Shown: positions 1 to 64,000 of the stretch, piece after piece
Numbering within the stretch: the first letter of the stretch is position 1
Layout of the letters: the number at the start of each line of letters is the position of its first letter
Program-made: the position numbers and the translations under genes
The notes under the pieces: model-generated
Database searches by the model: none
Told to the model about the DNA's origin: nothing
Seen by the model: the letters and a program-made list of their open reading frames with translations, nothing else
Assembly (NCBI GenBank): GCA_964036045.1
Contig: OZ038392.1
Coordinates: forward strand, 21,664,090-21,728,089
DNA length: 64,000 nucleotides
Source of the DNA: Eutreptiella sp. 'Long Island Sound 2002'
Lineage: Eukaryota; Euglenozoa; Euglenophyceae; Eutreptiales; Eutreptiaceae
Direction of reading: 5' to 3'

Positions 1-1206
1 CTACATGGACCCCTTACTAGTAGGGGGGCGCTTTTTTTTTGTCCCCATGTTTGGGATTGTGCCATCGAGTGCCATTGGAAAATGTGTCTCCCTACACAAT
101 GGTTCAAGCACACCGGATGGATAATGTTCCTGCACACACCACGAGCCTTTGTCTGTTGAGAGTTCTTGTGTGTGGACGATTGTCATATTCACTGAAGAGT
201 CGTGTCCCCATCACTGTACCCATTAGTTCCCCCTGTCTCTTCAGCAAATACGAGGGGGCAGGCTCCTCCATGGACGACTCAGCGAAGCAATTAGCCAACT
301 GTAGCTCAAAAAAAACCAACCTGTGAAATTGTATGCGTACATACACACACAGGCATCAAGCAGTTGATTCCTAACATTTGAGCTGTAATTTCCGAAAGAC
401 CATTTAGTAAAGACGTTGCTGCGATTGAAATCAACTCTGTCCTTAGCCATAACATAATAAATGTCACCATCATCAGCATAGGCATCAACAAGGTTGAAAG
501 GTGCCTTGAATTCGTTTTCGTAGCGTGGATGCAAGCAGTGAAACTCCCCTGCAGCTGACAAGCGTCGGACAATACTTTTACAATGTGCACGAATTTCCGG
601 ATGCATGCTGAGGTGTAGGGCTTCCGTAAAGTTCAACCAGGACACTTGTGTCTGGCGAGTCTTGAAGCATGACCAAGGAAAAGCTGCGTGCGTTCGTCCC
701 TTCGGAGTTTAATTTGATTGAGATAGCCAAGTTGAAACGTCATATGGGGGTTTGTCGTGTATCAGTGGTGGGTTGACACAAAAGTTGTTGGTGGCATCAC
801 CATGGAACCTCACACCAAGATGGTGACTGAAAGCATGGACATCCAGCACATCTCTCCAGGATACCAAGTCGTTGTTGTAACACGAAGGCCAAGGCAGGTG
901 ATTGCAGTCTGAGCCAAGGTCAAGCAACCCGAGGGATTCCAAAGGGATCCTAAGTTTCGCGGCAATGACAACCACTTGATGTAGAGAGAGAAGTTGATTT
1001 GTGAGCCCTCTGACAACTGGATGCACAAGCACAACCTTGCTCAAATCAGGATTCTTATTGCAAAAGCCCTCTAAATGGGGAGGAATTTCAGAAGGTACAA
1101 AGACTGCTCTGTGGTGAATGCCCAGAAGGTCGCCGTTGACTGATGTGGTCACCAGCATTAAGGCATAGGTGATGAATCTCACCATCATGAGACATACATG
1201 AACCAT
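1..1206 (-). pseudogene. O-fucosyltransferase-like gene, unit A copy, disrupted
   Basis: This is the first of three copies of the gene annotated at 10894-12129, running from an ATG at 1206 to a TAG at 1-3 on the minus strand. It has lost function by at least two lesions visible against the other copies. An in-frame TAA follows the Ser-Gln-Ser-Asn stretch near 709-711, where the other copies read Asn-Leu-Thr. About 430 bases further on, a one-base loss near 270-280 (the other copies have one more base between ATGGA and CGAAG) shifts the frame just after the SSYSWLIAS motif. The N-terminal hydrophobic segment and the ligand-binding HPRYENEF motif are still present. The neighbouring DNA (1207-1705 and 2499-3430) is also shared with units B and C, so it decayed after a segmental duplication rather than by retroposition. 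Confidence 0.75.
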
Positions 1207-1705
1207 AGCGGAGAAAAAAAATGACAGCGGTAAAGTGGGGGCAGGGAAGGAGGTTCTATGCTGGGGCACTCATCTTTGGGGCTCGTCTTCAGTGCGGGGC
1301 TGTGATCTTGCGATACGCCATACATACATACATACATACATACACGCACACTGAGAATGCATCAATGCAAAGAAAACATGATCTGCCCCAGCTAGGACAG
1401 CGAAAAATGTTGTTATTTGGTCACCATTGTCCAGCAGAACATTGCATTGCTTCAAGCATTCACATCAGCGAGTGAGAGTGCGCATCACTGATACAGGTGC
1501 AAGGTGAAGTCAACATGGGAAGCAACTTTGGGGTCGGAAGTGGTTGCGCGTGTGGTGTACACAAATAAACACACATCTGTGTATGGGTGTTTCACCAGGG
1601 GGGAGGGGAGGCCATTTGAATGCATAAAGAGCCAAATATTCACACCATTTTGCATTTTGATCAAATGTCATCATATCCAGGTGGGGGAAACTGTACCCCC
1701 TCAAT
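1207..1705. other. Conserved upstream flank of the fucosyltransferase-like gene, unit A
   Basis: Matches 12130-12620 (unit B) and 26081-26571 (unit C) almost base for base. It includes a CATA microsatellite at about 1318-1346 that is shorter in B and C. This is the 5' side of the minus-strand gene, so its promoter and any upstream exon should lie here, but I see no TATA box or start I would defend. Short open frames on both strands drift between copies and none is clearly coding. Confidence 0.6.
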
Positions 1706-2498
1706 AGATTCGGGCCGCGCGAGGCAGGGGACGGTGAAATGCGGCAGGGAGCAACAGGAAGGCGACAGGGTAGCGACAGGAAGAAGACAGGGTGGCGGCA
1801 GGAGGACGACAGGAAAGCGGCAGGAAAGCGGCAGGGAAGCGACAGGAAGCGGCAGGCACGCGATAGGAAGGCGACAAGAGAGGTGCGACAGGAGAGCAAC
1901 AGGAGGGCGACAGGGCGGCAACAGGGTGGCGACAGGAAGACGACAGGGAAGCAACAGGAAACAAGACATAGCGACAGACCGGATGGGCGGCAGGAAAGCG
2001 AAAGGAAGACGACAGGAGGGCAACAGGGCTAGCGGCGACAGGGAAGCGACAAGGATGCGACAGGAGAAAGCAACAGGAGAGCGACAGGAGAGCAACAGGA
2101 GAGCGGCAGGGAGGCAACAGGAAATAGCGACAGGAGAGCGACAGGAAGGAACGACAGGAGAGCGACAGGCAAAAAGTAGCACCGCGACAGGAAACGACAG
2201 GAAGCGACAGGAAGCAACAGGATAGCGACAGAAGGGCGGCAGGAAAGCGACAAGGAAGCGACAGGGGAGCAACAGGAGAGCGACAGGGAAGCAACAGGCA
2301 AGCAACATGGGAGCGACAGGGGGCCCAAAGTGCCAAAAAAAGCGACAGGGAAGCGACAGGCAAGCAACAGGAGAGCGAGAGGGAAGCAACAGGCAAGCAA
2401 CAGGGGAGTGACAGGGGGCCCAAAGTGCCAAAAAAAGCGACAGGGAGGCTACAGGGAGGCAACAGGATGGCGACAGGGGAGCGAGGCGACCCGATTCT
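1706..2498. mobile_element. Minisatellite-filled non-autonomous element with terminal inverted repeats
   Basis: A 793-bp insertion present only in unit A. The paralogous sites in B (12618-12620) and C (26569-26571) are empty and read straight through CTCAATATTGAGC. In A the AAT is duplicated at 1703-1705 and 2499-2501. The ends are imperfect inverted repeats: AGATTCGGGCCGCG at the left, and AGAATCGGGTCGCC reading in from the right. Nearly all of the interior is a degenerate minisatellite of about 9 bp, GCGACAGGA or GCAACAGGA, on the plus strand. It includes a duplicated block around a GGGGGCCCAAAGTGCC core (near 2316-2333 and 2411-2428). The long open frames here (Arg/Gln/Gly-rich on plus, Pro/Ser/Leu/Cys-rich on minus) come from the repeat and are not genes. 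A 3-bp target duplication would suit PIF/Harbinger- or CACTA-type mobilisation, but no transposase is present. Confidence 0.72.
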
Positions 2499-3430
2499 AA
2501 TATTGAGCATATCGACTCCAAAGGGAAAGGTTCGAGCCTGGCGTTCATTTCTTTTTCGCCATTCTACATCCGCCTTTCGCAGTTGGCTTACAAACCCCCT
2601 TACTTTGAACATGGAGACTTTAAAATTCAGAGTTACGGCTGAATGGGACGGTAGAAAGGAGCAGTGAAGCCTTCAAGCGCAGACATGTGCTGCAGCAACT
2701 CCTTTTTGGCAGATTCTCAAGCCCCAGAATTGGCAAAAAAAATCCTTCAAACCCTCAACATATTGTTGACTTACAACCTAAGACCTAGACAAGCGGATTC
2801 AAAAACCAAAAGCATGTTTTTACCCCCCTTGCGTTGTTTTTGGAGTTGTGACAATATGTTGCAACTATGGGCCGAACAAACTTCACTCACGGGCACCTGT
2901 GCAGCACAGAGAGTGGGCTGGCCACAATCGAGACATGTCAGCAGAAAATGGCTGGTGGCTACACCATATCGTTCAGTTGAGCTCTAACTTCTTTTTCTTG
3001 ATTTCTGACACCGGAGAGTTCGGCCATCAAGGAAGACGGTGTGCATAGGCAGCTGGGCCTGGAAATATGTACAGTAAAGGCTGCTTGGCCACAGAGTAGG
3101 CTAGATGCGGGTGGTTGGGCACAACCTTCGACGCGAGTTGTGTTGCACAAGCGTATGGCCGTTTGCCAGCGTACACAATGCGCCCTAGAAACAAGGACCC
3201 CGCAAAATAGTTATGTGACCACATCTATTTAGGGTCCTCTGTTGGGCTCCAAGCAGGTGACCATATTGATTTTCACAATAACCTGTGTGTCAAGAAGGCA
3301 AGACGCGTACATCCTCATCCACTCCTCTCCGCCATGGGAAGGCTGAGATTGTAGGAATTTTGGCACCATCTCCTTTCTCCCTTGCGTTGGGGCCGCAAGA
3401 AGGTAGGTCTTACAGGGCATTATTGCATAC
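2499..3430. other. Conserved non-genic block shared by units A, B and C
   Basis: Matches 12618-13691 and 26569-27420. Unit A lacks about 136 bp present in B (13304-13439) and in C, joining ...GTACACAA directly to TGCGCCCTAG. Open frames occur on both strands, but none has a recognisable domain. I see no gene here. Confidence 0.55.
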
Positions 3431-3624
3431 ATTGCAGTATAGTGTGACCCCACACAAGATGTGGTTTGAGGTTTGAGGTTCTTTTCCTTTGCTCTTTCGG
3501 GTATAGCAAGACACCACTCATCGTTGGCTCCCCACAGGTTATCACACCAGGGCATGTACTCATGCGCCACGTGGTCAACAAGGCACTCAAACCACTCTGG
3601 AAACCACAAGCATGAGTACTGCAA
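3228..3624 (-). pseudogene. 5' part of an unrecognised gene, cut by the unit A inversion
   Basis: Minus-strand frame containing QYSCLWFPEW, ECLVDHVAHEYM, and a Lys-rich KEKNLKPQ stretch. It is homologous to plus-strand unit B 14949-15155. In A the reading frame runs through SHYTAMYA and then crosses the inversion breakpoint at 3430/3431 into unrelated sequence, so the remainder of the coding sequence (4877-5037) is stranded 1.4 kb away on the opposite strand. The protein family is not one I recognise. Several Trp and Cys positions are kept between copies while other positions differ, which favours a former coding role. Confidence 0.4.
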
Positions 3625-4329
3625 GGCACCACCATGGCAGGCGAGGGGTCCTAAAAGCAGGGGCGGAGGGTGTTAGTAGCAAGGACCGATCCCAGAGCTC
3701 TTTCAGGACCCTGAATGTGCTGTGGTACACACTGATAATGCCTAGTTGTAAGCACCATGAGGGCATACCGCCCCTGGGAGTGTAGGCACACAGAGGGGGG
3801 TTGCGACTAAACGACCTCATGATTTAGTGCCACTCCACTCAGGACCCGCCCCTAAGCAAGCCCTGTTGATGTAGGCGAGCGTCCTCAGGGGATGGGCTTG
3901 TGAGATGGCCGTTTGGAGGCGGGAATCCAGGACTCAACCACCTTCAAGGGTACCTAGTTCAGCGCGTGGGCATTTTGTTGGTGCTACACAGTGCAGAATA
4001 ATGTCGCTGTGGGAGGCTGGGTAAGTAGGACCCACTGACCATTTGGCTGCAATCGTGATAAGCGGCCATTGGGTATTCCGATGACCCCCGTTCGTACTTC
4101 CCTCGGTGAAGGGAGAGCGTAACTCCGGCCCAAAGTACCATAAACGCAATGATCTTACAGCTTGCGAATGCAACTTGTGTGATCGTTGGTCTTCAAATCT
4201 AGCATCCTTGTGGCATTTGTGCCCAGTTTGTTAAGTCCGTCTCACACCAGGGGGTGCCATAAGGACACTCACCCTTCTTTTTTTTTTTACTATGGCATGC
4301 ACTCTCTGATGGTCATACGTCACCAGATC

Positions 4330-4400
4330 TTGACATAGCTTAGTTGGTAGTTGTACTAGGTTCTGGTTCCAAGGGTCCTGGGTTCAAATCCTACTACCTG
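4330..4400 (+). promoter_or_regulatory. tRNA-like internal A and B boxes inside the MITE
   Basis: A box TAGCTTAGTTGG (4336-4347) and B box GGTTCAAATCC (4381-4391) both fit the pol III consensus exactly and have tRNA-like spacing. The intervening anticodon arm and the acceptor stem do not pair properly, so this is not a functional tRNA gene. In copy B the B box is intact (14191-14201) and the A box has one mismatch. In copy A2 both are degenerate. Confidence 0.55.
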
Positions 4401-4455
4401 CAACAATTTTGGCTTCGCTTTTTTGGTCTTTTTTATGTCCCCGTGTTACCCCCAG

Positions 4456-4539
4456 CGGTTACCCACCAACCGCCATCGGTTACCCACCAATCGCCATCGG
4501 CTGCCCACCAACTGCCATTGGTTACCCACCAACCGTCAT
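4456..4539 (+). repeat. 21-bp minisatellite, four units
   Basis: Four contiguous 21-bp units based on CGGTTACCCACCAACCGCCAT. The related MITE copies carry six units (about 5666-5791) and five units (14022-14126) on the opposite strand, so copy number has changed since the elements diverged. The array gives Gly-Trp-Trp-Val-type repeated peptides that are not genes. Confidence 0.85.
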
Positions 4540-4876
4540 TGTAGGGCGTATTGGACACTCCGAGTTGTTTTTTTTTCATTACGGCACCTCCTGTCTCACA
4601 CAATTTATCCAACCCTTGAGGCACAAGCAAACAACAGCCATAACTACGAACAAAGGCAAAATCGAGTACAATACACAATCAAGGTGGCTTCCTAAACCCT
4701 GCCTTCAAGGCGTCCCCGGTGGGGTCGGAATCAATCACGCAACATACAACATAACCCGGGTATTTTGAGCTCAGAGTGTGGGGGGGGGGGGGCAAGGCTG
4801 GTAAGAGTGAGTACTGATGCATGATACCAACTTTTTCGGGTCCGCTCATCGAGCACACATGGAGGGGATCTACAAC

Positions 4877-5037
4877 AATGCAGCCTCCGCAAATGACGAG
4901 AGTGGCACAAGAGTTACTCCACAAATGGTGTCCATACATGTTGTTACATAGTGCCCATGTGCTGCAAGGGTGTTTGTATCATGGCCACCCTAAGTCTATG
5001 TGGGACCTTTACCATAAGCTACTAGGTTTCTTGGATG
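4877..5037 (+). pseudogene. 3' exon of the unrecognised gene of unit A, separated by inversion
   Basis: Open plus-strand stretch containing PQMTRVAQELL, CPYMLLHSAH, GCLYHGHPKSMW and YHKLLGFLDG, ending at a good splice donor (TTGGATG then GTAAGT at 5038). It corresponds to 15182-15343 in unit B, where it is contiguous with the rest of the frame. In A its 5' partner lies at 3228-3430 on the minus strand, so the gene cannot be expressed intact from this copy. Confidence 0.45.
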
Positions 5038-5384
5038 GTAAGTCAGTTGGATTCCAGTCGCGGCAATTCACACAAGCGGCATGCAGCCACTTACAAGGCG
5101 CATGATGCGTGCTACGTGCACTTTTCGTCTTTTTTCACCTCATTTTATCACACTTGCAAGCCATTGGTCCCATGGTCGATTATAACTTTGGTGCCGCATA
5201 CACATTTTGTTAGAGTGAAAGATCAAAGGTCCTGTGGCGAGGGCATTCGGTCAATTAGAACTGACCATCACACGCCCACCCCCCCTTTGCCTCTCCTCCT
5301 CATTTTATATTTTGCACTGTCCTTCACCCTTGTTGTCATTTGTTCTTGGAGATTGGATTATGATGATGGCAAATCATGGGATGG

Positions 5385-5570
5385 CCGGTAGGTTTGCTAT
5401 GCAATAGCCATGTACGCCTCGCTCGTTCATGCAAGAAAGGTTGATTAGCGTGTCAAATACAATGTTTGAGCGAGCATTTGCATCAACTTTAAGGATACGC
5501 AACCAAATATATATCAAGACATCATGCAACAGTGGAGAGCCTTATAGCCTACCCCCTCCACCGGTATCTT
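5385..5570 (-). pseudogene. Conserved minus-strand exon-like frame, unit A
   Basis: Minus-strand frame with SPLLHDVLIYIWLRILKV, DANARSNIVFD and NLSCMNERGVHGYCIA. It matches the frame at 15690-15880 in unit B (DVLIDIWLRILEVDANA, NLSCMNELGVHGYCIA), and most differences between copies are conservative replacements. No flanking splice sites or domain family could be settled. Confidence 0.35.
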
Positions 5571-5611
5571 GCCCCTACCCTTGTCTTTATCCGGAGGCCG
5601 TGACACACCGT

Positions 5612-6000
5612 CATGGGGTGCCGTAATTAAACAAAAAAAACTCGGAGTGTCCAACACGCCCTACAACGGCGGTTGGTGGGTAATCGAAGGCAGTTGGTGG
5701 GTAACCGCTGGCGGTTGGTGGGTAACCGCTGGCGGTTGGTGGGTAACCGATGCCGGTTTGTGCGTAACCGCTGGTGGTTGGTGGGTAACCGCTGGGGGTA
5801 GGTAACATGGGGACATAAAAAAGACCGAAAAGCGAAGCTAAAATTGTTGCAGGGAGTGGGGTTAGGACCCAGGATCCTTGGAATTAGAGGCTAGTATAAC
5901 TACCAACCAAACTATGACAGGATCTGGTGACAGTTGAGTATCAGAGAGTGCATGCCATAGTAAAAAAAGGGGGGGGTGAGTTTCCGTATGGCACCCCCTG
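5612..6000 (-). mobile_element. hAT-like MITE, second insertion (copy A2)
   Basis: A 389-bp copy of the same MITE family, in opposite orientation to 4248-4593 and inserted only in unit A. Flanks are CACACCGT (5604-5611) and CACATCAT (6001-6008), an 8-bp duplication with two changes. Unit B has the empty site CACACCGT followed by CACTTTG at 15918-15932. The inner 21-bp array has six units. The internal promoter boxes are eroded, with only a weak A box left near 5905-5916. A1 and A2 form a roughly 1-kb-apart inverted pair that could fold. Confidence 0.72.
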
Positions 6001-6008
6001 CACATCAT

Positions 6009-6689
6009 CACTTTGTCAACCTCAAAATTTTGCCGCCGGTAAGCGTCTCGTTTTGCAGAACAGTGTGTTGTGATGCGCTGAGTAAGAAAAAGTCACTAAC
6101 CACGTCTTCTGTGGGGTAGTTGTTCCAGGCCCAGCCCCCCCCCCCTATTCTTTGGGAAGTATTCAAGAGCAACATTGCATCACTTTCTTTATTGTTAAGA
6201 CGCATTAAGCACATTTATCAAAGTAAACGGGTAGTAACCCTAGCCCGCCCGTGAAGTTCACTCCTGCCACTCACTGGAGCGGAGGTGTCTTCCTTCATTG
6301 AGGTATATACCAAAATAAAGTAAGCACCTCATGCCTTTTCCTTAAAGGTTAGCCCTAGTGGCCTCCCAACTCAGGACCTAGGTACTCAAAAGTTTCATTT
6401 ACTGTATTGTGGTCGTATTCTAAAACTGTTTCTGAATTCAGTTGCTTGGCCAGGCTGGCCAAGCCATATCCTCTGTCTGGCCGAACCTACGTGCCCCAGA
6501 TTCCTAACCTACTCCATTGCACACCAAGCAGTGCACATCAAGTGCGGAGTCCATTCCACCTAGCTAGAGTGATGTTACATTGCATGCACGTCTGTGTAGA
6601 AACCATTCTAGCTTTGTATTTGAGCCAGATTGCACACTACACCTACAAAAGTTACATTCCAAGAGATATCGCATAACATCGCTTTCAGT
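6009..6689. other. Non-genic block shared with unit B
   Basis: Collinear with 15926-16598. It holds a poly-C tract and a stretch near 6204-6240 (GCATTAAG, AAAGTAAACGGGTAGTAACC) that recurs at about 16119-16155 and, outside the array, at 29700-29740. No coding signal seen. Confidence 0.5.
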
Positions 6690-7427
6690 TGCAGCATCAG
6701 GATTTGCGATTTGTGAAATGTGGAGTTATTTTTTGGTTAACTGCATGGATCATTACAATTACTGCACAGGGTCCTTTCTTGGTAGTGAAATGATGACTGT
6801 CCATTGATTTTGGATGGCATTGCGTTGCTTGCGTTGACATCCTGTGAGTCCATAGAACTCTGCAATCGGGGATTGTATTTTTGATTTTGTCACTGCCACG
6901 CTGAAGCTACCCATAAGAGTTCAATAATGGATGGTACCAGGAGTTCATTGATGTTTCTATCCGTATCATGTCGGGAGTAGGTGGTCGTGTGTGAGCAATT
7001 ACACTGTCCTCAACACTCAACCTCAGGGCTAGATAAGGCGGTGATCCATGCACTGGGTTAAGGCGACGGTCCACGTGACAACAGGGTGCACAAGCGTTTT
7101 GGTGGTTGGTGTGCTGTGTGAGGGAGCCGTCGGCCCAGCCCCAAAGACACATGTGTCTAGATTGTGTTGACCTGTCATGCCTGCATGTTGCGTTCTCATT
7201 ATCTGCCGCCGTAGGGTTAGGTTTTGGTCCCCTAGCACAGTGTGAATTTAGGATGAGCGTACTTCTTGAAATCAAAGATGAACCGTGTCTCTAGGTCAAC
7301 ATTTGCTTTCCTAGCTCATGGAGCACATTTTCTATATGTTCTCAGAGGAGTTATGGAATTCAGGTCACATGAGGGGGGGGATTTGTGTGTGGTATTGGTA
7401 GAAGAAGTACTAAGTGGCCGATACTAA
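6690..7427. repeat. First copy of a local duplication in unit A
   Basis: Starts at GCAGCATCAGGATTTGCG and is repeated at 7725-8310 plus 9193-9430. Unit B has a single copy (16600-17340), so this is a duplication private to A. A minus-strand frame with SPPYLALRLSVEDSVIA and RPPTPDMIRIETSMNS is kept in all copies, but its function is unknown. Confidence 0.65.
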
Positions 7428-7720
7428 TCCCGTAGCTCATCAAGAGCCATGCACAATTGACGAATGTACGTGTCATGCTGCGACAAATGCATACGACACG
7501 AGCAATAAATACTACAATCGGGGCCATGAGAAGTGTGGCCACCTCCTCGCGATTCCACTTCGGCCAACTCACTCTCGACCCGCGTAACTTGGGTTTGCAA
7601 CCTCTCTAAAGAATCAGAAAAAATCGTCCGATCAGCTCTCACTGCAGCTACCTCATGTTGCAAAGAGGCAATTGATGCCCGGCACGAACATGACAAACCA
7701 CAATCATGCTTAGCATGCAC
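7424..7720 (-). CDS. Short coiled-coil frame with repeated Cys motif, between duplicated copies
   Basis: A 98-codon minus-strand frame from MHAKHDCGLSC to ALDELRD. Its middle part (ASIASLQHEVAAV, then SLERLQTQVTRVESELAEVE) has heptad spacing of Leu/Val/Ile typical of a parallel coiled coil. It is bracketed by two similar Cys clusters, DCGLSCSCR and DCSIYCSCR. The sequence has no counterpart in unit B, and it sits exactly between two copies of the local duplication, so it arrived with that rearrangement. I do not recognise the family. It may be one exon of a longer gene, since no stop or splice context was fixed upstream. Confidence 0.35.
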   Translation of the reverse strand: MHAKHDCGLSCSCRASIASLQHEVAAVRADRTIFSDSLERLQTQVTRVESELAEVESRGGGHTSHGPDCSIYCSCRMHLSQHDTYIRQLCMALDELRD

Positions 7721-7724
7721 TGAT

Positions 7725-8310
7725 GCAGCATCAAGATTTGCGATTTGTGAATTCTGCAGTTATTTTTGGTTACTTGCATGGATCATTACAATTACTGCAC
7801 AGGGTCCTTTCCTGGTAGTGAAATGATGACTGTCCATCAATTTTGGATGGCATTGCGTTGCTTGAGTTGAAATCCTGTGAGTCCATAGAACTCTGCAATC
7901 GGTGATTGTATTTTTGATTTTGTTACTGCCAAGCTGAAGCGACCCATAAGAGTCCAATCATGGATGGTACCGGGAGTTCATTGATGTTACTATCCGTATC
8001 ATTTCGGGAGTTGGTGGTCGTGTTTGAGCAATTACACTGTCCTCAACACTCAACCTCAGGGCTAGATAAGGCGGTGATCCATGCACTGGGTTAAGGCGAC
8101 GGTCCACATGACAACAGGGGGCACGAACGTTTTGGTGGTTGCTCTCCGTGTGCGGGAGCCGTCGGCCCAGCCCCAGAGACACATGTGTCTAGATTGTGTT
8201 GACCTGTCATGCCTGCCTGCTGCGCTCTCATTATCTGCCGCCCGTAGGGTTAGGTTTTGGCCTCCTAGCACCATATGATTTTGGGATAAGCCTACTTCAT
8301 GAAATCAAAG
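7725..8310. repeat. Second copy of the unit A local duplication, interrupted by an insert
   Basis: Resumes the sequence of 6690-7275 and is continued at 9193-9430. The interruption is the 882-bp insert described next. Together the two parts equal unit B 16600-17400. Confidence 0.65.
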
Positions 8311-8325
8311 GCGCCGGCTCCAGCC

Positions 8326-8622
8326 CTAAAGACGCTTGAAATCTCGGGCCCACGATTCGTTGAAATATGTCGCATCCAAAGCACTTGATCCCCGCGCTGT
8401 TTCCAAAATGTGTTTTGCCATGACAAGAAGTGCCTCGGCGTCAATGACAGCACCCTCAGACCACGTTCCAGAGAAATACTTCGCCACGGCTGCCGTTTCC
8501 TCCGGTGTTAACTTCGGTGGACGTCCAATGGGCTTCACTTTGCCTTGCATTGCATACTTATCTGCCCAGTCTCGTAGTGTGCTACGTGGGGGACACGATG
8601 CACCATACTTGAGCTTGCATGC
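8326..8622 (-). pseudogene. CENP-B/pogo (Tigger)-type transposase DNA-binding region, fragment
   Basis: Minus-strand frame of about 99 codons. It opens with ACKLKYGASCPPRSTLRDWA, which fits the psq-type helix-turn-helix (recognition helix ending in STLRD). GRPPKLTPEE, the linker typical of pogo/Tigger and CENP-B proteins, follows, then a region matching the second, Tc5-type helix-turn-helix and ending SWARDFKRL before a stop. This part of such proteins binds terminal repeats. The catalytic DDE domain is absent and no frame continues into it, so the fragment cannot transpose. The best alternative is a domesticated CENP-B-like DNA-binding protein, but its truncation argues against that. Confidence 0.65.
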
Positions 8623-8670
8623 GCGGCGTGCACTTCCGATGGCGCCACACCCAGGCCCCCTCCCTGGGTG

Positions 8671-8880
8671 TCATTGCCCAGAACCGTCCATCTTTTTCCG
8701 AACATAAAGTAATGCAGCATCCTCGCGTTGTTGTTGGTCCCAGTTTGCCATTGGTTTTGAATTGTACCCCTTGCGCTTTTTGTCTTTCGGTGGCAGTGTG
8801 GATGCAAACTCCTTCAAATTGTCAATGAGACCATCCACAGCACTTTGGGATGCACTTTTGCGGATGACAAATTTGTCCAT
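8671..8880 (-). pseudogene. N-terminal piece preceding the helix-turn-helix fragment
   Basis: Frame starting MDKFVIRKSAS, continuing through SAVDGLIDNLKEFASTLPP and a basic KDKKRKGYNS stretch to LLYVRKKMDGSGQ. It lies just upstream, same strand, of the pogo-type fragment and is probably its original N-terminus. The two are separated by about 50 bases holding a TGA and no clear intron, so the join is broken. Confidence 0.4.
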
Positions 8881-9002
8881 GGAAAAGCTGTCAAAAACAG
8901 ACAGCACTTGCAAGGGGTACAAAGGATTGCATCAACACTGATACCCAAAGACAAAAAGCATGTAGCACACTGCGACTAACACCGGAGGAAACTGCAGCCA
9001 CG

Positions 9003-9085
9003 TGGATCAAGTGCTTTGGATGCGACATATTTCAACAAATCCTGGGCCCGAGTTTTCAAGCGTTATGCCTGCAGCTGTGGTGAAG
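9003..9085 (+). pseudogene. Inverted second copy of the transposase fragment
   Basis: Plus-strand stretch reading RGSSALDATYFNKSWARVFK, the same peptide as the end of the 8326-8622 frame with two or three replacements, after which the frame runs into unrelated sequence. Confidence 0.55.
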
Positions 9086-9118
9086 GATGGAAATGTTACG
9101 CAAAAATTTCGCCAGAGG

Positions 9119-9152
9119 AAAATTTCGCCACCTTTCTTAACGGCGAAATTTT
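9119..9152. repeat. Perfect 11-bp hairpin, AAAATTTCGCC stem
   Basis: AAAATTTCGCC at 9119-9129 pairs with GGCGAAATTTT at 9142-9152 across a 12-base loop. Further copies of GGCGAAATTT lie within 80 bases on both strands. It is at the right end of the insert and may be a terminal structure of the inserted element. Confidence 0.6.
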
Positions 9153-9210
9153 CCCTGCGAAATTCTGCTATGGCGAAATTTGCCCCCGCCTGTACTTCAT
9201 GACATCAAAG

Positions 9211-9831
9211 GTGAACCATGTCTCTAGGTCAGCATTTGCTTTCCTAGCTCATGGAGCACATTTTCTAAATGTTCTCAGAGGAGTTCTAGAATTCAAGTCA
9301 CATGAGGGGGGGGATTTGTGTGTGGTATTGGTAGAAGAAGTACTAGGTGGCCACTGGTGCCAACCCGCGCGATACTTCATACAGCAGGGTGCCAACAGCG
9401 CCAGGAGCACTTTCTGATTGACATCGTGGAAAGGCTCGGCGCCTAAAAAAATTGGCAAAAACAATGCCTCAATATTTACGCTAATCCACGAAGCACCCGC
9501 AGAAGTTTTAAATTATTCTTCTGCTACTCCACGGATATGGAGAAATAATTCGTCAGCAGATTTCACAGGCTCCAAAAGTATGAATGGGACAAAAAGCAAC
9601 ATGGGATAATGTTTTTTTAGATGCTCTAAAAACTACGTAAAACACAATAGAGTAATTCAAATAAGCTACAAAAAGAGCAAAAATATGTAACACATGAGAA
9701 AAAAAGCCAGCCAAGGAAAAAGATTTCGCAGCTCAAAAAAGAACCGCGTTTTAGAAAATAAGAATCAAACAAACCCAAAAAGCCAAAAAAAAAATCATTT
9801 GCACGACTAAAAACGTCAAAAAATCGGAACC
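9211..9831. other. AT-rich block without genes, unit A end
   Basis: Matches 17190-17820 in unit B. It is A-rich with many short A runs on the plus strand. I see nothing coding. Confidence 0.5.
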
Positions 9832-10735
9832 TTATTTTAGATTATCGTCGAAGAATAAATTTTGCAGAAACCAAAAGAAGACAAATCCGGGGAGCAAATA
9901 CGCAGCTCCTAAGCTCATGCCAGATGAAGCATCCACATTCTTCACCAAACCTTGCAAAACAAGGCACTTCAGCACCAAAACAGTAAAGAATACCGCCTGA
10001 TGTCGTATTGCATTTTGCTGAGCACTTCCAGAGCTTGCTGTTGCAGTACACACTACATCCGGTGAAGATGATCTCAACTGATTCCTGGTGCCGGAAGCCG
10101 CCATTGCGCAAATGACGCGCGAACTGTTCTTGTAGTGCAGAGCCAGATTGCTTTGGAACTTCAGATATGAACACCTGGAGCCCCAAAAAAACACAGAAAT
10201 AGCATCCCTCCCTGTGTGCAGCCTTGTGCGCCAATGATGACCATCATCTCAAAAGATTTGGAACAGGGTAAACATGACGATGAGATTAATGGCTGAACTG
10301 TGCAATCACTGAGTGGTGCCTGAAAACAACCTCTCCCAAACAAAACACCACTCCGCTCTGTGCACTGAATACTGCCTCTGAGCAATGTCTGAGCAGGGAA
10401 ATCTGGGACTGACTGGGCAGACTGCAAACAGTGCAGAAAATGAGCATAACAAAACCTTGTATCATCTTGTATATTTTAGAAGACATGGCAGCCGCAACTT
10501 CAGCTCGAGCCCCAGCCCCAGCACCAGCACCAGCCCCTGTCCCAGCTCCAGCCTCAGCCCCCACTGACAAGCTGAGACCATGAGCGTGGAAGGCCAGCTA
10601 GATTTTACAAATGGGAGGGCATTCCTTTGTAGAAATCATCCAGTTGCAATGAACCACCTACCTTACTCCAATGAGAGCCGCCTGTTTGGTGCCCGTCAGA
10701 TCGGAGGATACCTTCAATTCTTCCTATGCCTACTA
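9832..10735. other. Block joining units, duplicated at 24118-24888
   Basis: Nearly identical to the block before unit C. It carries a GCCCCA/GCACCA hexamer-type repeat at 10503-10560 that gives an Ala/Gly- or Ala/Pro-rich peptide on either strand (for example MAAATSARAPAPAPAPAP from 10486). Minus-strand frames with VFISEVPKQSGSALQEQF and SSCLPCSKSFEMMVIIGAQ are kept in both copies but are not recognised. The 10735-10920 part is missing from unit C, where CCTATGCCTACT joins GCGCTTTTC directly. Confidence 0.5.
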
Positions 10736-10893
10736 TTTCCACACGGGTTTCTGGGAATGCTTCTTCTCGTCAAGGTCCAAGAACACAAATGGTCAAAGAA
10801 AGCAAACACCATATAATCGTGTCTTTGATCTGTAGGGACAGGCTCTCTTTAGAAAATTTAGGACCGGAAATTGCAAGATGACCTTAACACCCC

Positions 10894-12129
10894 TTACGTG
10901 GACCCCTTACTAGTAGGGGGGCGCTTTTCTTTTGTCCCCATGTTTGGGATTGTGCCATCGAGTGCCATTGGAAAATGTGTCTCCCTACACAATGGTTCAA
11001 GCACACCGGATGGATAATGTTCCTGCACACACCACGAGCCTTTGTCTGTTGAGAGTTCGTGTGTGTGGACTATTGTCATATTCACTGAAGAAGCCAAGAC
11101 TCGTGTCCCCAGTACCTTAACTGTACCTGTACCTGTACCCATTAGTTCCCCCTGTCTCTTCAGCAAATACGAGGGGGCAGGCTCCTCCATGGAGGACCTC
11201 ATCGAAGCAATTAGCCAACTGTAGCTCGAAAAAAACCAACCTGTGAAATTGTATGCGTACATACACACACAGGCATCAAGCAGTTGATTCCTAACATTTG
11301 AGCTGTAATTGCCGAAAGACCATTTAGTAAAGACGTTGCTGCGATGGAAATCAACTCTGTCCTTAGCCATAACATAATAAATGTCACCATCATCAGCATA
11401 GGCATCAACAAGGTTGAAAGGTGCCTTGAATTCGTTTTCGTAGCGTGGATGCAAGCAGTGAAACTCTCCTGCAGCTGACAAGCGTCGGACAATACTTTTA
11501 CAATGTGCACGAATTTCCAGATGCATGCTGAGGTATAGGGCTTTCGTAAAGTTCAACCAGGACACTTGTGTCTGGCGAGTCTTGAAGAATGACCAAGTAA
11601 AAGGTACGTTCGTTCGTCCCTTCACAGTGAGATTTGTTTGAGATAGCCAAGTTGAAACGTCATATGGGGGTTCGTCGGTCATCCGTGGTGCTGCTTTGAC
11701 ACAAAAGTTGTTGGTGGCATCACCATGGAACCTCACACCAAGATGGTGACTGAAAGCATAGACATTGAGCACATCTCTCCAGGATACCAAGTCGTTGTTG
11801 TAACACAAACGCCAAAACCGGTTATTGCAGTCTGAGCCAACGTCAAGCAACGCATAGGATTCCACAGGGATCGTAAGTTTCGCAGCAATAACAAGCACTT
11901 GATGTAGAGAGTAAAGTTGATTTGTTATCCCATTGATCTCTGCATGTACAAGCACAGTCTTGTTCAGAACACGATTCTTATTGCAAAAGCCCTTGAAATG
12001 GGGATGAATTTCAGAAGGTAAAAAGACTGCTCTGTGGTGAATGCCCAGAAGGTCGCCGTTGACTGATGTGGTCACCAGCATGAAGGCATAGGTGATGAAT
12101 CTCACCATCATGAGACATACATGAACCAT
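10894..12129 (-). CDS. O-fucosyltransferase-like glycosyltransferase (unit B copy, intact)
   Basis: A 411-residue protein predicted to move fucose from GDP-fucose to a protein or glycan in the secretory pathway. I chose the ATG at 12129 because a hydrophobic signal or anchor follows at once (residues 1-24, MVHVCLMMVRFITYAFMLVT...); the frame is open for another 46 codons upstream but those are low-complexity. Family features are a Gly-Asn-Gln motif in INGITNQLYSLHQ (about 66-78), HPRYENEF (about 227-234) in the place of the His-x-Arg nucleotide-binding motif, and a C-terminal block LLDACVCMYA...GWFFSSYSWLIASMR (about 283-311) matching the Asp...Phe-x-Gly...Ser-Ser-x-Ser...Arg signature of O-FucT/POFUT proteins. 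Length fits the family. There are several N-glycosylation sequons (NLT, NFT, NYS). The frame has no introns. The acceptor is unknown; a related GT-B fucosyltransferase is the main alternative. Confidence 0.68.
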   Translation of the reverse strand: MVHVCLMMVRFITYAFMLVTTSVNGDLLGIHHRAVFLPSEIHPHFKGFCNKNRVLNKTVLVHAEINGITNQLYSLHQVLVIAAKLTIPVESYALLDVGSDCNNRFWRLCYNNDLVSWRDVLNVYAFSHHLGVRFHGDATNNFCVKAAPRMTDEPPYDVSTWLSQTNLTVKGRTNVPFTWSFFKTRQTQVSWLNFTKALYLSMHLEIRAHCKSIVRRLSAAGEFHCLHPRYENEFKAPFNLVDAYADDGDIYYVMAKDRVDFHRSNVFTKWSFGNYSSNVRNQLLDACVCMYAYNFTGWFFSSYSWLIASMRSSMEEPAPSYLLKRQGELMGTGTGTVKVLGTRVLASSVNMTIVHTHELSTDKGSWCVQEHYPSGVLEPLCRETHFPMALDGTIPNMGTKEKRPPTSKGST

Positions 12130-13691
12130 AGCGAAAAAAAACAACTGACAGTCGGAAAGTGGGGGCAGGGAAGGAAGTTCTATGCTGGGGCACTGATCTT
12201 TGGGGCTCGGCTTCAGTGCGGGGCTCTGATCTTGCGATACGCCATACATACATACATACACACACACAGAGAATGCATCAATGCAAAGAAAACATGATCG
12301 GCTCCAGCTAGGACAGCGAAAAATGTCGTTATTTGGTCACCATTGTCCAGCAGAACATTGCATTGATTCAAGCATTCACATCAGCGAGTGAGAGTGCGCA
12401 TCACTGATACAGGTGCAAGGTGAAGTCAACATGGGAAGCAACTTTGGGGTCGGAAGTGGTTGCGCGTGTGGTGTACACAGATACACACGCATCTGTGTAT
12501 GGGTGTTTCACCAGGGGGAGGGGAGGCCATTTGAATGCATAAAGAGCGGAATATTCACACCATTTGGGATTTTGGCCAAATGTCATCATTCCCAGGTGGG
12601 GAAAACTGTACCCCCTCAATATTGAGCATATCGACTCCAAAGGCAAAGGTTGGAGCCTGGCGTTCATTTCTTTTTCGCCATTATACATCCGCCTTTCGCA
12701 GTTGTCTTACAAACGCCCCTACTTTGAACATGGAGATTTCAAAATTCAGAGTTACGGCTGAATGGGACGGTAGGAAGGAGCAGTGGGGCCTTCAAGCGCA
12801 GACATGTGCTGCAGCAATTCCTTTTTGGCAGATTCTCAAGCCCCGGAATTGGCAAAAAAAATCCTTCAAACCCTCAACATATTGTTGACTTACAACCTAA
12901 GACCTAGACCAGCGGATTGAGCACAAAACCAAAAGCATGTTTTTACCCCCCTTGCGTTGTTTTGGAGTTGTGACGATATGTTGGAACTATGGGCCGGACA
13001 AACTTCACTCACGGGCACCTGTGTAGCACAGAGAGAGGGCTGGCCACAATCGAGACCTGTCCACAGAAAATGGCTGGTGGCTACACCATATCGTTCAGTT
13101 GAGCTCTAACTTGTTCTTTTTTCTTGAATTCTGACACTGAAGAGTTCGGCCATCAAGGAAGACGGTGTACATAGGCAGCTGGGCCTGGAAATATGTACAG
13201 TAAAGGCTGCTTGGCCACAGAGTAGGCTAGATGCGGGTTGTTGGGCACAACCTTCAACGCGAGTTGCGTTGCACAAGCGTATGGCCGTTTGCCAGCGTAC
13301 ACAATTAGTAGATTGCTTCTACATGGCAAACTATATACCACCTGCTCGTGTGCACAACTACATCCCCCACTCTCCGTGCACCTCGTGTGCCAGGACCCTG
13401 CAAGCCCCCTTCCCGCACCCCCGCACATCCTCCTCTTGTGCGCCCTAGAAACAAGGACCCCGCAAAATAGTTATGCCACCAAATCTATTTAGGGTCCTCT
13501 GTTGGGCTCCAAGCAGGTGACCATATTGATTTTCACAATCACCTGGGTGCCAAGAAGGCAAAGCTCGTACGTCCTCATCTACTCCTCTCCGCCATGGGAA
13601 GGCTGAGATTGTGGGAATCTTGGCACCATCTCCCTTCTCCCTTATGTTGGGGCCCGCAAGAAGGTAGGTGTTACATGGCATTATTGCATAC
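12130..13691. other. Conserved flank of unit B
   Basis: Equivalent to 1207-3430 of A without the minisatellite element, and to 26081-27420 of C. It contains the empty insertion site at 12618-12620. No recognisable gene. Confidence 0.5.
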
Positions 13692-13962
13692 TCCCCTCCA
13701 CATGGAGCTCGATGAGCGGACCCGAAAAAGTTGGTATCCTGCATCACTGCTCACTCTTACCAGCCTTGCCCCCCCCCCACTCTGAGCTCAAAATACCCGG
13801 GTTATGTTGTATGTTGCGTGATTGATTCCGACTCCACCGGGGACGCCTTGAAGGCAGGGTTTAGGAAGCCACCTTGATTGTGTATTGTACTCGATTTTGC
13901 CTTTGTTCGTAGTTATGGCTGTTTTTTGCTTGTGCCTCAAGGGTTGGATAAATTGTGTGAGA

Positions 13963-14330
13963 CACGGGGTGCCGTAATGAAACAAAAAACAAAAAACTCG
14001 GAGTGTCCAATACGCCCTACAATGGCGGTTGGTGGGTGAACGATGGCAGTTGGTGGGCAACCGATGGCAGTTGGTGGGTAAGCGACGGCGGTTGTTGGGT
14101 AACCGATGGCGGTTGTAGGGTAACCGCTGGGGGTGACATGGGGACATAAAAAAGACAAAAAAACCGAAGCTAAAATTGTTGCAGGTAGTAGGGTTTGAAC
14201 CAAGGACCCTTGGAACCAGAACCTAGTACAACTACCAACTAAGGTATGTCAAGATCTGGTGACCTATGACCATCAGAGAGTGCATGCCATAGTAAAAAAA
14301 AAAGGGTGAGTGTCCTTATGGCACCCCCTG
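13963..14330 (-). mobile_element. hAT-like MITE, unit B copy
   Basis: Reverse-complement counterpart of 4248-4593, with flanks GTGTGAGA (13955-13962) and GTGTGGGA (14331-14338), which are the TCTCACAC duplication of A1 read on the other strand with one change. The B box GGTTCAAACCC (14191-14201, minus) is intact, and five 21-bp units lie at 14022-14126. Sharing the target duplication shows that it inserted before units A and B separated. Confidence 0.75.
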
Positions 14331-14434
14331 GTGTGGGACGGACTTAACAAACTGGGCACAAATGCCACAAGGATGCTAGATTTGAAGACCAACGATCACA
14401 CAAGTTGCATTCGCAAGCTGTAAAATCATTGCGT

Positions 14435-14762
14435 TTATGGTACTTTGGGCTGGAGGTACGCTTCCCCCCCAACCGAGGGAAGTAACGATGGGGGTCATCG
14501 GAATACCCATTGGCTGCTTATCACGATTGCAGCCAAATGGTCAGTGGGTCCTACTTACCTAGCCTCCCACAGCGACATCATTCCGCATTGTGTAGTACCA
14601 AGAAAACGCTCACGTGCTGAACTAGGTACCCTTGGGGGTGGTTCAGTCCTGGATTCCCGCCTCCAAACGGCCATCTCACAAGCCGATCCCCTGAGGACGC
14701 TCGCCTACGTCAACCGGGCTTGCTCGGGGGTGGGTCTTGAGTGGAGTGGCACTAACCTGTGA
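14435..14762 (+). CDS. Unrecognised conserved frame, unit B
   Basis: Plus-strand frame containing ITIAAKWSVGPTYLASHSD and CVVPRKRSRAELGTLGGG, followed by LQTAISQADPLRTLAYVNRA. A related frame exists in the inverted copy in A (3934-4173, minus), with conservative changes and an earlier stop. It lies upstream of, and on the same strand as, 14949-15343, so both may be exons of one gene. No family recognised. Confidence 0.3.
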
Positions 14763-14948
14763 AGCCCTTTACTCGCAACCCCCCTCTGTGTGCCTAAACT
14801 CCCAGGGGCGGTATGCACTCACGGTGCTTACAACTAGGCCTTATCAGTGTGTACCACAACACGTTCAGGGTCCCGGAAGAGCTCTGGGATCGGTCCTTGC
14901 ACGAAGCTACTAACACCCTCCGCCCCTGCTTTTAGGACCCCTCCCGTG

Positions 14949-15343
14949 CCATGGCGGTGCCTTGCAGTACTCATGCTTGTGGTTTCCAGAGTGGTGTGAG
15001 TGCCTTGTTGACCATGTGGTGCATGAGTACATGCCCTCGTGTGATCACCTGTGGGGAGCCAACAATGAGCGGTGTCTTGCTATACCCAAAAGATCAAAGG
15101 AAAAAAACCTCAAACCTCAAATCACATCTTGTGTGGGGTGACACTATACTGCAATCTACCACAATGCCACGCAACCTGACCCAAAGCAGCCTCCGCAAAT
15201 GACGAGAGTGGCACAAGGTTTACTCCAAAAATGTTGTCCATACATGTTGTTACATAGTGCCCATGTGCGGGAAGGGTGTTTGTATCATGGCCACCCTAAC
15301 TCTATGTGGGGCCTTTACCATAAGCTACTAGGTTTCTTGGATG
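14949..15343 (+). pseudogene. Unrecognised gene, unit B copy, one in-frame stop
   Basis: Continuous frame from HGGALQYSCLWFPEWCECL through DHVVHEYMPSCDHLWGAN, a Lys/Arg-rich PKRSKEKNLKPQ, NATQPDPKQPPQMTRVAQ, and CPYMLLHSAH to YHKLLGFLDG, ending at a strong donor (ATG then GTAAGT at 15344). The only lesion is a TGA at 15139-15141, where unit A has TCA (Ser). This copy shows that the two halves in A (3228-3430 and 4877-5037) were once adjacent. Low-frequency Cys and Trp are conserved between copies. Function unknown. Confidence 0.45.
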
Positions 15344-16598
15344 GTAAGTTAGTTTGACTCTAGTCGTGGCAGTTCACACAAGCGGCATGCAACCACTTAC
15401 AAGGCGCATGGTGCGTGCTACGTGCACTTTTCGTCTTTTTGTCACCCCGTTTTACCACACTTGCAAGCCATTGGTCCCATGGTCGATTATAACTTTGGTG
15501 CTGCATACACATTTTGTTAGAGTGAAAGATAAAAGGTCCTGTGGCGAGGGCATTCGGTCAATTAGAACCGACCATCACACGCCCCCCCCCCCCCCCTCTT
15601 TTTCTCTTCTCCTCGTTCTCTATTTTGCACCGGTTTCACCCTTGTTGTCATTTGTTCTTGGAGATTGGATTATGATGATGGCAAATCATGGGATGGCTGG
15701 TACATTTGCTATGCAATAGCCATGTACGCCTAGCTCGTTCATGCAAGAAAGGTTGATTAGCGGGTCAAATACAATGTTTGAGCGAGCATTTGCATCAACC
15801 TCAAGGATACGCAACCAAATATCTATCAAGACATCATGCAAGAGCGGAGAGCCTTGTAGCCTACCTCCTCTCCATCGGTATCTTGCCTCTACCCTTGTCT
15901 TTATCCGGAGGCTGTGACACACCGTCACTTTGTCAACCTCAAAATTTCGCCGCCGGTAAGTGTGTCATTTTGCAGAACAGTGTGTTGTGATGCGCCGAGT
16001 AACAAAGTCACTAACCACGTCTTGTGTGGGGTAGTTGTTCCGGGCCAAGCCCCCCCCCCCCCCTATTCGGCGGGAAGTATTCAAGAGTAACATTGCACCA
16101 CTTTCTTTATTCTTAAAATGCATTAAGTACATTTATCAAAGTAAACGGGTAGCAACCCTAGCCCCCCCGTGAAGTTCATTCCCGCCACTCACTGGAGCGG
16201 AGGTGTCTTCCTTCATGGAGGTATATACCGAAATAAAGTAGGCACTTCATGCCTTTTCCTTAAAGGTTAACCCTAGTGGCCCCCCACCTCATGACCTAGG
16301 TACTCAACAGTTTCATCTACGTATTGTGGTCCTATTCTATAACTGTTTCTGAATTCAGGTGCTTGGCCAGGCTGGCCAAGCCATATGCTGTGTCTGGCCG
16401 AACCTACGTGCCCCAGATTCCTAACCTACTCCATTGCACACCAAGCAGTGCACATCAAGTGCGGAGTCCATTCTACCTAGCTAGAGTGATGTCACATTGC
16501 ATGCATGTTTGTGTAGAAACCATTGAAGCTTTGTATTTGCGACAGATTGCACACTACACCTATAAAAGTTACATTCCAAGAGATATCGCATAACATCG
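15344..16598. other. Unit B sequence with one conserved minus-strand exon-like frame
   Basis: Collinear with 5038-6689 of A apart from the second MITE insertion, whose empty site is at 15918-15925. The minus-strand frame at about 15690-15880 (DVLIDIWLRILEVDANA, CMNELGVHGYCIANVPAI) is the better preserved copy of 5385-5570. Otherwise only poly-C tracts and non-coding DNA. Confidence 0.45.
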
Positions 16599-17951
16599 CT
16601 TTCAGTTGCAGCATCAAGATGTGTGATTTGTTAACTGTGCAGTTATTTTTGGTTAACTGCATGGATCATTACAATTACTGCACAGAGTCCTTTCCTGGTA
16701 GTGAAATGATGACTGTCCATCCATTTTGGATGGCATTGCGTTGCTTGAGTTGAAATCTTGTGAGTCCATAGAACTCTGCAATCGGGGAATGTGTTTTTGA
16801 TTTTGTTACTGCCACGCCGAAGCAACCCATAAGAGTTCAATCATGGATGGTACCGGGAGTTCATTGATGTTACTATCCGCATCACTTCGGGAGTTGGTGG
16901 TCGTGTTTGAGCAATTACACTGTCCTCAACACTCAACCTCAGGGCTAGATAAGGCGGTGATCCATGCACTGGGTTAAGGCGACGGTCCACGTGACAACAA
17001 GGGGCACAAGCGTTTTGGTGGTTGGTGTGCTGTGTGAGGGAGCCGTCGGCCCAGCCCCAGAGACACATGTGTCTAGGTTGTGTTGACCTATCATGCCTGC
17101 CTGCTGCGTTCTCATTATCTGCCGCCGTAGGGTTAGGTTTTGGTCCCCTAGCACAGTGTGAATTTAGGATGAGCGTACTTCTTGAAATCAAAGATGAACC
17201 ATGTCTCTAGGTCAGCATTTGCTTTCCTAGCTCATGGAGCACATTTTCTATATGTTCTCAGAGGAGTTCTAGAATTCAAGTCACATGAGGGGGGGGATTT
17301 GTTTGTGGTATTGGTAGAAGAAGTACTAGGTGGCCACTGGCGCCAAACCGCGCGATACTTCATATAGCAGGGTGCCAACAGCGCCAGGAGCACTTTCTGA
17401 TTGACATCGTGGAAAGGCCCGGCGCCAAAAGATTTTGGCAAAAACAATGCCTCAATATTTACGCTAATCCACGAAGCACCCGCAGAAGTTTTAAATTATT
17501 CTTCTGCTACTCCACGGATATGGAGAAATAATTCGTCAGCAGGTTTCACGGGCTCCAAACGTATGAATGGGACAAAAAGCCATGTGGAATAATGCCTTTT
17601 TAGATGCTCTAAAAAATACGTAAATCCAATAGAGTAATTCAAATAAGCTACAAAAAGAGCAAAAATATGTAACACATGAGAAAAAAAGCCGGCCAAGGAA
17701 AAAGATTTCGCAGCTCAAAAAAGAGCCGCCCGATTAGAAAATAAAAATCAAACAAACCCAAAAAGCAAAAAAAAAATCATTTGCACGACTACAAATGTCA
17801 AAAAAATCAGAATCTTATTTTTAGAGTAGCGCCGAAGAATACATTTTGCTGAAACCAAACGAACACAAATCCGGGGAGCATATACGCAGCTCCTAAGGGC
17901 ACCATGCTAGATGAAGCATCCACATTCTTCAACAAACGTTGCAAAACAAGG
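16599..17951. other. End of unit B, no gene seen
   Basis: A single copy of the block that is duplicated in A, then the AT-rich block (17600-17820), then a stretch shared with 9832-9962. It ends at GCAAAACAAGGC, where the 2-kb repeat array begins. Confidence 0.45.
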
Positions 17952-20900
17952 CGTGCAGAGTGCACACCCACCCGGGCTGGGCTACAAGACGTGCGCAACG
18001 GGGGATCGTTTGCATTAAAAATAGTGTACCAAGATAGATTTGCAACGAAATACTCCAAGTGTCCCTTGTCTACTTTCTTTTTGAAGCACATGTCTATGCA
18101 ACTACGGCTATCAACTACGACGATCCTTAGTGAAACATCAAGTGAACATGGATAAATGTGGAGGACCTATTGGTAATATGGACTGAATCAAAATATGGTT
18201 GCAGGCCGGCTATTTTGCGACCTAATCGTATTCCATGGCACTCTTTTTTGCTTTTAGTCGTTTGGTACCTCTATCTCTTGTTGCAAACTTCACTCGGCTT
18301 ATCAGTATAACATTTTCAACACATATGGTGGTCGGCAGGAAATCATAACACACCAATCTGGCATTTTCGGTCCTCTATAACGAAAAATTTCAGAAAATGT
18401 TTTATGCAACATCGGCGGGAATAATCACAAGAAAAATAACACAAAATATTTGATACAGCCTAGGAGCGGTTTTTTGTTGTCGTCATTGGTACACATTGCA
18501 TAGCATAATTTCTACATCCTTTTTGTTTTCAGCGACTCAGCCTACGGTGCACAAAGGTCTTGTCCATGACCTGTTCAAAGTTTAGTCGCATCATACCTCA
18601 CATGTCCACTCTTTGTTTCGATGCAATGAATCAAATCCGTGCGCTCGAGGGAGCTCCAGGTTTTCATGGCGACGTGCTTGGGAAAATCAACCCTCATAAA
18701 ATGCATTCACAAATGATTTTTTTCACAGAATAGCCAATGCTCTTTTGAACCAGCTTTACCGCCTGACAACAAAAAAGAAGTGCTTCTAGCTGCGTCGGTT
18801 GTGGTTTCATCTAGCTCACATTGTTATTGCATCGTAATTTACCTCCGGGTCCACGCTTCAAAGCCTCCACTCTGTGCTGCAACGACGGCAAAACCCCCGA
18901 CCCACCAACCGCCTTGATTATAGCACTTGATGGGGGGACACACCAAGCCATCTCAGGTGTATTGGTCAATCTTACGCAAACACATTCGCTTTGGCCCCTG
19001 GGCAAACTCCGAGTGACCACCACATACAATTTTCAACCAATCACTTTAAAAATTGTAAAAGCGACGGCCATCTGTAACACCAAAAAAGAACTTTTTCCCA
19101 TATTTCTTGCGACAAATATTCGGAGCTGCCAAATAGTCCCCCCCCAAAATACCCCCCGGCCAATCTATTGTACATGTGTCAAGGAACGGTTTAAGCTTGG
19201 TCCCAAGGCTTAATTCCACGACATGTCCAAATGCCGCCCAATATACGCGACTGCGCAATTTGAAAAAACTCGAAAATGTCCAACCTCCGACGCATAGAAT
19301 GGCTACATTTTATACCTCCGCGGACCCAAATACCAACCCAACACATGCTACGCACCACGAAAGACCTTGATAAGAAAGGTTTCAAGGCAGGTGGATCCGA
19401 GGCTCTTGGCAATCCCAATTGGGGGGAGACGCATGAGGGCGGAAAAACACAGCTTGTTTTGGGTGATGACATCGTGCTCTGAAACCCTCCACTAGACTGC
19501 TCGGGTTCTATGACCATATGTGAGCACGCACAAAACCGCATGGTACAAATCGAAGGGGAACAGTAGGGCTTCGATTTGGTCCGCGGGCGGTTTCGTATAT
19601 CAAGGTTGTATTCGCGCGGATCCGTATTTCGAAATTCCAATTGCTACTTGGATCGTTTTAGGTCGCCGTTCAATTCTTTTTTCGTGATCCATTTCCAGAT
19701 GTCCGAATCCACGCAGTTAGGAAAGAAAGCCCATGATGGGCGACCTCAGGTTAGACCTAAACTTTTCCGATTTGCAGTCTAATTCGAAAAGAAAGTTCAT
19801 TTAACGATCAGTTCGGCAGGCGACATTGCTCCGGTACATAGGAGATTCTGCACACCTGCCGGCAGGCGCGGCGGGGGCCCTCCCCCGCCGCGCACACGGC
19901 AGGCTGCGCGCCACAAGGGCGCGACAAGCAACAAGCCGTGCGGAGTGCCCACCCACCCGGGCCCGGCTACAAGACGTGCGCAACAAGGGATGGTTTGCAT
20001 GAAAAACACTGTACGAAGATAGATTTGTCAACTTTTGTTCTGAAGCAAGTGTCTATGGAACTACGGCTATCAACTACGACAATTCTTAGTGAAATATCAG
20101 GTCAACATGGATAAATGCCGAGGACCTATTGCTAATATGGAGTGAATCAAAGTATGGTTCCAGGCCGGCTATTTTGGGACCTAGCCTAGGAGCGGTTTTT
20201 TGTTGTCGTCATTGGTACACATTGCATAGCATAATTTCTACATCCTTTTTGTTTTCAGCGACTGAGCCTACCGTGCACAAAGGCCTCTTCACATTTTAGT
20301 TGCATCATACCTCAGATGTTCACTCTTTGTTTTGATGCAATGAATCAAATCCGTGCGCTCGGGGGATCTATGGGTTTTCATGGCGACGTGGTTTGGAAAA
20401 TCAACCCTCATACATTGCATTCACAAATGATTTTTTTCACAGAACAGACAATGTGCTTCTTGGACCACTTTTGCCGCCTGACAACACCAACGGTGCACTG
20501 CTTCTAACTGCGTCGGTTTTGGTTTCATCTAGCTCACATTGTTATTGCATCGTAATTTACCTCCAGGTCCATGCTTCAAAGCCTCCACTCTGTGCTGCAA
20601 CGACCGCAAAACCCCCAACCCACCAACCGCCTTGATTATAGCACTTGACGGGGGGGGACACACCAAGCCATCTCAGGTGTATTGGTCCATCTTACACAAA
20701 CACATTCGCCTTGGCCCCTGGGCAACCTTCAAGTGACCACCGCATACAATTTTAAACCAATCACTTTAAAAATTGTAAAAGCGACCGTCATCTGTAACAC
20801 CAAAAAGGTACTTTTTGTCATATGTTTTGCGACAAATATTCGGAGCTGCCAAATACCCCCCCCCCCCCCCCGGCCAATCTATTGTACATGTGTCAAGGAA

Positions 20901-23900
20901 CGGTTTAAGCTTGGTCCCAAGGCTTAATTCCACGACATATCCAAATGCCGCCCAATATACGCGACTACGCGATTTGAAAAAACGCGAAACTGTCAAACCT
21001 CCGACAAACAGAATGGCTACATTTTATACCTCCGCGGACCCAAATACCAACCCAACACATGCTACGCACCACGAAAGACCTTGATAAGAAAGGTTCTAAG
21101 GCAAGTGGATCCGAGGCTCTTGGGAATACCACTTGGGGGGAGACCCATGAGGGCAGAAAACGCAGGCTGTTTTGACTGCTGACAGCGTGCTGTGAAACCC
21201 TCCACTAGACTGCTCGGGTTTCATGACCATATGTGAGCACGCACAAAACCATATGGTACAGATGGAAGAGGAACAGTAGGGCTTCGATTTGGTCCGGGGG
21301 CGGTCCCGTATCTCAAGGTTTTATTCGCGCAGCGTCAAATTCCATAAGGTCCAGGACTGTAAGAATGCAGTTTTTCGCCAAAATGGGTCTCACCGAAAAG
21401 GCCGTATCGCGGCGCCGACGGTTCGCTTGGAGCTAAATTTCTTTTTCCGCGACCCTCAGAGCTGTCTGGAGGTGATGATGCTTCGATCAAGCACAGATGA
21501 GCCGCTGACACGGAGCTAGCTAGGTCGCCAGATGACCCGCATTTCGAAAATTTTGAAATTTTCCGAACAAAAATGCTTCGCCAAGCAGCGAAAATGGATC
21601 CGTTTTTCGAAATTCCAATTGCCAATTGGATCGTTTTTGGATGCCGTTCAGGAATGTGCAGTCGAAAAAAAATTTCGAGAAAATTTTTTTTTCCCGATCC
21701 ATTTCCGGATTTCCAAATCCGCGCATTTAGACAAAAAAGACCAAGATGGGCGACCTCAGCTTAGACCTAAACTTCACCGATGTGCAGTCAAATTCGAAAG
21801 AATAGGTCGTTAACCGACAAGTTCGGCAGGAGACATTCCGCGGGCACGGAGGAGATTCCACACACGTGTCGGCGGGCGCGGGGGGGCCCCTCCCCCACCG
21901 CTCATAGAGCACGGTGCGCGCCATGCAACAAGCCGTGCGGAGTGCCCACCCACCCGGCCCGGCTACAAGCCATGTGCAATAGGGGGTTGACGGTACAAAG
22001 ATTGATATACAACGAAATATTCCGGATGCCCCTCGTTTCCTTTCTATAGGAAGCACGTGTCTATGCAACTACGTCCATAACGATTACTAGTGGAACATTA
22101 ATGAACATGGATAACAGCAGGGGACATAATTTTAAGCTGGTATGCCATTGAAACATGGTATAACTCCAAACCATCCACTTTGCTACCTGATAGAATTTCA
22201 TGCCACTCTTTTGTTTTTGATTTTCATTTGGTGTGTGTATGTCCGGTTACAAACTGCACACATCTTATCATTTTCCACACACATGCTTGTCGGCAGGAAG
22301 TCTTAACGCACCAAGCTCGCGCGTTTGGTCCTCTGTAACGAAAAATTTCATAAATGTTTCATACAACATCGGTGGAAATAATAACAAAAACAATAAAACA
22401 ATAATTTTGGGGGAGTATTGGCCATCGGTCGGTTGGCTACGCTTGAACAGGGCTCGCTACACTCCCCCTTCCCAAGCCTAGGAACGGTTTTCTGTTTTTG
22501 TCATTGGTTCACATTGTTGCACAATGTTTACATTCTTTTTTTTTCTACGGCCGAGCCTACCATGCACAGAGCTCCTGTCCGTCTTCACCCTTTGTTTAGA
22601 TGCAATGAATCAAGTCTGTGCGCTGGAGGGAGCCCTACGTTTTCATTGCGGTGTGGTTCGGAAAATCAACCCTAATAAATCACATTCAGAAATGATTTTT
22701 TTCCCACAGCAGCCAATGGTCGTTTTGTACCACCGTCATTGCAAGGCAACACCAACAGGGTACTCCTTTGAACTGCGTCGTTTTTGGTTTGATCGGGGTC
22801 GAATTGCTATCTGACTGTAATTAACCTCCCGTCGCAAAAATTATGGCAAAAAGTACTTTTTTGGTGATAAAGATGGCCGTTGTTTTTACACTTTTTAGAG
22901 TGATTGGTTGAAAATTGTATGCGGTGGTCCCTTGCAGTTTGCCCAAGGGCCAAAGCGAATGTGTCAAGTGCTATAATCAAGGCGGTTGGTGAGTTAAGGG
23001 TTTTGCGCACGTTGCAGCACATAGTGGAAGCTGTGGAGCATGGACCCAAATATTCGGAGCTGCCAAATAATACCCCCCGGCCATTCTCTTCTACATGTGT
23101 CAAGGAACGGTTTAAACTTCGTCCCAAGGCTTAACTCCACGACATGTCCAAATGCTGCCCAATATACGCGACCGCGCGACTTGAAAAAACTCGAAAATGT
23201 CCAACCTCCGACGCATGGAACGGCTGCATTTTATAACTCCGCGGACCCAAATACCAACCGAACCCATGCTACACACCACGAATGACCTTGATAAGAAAGG
23301 TTGTAAGGCAAGTGGATCCGGGGCTCTTCGCAATACCACTTGGGGGGAGACCCATGATTGCATAGAAACGCAGCCTGATTCGGCTACTGACAGCGTGCTC
23401 CGAAACCCTCCACTAGACTGCTCCGGTTCTATGACCATATGCAAGCACGCACAAAACCGCATAGTACAGATCGAAGGGGAACAGTAGGGCTTCGAATTCG
23501 TCCGGAGGCGGCCTCCTATCTCAAGGTTGTATTCGCGCAGCGCAAAATCCCGTACGGTCCGCGATTGAAAAATGCAGTTTTTCGCCAAAATTGGTCTCAC
23601 GGAAACGGCCGTATATCGGCGCCACCGGGTCGTCTGGAGCTAAAAAAAATTTTCCGCGACCCTGGGCCAGATGAGCCACTAGCGCGGCCCTAGCTAGGTC
23701 GCTAGTTCACCCGCGTTTCGAAAAATCCGAAATTTTCAAAACAAAAACGCTTCGCCAAACGGCAAAAACGGATCCGTTTTTGGAAATTCCAATTGCTACT
23801 TGGATCGTTTTATAAGGCCATTCAGGAATATGCATTCGAAAAAAATTTTCGAGAAAATTTTTTTTTGGCGATGAAATTTCGGATATCCAAATCCGTGCAT

Positions 23901-24110
23901 TTAGAAAAAAATGCCCAAGATGGGCGACCTCAGGTTAGACCTAAGCTTCACCGATGTGCAGCCAAATTCGACAGAAAAGGTCTCTAACCGATCACTTCGG
24001 CAGAGCACCATTATCTGGTACGGAGTACGATTACGCCACCTGCGCTGGTCGCGGCGGGGCCCCTGCCCCGCCGCGCACACGGCACGGTGCGCGCCACAAG
24101 GCGCGGCATG
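17952..24110. repeat. Array of three 2.0 to 2.2-kb non-coding tandem units
   Basis: Unit starts are recognisable by a GTGCGGAGTGCCCACCCACC-type boundary at about 17953, 19926 and 21932, and the last unit ends at about 24110. Each unit has, in order: the boundary, an AT-rich segment, a block around AGGAGCGGTTTTTTGTTGTC (about 18470, 20190; diverged near 22480), a block with GCTTGGTCCCAAGGCTTAA (about 19196, 20909; near 23115), a GGGCGACCTCAG block (19739, 21748, 23921) and a GC-rich hairpin. The sequence before 17952 and after 24110 is that of the A/B junction at 9951, so the array was inserted there or expanded from one unit. No reading frame is kept in all three units. Confidence 0.65.
19866..19893. 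repeat. GC-rich 12-bp hairpin near the end of 2-kb unit 1
   Basis: GCGCGGCGGGGG (19866-19877) pairs perfectly with CCCCCGCCGCGC (19882-19893) over a CCCT loop. Unit 3 has the equivalent hairpin at about 24050-24075, with GGGGC opposite GCCCC, so both sides changed while pairing was kept. Unit 2 (about 21871-21902) is weaker. Confidence 0.6.
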
Positions 24111-24888
24111 CAACAAGGCACATCAGCACGAAAACAGTAAAGACTACCGCTTGATGTCGTATTGCATTTTGCTGAGCACTTCCAGAGCTTGCTGTTGCAG
24201 TACACACTACATCCGGTGAAGATGATCTCAACTGATTCCTGGTGCCGGAAGCCGCCATTGCGCAAATGACGCGCGAACTGTTCTTGTAGTGCAGAGCCAG
24301 ATTGCTTTGGAACTTCAGATATGAACACCTGGAGCCCCAAAAAAAACACAGAAATAGCATCCCTCCCTGTGTGCAGCCTTGTGCGCCAATGATGACCATC
24401 ATCTCAAAAGATTTGGAACAGGGTAAACATGACGATGAGATTAATGGCTGAACTGTGCAATCACTGAGTAGTGCCTGAAAATAACCTCTCCCAAACAAAA
24501 CACCACTCCGCTCTGTGCACTGAATACTGCCTCTGAGCAATGTCTGAGCAGGGAAATCTGGGACTGACTGGGCAGACTGCAAACAGTGCAGAAAATGAGC
24601 ATAACAAAACCTTGTATCATCTTGTATATTTTAGAAGACATGGCAGCCGCAACTTCAGCTCGAGCCCCAGCCCCAGCACCAGCACCAGCCCCTGTCCCAG
24701 CTCCAGCCTCAGCCCCCACTGACAAGCTGAGACCATGAGCGTGGAAGGCCAGCTAGATTTTACAAATGGGAGGGCATTCCTTTGTAGAAATCATCCAGTT
24801 GCAATGAACCACCTACCTTACTCCAATGAGAGCCGCCTGTTTGGTGCCCGTCAAATCAGAGGATACCTTCAATTCTTCCTATGCCTAC
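24111..24888. other. Block before unit C, copy of 9951-10735
   Basis: See 9832-10735. It includes the Ala/Pro-coding hexamer repeat at about 24658-24715. It joins the unit C gene through a deletion of about 190 bp relative to B. Confidence 0.55.
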
Positions 24889-26080
24889 TGCGCTTTTCTT
24901 TTGTCCCCATGTTTGGGGTTGTGCCATCGAATGCCATTGGAAAATGTGTCTCCCTACACAATGGTTCAAGCACACCGGATGGATAATGTTCCTGCACACA
25001 CCACGAGCCTTTGTCTGTTGAGAGTTCGTGTGTGTGGACTATTGTCATATACACTGAAGAAGCCAAGACTCGTGTCACCACCGCTGGACCCATTAGTTCC
25101 CCCGGTCTCTTCAGCAAATACGAGGGGGCAGGCTCCTCCATGGAGGACCTCATCGAAGCAATTAGCCAACTGTAGCTCGAAAAAAACCAACCTGTGAAAT
25201 TGTATGCGTACATACACACACAGGCATCAAGCAGTTGATTCCTAACATTTGAGCTGTAATTGCCGAAAGACCATTTAGTAAAGACGTTGCTGCGATGGAA
25301 ATCAACTCTGTCCTTGGCAATAACATAATAAATGTCACCATCATCAGCATAGGCATCAACAAGGTTGAAAGGTGCCTTGAATTCGTTTTCGTAGCGTGGA
25401 TGCAAGCAGTGAAACTCTCCTGCAGCTGACAAGCGTCGGACAATGCTTTTACAATGTGCACGAATTTCCAGATGCATGCTGAGGTATAGGGCTTTCGTAA
25501 AGTTCAACCAGGACACTTGTGTCTGGCGAGTCTTGAAGAATGACCAAGTAACATGCACGTCCGTTCGTCCCTTCACAGTGAGATTTGTTTGAGATAGCCA
25601 AGTTGAAACGTCATATGGGGGGTCGTCGGTCATCCGTAGTGCTGCCATGACACAAAAGTTGTTGGTGGCATCACCATGGAACCTCACACCAAGATGGTGA
25701 CTGAAAGCATGGACATCCAGCACATCTCTCCAAGATACCAAGTCGTTGTTGTAACACGAAGGCCAAGGCAGGTGATTGCAGTCTGAGCCAACGTCAAGCA
25801 ACGCATAGGATTCCACAGGGATCCTAAGTTTCGCGGCAAGAACAAGCACTTGATGTAGAGAGTAAAGTTGATTTGTTAACCCATTGATCTCTGTATGTAC
25901 AAGCACAGTCTTGTTCAGAACAGGATTCTTATTGCAAAAGCCCTTGAAATGGGGATGAATTTCAGAAGGTACAAAGACTGCTCTGTGGTGAATGCCCAGA
26001 AGGTCGCCGTTGACTGATGTGGTCACCAGCATGAAGGCATAGGTGATGAATCTCACCATCATGAGACATACATGAACCAT
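24869..26080 (-). CDS. O-fucosyltransferase-like glycosyltransferase (unit C copy, altered C-terminus)
   Basis: The third copy, open from the ATG at 26080 to the stop at 24869. Compared with unit B it keeps the hydrophobic start, the INGLTNQLYSLHQ motif, HPRYENEF and the SSYSWLIASMR block. It lacks the short TVKVLG-coding hexamer repeat (TGTACC units at about 11115-11135 in B) and ends in KEKRSRHRKN instead of KRPPTSKGST, because the deletion that removed 10735-10920 placed foreign bases at its 3' end. The changed tail lies beyond the catalytic core, so the product could still be active. Conserved motifs free of stops in both B and C, against two lesions in A, suggest selection has acted on this family. 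Confidence 0.66.
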   Translation of the reverse strand: MVHVCLMMVRFITYAFMLVTTSVNGDLLGIHHRAVFVPSEIHPHFKGFCNKNPVLNKTVLVHTEINGLTNQLYSLHQVLVLAAKLRIPVESYALLDVGSDCNHLPWPSCYNNDLVSWRDVLDVHAFSHHLGVRFHGDATNNFCVMAALRMTDDPPYDVSTWLSQTNLTVKGRTDVHVTWSFFKTRQTQVSWLNFTKALYLSMHLEIRAHCKSIVRRLSAAGEFHCLHPRYENEFKAPFNLVDAYADDGDIYYVIAKDRVDFHRSNVFTKWSFGNYSSNVRNQLLDACVCMYAYNFTGWFFSSYSWLIASMRSSMEEPAPSYLLKRPGELMGPAVVTRVLASSVYMTIVHTHELSTDKGSWCVQEHYPSGVLEPLCRETHFPMAFDGTTPNMGTKEKRSRHRKN

Positions 26081-27424
26081 AGCGAAAAAAAACAACTGAC
26101 AGTCGGAAAGTGGGGGCAGGGAAGGAAGTTCTATGCTGGGGCACTGATCTTTGGGGCTCGGCTTCAGTGCGGGGCTCTGATCTTGCGATACGCCATACAT
26201 ATATACATACACGCACACAGAGAATGCATCAATGCAAAGAAAACATGATCGGCTCAAGCTAGGACAGCGAAAAATGTTGTTATTTGGTCACCATTGTCCA
26301 GCAGAACATTGCATTGATTCAAGCATTCACATCAGCGAGTGAGAGTGCGCATCACTGATACAGTTGCAAGGTGAAGTCAACATGGGAAGCAACTTTGGGG
26401 TCGGAAGTGGTTGCGCGTGTGGTGTACACAGATACACACGCATCTGTGTATGGGTGTTTCACTAGGGGGAGGGGAGGCCATTTGAATGCATAAAGAGCGG
26501 AATATTCACACCATTTGGGATTTTGGCCAAATGTCATCATTCCCAGGTGGGGAAAACTGTACCCCCTCAATATTGAGCATATCGACTCCAAAGGCAAAGG
26601 TTCGAGCCTGGCGTTCATTTCTTTTTCGCCATTATACATCCGCCTTTCGCAGTTGTCTTACAAACGCCCCTATTTTGAACATGGAGATTTCAAAATTCAG
26701 AGTTACGGCTGAATGGGACGGTAGGAAGGAGCAGTGGGGCCTTCAAGCGCAGACATGTGCTGCAGCAATTCCTTTTTGGCAGATTCTCAAGCCCCGGAAT
26801 TGGCAAAAAAAATCCTTCAAACCCTCAACATATTGTTGACTTACAACCTAAGACCTAGACCAGCAGATTCAGCACAAAACCAAAAGCATGTTTTTACCCC
26901 CCTTGCGTTGTTTTGGAGTTGTGACGATATGTTGGAACTATGGGCCGGACAAACTTCACTCACGGGCACCTGTGTAGCACAGAGAGTGGGCTGGCCACAA
27001 TCGAGACCTGTCCACAGAAAATGGCTGGTGGCTACACCATATCTTTCAGTTGAGCTCTAACTTTTTTCTTGATTTCTGACACCGAAGAGTTCAGTCATCA
27101 AGGAAGACGGTGTGCATGGGCAGCTAGGTCTGGAAATATGTACAGTAAAGGCTGCTTGGCCACAGAGTAGGCTAGATGCGGGAGGTTGGGCACAACCTTC
27201 GACGCGAGTTGTGTTGCACAATCGTATGGCCGTTTGCCAGCGTACACAATTAGTAGTAAACAACTGCTTCTACATGGCTAACTATATATCACCTTCTCGT
27301 GCGCACAACTACATCCCCACTCTCCGTGCACCTCGTGTGCCAGGACCCCGCAAGCCCCCTTCCCGCACCCCCACGCATCCTTCCCTTGTGCGCCCTAGAA
27401 ACAAGGACCGTGCAATATAGTTAT
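26081..27424. other. Conserved flank of unit C, end of the segmental array
   Basis: Matches B 12130-13480 up to AATAGTTATGCCACCA, after which homology to the array stops. The minisatellite element is absent here (empty site 26569-26571). Confidence 0.55.
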
Positions 27425-30299
27425 GCCACCATGTAACCACTGTACGACTGTAACCAAAATATGAGTTTCCGTATCCTAAGAATTAGCACCCCGCAGATTG
27501 GGGTATACTTTGCTTAGGACCACTCACTTTCATGATTATAACCTAATCCAACGAATTGATTTGGTTTAATTGGTATTATCTTTGGTGAAAACTGTTTGAA
27601 GAAATTTTTTGTGGGTCGCTTTGCAGCTAGTGTGCACTGGTTCATGCAAAAGTTGTGTCATCAACGCTACAAACAACAAAACACCCCCTAATATTCAAAT
27701 TGACCTAGGCACAAAAAGATTAAGCTGTGGGTGTTGATGAACCACATCTGTTTGCTGTACTAACACACAATCTGTCATTCCAACAAGCTTCTTGTGCGTT
27801 CTCCTTGACGCTACTACGAGTGCTGAACTCCAACCAATAGTCATACCCCACAACTTGTCTGTGTGCGGTGTGTGTGCCTTCATGCCTGCCCTAAGCTTCA
27901 GGTATCAAAGTCATATGTGTGTGCTCAAATCCCCCAACATGTCCCCTGAATCCTGGGTGGCTTCCTGATTACTGGGCGGCCTCCGCGTGAAACACCACAT
28001 GCCCTGTCCCACACGTTTACGGCATAGGCAGAGATGCTTGACCCTAGCCTGGCACACTCGCTGCGATTGTGCGGCGCGTGTTCTGAGTAGTGGAGCACCA
28101 GTAGCCGACCTTGTGTGCCCATTGGAAATTATCAACATGGCTTGAAGCATTTGGTGATCTCCCCAACAAATGCTGGCAGGCCTGCTGTTCATGGCGTTGG
28201 AGCTTGCATCCTAGGTTTTAGCACTGCAAAGGTCCAACATCTTCAATTCTGTCATCCATCCATGGACATCACACTCCACGCGGCCTGCCGCATGGCTCAG
28301 GACGGCAACAGACCATCTACAACATTTTTGTGACTTTTGGTTACCCATATACCGCAGTAGGTTTGTTTGAAGCAACACATTTTGGAACAATAATTGGTGT
28401 ACTGCACAGCTCATCAATATTCTGTGCAGAGTAAATGTTTCTACTGGATGACCTGTTCTAGTTTTTCCGTCTGTGCCATGCAACATTTTAGGCATTCGGC
28501 CTCTTCGACTTTGCCAAGGGCTCCATATCCCCCAAACGGTCCTCCGCCAGTCCGCCCACCACGCAAGGTAGCTCAAACCTCAAAGGTGCCCGGCACATGA
28601 AGCTGCAACGACGTCCGAATAAAGCTTGTGCACTATGATTCAGGGCTATGTGGGGACATCACAAGAGGCATGCACCAAACAAAATCACACCACTGTGGCT
28701 TCCATTTCTACCGGAGCGGTCACCAAGGGGCAGAGGTGGGACGCTCTAAGGAGAGGGGGTGTTTAACAGGGCATGAGGTTTCGGAGACTTGTATTGCCGC
28801 GAATGCCAAGTGCGCACTGTGCGCCTTTTGAGGTGATTGTCTCCGCGGATGCCAAGGAAAAAATACCCAGGGTGGTTTTACGGGCGGTTTTATCCCTCAT
28901 TTGGGTGTGCTTTTATGGCCATCTTGTGTTTTTTCCGTTTGAACACTTCGGTATGTCGAGAAAAGCAGAACGGTTTGAGAAATGTCCCCTTATCACAATG
29001 AGGGCCAAGACTAGAAGAGAGTGTTGCTGTTGCTGTTGCAGCTGCTGCTACTTGACTGCTGGTGCAATCATTGTGGCTGATTTGCTTGCAAATGCCGACC
29101 GGGGGTTCTACTTGCCAAGTGTTGGGCTGGTTGCCGAGTTGTGGGCACCTACACCGAAATGCCCTGTTTGGCACAAGCAATGCAAGACTTGAATTTATGT
29201 GCCTGGCCATTACAAGATGGAGAAGAAGGTGAGAGGGATGGCGGTTGAGATGATGTAAGCAATGCCGGGTGATTTCAATCAAGGGGTTGAATTTCTTTAG
29301 CTTTACTCACCTTCATCTTGAGCGACGATTTAGAGACTGATGGTGACAGTGAAAGTCACAGTGACTCTTCTACTAACAGTAGCAACGGGTGACTCATCTG
29401 CCAACAATAGCAACGTAGCAGCAGCAAACAAGAGAGTATATGATGTTGTCAACCAACATTTATCAGCCTTTGTAGATGTTCCGTTTACTCTGGTGCCGCG
29501 CTTCCATGCACCATTTGTCTCATGCAAAGTTTAGGAGACAGTGTATGGGGTCACACCCCGGCTCCTTCATCGCTCCATTGGCTATACCACCGACGGGCGG
29601 ACGCGAACAGGAAAGGGGGGGGGACGGGGCTGCTGAGGGGAACGGTTACCCCCCATCCCCAAATTCGCATCACTACTCTATTTATTTATTTTTTCTTTCA
29701 GCATTAAGTACATTTTTCAAAGTAAACCGGGTAGTAACCATAGCCCCCTAACTTACCGAACTCCCGGTGGTGGAGAACAGCCAACTTTTCGCACAGCGCG
29801 CGCACAGCGCGGGCACAGCGCACGGTACGCCCCCTGTACCGTCATCACACCTAGCTGTGTTTATGGTCGCCTGTCCAATTGGTGGTGTCCAATATGGTGG
29901 TCTCTTTGTTTGTGGGGTACGAGTTTGCAATACATTGGTTTGGCACATATGTTGAATTGGTATGTTGTGTCCATTGCTGACATACGTCGGTTCGCACACT
30001 AGGTCAGGTGGGCAACTTCGTATGTTAGCCTAGCCATTCAATAGTGTTGTTGAAGTATGTCCCCCATCACTTCGCATGCCTGTTCCCAATCAATTTTTGG
30101 TTGACGGGGCTTTTTGTTTTGGGCTCGAATCATTGGTCCATCCAGTTATGTAGAACCATTTGTTTGCTTGAAGTAAGTGTAACCCCCTCCCCTGTTCAAC
30201 GCAAACCAGAACACCGTGGGCAGTGAACACTTACTGTTTGGACTGTATTTTTTCGGTACGCAAATTGATAAGCAAATTGATCCCTACCATCCCCCCCCC
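27425..30299. other. Unique region with no recognised gene
   Basis: I looked at all frames. The longer ones (for example minus 28211-28576, plus 28773-29192) lack any recognisable domain or conserved motif. A CTG/TTG run lies at 29020-29048. The stretch 29700-29745 (GCATTAAGTACATTTTTCAA, AACCGGGTAGTAACCATAGC) is a dispersed copy of sequence in units A (6204) and B (16119). A GCGC/CACAGCGC-rich run is at 29797-29830. Confidence 0.45.
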
Positions 30300-31115
30300 C
30301 CCGGCAATGGCCCGGGCCAAGATTCTTCTTTCCCGAGAGGGGGGCCATTGACAAAGGGGGGCGGGATTCTTCTTTCCGGGTGGGGGGGGGGGCATTAGCA
30401 TGTAGGAGGGGGGGCATTGGCTCTGAGTATTCTCAAAATTTTTCAAAAAAAACCGGTGTGTGAGTATTTTCTTGTACGCACATCTTGTTGAGGCATTGTT
30501 TGGATGCATCCCTTGAAGGTCGCACATCTTTTGAATGGTTGTAGGCCTCACTTCCTTCCATTTTTTGGCTACCCACCTGTACCACACCGCACTGCGTGCA
30601 TCTGTGGTTTTCGCTTGGTTTTTGGTGGGCTGCACCGTAGGATGCGTGATGAAACAACAACATTCAAACAAGATAGCACCTATGGCTGCTGCTCACTAAT
30701 GAACAAAGCATTTGTATGGCTACTACTCACCTTGCATACTGAAAGCCTGCTTCTAAATGCTTCTAAGAGGTGGCACGTGGTGGCTCTACTCAACCACATC
30801 TATGCACACAACTCAGTGTGTTCACGACAACATGTCACAAGTGTCATGCATACAAAGCACTCTCGAGTTATGTAACTCAGCTTCGACAAAACTAAGGAAA
30901 GTCAAGCGCATAGGACATCTCAAACAACGAAAAAAAACAAACAATAGGGACGTTAGACATGTCAGCTCTCTAGGGGCTGGAAGTCCCAGGCCCAGGCAGC
31001 TCCTATATGGGCAACATGCAATGCGCAATAATGTTCAAACAAACACCAAAAGCAGTTCCATGGGTTGCCATGATTCTTCTTTCTGGGTGGGGGGCATTGG
31101 CATGGGGGGGATGGT
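30300..31115. repeat. Three copies of a short GATTCTTCTTTC plus G-run motif
   Basis: AAGATTCTTCTTTCCCGAGA followed by a G run at 30319-30345, GGATTCTTCTTTCCGGGTGG with a G run and GCATTAGCATG at 30365-30402, and TGATTCTTCTTTCTGGGTGG with GGCATTGGCATG at 31071-31105. The family is small; no coding function seen. Confidence 0.55.
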
Positions 31116-33000
31116 AGTATGTATGTGCAGAGGAGGCTTGAGAGAATGGTACTTGAATGTCAAGGAGGGGCAGGGTGCAAACCATGAAGATGAAGAAAAT
31201 TGCATGTGCAAACATCTATTTGCTGCTGCAGGGGCGTGGCGGGTCGCAGTGCGAAAAATTGTTGAGACAGCTTGGGTCTGCACCGAGCCCAACCCCAAAT
31301 TAGTGTGGAACAGTTGAGGCCTGCGATTGACACAACACATAAACACCGCACAACAAGCAGGGGCTCCTCCAATGTTACTATGGCGCAATGTGGCAATACG
31401 AAATCCCAACCCACCAGGGCTCAGGTTAGAGGTAACAGCACGCAATATGTACAAACACAGGACTAACGGACATGCCGTCCTTCAGAACCCTGGCAGGTGT
31501 GAACATCAAACAAATCCAAGCAATAGCTACACGCGACCGACCGACTGCTCGGTGGCTTGTTTGCATTCAACAAAATATTTGGGGACACTATTTGCAGGCA
31601 TGCAGATTCGTATGTCCTGGCACAGGCATACCAGTCCCTATCCCGTGTTCACAGAAGCGCCCCCATCACATTTCACCCATGTGCAACTGCAACCATCGCC
31701 ATCGTCCATCAACGATAATCACACACATACGCATGGTCACGCACATGCTGCATTGGTACACCCGGAGTGCATGAGAAACCCAGCTCTGTCAAGTCCCTTT
31801 GGGCAACACGAGGCACGTAATTCTGGTGCCTTGCAGTATTGCTGTGTGTTTCAGTATGCGAGTCAGATCGGAATACAGCACAAACACGCAATTCACGTGT
31901 CTCATGGGGATGCGACATTCACGCGCTTTGGTTGTGTTCACAAAGCAGTCCGGCTTTGCTCAATCCGTCAAGACAACAGCGTGCCCTGCTCAAAGCACCC
32001 TTGAGAACCCCAGCTGTATGAGACTTTCTGCTCCATTTTGAATGAGTGAGCGTCCGGACGATTCAGAAGGTCCGCAGGAAAGCAGGCAGACTGGGAGGGT
32101 CTAGCACGGCATATTGGAGCAGACCGAGGTCATGCTGCATTTCTCCTCGTCTAACCAATGGGAAGCGCCAGATTAGTACGGTCCGAACGCCAGGTGTTCG
32201 TTCACAAAGCCGCATGTGATGTGCCGTAGTCTTCAGAGTTTGAACAGGTGCATTTCATCAAAACCTCAGATTGACGAAGCTGCACTGGGCCACTGGCTGC
32301 GAGCCCATTACTGTGCACCCACACAACAGATTGGGCATCAATGAGCAGACGGGGCATGTACACCCGTATGGGCCGCTTCAGTGTGAGTGCAAACCCCCTA
32401 CAATGCCTTATTGGTCCATTTCCACTGCTGCGGCACCGGACATACCTTCCTGTGCACAGAAACATGACAGCCACAAAACACACCCCCATGGTCTGTATCT
32501 GCAGCCTGCAGCGGCTCTGACCCTTCTTTTACCCTTTTCTACAGCAAGCAAACTGCTGTTCACTTCAAAATGGTTGAACTTGAAGATTTGGGACCAAATA
32601 ATGGGGACCATTCAGACGGTCCGCACGCCTTCCAACGAGGGTGTTCTTGGGCAGGGGGGAGGTTGTGGCTATGAAGACCATGGGGGGGGAAAGCGGGGGA
32701 GGGGGATATATCTTCTATACCCCAATGCACCAGGGGCACTCAACGCCCCCCCCACCCTCCCCCATGGACAAACACAGGCCTCCTGTTGCACAGCTTGACA
32801 TGCGGGGCACCCGAACATCTAAAGAAGCACCACGGTTTCAGATGCAGGCGTCCCTTGAACAAGTGCCAAGCCCTCGGCAACTTGAATGTCATGGTTGCGT
32901 GGAAGGGTGAACCTGTGCCTAGGGTCCTGCAACATGCAGGTGTGTGCTTCTACACGTGATTCGCATGTGAAAAGCCTCTGGTTCCGTGTATTGCAGCATG
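31116..33000. other. Region with no recognised gene
   Basis: There are long but featureless open frames (for example plus 31327-32004) of mixed composition. No domains, RNA genes or tandem arrays seen. Confidence 0.4.
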
Positions 33001-36000
33001 TGTCGTGTGCCCACTGCCTGTGTTCCAGGTCAAGAACGGTGTCCGTGGCATGCCACAGCATGCTCTCTCGTTGATGTATCGTGCGTGTGTGTTGGTATGT
33101 GTGTGCGTCAAAGGCGCTGGGGTGGGGGGGAGGTTTCACCATTTTGACCAGGTCTCCCGGTTGAGCCTGTATGACCACACTGGCGTCCTCAGGTCGGGTC
33201 GCTCCCCATCGGTGAGGCCCACGGCGCAGGCCAGGGGTGCGTCCCTGTGTTGCCCCTCGACCAGTGCGGTATACACTTTAGGCCAGACCCTGGCTCGCTG
33301 CGAGCGCACACGTGTGTTTGTGTGCCAGAGGGTCTTAATGAGGGAAGTCCAGGTGTGGAAGGTATGAGGATTCTGTCAGTTTGTTTGGCGTGCTGTCTGC
33401 GTTGATGTGCCCAGCCACCCAATGGGGGCCGCCCAGCCACTCCCAGTCTGAAATTAAAGCGGCGGCGTGGGGGGGGGGGGGGGCAGCGCTCGGGTACTGC
33501 AGATACAATCGAGAGCTCTGTCTCTGGGATGGCGAGGCCCTGCATGCAGAGCACGCGGCGACTGAATGTGATTCAGCCGAATGGGATTCAGATGAGGTCA
33601 AGAACGGTTCCCCTGCGACATCGCAACCGGAGCGTGTGTCTGCACAGACCTGAGGACTGCGGCCTGATGAAATGAGCATGAAATGTCCGGTGAATATGTT
33701 CCCACAGCCTCCCCTTGGAAAAAAAAACACTCACATTGACACGCCAGCAACCGTATGAAGACGGCTGTGTGCACACTGGTTTCCTTTGCATAGGAGCCCG
33801 CATCAGCAGTCGAATACGGAACAGACACGGCTGCGGTGTGCGACATCGCTCTGAATATCTACATGGCAAGTTTCAAGGTCGCTATGCATATGTCCTATGC
33901 TGGTTTCCGGCTCGGCGGTTGCGGGCGGGGCCGCAAGCAGATCACAAAAGCGCCCCACACATGCATGTCCTGGTATGCGGATGTAGCGATGTTCGGCAGT
34001 TCTTCTGAAATTCATTGTAGGTCCACACACCAAACCGTTTACCATGCTCTTGTGCGGGCGGGGCGGGGGGGGGATGGGGGCCGTGGTGCAGCCGCTTGAA
34101 CGAGCACAGAATATGCATGTGCATGCGACAGGATGTGCCCACCTTGGTACCAAATTGGTGCATTCGGGGACAGAAGGTGAGAGGGAGAACCCCGACGTTG
34201 CTGTGTAACAATAAGGGGGAGTATCCGCACCGCACGCGCACCGTGCACGCACCGCGTCAGGTATTTGGACAACATCCAGGAGATGGTCTACCGGGAGAGG
34301 AGTTGTAGCTGGTACCTGGTGGCGTTACCATTCCCCCTGATTGGCTCTGGATGAAAGGGTCTATGGAACAACCCCAGTACCCGCACTGCGCACGCACCGC
34401 GCGCGCACCGCGGCAGGTACTCCCCCGAAAAGACAATCACAGCGGTGTGCAGCGTGCAGAGCCAGGAGGCAGCTACTGCGCAACAGTCGTTTGGCAGTTG
34501 GAAGGGGCGAGAACCGCGGTTCCATGACAACAACGAGGAAGGAGGGGAGGGCGCGTGCAGCATCGCACGGTCAGCCCGGCTGGAATGGAGATCACAGTCA
34601 TTGCAAAGGGTCAGTGGGTGTAGGCCACTGGGGTCGAGCCCCGGGTCCTCAATGAAGCTCAGGAATCGGATGCAAGAGGGAGGTGCAGACCGGGGGGCGT
34701 GGGAACTCTCGCGTCACGTTGTGCCGTCCAGTACAATCGGCACTGTCGCCACAAAACTGGGGCTGCTGACGTGTTTCGTGCGAAGCAGTGCACGCGATGC
34801 GCGTGCGTTGTGGCGACAGCACCCGTCGTGTCGCGATCAGGGCCTCCGGCATCCTCCGTGTGGGCGGTGTGGGCTGCGTGGGTTCCCACGTCAATGGGCT
34901 GCTCTTGGTGTCTTTTCAACCGGCGCCAAACTTTATTTCATGCGATTGCCACGTCACATTATGAAGCCATGAGGCTGTGGGGCTGTGGGGCTGTGAGGTT
35001 GCGAGGTGATGCAGTCATGCCCATGCCCCCCTGCCCTTTTATTCTGCCGCTTGGAAGTTGAGTCTGAAGCCGCAGCAGCAACCCCCTTACGTGTTCCGGA
35101 TAAGCACTGCCCCCCGTCTCTTGCATGGCCAGTCCTGCGCAATGGTGCCCCCCCCCCAAGCGCGCAGGCTACATAAGGGCCAGAACCGTCCAGGGGGGCA
35201 GGGGGTCACTGTATTGATGACTAAAGGCCGGCAATTTGCTCACGGAATTTGGTTCTTTCAGGGGTGCAGAAGCGGTCGTGGGAAAAGGCACATGAAAATG
35301 GTTTGGTTCTGATGGGGTGGTGGTGGTGGGGTGGGGGGGGAGGCTTGATGAGCGACATGCGGTCAGGCAAGACGTGGCAGGGAGGGGCCGAGGTTTGGAC
35401 GCGTGCAGACAAGGGGAAGGGACCGGCACTTGACTTCGGCGGAGGGGCTATATACAAGGAAGGGAAGGCATGTGGGCCGTGCCCTCAAGGGGGGGCTTGG
35501 GACCCAAAGCCTCCCCCGGGCACCGATGGAGTTTTCTGTGGGTTTGCCGTGCGCTTGTGGGCGCACCATGGGCACCCCCGATCACCGGACGACGGGTTGT
35601 GGGGTGAGAGGGGAGGGGGGGGGGGGGGGGCACCGGGTCGACCCGCAGACGGCGCCTCGTGGAAACCGATGCTGCGGTCTGAATGGTCCAACGTGAACAG
35701 ACCACATGAAGTCGGAGCCTGTGGCCACCGACCTACGGAAGTAGCCCCGACGGTGGGGGGCGGTTGGCCGATGGAGACCGGCGATTGATCGTGCACCGGT
35801 TTTTTGGACCCAAAAAATCGTGTACGTACACGGGTTTTTTCGGAGAAAACCGTGTACGGACATGGTTTTGGACACAAGGGAAATTTTTGGGGCGGAACTT
35901 GGGAGGTATATTCCTTAAGTATTGTGCACATCCAACGGCAGTCGGCGGGTCATCGACGGCGGTCGGCTGTTCAGTAGTCAGTCCACGAGGTGCGGGGGGA

Positions 36001-39000
36001 GTATCAGGGTCCTCACAAAAAAAAAGGCTCCCAAAGGAACCCCGGGTATGCACACCACGCCATCCGTTCCCGCTGCAACGCTCCACCCCAAATCTTTCGC
36101 AACGCTCCCCGAATTGGTTCGGCAGGGGGCAGTCAACAGCAGCGAATCGTGGGTCGTGGGGGCTCCCCCACACCAGACTTGCCACTAGCATCCGCCAGCT
36201 CAGACATGATCAGATGGAGCAGGGTCCTACTGAGCCACACGCTGGACGCAGCACGTGCCTCCTGAGTTCAGGTGGTGCAGGGGGCGGGTATTACTGAGTG
36301 GCCTTTGATACGGGGCCGATTCCTACTGAGAACCAGGTTCCCTGCCAGACGCTAGTGGCATGCCTGCCCCACACCCTCTCCCTCCCGATTCCCACGCTGC
36401 GGCCACACTGCTCCACGTCGCCCCATCCGAAAGAGAATGTGGGGGTCCCGCCGGGCCTCGCCGAAGGGTCAGGGGGGCGACACACGGGTTAGACATGCAG
36501 AGGGGGGGTAGGGGGGGACATGCAGAGAGGGGGGCGGCAGGCCACGGGCAGCGGGGGCGGACGGTCCCGCCGCAGCTCCTCGTGTGCCATGCATCCGACA
36601 GAGGCCGCAGCTGTGCACTGCGCCGAACAAGACATGGACAACAGACAGATGGGGGGGGGGGGGGGGCGGCGGTGTGCTGGACCTGTGCGATGGCTGCTGA
36701 ACCCCCCCCCTAAAGGGCCGTGTCAACCACAAGCCCTCCCTTCGTTGCCGCAGAAGCTCAATCCGCTGCCCTTGAATGGTCGAAAGGGGCGGGGGGGGGG
36801 GGTCCACACTCCATGGCCTCGCGGTCGTGCCATGCGACGCGCTCCGGGTTGCCTCCGCCCAAGGCTCGGGCCTTGGGCTGGGGCGTGCGGTATTCACTAG
36901 TACAAGTGTTGCTGGTTCCGTGCCAGACCATTGCTTGCCGACCCCCCGGGAGTGGAGGAGGAGGAGGAGGGAGGAGCTATGGGCCACTCACCCACCCGGA
37001 CGTAGGCCGCAAGTCCAAGACGTGGTCCCTCGTCGTGCCTCTCGTCTCCACCCCCGCCGAGTTTGTCTGGAGTCCAGGGTACAGCCTGCCCTCGACATCC
37101 GCCACTCTGCACGGGTCCCAGTGAGCCGCAGCAGTGTTCATTGTCGAGAAAGGACTGCACTATCCCTGACCGTGTCTTAAAGGTTAATCCATCCCAGTGC
37201 TGTTCCCTACCACAGTATCGCGCGGCTTGGAGCCGCTCTGAGAACCACAATCACCGGGTATGAGCCACCCCGGCCGGTTACGACCTTTGACTGCAGCCGG
37301 GTTCGATCCCGCGGTCACTGGTGTGCAGGCATAGCGCGCGGGGGGGGGGGGGGGGCATTGGGGCCCTGGCGGACCCCGGCCAACCCACCCACCATCCCCC
37401 CACATAAGAAAATTTTTTTCTCAGTGGGAAACTGAAATTTACTCAAAATTGGAGATTTTTTTTGGCGTCTGACCACCCGCCTACCGGGGGGAGGGGGGGG
37501 GGGGCTGCCACTAAGCAATGGTCTGTTCCATGCAGCTATCTTTAGCAAACAAGGGGCTGATTCTACTACTTCTCGTAGGATCCCGTGCGCAGTGCTGTCA
37601 TTCCCATGTCTAGCCCTCCGGAGGCCTTGGTGGAGGCACACCACCGCGACCATCTCAAACCCCCCCGCAGACTTTTTTTTTTTCAACCCATCCAGACCCA
37701 AGTCGGGGGGCGGGCCTGACACTCGCCCCAAAGCCGCCCGGCAGCGGGTCTCCGTGTCACCAGCCCCATCCATTCAGGTGGTCTCACTCATGGCTGGCGG
37801 GAGCCAAACCCCGGCGCCAACACACAATGCCTCTCCCATGGGACTTCTGGGACTGCGCTGGAACCCCCCCCCCCCCACCCCCATCGAGGGGCCGACCGGG
37901 CCCCCCGTGGCTGTCGGTCAAAAAGATGTGGAGGGGGGGGGGGGCGTCCGGGACCCGGACAAATGCCTCCGTACGCTCGCCTCGTGGCACCGATCGCGAT
38001 GAGCCGCGGGTCGTGGGGCAAAAGTGTGTTGGGCCCCAGTCCGGACATGGGCTCAGCGGCGACATTCCCTTTCGAAACCCCGCTAGGGGGGGGGGGGGGT
38101 AAATTGAGGGCGACAAATTGGGGGGGGGGGTAAATTGAGGGCGACAAATTGGGGGGGGGGTAAATTGAGGGCGACAAATTGGGGGGGGGGGTCGCAGGCA
38201 TGGGCCTGACTGCCCTCCCCCCCACCCCTGGGGCTGTGTAAAACGGGGGCTGTACGCAGAAGCGTCCGTCCGGGCGCAGAATTCCGCACGGGCCGCCGCG
38301 TGCACCGGCCGGGGGGACGGGGTCGTGGACCGGCTCTGCCGGACGCGACGCGGGTCCGACTGATTTCGCGGCCCCCCATTCGACCCGCAGCACCGCGTGG
38401 CCCTCATCGCTGGCAGCCCCCATGCCACGCCGTCGGGCCTCTGAGGGCGGCACCGCGTCTCCGCTTCGATGGCCCGACACGCGACCACTGAACCACCGTG
38501 GCACCGCACCCCCCTCTTGTGTCGCGGAGCCCCAGGCCCAGACACACCGACCGCCCTCTCCCACACCGCCGCGGCGAGGGGGCGGGCTCTCGCTTCGGGA
38601 GGGGCTTCAGAGGCCATGCGACCCAACGCACAGGCCACGCCTCAAGAGCGTGGCCAGGCCCAGAGCGCGGCCCAGCCGCCGCCGCCGGGCAAAGCCGAGA
38701 GGAGCCAGGCCATCCCCCTCCCTGTGCCCGTCGTGGAAATGGTCGGACCGGTGCGCTCCTGCGTCTGCGCCGCCTCTAGGGCCACCAGTGCAAGGCACCG
38801 TCCTTGCGCCAGCCCCTCCCCCCCCGCGCCGCCGCATGCGCCCAGACCCCCCCTGCAACTCAGTATCGCCCCTGCCTTACTCCCGCTCCACCGCCTGAGT
38901 TGAGCAGCCTCAGCGAACAGTGCTCAAGGCACGTCAAACATGCGGAAACAATTGCCAGATCTAAAGAAGCATTGTTGCCACCCACGATGCAGCACCCTAT

Positions 39001-39050
39001 CAACCCGATTGGCATCCTTGGACCCCAGAATCGCCCAAAATGACCCAAAA
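33001..39050. other. GC-rich region with G/C homopolymers, no recognised gene
   Basis: Base composition rises sharply here, and runs of 9 to 16 G are frequent (33471-33483, 35618-35631, 36651-36666, 37341-37356, 38086-38099). Open frames on all strands are long simply because stop codons are rare. Many are Pro- or Gly-rich and overlap each other, for example 37784-38638 minus. A perfect 14-bp palindrome, CGTGTACGTACACG, lies at 35819-35832. A tRNA-Cys-like scrap (TTTGACTGCAG, then GGGTTCGATCC) is at 37287-37315. Confidence 0.45.
38100..38191 (+). repeat. 30-bp tandem repeat ending in a G run, three units
   Basis: Three units of TAAATTGAGGGCGACAAATT followed by 10 or 11 G, starting at 38100, 38131 and 38161. 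The minus strand reads as repeated ICRPQFTPP peptide, which is an artefact. Confidence 0.85.
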
Positions 39051-39660
39051 GACTGATTTTTTCAGCGCTTTGCTGCTTCTGATGCATTTTTGAATCATTT
39101 GTCGGACACTGTTTCCGTCCTGAAACAGGACATCTTCAAGTCTTTAAGGGACAGTTTAGGGGGCCAACACAGGTCACCACGGGCTCAGAACGGGCTTCAA
39201 AGACTTGTTGGAGCATCCCAAGGGGTGTAGAATCCCTTTAGAAAAATGCATTTTTGACTCTTTTTCAACCCGATGTTGTGATTCAATGGACCCATTTTCA
39301 AGCTACTTTAGAAGCTCTTGGGGACCAAAACCCTTGATCAGCCCTGTCACACAGCTCGAGGACAACGCCTCACTTCAGCACACCGCCTCAATACACGGCC
39401 TCACTACACAACGCTCGGCTCAGTACACAGCCCACATCCGGACCCGCATCACTGTGCCGTGCCAAAACGCCAAGGCACGGGCCCCAGACTGCAGTGCCTT
39501 ATGGCGCACGCAGGGGGGTCCGGGTGTCACGAACGAGAAGAAGGGCTTCCTCTTTCCGATACCGGGACTGACAGTAGACATATCCCCCCTCCCCTCCCTC
39601 CCCCGCAAGTGTTTGGAGGCGGAAATCCGTGGGGATGGGCCACGGAGAGCCGGCCCTCGC
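39051..39660. other. Intergenic, nothing recognised
   Basis: Composition falls back towards AT over 39040-39320. No gene, repeat or structured element identified. Confidence 0.4.
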
Positions 39661-39685
39661 TCCCCACGCCCCCGCGCAGACTCAC

Positions 39686-39833
39686 ATCAGGACCGGGATG
39701 CCGGCCTTGTGCAGCTTCAGCTTGACCTCCGGCGGCAGCGCCCGCATCTCATCCGCAGAAATGTAGCCGTCACCGTTGACGTCGATGCTGCTTGCCAGGT
39801 CGTCCAGCACCTTCTGCAGGCGCTCTTCGTCCT
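39686..39833 (-). CDS. EF-hand exon of a calcium-binding protein
   Basis: A minus-strand exon encoding about 49 residues with a helix (EDEERLQKVLDDLASSI), a canonical 12-residue EF-hand loop DVNGDGYISADE with Asp/Asn/Asp/Gly/Ile/Glu in the expected positions, and an exit helix (EMRALPPEVKLKLHKA). The 5' boundary is an acceptor, CTTGCAG at 39840-39834, preceded by a pyrimidine-rich run. The 3' side reads CTGAT then GTGAGT at 39685-39680, which is a perfect donor; ignoring it, the frame ends at a TGA two bases later. The upstream exons would lie to the right, beyond the 29-bp minisatellite, and the downstream exons to the left; I could not identify them. The full-length family (calmodulin-like, kinase or other) cannot be told from one exon. 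Confidence 0.65.
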
Positions 39834-40065
39834 CTGCAAGCGTAAAGTCAGAGCAGGCCAGTCCCGGTAAAATTGCTGCCCGACTGCTGTCACGTAAGCC
39901 TCCCTCCCCGCCATGTAGAAACTTGTCGGCTTGGAAAAAAGACAATCAGAAAGACAATAGACAAGAGAAAAATCAATGGCCCAAACAGCTGGATTCCTCT
40001 CGGCCATCCGGCTGCACTGGGAGACCTGTATACAAACTACAGCAAAGTGTACAGGGAAGAGTAGT

Positions 40066-40672
40066 GCACACAGGGTACGGAGGTGTGCACACGTGTACAC
40101 GGGGTACAGAGGTGTGTACACGTGTACACAGGGTACAGAGGTGTGTACACGTGTACACAGGGGACAGAGGTGTGTACACGTGTACACAGGGTACAGAGGT
40201 GTGTACACGTGTACACGGGGTACAGAGGTGTGTACACGTGTACACGGGGTACAGAGGTGTGTACACGTGTACACAGGGTACAGAGGCGTGTACACGTGTA
40301 CACAGGGTACAGAGGTGTGTACACTGTAAACAGGGTACAGAGCTGTGTACACGTGTACACAGGGTACAGAGGTGTGTACACGTGTAAACAGGGTACAGAG
40401 GTGTGTACACTTGTATACAGCGTACAGGGTTGTGTACACGTGTACACAGCGTACAGAGGTGTGTACGCGTGTACACGCGGTACAGAGGTGTGTACGCGTG
40501 TACACAGGGTACAGAGGTGTGCACAGTTGTACACAGCGTACAGCGGTGTGTACGCGTGTACACAGGGTACAGAGGTGTGTACACGTGTACACAGGGTACA
40601 GAGGTGTGTACACGTGTACACAGGGTACAGAGGTGTGTACACGTGTACACAGGGTACAGAGATGTGTACCCC
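40066..40672 (+). repeat. 29-bp minisatellite with palindromic core, left array
   Basis: About 20 units of 29 bp, each with TGTACACGTGTACA, a perfect 14-bp palindrome containing CACGTG, followed by CAGGGTACAGAG. Variants concentrate around 40321-40560. Because 29 is not a multiple of three and the unit has no stop in any frame, all six frames stay open for 200 codons as Val-Tyr-Thr-Cys-Thr type repeats. These are not genes. Confidence 0.9.
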
Positions 40673-41029
40673 GCAACTGTGATGCCGGTCGGCTATGGAT
40701 AGCTCTGCGGCCCTGGGGCCCGCCGTGCGGCGGCTGCAGCTGGGGACAGCCGTGCGGCCGACCCCTCACAACCCCTGTGCACTGCACTTCCTGGGCTGGG
40801 CCTCGGTGGTGGCGAGGCTTGGCCCGTGCTGCGACGTCCAGGGCGACCGTTCCTCCACTTTTGGGCGACGAGACCTGCGTGAACGGGCACGCCCTGGGCA
40901 CCATGCTCAGGGAGGGACATGGTATCATTTTTCTCTTGTGGTCCCAGACATGTCGTAAGAGCTGTCCATCGCTGCCTTCATCAACATTCTGGGCGACGAC
41001 TTCTTCACCGCGTCCCGGGGCAGCAGCAG
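40673..41029. other. GC-rich stretch between minisatellites, nothing recognised
   Basis: Plus strand 40958-41020 reads ELSIAAFINILGDDFFTASR, which looks protein-like but has no context I can name. No splice sites settled. Confidence 0.3.
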
Positions 41030-41400
41030 CTGTGGTATCTGGCTCCAGCCCCAGTCACCGTCCTGTTTGTAGCCCCCACGGAGCGGGCGCCCTGGTTGTC
41101 GTCGTCGCGGGCCCTGGGCAGCTGGTCGTGCCTCTCCGACGCTGCCTACCTCACCCTGAGCTGTTGCGAACGAGGCATCCAGCCCCAGTAGCCGCCCTGC
41201 TTGTGGCTGCAGCGCAGCGGGAGAGGTGGTTGTCATCTTCCCGGGCACTGGTCAGCGAGTCCTGACCGTCTAGTACGCCCTGGACCTGGTACCTGGCTCC
41301 AACCCCAGTCACCGCCCTGTTTATGGCGCTCTGGTTATCATCGTAGCGGACACAGTTGTCATCGCACCTGGCTCAAGCCCCATCTGCACCATATGCCATC
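41030..41400 (+). repeat. Degenerate ~130-bp tandem repeat
   Basis: CTGGCTCCAGCCCCAGTCAC followed by CG(T/C)CCTGTTTGT recurs at about 41040, 41170 (partial), 41298 and 41368, with a TGGTTGTCGTCGT-like block downstream of each. Three to four decayed units; no coding sense. Confidence 0.5.
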
Positions 41401-41679
41401 CCCCTCCCTGTGACTGCTTCCTTGCCTCAGTCCCCGACCTGTACTCTGCCCGACATACCCTGCAGCACACGCGGCTGCCGCGCCATTCTGCACGGTGCCC
41501 GTAAGCCCGAATAGGCACATACGCAGCGTAGGCAGCGCGACAGCACCAATGGCCGCGAGCGCCTGAACCGACTGCTGACAGCTTCAACGAGACAACAGAT
41601 TGCTTCGTAGACTACTGCATCTGCCCCAGCCCCCCCCCCCCCCCCTACCGCATTGCATGTCCTCGCCTCAGGTACCATG

Positions 41680-43210
41680 CCTAACGCCCACAGCCGTCAC
41701 GCCTTCGCCAATCTCTCTCCCGCGGAGCGGCAAGCTCAGTTGCGCCTTGCGGAGACCTGGCCTGTGCTGTCCGTGACGGAGGACCTGGGGGCGGGCCGAG
41801 TGTACACTGCAGCACGGCACCACGAACGTGTCCAACATTGTCCTGCAGCAGTCCCCTCTTCTCGCATCCATGGCCCTCTTCTGGGCAGTCTTTGCGGGGC
41901 GCCTTCAAGACCTTGATGTACACACGCTGCGCACCCACTTCCCACCTACTCGTGGCTCAGCTACCAGGAGTGCTGCCAGCTGCTCCTGGAGTATGTGGCG
42001 GGCAAACCTGAAGCTGACCGCACGGCCCTACTGACAGCGATATGCGCCCATGTCCGCCCTTTTGGAGACGAGCCGCTTCGGAACCTGTCCTTCCCTGAGT
42101 TCCTTGACCTGCTGGGCTGGGTCACCGCCATCAAGCCAGTCCTGCTCCGCTTCCCAATCCTACACTGGCTGGCGGTTTGGGCTGCCCGGCACAAAGGTTT
42201 GCAGCTGGCGTACCCAGCGTTCGTCGTGCTGACATCCGACAAGAATGAGCGCTATCTTGGAACTGGTCCGCTGCACCCCGCAAGGTGGCGTTCTGAGTTG
42301 GCGGAGCAAGAAAGATGGCAGCTTGACTTTCCCGGGAATCGAGGCGGAGCTTCTGGGCGTGAACGTCTGCTTGAATCGTCAACTGCCAACCCGGCTGTGT
42401 CACTGGCATGGGAAGAATTCCTTGACCGGCCGCCTGTGGTGGACCCCTCCAGCGTCCAGACCATGCTCGACAACCTCTCAGTGGTGGCCAATTACCAATC
42501 GCCCACAATGGCTTCGGCCTTGGCGCTGCTAGCCAAGCCTTATCACCTGCCCGCGCGCATCACGCAGAGTCTGGGCTCGGTGACTACTACAGCGACCCTC
42601 GTGTTGGCGGCCAAGTCTTTGTGGGAGACTTGCCCCCCCGGATCCCGGCCCCGTCTGGCGCAGGAGCTTGAGGCTTTTGTCAAGAAGGTCACTGACAAGT
42701 TTGGGGGGCCAGATCAAGAGAGTAAGCAGCGAACCACCTTGGCTGCCGTGAGCGACACAGCGGGGCTTCTGCACTTGGTCTGGCGCAGCGGTGACGATAG
42801 CTACCGACGAGGCCCTGACTATGACAACCTTCACCGACATGGGCCCCGCCCGCGACGCCGCGACGTTTCGGAAGGGGCTTTTGGCGCTCACTATATCCCT
42901 CACCCGGCCGTCTCAGCATGAAGCTCTGCTCGCAGTTGTCCGCCGCGCGCTCAAGCCAACGGCCGCCGACGGCCATGCCTGCTTTCTACAAGAGGGTGTG
43001 GCGCCTCCTGCGGCTCCAGTTCAAACGTCCCAGCTGCCGTCCCCTGGCAGTCCGGCGTTGAACGTGGGATGCGCCGCACCAGCGTCAGTCTCCCGGTCTG
43101 CTCATCAACCGGGCCTGCAGCCGCCCGACACGACGCCCGAGAGCTGTGTGCTTCGTATCCAAGGTCTTCAACGCCTAGACCCCTCGGAGGCATCAGCGGC
43201 CCTGTCCTAG
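41680..43210 (+). pseudogene. Broken first open reading frame of a retrotransposon-like element
   Basis: Plus-strand coding continues over about 1.5 kb in changing frames. It runs from MPNAHSRHAFANLSPAERQA (41680) through NIVLQQSPLLASMALFW and YQECCQLLLEYVAGKPEADR to an open stretch of 308 codons (41995-42921) with NLSFPEFLDLLGWVTAIKP, WEEFLDRPPVVDPSSVQTM and ELEAFVKKVTDKFGG. A frame change near 42790 leads into ARDAATFRKGLLALTISL and a Pro/Ser/Ala-rich tail ending at 43210. At least three frameshifts separate these parts. It lies upstream, on the same strand, of the reverse transcriptase remains and ends before a second broken segment, so it may be the element's ORF1 (gag-like). I do not recognise a domain, and a captured host gene is the alternative. 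Confidence 0.45.
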
Positions 43211-44390
43211 CTTCTGCAGGCCTGTGTACATGACCCCTGGAGACGCTCGGGCCGGCTTCGGGTTTGCGGCAGTACCTGGGCCTGTGTACCACTCCCTGTT
43301 CGCGGCGAAACACACCCGCACGTACATTCATGCGACGGGTTGGGAGGCGACGCTCCAAGGACGCCGTGATTCTACCGGTGAGCTGTTCCGCGCCGACTCC
43401 AACGCCCTCACCATCCCGCCATCCCAACGGCCAGGAGACTCGCCGGACACCAGGGCAACCAAGCGGCAACGCACAGACGCCACCAAAACGCAAGACAACG
43501 GTGGGAGCGGAGTGGGACAGGCTCGTCTCCTTGGAACGTGCCGCCCCCACAACAACACGCACCAGCCCGATGTAGCCGGGCACGGGGAAGCGATGACTCC
43601 ACCGTCCTGACGTCCTACCGCCCGGGAGCGCCCCTGACACGGTGCTGTGGGCCCTGGCTGTGGCCGTGGCAGAGCAAAGGCCGCTGCGGGCGCTCCGTGC
43701 GCTGCATGCGGCGTTAGCGGCGTGGCGCCCTTCTGCCGCAGGAGTGGTGCCGCAGCTTGCCGCCAGGCCTATCTGCTTGGCGTGCGGAGCTTTGCGTGTC
43801 CCCTTTGCACCATGCCGGAATTGGCTGCGGATTGTGTGGGGCGTTTGTGATGCTTCAACCCCACGCACCCCCCCCCCCAGGTGCGCCGGCCCCAGTCATA
43901 GTACCAGGGTACCCGAGATCGACGGTGTCCTGGCCGCTGTCCCTGGCCCACTCCGAGCCATCGCCCTCAACGGGCTCCAGCTGTGGATCGCCAGACTCCT
44001 CCGTGTGGTACCGCATGGAGGCTGCGCGACACCTCCCTTATGTGTGGCTAGTACCTTGGTGTACCTTGGGATGCGCAGCCTCTGGCGTCGCCTTTCCTGC
44101 CGCGCTTACCGCCCGGTTTCTATACGCTATACTCTTCCCGGCCGTCCGGGTTGTGGGCCCGTGTGTCCCCAGTCCGGGTCAACACCATCATAGCCTCTGA
44201 ACTATGCCAGCAGTGCGCCCGCCCGCGCCCTCACGAGGCCGCCATCCTCACCGCCCAGAGTCAACTGCTTTTGCCGGGCGCCTTCTGCCCGCACCTGCGC
44301 GGCGCGCCGTCCATCACGACTGCCTCAGTGGCCCGGCGGGTGGTCAGCGCTTTGCGCAGGGAAATGCACAGAAATTTACAGAAATAACCG
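43211..44390 (+). pseudogene. Continuation of the element: basic/Pro-rich frame and Cys-containing segment
   Basis: Frame 43224-43610 (MTPGDARAGFGFAAVPG..., then a basic SPDTRATKRQRTDATK stretch) is followed by GC-rich frames. These have Cys pairs, ICLACGALRVPFAPC at about 43768-43815 and ELCQQCARPRPHEAA at about 44195-44240, which could be remnants of Cys-type zinc knuckles. Stops and frame changes interrupt them. Third-position GC is high as in the flanking coding remains. Function not recognised. Confidence 0.3.
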
Positions 44391-44755
44391 GATTATTGCA
44401 CATCCTCCTACCCCCAGGACCTGGAGTCCTTGCCTAAGGTCCCTCTACTTTCTTTCGGGTATTCCTGCACTATCCTGAGTGGGGGGGTTTCACTGCCACC
44501 TAAAAACCCAGCTGACTATGGGAAACCAATTTATGAGAAACCACTAAAAGTTTTCAAACAAAAAATTCACCTAAACCAAACTTCTGATCTAAGCTTTTGG
44601 CCTAAAACTCAGAGGGGCGGTTTTCCAAAAACCGATATCCACCGCTATTGACCACCTTTCTCTCTGATTTGTCCTTGTTGCCCATGCCAAAAAATGTGGT
44701 TTGTTTTTCCTGCACCAAAAACCCTGCTCAGAAGTGTGAAAAAAATTTATCTTAG
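44391..44755. other. AT-rich gap between two coding remnants
   Basis: Composition drops abruptly compared with both sides. No frame or repeat recognised. It resembles an intergenic or intron segment, or an insertion, inside the retrotransposon remains. Confidence 0.35.
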
Positions 44756-45237
44756 AAGGCAACGACATCCGCCCACGTCCCGACGCCCCGCTTGCGACGA
44801 GGGCGGCGCGGCTGGCTGAGGTGACGGCCCAAGCGCACTTTGTTACTCATGACCGTTTCATCGCAGTGGACACAGACAGGTATAAGCTGGGCCGACAACC
44901 GTCCGCATGCGACCCCGTCGACTTCGCCATGTCCTTGCCGGTTCCAGTATTCCAGGCCACGCTCCGCGCAGGCCTGGACCCTCAGCACCCCGCCAATCGC
45001 TGGGCCTACGCTTCAGCTCGGGCCTGGGAGCCCCTCTTGACTGTGCAGTCCTTGGCCGCGCAAGTGGACCGATCGGGGTCTCTGGCGACGTCGTTGGACA
45101 ACGTGCCAGCGTGGGCCCTCCGCCGAGCTCCGGGAGGCATCCTGGCAGGTGAATATGCAGTGCTGCGGCAGACGGAGCAGGGGATCGACAGCATCGTCAT
45201 GGACTCGGTACAACTGGGAATTTTCCAACCGCGCTGA
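44756..45237 (+). pseudogene. Unassigned coding remnant, plus strand
   Basis: An open frame of about 138 codons from VTAQAHFVTHDRFIAVDTDR through RWAYASARAWEPLLTVQSLA and VPAWALRRAPGGILAGEYAV to VMDSVQLGIFQPR and a TGA at 45235-45237. It stops exactly where the inverted endonuclease remnant begins. It has the same strand and composition as the ORF1-like and reverse transcriptase remnants, so it is probably another part of that element. Confidence 0.35.
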
Positions 45238-45239
45238 CG

Positions 45240-46275
45240 GCAGGCACATGGACGCTGGTGTAGCGCTAGTGACCGAAGTGGCTGATAGTCCGGCCATGCG
45301 GCGCGCGCTCCGTCGGTCGGGGGCCACTGTAGAGGCCTCGGCGATGAAGCTGTGCAGAGCAGTTGTGGCCCATGGAGGCGGATGGCAGCACAGACGGCGC
45401 AGAACTGCTGGGAGGGATATTGGGAGGGGGATGTACTGGGAGGCCAAGAAGTGAAGGCACCCGATGTAGTCTGCAGCTGGAGTGGGGGCAACGGCGAGCC
45501 AACCCCACATGAGTGCGAGGGCAGCACGAAACTGCTCCCGCTGCTCCTCGGTGGCAGCGCGCCAGCGAAACAGCTTCCATGCGTACGGATCCGCCCGTCC
45601 GGCTGCCCGAGTGACAGTCATGAAGATGCCCGCGTGAGAGCTGGCTGTGGGCACCACCTCGTGGTCCGCCTGCGTCACATCGCCTCGCAAGAATACATGG
45701 TCGATGGCCGTCTGCCGGTTGAGGCCCGCCACGCGGGTGAAATTGGTGGGGCAGTTCGGGGGCAACACTCGGTACCACGCGGTGAGAGCGCCTTTCGTGC
45801 CAAGGGCGGTGGCTAATGGGGTGCCCGGGGCGCCCATAGAGTTGAAATCACCCCCACTATGGACATATCTGCCCCAACGCGCCGCGCGCACGCGTCAACC
45901 GTGCACATCTCCTGCAGCCACTCGCCATACCGTAGGTGCGGGCGGAGGTGCACGTTCACGATGAGAAGGCGGCCCCGAGGGATGATGTGCACCAATACTG
46001 CAACCCAGTGGTGCCCATCATGCACCAAGCAATCAGGGGAGTCAAGGTTGCGCAAGCAGCGACGGACCGCGATCAACAGGCCCGACCTGCGGCCATCAGA
46101 GGACCCGCGGAAGACGTGATGAGAAGGGGGGATGAAGGAGGCAGCCCGGTCCAGATCCCAGCATTCCTACAAGATGACAAAGTCCGGGTCCAGAGTCTGA
46201 ATGACCGCTGGCAAGACTTCAGTCTGGTTGTGGGCGCCGCCAACGTTGTTGCAGAATGCGTTGTAGGACCCTACA
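45240..46275 (-). pseudogene. Non-LTR retrotransposon endonuclease (EEP/AP-endonuclease fold), damaged
   Basis: Minus-strand remnant of the nicking endonuclease that starts target-primed reverse transcription. The order of motifs fits the exonuclease-endonuclease-phosphatase family. NAFCNNVGG near 46250 is the N-terminal Asn motif. DFVIL, a stop, then ECWD at about 46167 is the metal-binding Glu motif with CAG changed to TAG at 46169-46167. LLIVNVHLRPH follows near 45950. The Gly-Asp-Phe-Asn motif GGDFNSMGAPG is near 45850, after a one-base slip in a G run at about 45854. TAIDHVFLRGDV near 45690 and SSHAG near 45640 are the final Asp and His motifs. The C-terminal part continues to about 45500 with ADPYAWKLFRW. 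It is inverted relative to the reverse transcriptase at 46460-47330. Confidence 0.7.
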
Positions 46276-46459
46276 GCCAGGGCTGGTGGGTCGCGTACCG
46301 AAACGGCTGGGAAAGTGTGGCGCCATGGGAGGGGTGAGGCGACTTCGTCTGGTGGAGGCAGGGTGCACCGGTGCGTCCATGATAGCCCCGTCAACAGCAG
46401 GGCATCCTGCCAGACAAGCATAAAGGACCTCGCCACCTTTACGGGTCTTACCGGCCGTG

Positions 46460-47330
46460 TACCATGGAGTCGGCGCTGGTGCGGGATTACACGGGCATTG
46501 GGCAGCAGCGGCTCAACGACTCCCTGGAGGTCACCGGCGCCCTGACCCCCGAGGTGTTCAGCTATCGTGTGGCCACGCTCCCGCAGCATCTTCTGCTGGT
46601 GTGTCGAGCTGCAGCAGTGGTGGCATTTCGGCGTGCCGGGGAGTTCGGGGATGCCGATTGGGACGAGAGCGACGCCTTCTTGCGGGAGCCCAGGGATGCG
46701 TCCTCCCCTTTAACCCGGACCCTCTAGCCGGTGTGGGATTTTGGTCAATGGGCGGACCAGGTGTACAGTCAACTGCGCATACACCCTCTCACACGCGAGG
46801 GCCTGGCCCCCCACTTCGCCACTGGGCAGGGCCGGAACCAAGGAGACTCTTTCGCAAGTGAAGGGTTCCAGGCCACCCAGCGCGTGCTCAACGCCTACCT
46901 ACCGGTTCCGCCAGACGGCCTGCCCCTGCCGGACACCTTTTGCCCCTCTGGCCGGGTCTCCCATGTGGACGGGTCATGTTCATCGATGACACGCACTTCC
47001 TGGGATCCAGCCTGGCCGGAGTGACGGCGGAAGCGGCGTCCCGCGCATCTTTGTCGGAAGGAGTTGGCCGCATCGGGCACCCAGATAAGCTCCATTTCCA
47101 CGGAGTACGCCTCGTACCAGGGTCTATGCGCCTCATTGCCGCCCACGTTGACTTCTTGGCTAAACCCTCGTCACGCCAGCCGCCAGGACCCCTCAAGATT
47201 CCGCTGTTGCACGACCTCTCCATGTCCCCGAAGATAGCCAAGCCGATGCGTCTCTTTCAAAGCGTCTCTGCAGCAGCGTTGCGCCGTGCGCATGCACCCA
47301 TATGGCAGGTCGGAGCTCTACATGCCCATG
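46460..47330 (+). pseudogene. Non-LTR-type reverse transcriptase remnant
   Basis: Plus-strand remnant of the polymerase. The recognisable parts are GRNQGDSFASEGFQATQRVL (about 46831-46890), which fits the Gln-Gly-Asp motif of the RT palm, and MFIDDTHFLGSS (about 46976-47010), which is the catalytic x-x-Asp-Asp motif. GRIGHPDKLHFHGVRL follows in the place of the next conserved Gly...Lys region. A frame change lies between the two motifs near 46960 and another stop at about 46726. The frame ends in the 29-bp minisatellite. The upstream part (MESALVRDYTGIGQQRLNDS, from 46464) is on the same strand but is not a clear RT motif. The element is dead. Confidence 0.6.
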
Positions 47331-47342
47331 CCCTCAGTACTT

Positions 47343-47677
47343 GCGACAGGGTACAGAGCTGTGTACGCGTGTACACAAGGTACAGAGGTGTGTACACGTG
47401 CGCATGGGGTACAAAGGTGTGCACACGTGTACACAGGGTACAGAGGTGTGTAGACGTGTAAACAGGGTACAGAGCTGTGTACACGTGCGCACAGGGTACA
47501 GAGGTGTGCACACGTGTATACAGGGTACAAAGGTCGATTTACCTGTACACAGCGTACAGAGGTGTGTACGCGTGTACACAGGGTACAGAGGTGTGTACAC
47601 GTGTACACGGGGTACAGAGGTGTGTACACGTGTACACAGGATACAGAGGTGTGTACACGTCTACACAGGGTACATGA
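47343..47677 (+). repeat. 29-bp minisatellite, right array
   Basis: About 11 to 12 units of the same 29-bp family as 40066-40672, in the same orientation, but more diverged (for example GTGCGCATGGGG and TCGATTTACCTG variants). It directly abuts the reverse transcriptase remnant, as the left array abuts the other end of the same segment. Confidence 0.88.
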
Positions 47678-47900
47678 AGATGTGGCAGGTGAGGCACCAA
47701 CGCTCGATGACTTTGTGGATATGTTGCACAGATCACGGTCAGAGGCGACGTCCTGTGAAGAGATGCCTAGGAGCTTCGTATTGGTATTGGTATTGAAAGT
47801 TGACCGGTGCAGCATGGTATACTCTTGTGTAGCTGCTATTTAACCCGGATGCAGGAACAGACAGTCAATGGTGGCGGATGGTGATTCATCTTTGTCTCAT
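47678..47900. other. Short unique stretch between minisatellite and satellite
   Basis: Contains TTGGTATTGGTATTG. No gene seen. Confidence 0.4.
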
Positions 47901-50900
47901 AAAGATTTCTACTGCCTTCGGCAAGTCCACCTCGCAGAGATTCAACCCCAAGCAACACACACCCAAAAAAGGGTAAAGCCTACATAAATAAGGGCTAAAA
48001 CATGCTTTACATAGCTTGGATGGTCATTTTAAGTGATCACAATATCAAAAAAACAAGTTATGAAAACTTCGAGTTTCGAGCTGTCCAAGGTGAAAAACGG
48101 CATAAGCAGGTTGTGTACCAACCCCTTGGGAACCCCCCCCCCCCCCGGAAATAATACCCAAAAATGGTGGAAAACACGTAAATACGGCCTAAAACATGCT
48201 TTACATACCTTGGATAGTCATTTTACGTGATCACAATATCAAAAAAACAAGTTTCGAGAACTTCGATTTTTGAACTGCCCAGGGTGAAAAACCGCACAAG
48301 CAAGTTGTGTACCAATCCCCTGGGAGCCCCCCCCCCCCAACCCCCCCAAGACCTAATGCCCAAATAGGGTGAAAATCATGTAAATACGGCCTAAAAAAAG
48401 CTTTACATACCTTGGATGGTCATATTGCGGGGTCACAATATCAAAAGAATCAGTTTCAAAAGCTTCGATTTTTGAGCTGCCCACGGTGAAAAGCTGCATA
48501 AGCAAGCTGTGTACCGATCCCTTGGGAGCCCCCCCCCCCCCCCCCCGACCTGATACCCAAAAGGGGTGATAAACACGTACACACAGCCTACAACATGCTT
48601 TACATACTTTGGATGGTCATTTTAGGTGATCACAATATCATAGGAATAAGTTTCGAAAACTTCGATTTTTGAGCTCTACAGGGTGAAAAACTGCATAAGC
48701 AGGTTGTGTACCGGCCCATTCACGAGGCCATTATTGGTGGAAACAGCCATTTCGCGTCTTTGGCACGGGTTGTGGGCGGCCCTAAGCAAGGCTAGAGACT
48801 GTAAAAAACGTCCTTCCGTATCCTGGCAGGCATGTACTGTCACAACATCCCCACTCACACCCCTCAAGGTGGGTACCACGGGGTCACTGAGGTCGCCTAA
48901 ACCGCCAACATACCAAAAATGGCTGAAAAAGTGCATCAACTGCATAAGCGCTCGTCCCACTCCGCCCCATACAAACCCTATCGAGTCGGGACCCGGAAAC
49001 ACTTTTTGGGCTCAAAATCGAAAAAAACCAAAAGATTCATGATTTTCGACCCAAATAAAGGGGGGGTCATTTTTTGACCCCCCCCCCACCCCCAGCCCCC
49101 CACCCCCCCCCTCCCTGAAAACCTCAAAAAAGTGGGTTTCAAGTGGGGGGGGTCTGGGTGGGTCCGGACCAAACACTCATTGGGGGATGCATTTATTGGA
49201 CAAAAAAATGATATTACAAGGGGTTAAAGGAACAATTCAACCCCTTAGGGTAGGGTACGCGCATAGGCCCAAAAAAGCCCAAAATGGGGGGGTATGTGGC
49301 GTTTTCCCCTATATACGCCTGCCTGGCTTTGATCTAACAACCTCTGCGAGGTGATTTCTATTGCCTTCGGCAAGTCCGCCTCGCAGAGAATCTGTCCCAA
49401 GCAACACACACACAAAATAGGGTATAAATAGGGTATAAACTAAATAAATACGGGCTAAAACATGCTTTACATATCTTGGATGGTCATATTGTGTGCTCAT
49501 AATATCAAAAAAACAAGTTTCAAAAACTTCCATTTTTGAGCTGCCCACGGTGAAAAGCTGCACAAGCAAGTTGTGTAGCAATCCCTTGGAACCCCACCCC
49601 CCCCCGACCTAATACCCAAATAGGGCGAAAAACATGTAAATACGGCCTAAAACATGCTTTACATATCTTGGATGGTCATATTGTGTGGTCACAATATCAA
49701 AAAAACAGGTTTCAAAAACTTCGATTTTTGAGCTACCTAGGGTGAAAAACTGCATAAGCGGGTTGTGTACCAATCCCCTAGGAGCCCCCCCCCCCCCCCC
49801 CAATACCTAATACCCAAATCGGGTGAAAATCATGTAAATACGGCCTAAAACATGCTTTACATACCTTGGATGGTCATATTGTGTGGTCACAATATCATAA
49901 AAACACTTTTCGGAAACTTCAATTTTCGAGCTGCCCACGGTGAAAAACTGCATAAGCAGGTTGTGTACCAATCCCTTGGACCCCCCCCCCCCCCCCCCCG
50001 CCACGAACCTAATACCCAAATAGGGTGAAAATCATGTAAATACGGCCTAAAAAATGCTTTACATACCTGGGATGGTCATATTGTGTGGTCACAATATCAT
50101 AAAAACACTTTTCGAAAACTTCGATTTTTGAGCTGCCCACGGTGAAAAGCTGCATAAGCAGGTTGTGTACAAATCCCTTGGGAACCCCCCCCCCCCCCAC
50201 CTAATACCCAAATCGGATGAAAAACATGTAAATACGGCCTAAAACATGCTTTATATAGCTTGGATGGTCATTTTAGGTGGTCACAATATCAAAAAAACAA
50301 GTTTCGAAAACTTCGATTTTTGAGCTGCCCACGGTGAAAAACTGCATCAGCAGGTTGTGGGCCGGCCAATTCACTAGGCCATTATTGGTGGAAACAGTCA
50401 TTTCGCATCTTTGGCACGGGTTGTGACCGGCTCTCAGCAAGGCTAGAGACTGCAAAAAGCGTCCTTCTGTATCCTAGTAGGCATATACTGTCACAACATC
50501 CCCACTCCCACCCCTGAGAGTGGATACCACGGGGTTACCGAGGTCGCCAAAACCGCCAACATAGCAAAAAATTCTATTGCCTTCGGCAAGTCCACCTCGC
50601 AGAGAATCTACCGCGAGCAACACACACCCAAAATAGGGTGGAAACTACATAAATACCGGCTAAAACATGCTTTACATACCTTGGATGATCATTTTAGGTG
50701 ATCACGGTATCAAAAAAACAAGTTTCAAAAACTTCGATTTTTGAGCTGCCCACTGTGACAAACTGCATAAGCAGGTTGTGTACCAATCCCTTGGGAGACC
50801 CCCCCCCCCTTGGACCTAATACCCAAATCGGGTGAAAAACACGTAAATACGGCCTAAAACATGCTTTACATACCTTGGATGGTCATTTTAGGTGATCACA

Positions 50901-51380
50901 ATATCACAAAAACAAGTTTCAAAAACTTCCATTTTTGAGCTGTCCGGGGTGAAAAGCTGCATAAGCAGGTTGTGTACCAATCCCCTAGGAGACCCCCCCC
51001 CCCCCCCCCGGACGTGATTCCCAAATAGGGTGCAAAACACGTAAATGCGGCCTAAAACATGCTTACATACCTTGGGTGGTCATTTTGGGTGGTCACAATA
51101 GCAAAAAAACAAGTTTTGAAAACTTCGATTTTTGAGCTGTCCGGGTTGAAAAGCTGCATAAGCAGGTTTTGCAGCCGTCCCTTGGGAGCCCCCCCCCCCC
51201 CCCCCCCCGACCTGATACCCAAATAGGGTGAAAAATATGTACGTACGGCCTAAAACATGCTTTACATACCTTGGATGGTCATTTTAGGTGATCAAAATAT
51301 CAAAAGAAGGAAGTTTCGAAAACTTCGATTTTTGAGCTGCCCGGGCTGAAAAACTGCAATAAGCAGGTTGTGTACCTCCC

Positions 51381-52048
51381 CATTCACTAGGCCATTATTG
51401 GTGGAAACAGTCATTTCGCGTCTTTGGCACGGGTTGTGAACGGCCATAAGCAAGGCTACAGACTGCAAAAAATGTCCTTTCGTATCCTAGTGGGCATATA
51501 CTGTCACAACATCCCCACTCGCACCCCTCAGTCTGGGTACCACGGGTTCACCGAGGTTGCCAAAACCGCCAACATAGCATAAATGGCTGAAAAGGGCATA
51601 AACTGCATAAGCGCTCGTCCCACTCCGCCCCATACAAACCCTATGGAGTCGGGACCCGGAAACACTTTTTCGGCTCAAAATCGAAAAAAACCAAAAGATT
51701 CATGATTTTCGACCCAAAAAAAGGGGCGCTCATTTTTTCGACATTTTTGACCCCCCCCCCACCCCCCCCCACCCCCACCCCCCCCACCCCCCCCCCTAAA
51801 AAGTAGGTTTCAAGTGGGGGGGGTCTAGGGGGGTCCGGACCAAAAACTCATTGGGGGATGCGTTTATTGGACAAAATAATGATTTTGCAAGGGGTTAAAC
51901 TAACAATTCAACCCCTTGGGGTAGGGTACGCGAATAGGCCCAAATGGGGGGGTATGTGGCGTTTTCCCCATATATACGCCTGCCTGGCTTTGATCTAACA
52001 ACCTCTGCGAGGTGATTCTATTGCCTTCGGCAAGTCCACCTCGCAGAG
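51381..52048. repeat. Long spacer of the higher-order satellite, representative copy
   Basis: A segment of about 670 bp that begins CATTCACTAGGCCATTATTG. It contains GTCGGGACCCGGAAACACTT, a C-rich tract, GGACAAAATAATGATTTT and CCTGCCTGGCTTTGATC, and ends in a nested hairpin (52003-52048). Other copies start at 48717, 52833, 60804 and 62379; truncated ones at 50367 and 63568. The two after the transposon carry an extra 130 bp or so between the halves of the hairpin. Confidence 0.8.
52003..52048. repeat. Nested hairpin ending each satellite spacer
   Basis: CTCTGCGAGGTG (52003-52014) pairs with CACCTCGCAGAG (52037-52048). Inside it TTGCC pairs with GGCAA around TTC. At 53465-53512 the outer stem gains one pair (CCTCTG with CAGAGG). 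At 49346-49388 it has one mismatch. Confidence 0.7.
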
Positions 52049-53994
52049 AATCTACCGCGAGCAACACACACCCAAAATAGGGTGGAAACTACATAAATAC
52101 GGGCTAAAACATGCTTTAGATACCTTGGATGATCATTTTAGGTGATCACGGTATCAAAAAAACAAGTTTCGAAAACTTCGATTTTTGAGCTGCCCAGGGT
52201 GAAAAACTGCACTAGCAAGTTGTGTACCAATCCCTTGGGAGACCCCCCCCCCACCCCCGGGACCTAATACCCAAATAGGGTCAAAAAGATGTCCATACGG
52301 CCTAAAATATGCTTTACATACCTTGGATGATCATTTTAGCCGGTCACAATATCAGAAAAACAAGTTTCAAAAACTTCCATTTTTCAGCTGTCCACGGTGA
52401 CAAACTGCATAAGCAGGTTGTGTACCAATCCCTTGGGAGACCCCCCCCCCCCTGGACCTAATACCCAAATGGGGTGAAAAACACGTAAATACGGCCTAAA
52501 ACATGCTTTACATACCTTGGATGGTCATTTTAGGTGATCACAATATCACAAAAACAAGTTTCAAAAACTTCCATTTTTGAGCTGTCCGGGTTGAAAAGCT
52601 GCAATAGCAGGTTGTGTACCAATCCCCTAGGAGCCCCCCCCCCCCCCCCCCCCCCCTCCCGGACCTGATTCCCAAATAGGGTGAAAAACACGTAAATACG
52701 GCCTAAAACATGCTTTACATAGCTTGAAATGTCGTTTTGGATGGTCACAATATCAAAAAAACAAGTTTCGAAAACTTCGATTTTTGAGCTGCCCGGGCTG
52801 AAAAACTGCAATAAGCAGGTTGTGTACCTCCCCATTCACTAGGCCATTATTGGTGGAAACAGTCATTTCGCGTCTTTGGCACGGGTTGTGAACGGCCATA
52901 AGCAAGGCTACAGACTGGAAAAAACGTCCTTTCGTATCCTAGTAGGCATATATTGTCACAACATCCCCACTCGCACCCCTCAGGGTGGGTACCACGGGTT
53001 CACCGAGGTTGCCAAAACCGCCAACATAGCATAAATGGCTGAAAAGGGCATAAACTGCATAAGCGCTCGTCCCACTCCGCCCCATACAAACCCTATGGAG
53101 TCGGGACCCGGAAACACTTTTTCGGCTCAAAATCGAAAAAAACCAAAAGATTCATGATTTTCGACCCAAAAAAAGGGGGGGTCATTTTTTCGACATTTTT
53201 GACCCCCCCCCCCTCCCCCCCCGCCACCCCCGCCACCCCCCCCCCACCCCCCCCCTAAAAAGTGGGTTTCAAGTGGGGGGGGTCGGGGGGGGGGGGTCCG
53301 GACCAAAAACTCATTGGGGGATGCGTTTATTGGACAAAATAATGATTTTACAAGGGGTTAAACGAACAATTCAACCCCTTGGGGTAGGGTACGCCAATAG
53401 GCCCAAATGGGGGGGTATGTGGCGTTTTCCCCATATATACGCCTGCCTGGCTTTGATCTAACAACCTCTGCGAGGTGATTCTATTGCCTTCGTCAAGTCC
53501 ACCTCGCAGAGGATCTATCCCAAGCAACACATACCCAAAATAAGGTTTAAACTACATAAATACGGGCTAAAACATGCTTTACATATCTTGGATGATCATT
53601 TTAGGTGATCACAATATCAAAAAAACAAGTTTCAAGAACTTCGATTTTTGAGCTGCCCAAGGTGAAAAACTGCATAAGCAGGTTGTGTACCAATCCCTTG
53701 GGAGACCCCCCCCCCCCGAGCACCTAATACCCAAATCGGGTGAAAAACACGTAACTACAGCCTAAAACATGCTTTACATAGCTTGGATGGTCATTTTGAG
53801 TGGTCACAACATCAAAAAAACAAGTTTCAAAAACTTCGATTTTTGAGCTGCCCACGGTGAAAAGCTGCATAAGCAGGCTGTGTACCGATCCCTTGGGAGA
53901 CCCCCCCCCCCCCCCCGAGCACCTAATACCCAAATCGGGTGAAAAAAACGTAACTACAGCCTAAAACATGCTTTACATAGCTTGGATGATCATT

Positions 53995-54018
53995 CTTAGG
54001 CGGCCCTATACGCACGTA
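53995..54018 (+). repeat. Left terminal inverted repeat
   Basis: Starts CTTAGGCGGCCCTA; one mismatch (A for T at position 14) against the right end. Confidence 0.88.
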
Positions 54019-54674
54019 ACAAAATTGCCACAGTTCCCAAATGGGTACCACCCCAAAACGGGGGCTGAAAAACCACTTTGAAAAATTGCACAATTGTGCT
54101 TTGCAGGGAACACCCCCAAAAACCTGTGAATTATCCAAAATGACTGTGCGTAGGGGGTACAACACGTGCCAGTCAAAAGTCATATATCCCCTTCAAATTT
54201 GGGCACTGCAGTGTCCATCCAAAGAAAAACCCAATTCTTCGAAATCATCCGCTGCTGCATTTCAAACCACACCGTAAAATGCAACCTAAAAAATGAAGCA
54301 AGGAGGACGACAGGCAAACACATGCAAAACTCTGGTTTGCTTTTTGTTACCGCGTCTGCTGACCCAGTCACTGTGATTGTATGCGAATCGTGACAAATAA
54401 TGCACCACCAGTGGTGCCGACAAACAACGGAGGCGCTGCCAGTGCAGCCAATGCAATAATAATTGACGGCAACAATGCCTGCAAAAGAAGTGGCGCAGCA
54501 GGGGTAAAAAAATGGCGAGTCGCTGAATTTGGGCACTGCAGCGCCCAAAATTACCAAAACATGAAAAAGGGCACCAGTCTCACACCTGCAAAGAACAAGA
54601 CACGCGACAGTGTGCAAATCGAGGCGAAAAAACTACTGACATGGACACAGGCAGTGCCAACCGCGCAACGCAGT
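54019..54674. other. Transposon 3' non-coding region
   Basis: Between the left terminal repeat and the stop of gene B. It contains two palindromes and a further 12-bp palindrome, GCACAATTGTGC, at 54088-54099. Open frames on both strands lack features. Confidence 0.5.
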
Positions 54675-57348
54675 CTACTTCTTCTTTGGTGGAGCCTTCT
54701 TACCCTTGGCCTGACCTACTTTGGCGTGAAACATATTGAGGGGGGTACTGTCCTTGGCCTTTTTGGCTGGCCTTTTGGGGGGATCATCAACCTCATCCCC
54801 ACTGTCGTCGGAGGACGGCTTCTTCTTGCTGGGGGTGCTCCTCTTCTTGCTGTCACCACCTCCGACCAGCACGATCTCGTCATCCTCCTCTTCCTCCACA
54901 TCGTCCCCCCCCTCCTCATCTTCCCCTTCCCCAGGCCGCTGCACCACAACTGGCATACAGTCCCTAATCCTTGGCATCCAAGCGTCCCAGTTAACCAAGT
55001 AGACACAGTCCATCTCCTGCACATACACCGCTAGCTGTTCACAGAACTCGTTAAACAAACCCTGGCGCCCAGTGAAGCAAGCTGCCAGACAGGGGGACTC
55101 AGGAAGGCAGGACAGGAGCTGTGCTGGCAATACAGCCGATGCTGTCAAAAGCAGGAGCCAGACTTCATCCTCGGACTGTCTGTCGCGTCGGGGAACAATA
55201 CCAAGCACACGCAGGAGCCAACCAGCCGCTGCCAGACCAATGGTGCTGCCGTATGCACCCTGATCGCAAATGAAAATATTCGGGACCTTCACCCTAAACT
55301 TGTCGGGGACACAGAAGCAAATAGTCCTCTCCTCGAACCGATAGGTCGGGTGACCGACTGCCTGATCAAAAAAAGAGGTCATAATATACTGCCAGCCTCC
55401 ACACTCCTCAGAGTCGCGCAATTGATTAACCAGGAACTTAACGTCGGCCGTCATTCCACCAATAGCCACAGGTACCAACTTCGCAGCAACCTTCAGCACC
55501 AGCGGATGGATATCGTCCATTTGTTCCTTCGTACACTCAATGAAGACCTGTTGTCAAAAGCACATTTCATTACAGATGGGCACTGCAGTGCCTAAAGTGA
55601 CCAGCAATGCGAAATCGATCCCATTCTTATGCCTAATGGTTGCATACCGCTTTGTACTCCCTCAATGCAATCGTATACGGGATAGCCTTGCCAGGAACCA
55701 ACGCAATTGCCTCTGCCCGAGCTCCGGTTGCTTCAGTCCCATCCTGCGGCTTGTTGAGCCAGATAGTTGTTGATTTCTCCCCATCAGTCGTTGTCACTGC
55801 AGTTTCCTTGACAGGCCTCGCCAGCGCAATCCTCAAGTCAGCCCATTCCTCATCCTGCCACAGCGGTGCTTTCTGGATGGTGTCCCAGCTTGGTAAGGGA
55901 TTTTCGGCACTCCAGGTCCATTTCCCCAGTGACAATTTGGCGGCCCTCGGCGACTTTGCAAGCAGTTTGCGGACTCTTTGCATTTCATGCACGTTCACTG
56001 TTAGAGCAGGAGACCACGGGTACCACTGGGATCGAAACAGCCTTACGTCGTGGGTCCGGGGGGGGGGGGGTCAACAGCGATCGCGCCAGACCCTGCCGCC
56101 CCATAAACATACGTCGAGAAGGATGGATGAGCGTGTTGTCCGGGTGAAGGTACAGCATCTCCCACAGGCGGTCCCGCTTCAACAGTCTGGCCTTGGCATG
56201 TAGTCCTGCGATCTTGGCCCGATCTCCAGCCATGTACAGCAGTATTTCATCCATCTGGTCGCCATGCAGTCCCGTCAACGGCCGCAGAGTGTAGGGGTTG
56301 AGCACTGCAGTGCAAAAATTAGGGTCGCATCGAATTTGGGCACTGCAGCTCCCATGAACACCGAAAGACGACAAAAACAGGTGCTCAGAGGACATAATAC
56401 CTTCACCGGCAGTCTTCTCAAAGGTGTCAATAAACTCAGCCACGCGGCCACCAGATATCTGCAGTAATGAAACCAGCGGTCTCCAATTTTTCCAGATTGA
56501 GTCCTGGCAGGGATACAGTGTTGGACAGGCCACAGGTACGCAAAAGACTGACAACGGTGGTCTCATCGTGCATCTCTCATACCACAGATGTTTTCTCGCC
56601 CAGCCGGCCACACTTCCGCAGAGCCACCAGCAGCATCTCTTACGCTTTGCCCTTCTGCACTTCAGTCCAAATTCGAGCGGCCACTTGTCCCATACTCAGC
56701 TTGCTCACTGAGTGTTGTACCGCATTGTGATCGCCTCCAATAATCTCTCTGATGTCAACAGGACAGTCGTGTCTGATCTCCTCGCAGTAGACGTGTTGTA
56801 ACCAGTCCGGCAGTGCCCGTGACTTCTCACAGTATTCTCGGTGAAGTCTTTGGAGTGCCGTCAGGATATGAGCCCCGCCCAAGCAGTAGGGAATTTCAGC
56901 TGATAGAAAAATGCACCACAGGGAGATGGGAGATGGGAGATATCAGCGAGATGGGCACTGCAGTGCCCAAACGACCAGACTGTGTGAAAATTACGACGCG
57001 TGTGTGACAGGATGGTAGTGTACCTTCGTTTCGCCATATGAGAATGTTTGAGATAGGCCGGCAGGGTGGATTTGTCCTCAGGCTTGCGATCCGCGATAGT
57101 ACTGAGTCCTCGTCCCTCTCTCTGGTCTGCCCACGCGTGAGGTCGGTGTCAAACTTTATCTTGGTCAGCTGTATCTTGACCAGCTCCTTTTTGATCCACG
57201 TTGTCCGGAATGTTTCCGTTGCCCGGTCTGTCCCCGTCCGCTTCACTGGAGCCTGCCCCGACTGCGCCCGTGTCTTCTCTGCTGTGTGAACGGCTTGCGA
57301 TGCGGTCTGCTGCTCATCCCCTTCCGGCAGTTCGGTATCCGAAGGCAT
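54675..57348 (-). CDS. Gene B of the transposon: spliced accessory protein, partly damaged
   Basis: Starts at the ATG at 57348 (MPSDTELPEGDEQQ). Supported exons and introns: exon 57348-57024, intron 57023-56900 (GTACAC...CTATCAG; joins NILIWRNE to Ala-EIPYCLGGAH), exon 56899-56644, a damaged stretch 56643-56354 with stops and frame changes, exon to 56047, intron 56046-55998 (GTAAGG...TAACAG), exon 55997-55648, intron 55647-55548 (GTATGC...CAACAG; joins EYKA to VFIEC), and exon 55547-54675. The early LGGAHILTALQRLHREY resembles the Gly-Gly-x-His turn of ParB-like domains, but this is weak. The C-terminal part has no domain I know and ends in a long acidic stretch (EDEEGGDDVEEEEDDE) then a Lys-rich tail to KKAPPKKK, as in chromatin-binding proteins. 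It probably acts with gene A in the nucleus. Confidence 0.5.
55548..55647 (-). other. 100-bp intron of gene B containing a palindrome
   Basis: Minus strand GTATGC at 55647-55642 to CAACAG at 55553-55548. Splicing keeps the frame (EYKA|VFIECTKEQMDD). It contains the palindrome at 55578-55593. Read unspliced, the frame stops within four codons. Confidence 0.75.
55998..56046 (-). other. 49-bp intron of gene B
   Basis: GTAAGG (56046-56041) to TCTAACAG. The join gives DPR-LNVHEMQ. It has no palindrome, unlike the other two supported introns. Confidence 0.5.
56900..57023 (-). other. 124-bp intron of gene B containing a palindrome
   Basis: Donor GTACAC (57023-57018), acceptor TTTTTCTATCAG ending at 56900. 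The split codon G/CT gives Ala. It contains the palindrome at 56953-56968. Confidence 0.72.
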
Positions 57349-57429
57349 AGCTTAGCAAAGGGGCTAACAAAGGGTCACACGACAGACTACAAAAGGCCAC
57401 AGGGCTGCAAATTGTTGACTTACAGGCTT

Positions 57430-59729
57430 CTAATGTTGATGACTACTGGCAGCGCTCGACGATTGAACACAGATGGCAGAAATGGCATCACAGTCGGATG
57501 CACCTGGTAAAAATCGAGGGTCAAACTCATTCAGCTCCGAAAGGACAGCCACGGGGGCGTCGGAATCATCACTTTGAACAGACACTGCTTCTTGGGGGGG
57601 GGGGGTCCGGGTCCCATCCATCATCACCCACAAAATCCCTCAGGTCTGGATCTCCGGCTGCCCCACCAGCGGGGGGGGGGGTCCTCATCACTGTCACTGT
57701 CGCCATCAGCATTGGGGGGGGCGGGTATCCGGGTGGGGTCCCTTTGCGCAAAAGCGCGTGCTGGCCGGCGTCGCTTGTACCGGTCTGGTGTATTACATGC
57801 GCGTAACATGTCCTGTGCCTGTGCTACTGTTGTGTCCATATCACCTGGAGGACGTTGTGGCACGTATCTACCCAGCTCTGTCATCACGTCAGCATCAACT
57901 TTAACAGGTTTAACAAGTGTCTGCAATGTCTTGGCACATAGATCTTGGTAATGCTCTGCAGTGAGCACCGTATCTAGTGCGCAAGGAAAATCCATCTTGG
58001 CAGGATCCCACCTGTCTTGCACGATACTCGACTTCTGACTGGACCAGACCAGGCGGGGTATAACACCAACATCAAATCGCGCCATCAATCTGGTGAAACG
58101 ACGATCAACCAGTTGTGGCAGTCCCTTGGGAACATTAACGTACTGCAAGTCCTTTGGGGTCTGGTCTGCAACGGGAGTGAGTATAAACAGGTCATGCACC
58201 TGTTGCAACGTACAGTTCCCAGGGTGTTGTGCCATTAAGTGCACAACACGGCTTAACAGGGCCTCACACGGTTCCTCACTGTGTGCCACCCCAGGTAAGC
58301 GGGCAAACCACTGGGACCACAACAGCCTAGCAACAACAATGGTGCGCACATATTCAACCTTGTCCTCATAACCTAGGGTGAGCCTCAGAAGGACGTGTAG
58401 GCAACGGCTCAACAATGGCCCTGCAGCGTGCTGCTCTCCCTGTGCAGAACAATGACAATCCCTCACTTGCGACCCAATAATAAACAAGGCTGGAATGTAA
58501 CCATACAACAGTGTTACCAACCCTTGCACCTGTGTAAGAAGTGTGCTGTGATTAGCGTTACCCGGTCGGTGCAAACCCCTTAGAGTCTGTAACTTTTGTT
58601 CCAAAGGTTGGCGCCACTTATGGGCCAAGTGCAAGAGCACCAGAATCATACGCTCCATATAGATGAGTTTCGGAAAGTTGGGCACCGCAGTGCCCAAATT
58701 GAGTGAACCATAGGAAAAATAGGTAAATAAAGGGAAGAATCTTCTGTAGCACAGGGTTACACAATATTTATATGGGTGCCATGTGCCATACACTACCGGG
58801 GTACGTGTAATGAACAGGGGCACGTTGTACCGAGCATAGCTGATGCTGTAAACGAGCTTAAGGACACGGTAGTGAATATTTTCGTCGACCAACAATGGAA
58901 AACGGTGCTGTGTGTGCTGCTGCACCTCCTGGAGCCCGTGAATAATAGAGACAAGGTCGGGGGTAGCGGAAACAGTTAGGTCTGTGAGAAAAAAGGGGGT
59001 CCAAGCTGGGCTGGTAACATTAGCCCGTCGTATGTCCAAGGGGCAACGAACATGTTGAAGGCGGATGGGGTCGTCCATCAACCCTTGCAAGCCATCAATG
59101 AAGTTTTTATGGCTCTGCACCAACAAGTCTGCAGTGTACCCAATCCTCTGCCGCAAGACCGAGAGGCTAGGAAAAGACGGCATAACGTCAACAGGTTGTT
59201 TCAAGAGTATGATAGCACCAGCTGTACAATTAAGGGACCGGTTCTCATTACCAGGCACAGGCCGGAAGTTACGTCTATAAAAATTATCAAACCATAGAAC
59301 AGCGGGTTTACCTTCCAAGGTCTGCCAAAGACTGGTGCACACAGTTGCTCCTTGAACTGCAAAGGAGGGTACATGGTAAGAACATTGACCCATATGAGCC
59401 AAACACCTACGTTGCACACGACTCTTGGGTTGAACACCTACAGCCCTCTTGGCACATGGACGACACCTCTTGTGTAGAACAGACCATATAGTAAAAATCT
59501 CTTGCTCAGCAACACGGAACCATTGGTCCGGCAGACAATTAACGGTCCGCCTGTCCCTTTGTTGGATGTATTCACCAACGGACCGCCTACTTCTCCACTC
59601 CAACCGGAGATCTAACACCCACGTACAAAACGCATCGGCACCCTTATCCACACCCACAGCCTCAGATAGATCCTCCTTTGAAGCATATACCTTCGAACTA
59701 AGGAACTGCCGGAAGGGAGCCGCATCCAT
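57430..59729 (-). CDS. Gene A of the transposon: probable transposase
   Basis: An open stretch of about 700 codons. I place the start at the ATG at 59729 (MDAAPFRQFLSS), because the frame upstream is hydrophobic and ends in an acceptor-like CTGCGAACAG, probably an intron or untranslated leader. Numbering from that start: a Cys/His cluster CRPCAK...CLAHMGQCSYH at about 89-119, which could bind zinc; VLWFDNFYRRNF at about 144-155; PLLVDENIHYRVL at about 278-290; GTWHPYKYC at about 315-323. The two Asp-centred motifs are candidates for the first and second metal ligands of a DDE/D nuclease. The tail is acidic (DGDSDSDED). Two G/C runs (57671-57681 and 57594-57605) each need a one-base shift to keep the acidic tail (DPDLRDFVGDDGWDPD, then SVQSDDSDAPVAVL) open to the TAG at 57430. 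One palindrome falls in frame as LGTAVPN. The family is not recognised. Confidence 0.55.
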
Positions 59730-60483
59730 GGACAAAAGTCCTGTTCGCAGGCAGCAAAGGTAAGGGGACAAAGAAAACAGAGACACTATCACAAAATAAA
59801 CCTGATGCGGCATAGACCAAAAGCAGCTAGCGAAGATCCAAACAATGTATCCCCCAATGGACGTGGAACGTTCCAAAGCCTGGGTACACTCCAAGGTGGC
59901 AGTCAGACAACCGGCAATATATTTTCAAGGAGCAGAGGATGAGTACCAACGTCCGATGATTCATAAGTCCTTTGTCAGGTGTTACACAATGGGAACCAAT
60001 AGGAGTGAAATACGGAGTTTTAAATTTTTTGGACACTGCAGTGCCCAAAAGTACTGGAAGTCCATTTTCAAGTGCACATTTGGACAGGAATGGAAGTGAT
60101 TGGGCAAGGTACATTGTTCGTGGCCTTCCGAGTATAATGCCGCGGTGCGATGACCCATTGATAACGGGTATGCCAAGTTTTGATGCATGCTGCTGCAGTA
60201 TGACATCACCTGTGGAGATGACTACAGAGGTGTACTAAAGAACCCACTGAAAAAAGCCATTTCAAATTTTTGGGCAAGGCAGTGCCCAAAAATCATAAAT
60301 GATACAATTTTCAGCCCGGAATAGGGGGTGTATACGTACACCTCTGGAAGCAACAAAAGGCGAGGTTGTTGTATCCCACGATGAAAATCGACGTGGGGTT
60401 GGCCAAAAAATTGATATGCTTTTTTGGGGGGCAAAAAACGGATGTTGAAATCGCCATGAATCGTGCCTTTTAGCAACGAAGTC
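59730..60483. other. Transposon 5' region, likely promoter side
   Basis: Upstream of gene A on the minus strand, with two palindromes and no clear gene. A leader exon and intron may lie at 59740-59900. The transcription start could not be placed. Confidence 0.4.
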
Positions 60484-60507
60484 TACGTGCGTAAAGGGCC
60501 GCCTAAG
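60484..60507 (-). repeat. Right terminal inverted repeat
   Basis: Read inward it starts CTTAGGCGGCCCTT. It is followed by the second TCATT copy. Confidence 0.88.
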
Positions 60508-63500
60508 TCATTTTGAGTGGTCACAACATCAAAAAAACAAGTTTCAAAAACTTCCATTTTTGAGCTGCCCAGGGTAAAAAACTGCATAAGCAGGTTGTGT
60601 ACCAATCCCTTGGGAGGACCCCCCCCCCCCCCGCACCTAATACCCAAATCGGGTGAAAAACACGTAAATACGGCCTAAAATATGCTTTACATACCTTGGA
60701 TGGTCATTTTGACTGGTCACAACATCAAAAAAACAAGTTTCAAAAACTTCGATTTTTGAGCTGCCCAAGGTGAAAAGCTGCATAACCAGGTTGTGTACCG
60801 GCCCATTCACTAGGCCATTATTGGTAGAAACAGCTATTTCGCGTAGTTGGCACGGGCATTTGACGGGCCCTCGGCACAGCTACAGACCGCAAAAAACGTC
60901 CTTTCATATCCTAGTAGGCATATACTGTCACAATCTCCCCACTCACACACCTCGGGGCGGGTACCATGGGGTCACCAAGGTCGCCAAAACCGCCAACATA
61001 CCAAAAATGGCCGAAAAGTGAATAAACTGCACAAGCGCTCGTCCCACTCCACCCCATACAAACCCCATGGAGTCGAAAATCGAAAAAAACCAAAAGATTC
61101 ATGATTTTCGACCCAAAAAAAGGGGGGGTCATTTTTTCGACATTTTGACCCCCCCCCCCACCCCCCCACCCCCCCCCACCCCCCCACCCCCCCTAAAAAG
61201 TGGGTTTCAAGTGGGGGGGGTCTGGGGGGGTCCGGACCAAAAACTCGTTGGGGGATGCGTTTATTGGACAAAATAGTGATTTTACAAGGGGTTAAACTGA
61301 CAATTCAACCCCTTGGGGTAGGGTACGCGCATAGGCCCAATAAGGCCAAAATGGGCGGGTATGTGGCGTTTTCCTCTACATACGGCTGCCTGGCTTTGAT
61401 CTAACAGCCTCTGCGAGGTGATTTCCATTTTTGAGCCGCCGAGCCCGGAAAACTGCAGAAGCAGGTTGTGTGCCCTAGACCCCTTGGCCCCCCCCCCCCC
61501 CCCCACACACCCAAATAGGGTGAAAAACACACGAAGAGGGGCCAAAACATTCTGTACATAGGTGATTCTATTACCTTCGGCAAGTCCACCTCGCAGAGAA
61601 TCTACCCCGAGCAACACACACCCAAAATAGGGTGGAAACCACATAAATACGGGCTAAAACATGCTTTACATACCTTGGATGATCATTTTAGGTGACCACG
61701 GTATCAAAAAAACAAGTTTCGAAAAGTTCGATTTTGAGTTGCCTGGGGTGAAAAACTGTATAAGCAGGTTTTGTACCAATCCCTTGGGAGCCCCCCCCCC
61801 CCCCCCACCCGGACCTAATACCCAAATAGGGTGAAAAACATGTACATACGGCCGAAAACATGCTTTACATACCTTGGATGGTCATTTTAGGTGGTCACAA
61901 TATCAAAAAAACTAGTTTCGAAAACTTTCATTTTTGAGCTGCCTAGGGTGAAAAACTGCATAAGCAGGTCGTGTACCGATCCCTTGGGAGACCCCCCTCC
62001 CCCCCCCGGCCCCCCGGACCTAATACCCAAATCGGGTGAAAAACACGTGAATACGGCCTAAAACATGCTTTACATACCTTGGATTGTCGTTTTAGGTGGT
62101 CACAATGTCAAAAAAACAAGTTTCAAAAACTTCCATTTTTGAGCTGCCTAGGGTGAAAAACTGCATCAGCAGGTTGTGTACCAATCCCTTGGGAGACCCC
62201 CCCCGCCCCGGACCTAATACCCAAATAGGGTGAAAAACATGTAGATACGGCCTGAAACATGCTTTACATACCTTGGATGATCATATTGTGTGGTCACAAT
62301 ATCATCACAAGTTTCGAAAACTTCCATTTTTGAGCCGCCCAGGGTGAAGAACTGCAATAAGCAAGTTGTGTACCGGCCCATTCACTGGGCCACTATTGGT
62401 GGAAACAGTCATTTCGCGTCTTTGGCACTGGCATGGACCGGCCCTCGGCGGGGCTAGAGACTGCAAAAAATGTCCTTCTGTATCCTAGTAGGCATATACT
62501 GTCACAACATCCCCACTCACACCCCTCAGAGTGGGTACCACCGGGTCACCGAGGTTGCCAAAACCGCCAACAGGGCAAAAATGGCCGAAAAGTGCATAAA
62601 CTGCATCAGCGCTCGTCCCACTCCGCCCCATACAAACCCCATAGAGTCGGGACCCGGAAACACTTTTTCGGCTCAAAATAAAAAAAAACCCAAAGATTCG
62701 TGATTTTCGGCCCCAACCCCCCCCCCCCCCCCCACCTCCCTGAAAACCTCAAAAAAGTGGGTTCCAAGTGGGGGGGGGTCTGGGGGGTCCGGACCAAAAA
62801 CTCATTGGGGGATGCGTTTATTGGACAAAATAATGATTTTACAAGGCGTTAAAGTAACAATTCAACCCCTTGGGGTAGGGTGCGCGAAAAGCCCCAAAAA
62901 AGCCAAAATGGGGGGGTATGTGGCGTTTTCCCCTATATGCGCCTGCCTGGCTCTGATGTAACAACCTCTGCAAGGTGATTTCCATTTTTGAGCTGCCGAG
63001 CCCGGAAAACTGCAGAAGCAGGTTGTGTGCGCTAGACCCCTTGCCCCCCCTCCCCCACACACACACCCAAATAGGGTGAAAAACACACGAAGGGGGGCCA
63101 AAACATTCTTTACATAGGTGATTGTATTGCCTTCGGCAAGTCCACCTCGCAGAGAATCTACCCCGAGTAACACACACCCAAAATAGGGTGGAAACTACAT
63201 AAATACGGGCTAAAACATGCTTTACATACCTGGGATGATGATTTTAGGTGATCACGGTATCAAAAAAACAAGTTTCGAAAACTTCGATTTTTGAGCAGCC
63301 TAGGGTGAAAATCTGCATAAGCAGGTTTTTGAGCAGCCTTGGGTGAAAAACTGCATACGCGGGTTGTGTACCAATCCTTTGGGAGACCCCCCGCCAGAAC
63401 CTAATACCCAAATAGGGTGAAAAACACGTAAATACGGCCTAAAACATGCTTTACATACCTTGGATGGTCATTTTACGTGGTCACAATATCAAAAAAACAG

Positions 63501-64000
63501 GTTTCGAAAAGTTCGATTTTTGAGCTGCCTGGGGTGAAAAACTGCATAAGCACGTTGTGTACCGGCCCGTTCACTAGGCCATTATTGGTGGAAACAGTCA
63601 TTTCGCGTCTTTGGCACGGGTTGTGAACGGCCCTAAGCAAGGCTAGAGACTGCAAAAAAAGTCCTTCCGTATCCTAGTAGGCATATATTGTCACAACATC
63701 CCCACTCGCACCCCTCAAAGTGGATACCACGAGGTCACCGAGGTCGCCAAAACCGCTAACATAACATAAAAACTTCGGTTTTTGAGCTGCCTAGGGTCAA
63801 AAGCTGCATAAGCACGTTGTGTACCCATCCCTTGGGACCCGCCCCCCCCCCCCCGTGGACCTAATACCCAAATAGGGTGAAAAACACGTGAATACGGCCT
63901 AAAACATGCTTTATATAGCTTGGATGGTCATATTGTGTGGTCACAATATCAAGAAAAACAACCGCCGGAAACTTCGATTTTTGAGCTGCCCAGGGTGAAA
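60508..64000. repeat. Higher-order satellite, right part
   Basis: Resumes the monomers exactly where the left part stopped. Spacers start at 60804 and 62379, with a truncated one at 63568-63770. In the first two, a 130 to 150-bp block (TTTGAGC(C/T)GCCGAGCCCGGAA ... ACATTCT(G/T)TACATAGGTGATT) sits between the two arms of the hairpin. The array runs off the end of the window. Confidence 0.85.

Follow-up and report, generated by a model that had tools for sequence, protein, structure and literature searches.

The 64-kb stretch of DNA analysed here (the window) carries a DNA transposon of 6,513 bp that is real and was once mobile; its two genes both lie on the minus strand (Table 1). Set against Pfam, NCBIfam and the literature searched, its lineage is probably a new superfamily. 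The element also contains dispersed palindromes, a new finding that is absent from an earlier sequence-only reading of this DNA, and these look like docking sites for an element-made protein. Taken together, we consider it likely that this is an autonomous-type transposon of a new lineage, in which gene A would act as a DDE transposase and an element-made dimer, likely the product of gene B, would bind the palindromes.

Table 1 Features of the transposon and their positions in the window.
Feature	Position	Strand	Remarks
Whole transposon	53995..60507	-	Termini, duplication, genome copies
Terminal inverted repeat, 3' end in gene orientation	53995..54018	+	24 nt, one mismatch; CTTAGGCGGCCCTATACGCACGTA
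Terminal inverted repeat, 5' end in gene orientation	60484..60507	-	Inverted partner of 53995-54018
Target site duplication TCATT, left copy	53990..53994		5 bp
Target site duplication TCATT, right copy	60508..60512		5 bp
Gene A, predicted DDE transposase	57624..59729	-	701 codons (696 in L018); start taken at MDAAPF
Gene B, spliced partner, acidic and Lys-rich tail	54675..57348	-	Predicted exons
Gene B, predicted exon 1, GQTR motif	57024..57348	-	End approximate; GT-AG boundary by eye
Gene B, predicted exon 2, LGGaH and R..G.H motifs	56585..56900	-	Ends approximate
Gene B, predicted last exon, acidic/Lys-rich tail	54675..55553	-	292-aa open frame
Palindrome site 1	54198..54219		Consensus TTTGGGCACTGCAGTGCCCAAA; 3 mismatches
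Palindrome site 2	54528..54549		1 mismatch
Palindrome site 3	55575..55596		3 mismatches
Palindrome site 4	56297..56318		4 mismatches
Palindrome site 5	56335..56356		4 mismatches
Palindrome site 6	56950..56971		2 mismatches; in predicted gene B intron
Palindrome site 7	58677..58698		2 mismatches; within gene A coding sequence
Palindrome site 8	60028..60049		1 mismatch; upstream of gene A
Palindrome site 9	60269..60290		2 mismatches; upstream of gene A

Precise boundaries and past mobility of the element

The termini have the form 5'-CTTAG...CTAAG-3' and are 96% complementary across 24 nt, which bears out the inverted repeats described from the sequence alone, and the TCATT duplication reported with them is present at each end. 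When the element was excised in silico (both copies of TCATT being kept in the comparison), the flanks joined within a satellite with a sub-unit of ~196 bp, and a satellite self-match (2,955 bp, 88.7%, offset 1,444) was found whose second arm spans the junction. This agrees with the satellite period of 1,452 bp given for the empty site that had been reconstructed earlier.

The sequence-only reading had also proposed a genome search for the termini and a table of the target duplications. A 13-base terminus was found 259 + 234 times as an exact match in the whole genome, a count beyond chance, because the reversed-pattern control gave 6 + 6. All 31 terminal pairs recognised among the first 100 places listed, together with that of the window, made a set of 32, in which 28 pairs have exact 5-bp duplications. 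Such duplications flank 25 of the 29 pairs compared first, and the 25 tabulated comprise 22 different sequences. Among three long pairs, two have a 5-bp duplication and the remaining one agrees at 4/5 positions. The duplication of L025 reads AATTT/AATTT when the true right end is used, those of L022 and L023 are 6 bp long, and L017, which belongs to another family, shows none at its terminal pair. The genome copies stop at the same ends, with different 5-bp duplications, so the exact boundaries first proposed hold.

Thirteen full-length copies of ~6.5 kb are 95-98% identical, and copies with internal deletions and intact ends exist as well. Related families have left similar traces: L050, of a second family, lies within a member of the window's family and has GAGGA on either side, and in the L051 family the duplications at the two copies inspected read AAGCA and CAACA. 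For the L052 family, the element boundaries were not found. The copy in the window is probably no longer autonomous, because one gene B frame, continuous in L018, is split in it near the G run at 56058-56070.

Gene A is a predicted DDE transposase with few detectable relatives

The two Asp motifs (LWFDNF and LLVDENIHY) and the WHPYK motif noted earlier are all found in gene A and are conserved among its relatives; a third acidic motif, SEExCEALL, is not listed in the sequence-only reading. The C-terminal end of the protein varies among copies, at a run of C. Only a few relatives were found among 5.8 billion proteins, namely 6 matches at E <= 0.01 with a single sequence and 11 at E <= 1 with a profile (best 8,000 candidates scored). 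Both genes, A and B, are conserved between families. Searches of gene A against Pfam and NCBIfam gave nothing above noise, and neither did the 13 alignment members when each was scanned singly against Pfam.

The structure comparison with DDE folds suggested by the sequence-only reading proved informative: the predicted fold of gene A has an RNase H core of the DDE type, split by a helical insertion, and the closest structural matches of the model are the P element, Hermes (hAT) and Transib/RAG. Candidates for the acidic triad are D148 (9/9 proteins), D282 (11/12) and E485/486/489 (12/12). By prediction only, gene A combines the RNase H fold with an acidic triad, and the element shows the inverted termini and fixed-length duplication (28/32 exact) of class II transposons with such an enzyme. 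A viral origin was also considered and rejected, as there was no BFVD structural match at E <= 0.001 and no relative among viral contigs with the single search pattern used.

The lineage is probably a new superfamily

The structural matches could also mean that the element belongs, though strongly diverged, to a known superfamily such as hAT, P or the CACTA/EnSpm-Mirage-Chapaev-Transib group and does not form a new one, which we regard as somewhat unlikely. Its 5-bp duplication would be compatible with such a placement: according to one source, target duplications are 2-5 bp in the CACTA-to-Transib group and usually 8 bp in hAT, with 5, 6 and 7 bp as exceptions, among them hAT5 families of 5 bp (PMC12730594). 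However, no CxxC (the C(2)C motif of the CACTA-to-Transib group) occurs between the second Asp and the Glu in 12/12 proteins, and the CA..TG termini usual in that group are absent, with CTTAG...CTAAG in their place. In the families of the window, L017, L050 and L051, moreover, the termini open with CTTAG; in L049, one end has CTCAG and the other CTTAG. The Pfam scans of the 13 alignment members likewise speak against the known superfamilies, with no hAT domain or similarity above noise and no Mutator-like transposase (the group of VANDAL); neither these members nor gene A itself gave a P-element or THAP match. The 7-8 bp duplication of Kyakuja-Dileera-Zisupton is not that of the element, which has 5 bp. 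Among the titles and opening lines of abstracts listed in the literature searches, none describes the element. The view that the element cannot be placed in a known superfamily is thereby supported as far as Pfam, NCBIfam and this literature go, and a new superfamily remains the probable assignment.

Dispersed palindromes are a family-specific feature

With a 14-base core and <=2 mismatches, nine palindromes were detected in the 64-kb window, all within the element (expected 0.33). The largest palindrome family numbers 8 sites in the window element, 8 in L050 and 7 in L019, and at most 1 in shuffled sequences (40 each). Seven control stretches of the window gave 11, 3 and 2 sites in one each and 1 in four; the two richest, with spacings of ~29 bp (11 sites, 40112-40459) and 58 bp (3 sites, 47359-47475), resemble tandem arrays, which the element's scattered sites do not. 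Across the genome, one of the palindromes is found 7,450 times, compared with 0 for the control. Four further families of the genome have their own ~20-bp palindromes, at 6-19 scattered sites mostly outside gene A, which brings the number of different palindrome sequences across related families to five; L049, a sixth element, has only three degenerate sites.

What these palindromes do can be judged in part from how they vary. In five families, the arms vary independently of each other (paired cells, observed/permuted mean: 78/79.5, 85/85.9, 170/167.2, 140/137.3 and 59/62.4), a pattern that points to DNA sites bound by a dimer and not to RNA hairpins. Hairpins acting in introns, or as decoys for a small-RNA pathway, could be reconciled with the sites in predicted introns and non-coding stretches, but this lack of covariation makes them very improbable. 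Introns or introner elements were rejected as the identity of the palindromes: site 7 lies in a part of the gene A coding sequence that is almost without gaps, and further sites are located outside genes. The palindromes might instead be passive, that is, short repeats spread within each family by gene conversion or a host process and read by nothing. No extra constraint on them was seen among recent copies, as would be expected of such repeats; nevertheless, we find this explanation improbable given a dyad whose half-sites vary independently and given that the sites avoid the coding stretch of gene A, which holds 2 of 37 in three families (expected 11.4, P = 0.0002) and 0/14 and 0/6 in two more. 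Three families, moreover, have a common CGAAATTTCG core with family-specific arms and belong to a single six-row clade (branch support 94/98, drawn open), and the sites are retained in derivatives.

This retention, together with the arrays in five families, is also what would be seen if the palindromes were transposition sites, through which the transposase or gene B would fold the element, over its full length, into a synaptic complex. Seven sites are kept in each of the six non-autonomous 3.4-kb elements scanned (7 fetched), and in L019, 4 of the 7 sites lie in sequence that does not align with the 6.5-kb element. The sites are spread, however, over the entire element including predicted introns and not just near the ends, and the internal-deletion copies L030, L033 and L034, with only 5 sites, have normal duplications and therefore moved, or were deleted after moving. 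We regard a role in the synaptic complex as somewhat unlikely.

Gene B is the probable reader of the palindromes

A spliced partner gene with an acidic, Lys-rich tail, as first described from the sequence, is supported by the relatives, its intron positions being predicted. We infer that gene B is probably the reader of the palindromes. Its N-terminus weakly resembles sulfiredoxin in sequence: a gene B profile run against the PDB at E <= 10 matched only six sulfiredoxin-1 sequences (E 0.003-0.012, effectively one match). In a score test with 4,000 shuffles, only the sulfiredoxin-like reference frame stood out (16/4000 as high), the other four being equalled by 701 to 2283 of 4000. The N-terminal motifs (G..R, then LGG.H) recall the two ParB/Srx boxes. 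A ParB identity for gene B was nonetheless not upheld, since the PF02195/ParB_N profile, hhalign and shuffle score tests all failed to support it. The ParB_N model found just 10 places in the whole genome, fewer than the copies of gene B would require; the 8 matching stretches fetched read as ParB, or sulfiredoxin (on C1), and not as gene B. When the gene B profile was compared by hhalign with a small set of ParB sequences, P was 0.12 (unrelated control, 0.14). Pfam and NCBIfam held no relevant match for gene B, and its AlphaFold2 model (pLDDT 41.8) was unusable.

Proposed mechanism and significance

In the mechanism that we propose, the predicted transposase encoded by gene A would cleave the DNA at the terminal repeats and join the element to the target with a 5-bp stagger. 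An element-encoded dimer, most likely the product of gene B, would bind the dispersed palindromes, through which a family may recognise copies of its own. The most likely role of such binding would be to maintain the expression of the copies or to hold off their silencing all along the element, in the manner of VANC at VANDAL elements; an aid to assembly of the transposition complex would be a less likely one. A more specific version, which we hold to be rather unlikely, is a new eukaryotic DDE superfamily with self-recognition, in which a ParB/sulfiredoxin-fold dimer sits on the element's own palindromes, protein and sites co-diverging with each new family. Loading of this dimer would mark the chromatin of the element itself, in the service of expression, anti-silencing or synapsis, and the system, if true, would parallel ParB-parS, but in a eukaryote and on a transposon.

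If the lineage stands, it would be an additional group of DDE transposases with few detectable relatives. The palindrome arrays would provide several natural pairs of protein and cognate site in one genome, three of them with a common core and family-specific arms, and self-recognition by a selfish element would become directly testable by a simple binding matrix.

Comparison with known systems

Like the P element, hAT (Hermes) and Transib/RAG1, the element has a predicted RNase H core with Asp, Asp and Glu candidates, a large, mostly helical stretch preceding the Glu, and inverted termini with a short target duplication. It differs from them in lacking a detected sequence or Pfam relation and the C(2)C motif, in its termini, and in carrying a second conserved gene; the duplications of P and Hermes are 8 bp, compared with 5 bp here. 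CACTA/EnSpm and Kyakuja-Dileera-Zisupton elements are large eukaryotic DNA transposons that often have more than one gene, as here. They are set apart by other termini and by duplications of 3 bp (EnSpm) or 7-8 bp (Kyakuja-Dileera-Zisupton), as given in the same source (PMC12730594).

ParB/parS likewise combines several palindromic sites with a partner protein, but the gene B profile is not significantly matched to the small ParB set. There is also a likeness in outline to VANDAL and VANC of Arabidopsis, the VANDAL elements being Mutator-like. Shared with them are a short motif specific to each family that recurs chiefly in the non-coding parts of that family, motifs that differ between related families, and a candidate accessory protein (PMC5735166). 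The VANDAL motif, however, is of 9 bases in tandem repeats, whereas the palindromes described here are ~20 bp long and mostly singly scattered. By this analogy, gene B may bind the motif of its family and act in anti-silencing.

A formerly mobile family and its relatives

Repeat analysis bore out the boundaries that a sequence-only reading had proposed: the element ends in inverted termini of 24 nt with one mismatch, TCATT is found on both sides of it, and the flanks joined without it form, as the proposed empty site implied, satellite in which the repeats stay aligned through the junction. In this satellite a sub-unit of ~196 bp is built into higher-order repeats of about 1.44-1.45 kb; identity is 84-90% in most matches and falls to about 75% in the most divergent. 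The 2.28-Gb genome contains 259 forward and 234 reverse occurrences of the 13-base terminus, compared with 6 + 6 for the reversed pattern. Among the matches listed (100 places), 31 terminal pairs were recognised, giving 32 with the window. Exact 5-bp target duplications flank 28 of the 32; two others show 6 bp, one matches at 4/5 positions, and L017, which belongs to another family, shows none. The 25 tabulated duplications include 22 different pentamers, with positions 1 and 3 leaning towards A/T. Thirteen copies are full-length (6.48-6.53 kb, identity 95.1-98.3%). Further copies have lost internal sequence, or are 3.4-kb elements in which the alignment is limited to about 622 and 239 bp at the ends. 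The window's element is one of a repeated, formerly mobile family. L022 and L023, both 3.4-kb elements, point in opposite directions at a distance of about 10.6 kb, and the 6-bp flanks of one mirror those of the other; they are probably a single insertion duplicated together with its surroundings.

At three further loci (L017, L049 and L050) the terminus is identical or similar, and the encoded proteins are related to those of genes A and B (roughly 23-36% identity over the longer pieces). The L050 element (5,640 bp, beginning CTTAGGCGTCACAAG...) is inserted into a member of the window's family, flanked on each side by GAGGA. A genome search with P0005, the transposase protein of the L051 family, gave at least 67 matches, most at 83-100% identity, two at 67-73% and seven at 32-35%. 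The first group contains L051, a 7,203-bp element bounded by comparison of two copies, with termini CTTAGACGAACC.../...GGTTCGACTAAG and duplications AAGCA and CAACA; the 32-35% lineage is L052.

Coordinates of the element and of other features in the window and the assembly
Feature	Location	Strand	Remarks
Two-gene transposon	window 53995-60507	minus (both genes)	
Host satellite	window 49000-53994 and 60508-64000		transposon inserted within
Palindromic 20-mer arrays	window about 40112-40459 and 47359-47475		GTGTGTACACGTGTACACAG and a similar one; spacing 29 and 58 bp
Long open frame	window 10897-12336	minus	480 aa
Long open frame	window 24872-26287	minus	472 aa
L050-type palindrome run	C1:15670112-15673186		at least 16 sites in about 3.1 kb
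L022, 3.4-kb element	C2:32476561-32480556		L022/L023 flanks AACTTC and GAAGTT
L023, 3.4-kb element	C2:32487200-32491195		
L051 family	C8:7347300-7353300		protein P0005

Elsewhere in the window, the two long open frames share a weak O-fucosyltransferase signal, below the cut-off and at matching positions, and are perhaps duplicates.

Selection was examined by comparing the third-codon share of differences common to at least two of the 13 copies with that of singletons. Third positions accounted for 23/47 shared and 70/248 singleton differences in gene A (p = 0.0095), and for 12/19 and 35/108 in the last exon of gene B (p = 0.018). The gene B exon 4 stretch ran in the opposite direction (4/20 against 33/73, p = 0.07), and the three stretches pooled gave 39/86 and 138/429 (p = 0.025). 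The excess in gene A and the last exon modestly suggests that both were under selection before the copies scattered.

Gene A and its predicted fold

Gene A of L018, another copy of the element, is a 696-codon open frame starting MDAAPF. It matched nothing in Pfam or NCBIfam, and the 13 members of the protein alignment scanned singly against Pfam gave only noise (best E 0.086). Among 5.8 billion proteins, 6 relatives emerged from a single-sequence search and 11 from a profile search (best 8,000 candidates scored). An AlphaFold2 model from 13 rows (pLDDT 79.5, pTM 0.73) places D148 within strand 143-150 and D282 directly after strand 279-281, with the SEExCEALL stretch following a mostly helical region. 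D148 is conserved in 9/9 proteins, D232 in 10/10, D282 in 11/12, and E485, E486 and E489 each in 12/12; a CxxC between D282 and E485 is absent in 12/12. Foldseek returned no match at E <= 0.001, its top match being Hermes (E 0.055 and 0.060, prob 0.60 and 0.84). Structure comparison with DDE folds by VIA-align re-ranking put the P element (9.7), Hermes (9.0) and Transib (8.0) at the top, followed by ISCth4 (6.8), RAG (6.4) and Mos1 (4.1), and 17 rows in total outscored the first unrelated row (3.4). In P0005, Asn replaces the predicted second catalytic Asp kept in the 11 other proteins; both L051 copies examined are nonetheless flanked by target duplications, so either another residue may substitute or the element may have moved in trans.

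Gene B

Relatives in other families show gene B to be genuine, with a tail that is acidic and rich in Lys. With predicted splicing, its N-terminal part shows the invariant ordered motifs D.D, G..R, PP, LGG.H, W, D.P...R and G.H in four families. Its profile retrieved from the PDB (E <= 10) only six sulfiredoxin-1 sequences (E 0.003-0.012), counted as one match. Because gene B failed when tested directly against ParB, and its predicted structure was of poor quality, a ParB/Srx identity is a lead, not a result. Bacterial-type ParB frames also occur on small contigs of the assembly (C1696, C1228, C953, C2055, C1235 and C1386, whose sequences were read, and, from model matches, C1801 and C1262), which suggests bacterial contamination or a symbiont.

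Dispersed palindromes

The window element carries nine near-copies of TTTGGGCACTGCAGTGCCCAAA; when the 14-base core is allowed as many as 2 mismatches, every site in the 64-kb window lies within the element, against 0.33 expected in the whole window. The genome contains 620 + 602 occurrences of GGGCACTGCAGTGCCCAAA and 0 + 0 of its reversed control, and among the matches listed (100 places) many fall within fetched copies. Related families have palindromes of their own: CTGGCCGAAATTTCGGCCAG in L050 (8-9 sites), CCTATCGAAATTTCGATAGG in L051 (19), TCTTCCGAAATTTCGGAAGA in L052 (14, in a stretch without fixed element ends) and GAATGAGC-N4-GCTCATTC in L017 (6-7), with three degenerate sites of the L017 type in L049. 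The window, L050 and L017 types are absent from each other's elements with up to 5 mismatches allowed. The core CGAAATTTCG is common to three families with different arms, and the gene A tree, drawn open and with L050 as a fragment, places these three in a single clade of six rows (support 94/98). The genome-wide count for TGGCCGAAATTTCGGCCA alone is 7,450, against 0 for its reversed control. The dense L050-type run on C1 is perhaps a short site-rich non-autonomous element.

De novo detection found palindrome families of 8, 8, 4, 1 and 7 sites in the window, L050, L017, L049 and L019 elements, against a maximum of 1 in 40 shuffles per element. Of the seven stretches of the window scanned as controls, one yielded 11 sites, another 3 and a third 2; the 11 and the 3 are the 20-mer arrays listed above, seemingly tandem repeats and without relation to the transposon.

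The gene A coding stretch holds 2/37 sites in three families (L050 bounds approximate; 11.4 expected), 0/14 in L052 and 0/6 in L017. Across 57 sites from five families, left and right arms vary independently, which fits two half-sites in DNA bound by a dimer and not a hairpin. Seven sites are kept in each 3.4-kb derivative (6/6 scanned, 7 fetched), and in L019 four of the seven lie where blastn shows no similarity to the 6.5-kb element. In the 13 recent copies, palindrome sites vary at least as much as the remaining positions; this is compatible with drift after insertion but does not directly prove function.

Proposed mechanism and classification

Gene A would be the transposase, by its predicted fold, and gene B most likely the reader of the palindromes, a reading whose purpose would be family-specific self-recognition. 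The earlier inability to place the element in a known superfamily is upheld: besides lacking Pfam and NCBIfam matches, it lacks certain tested features of the CACTA-to-Transib and KDZ groups, and Pfam gives no support for hAT or P. Judged on these databases and group features, the element probably represents a new superfamily, one whose regulatory layout is unusual. It would work like known DDE transposons, and its closest functional parallel is VANC of VANDAL elements (PMC5735166).
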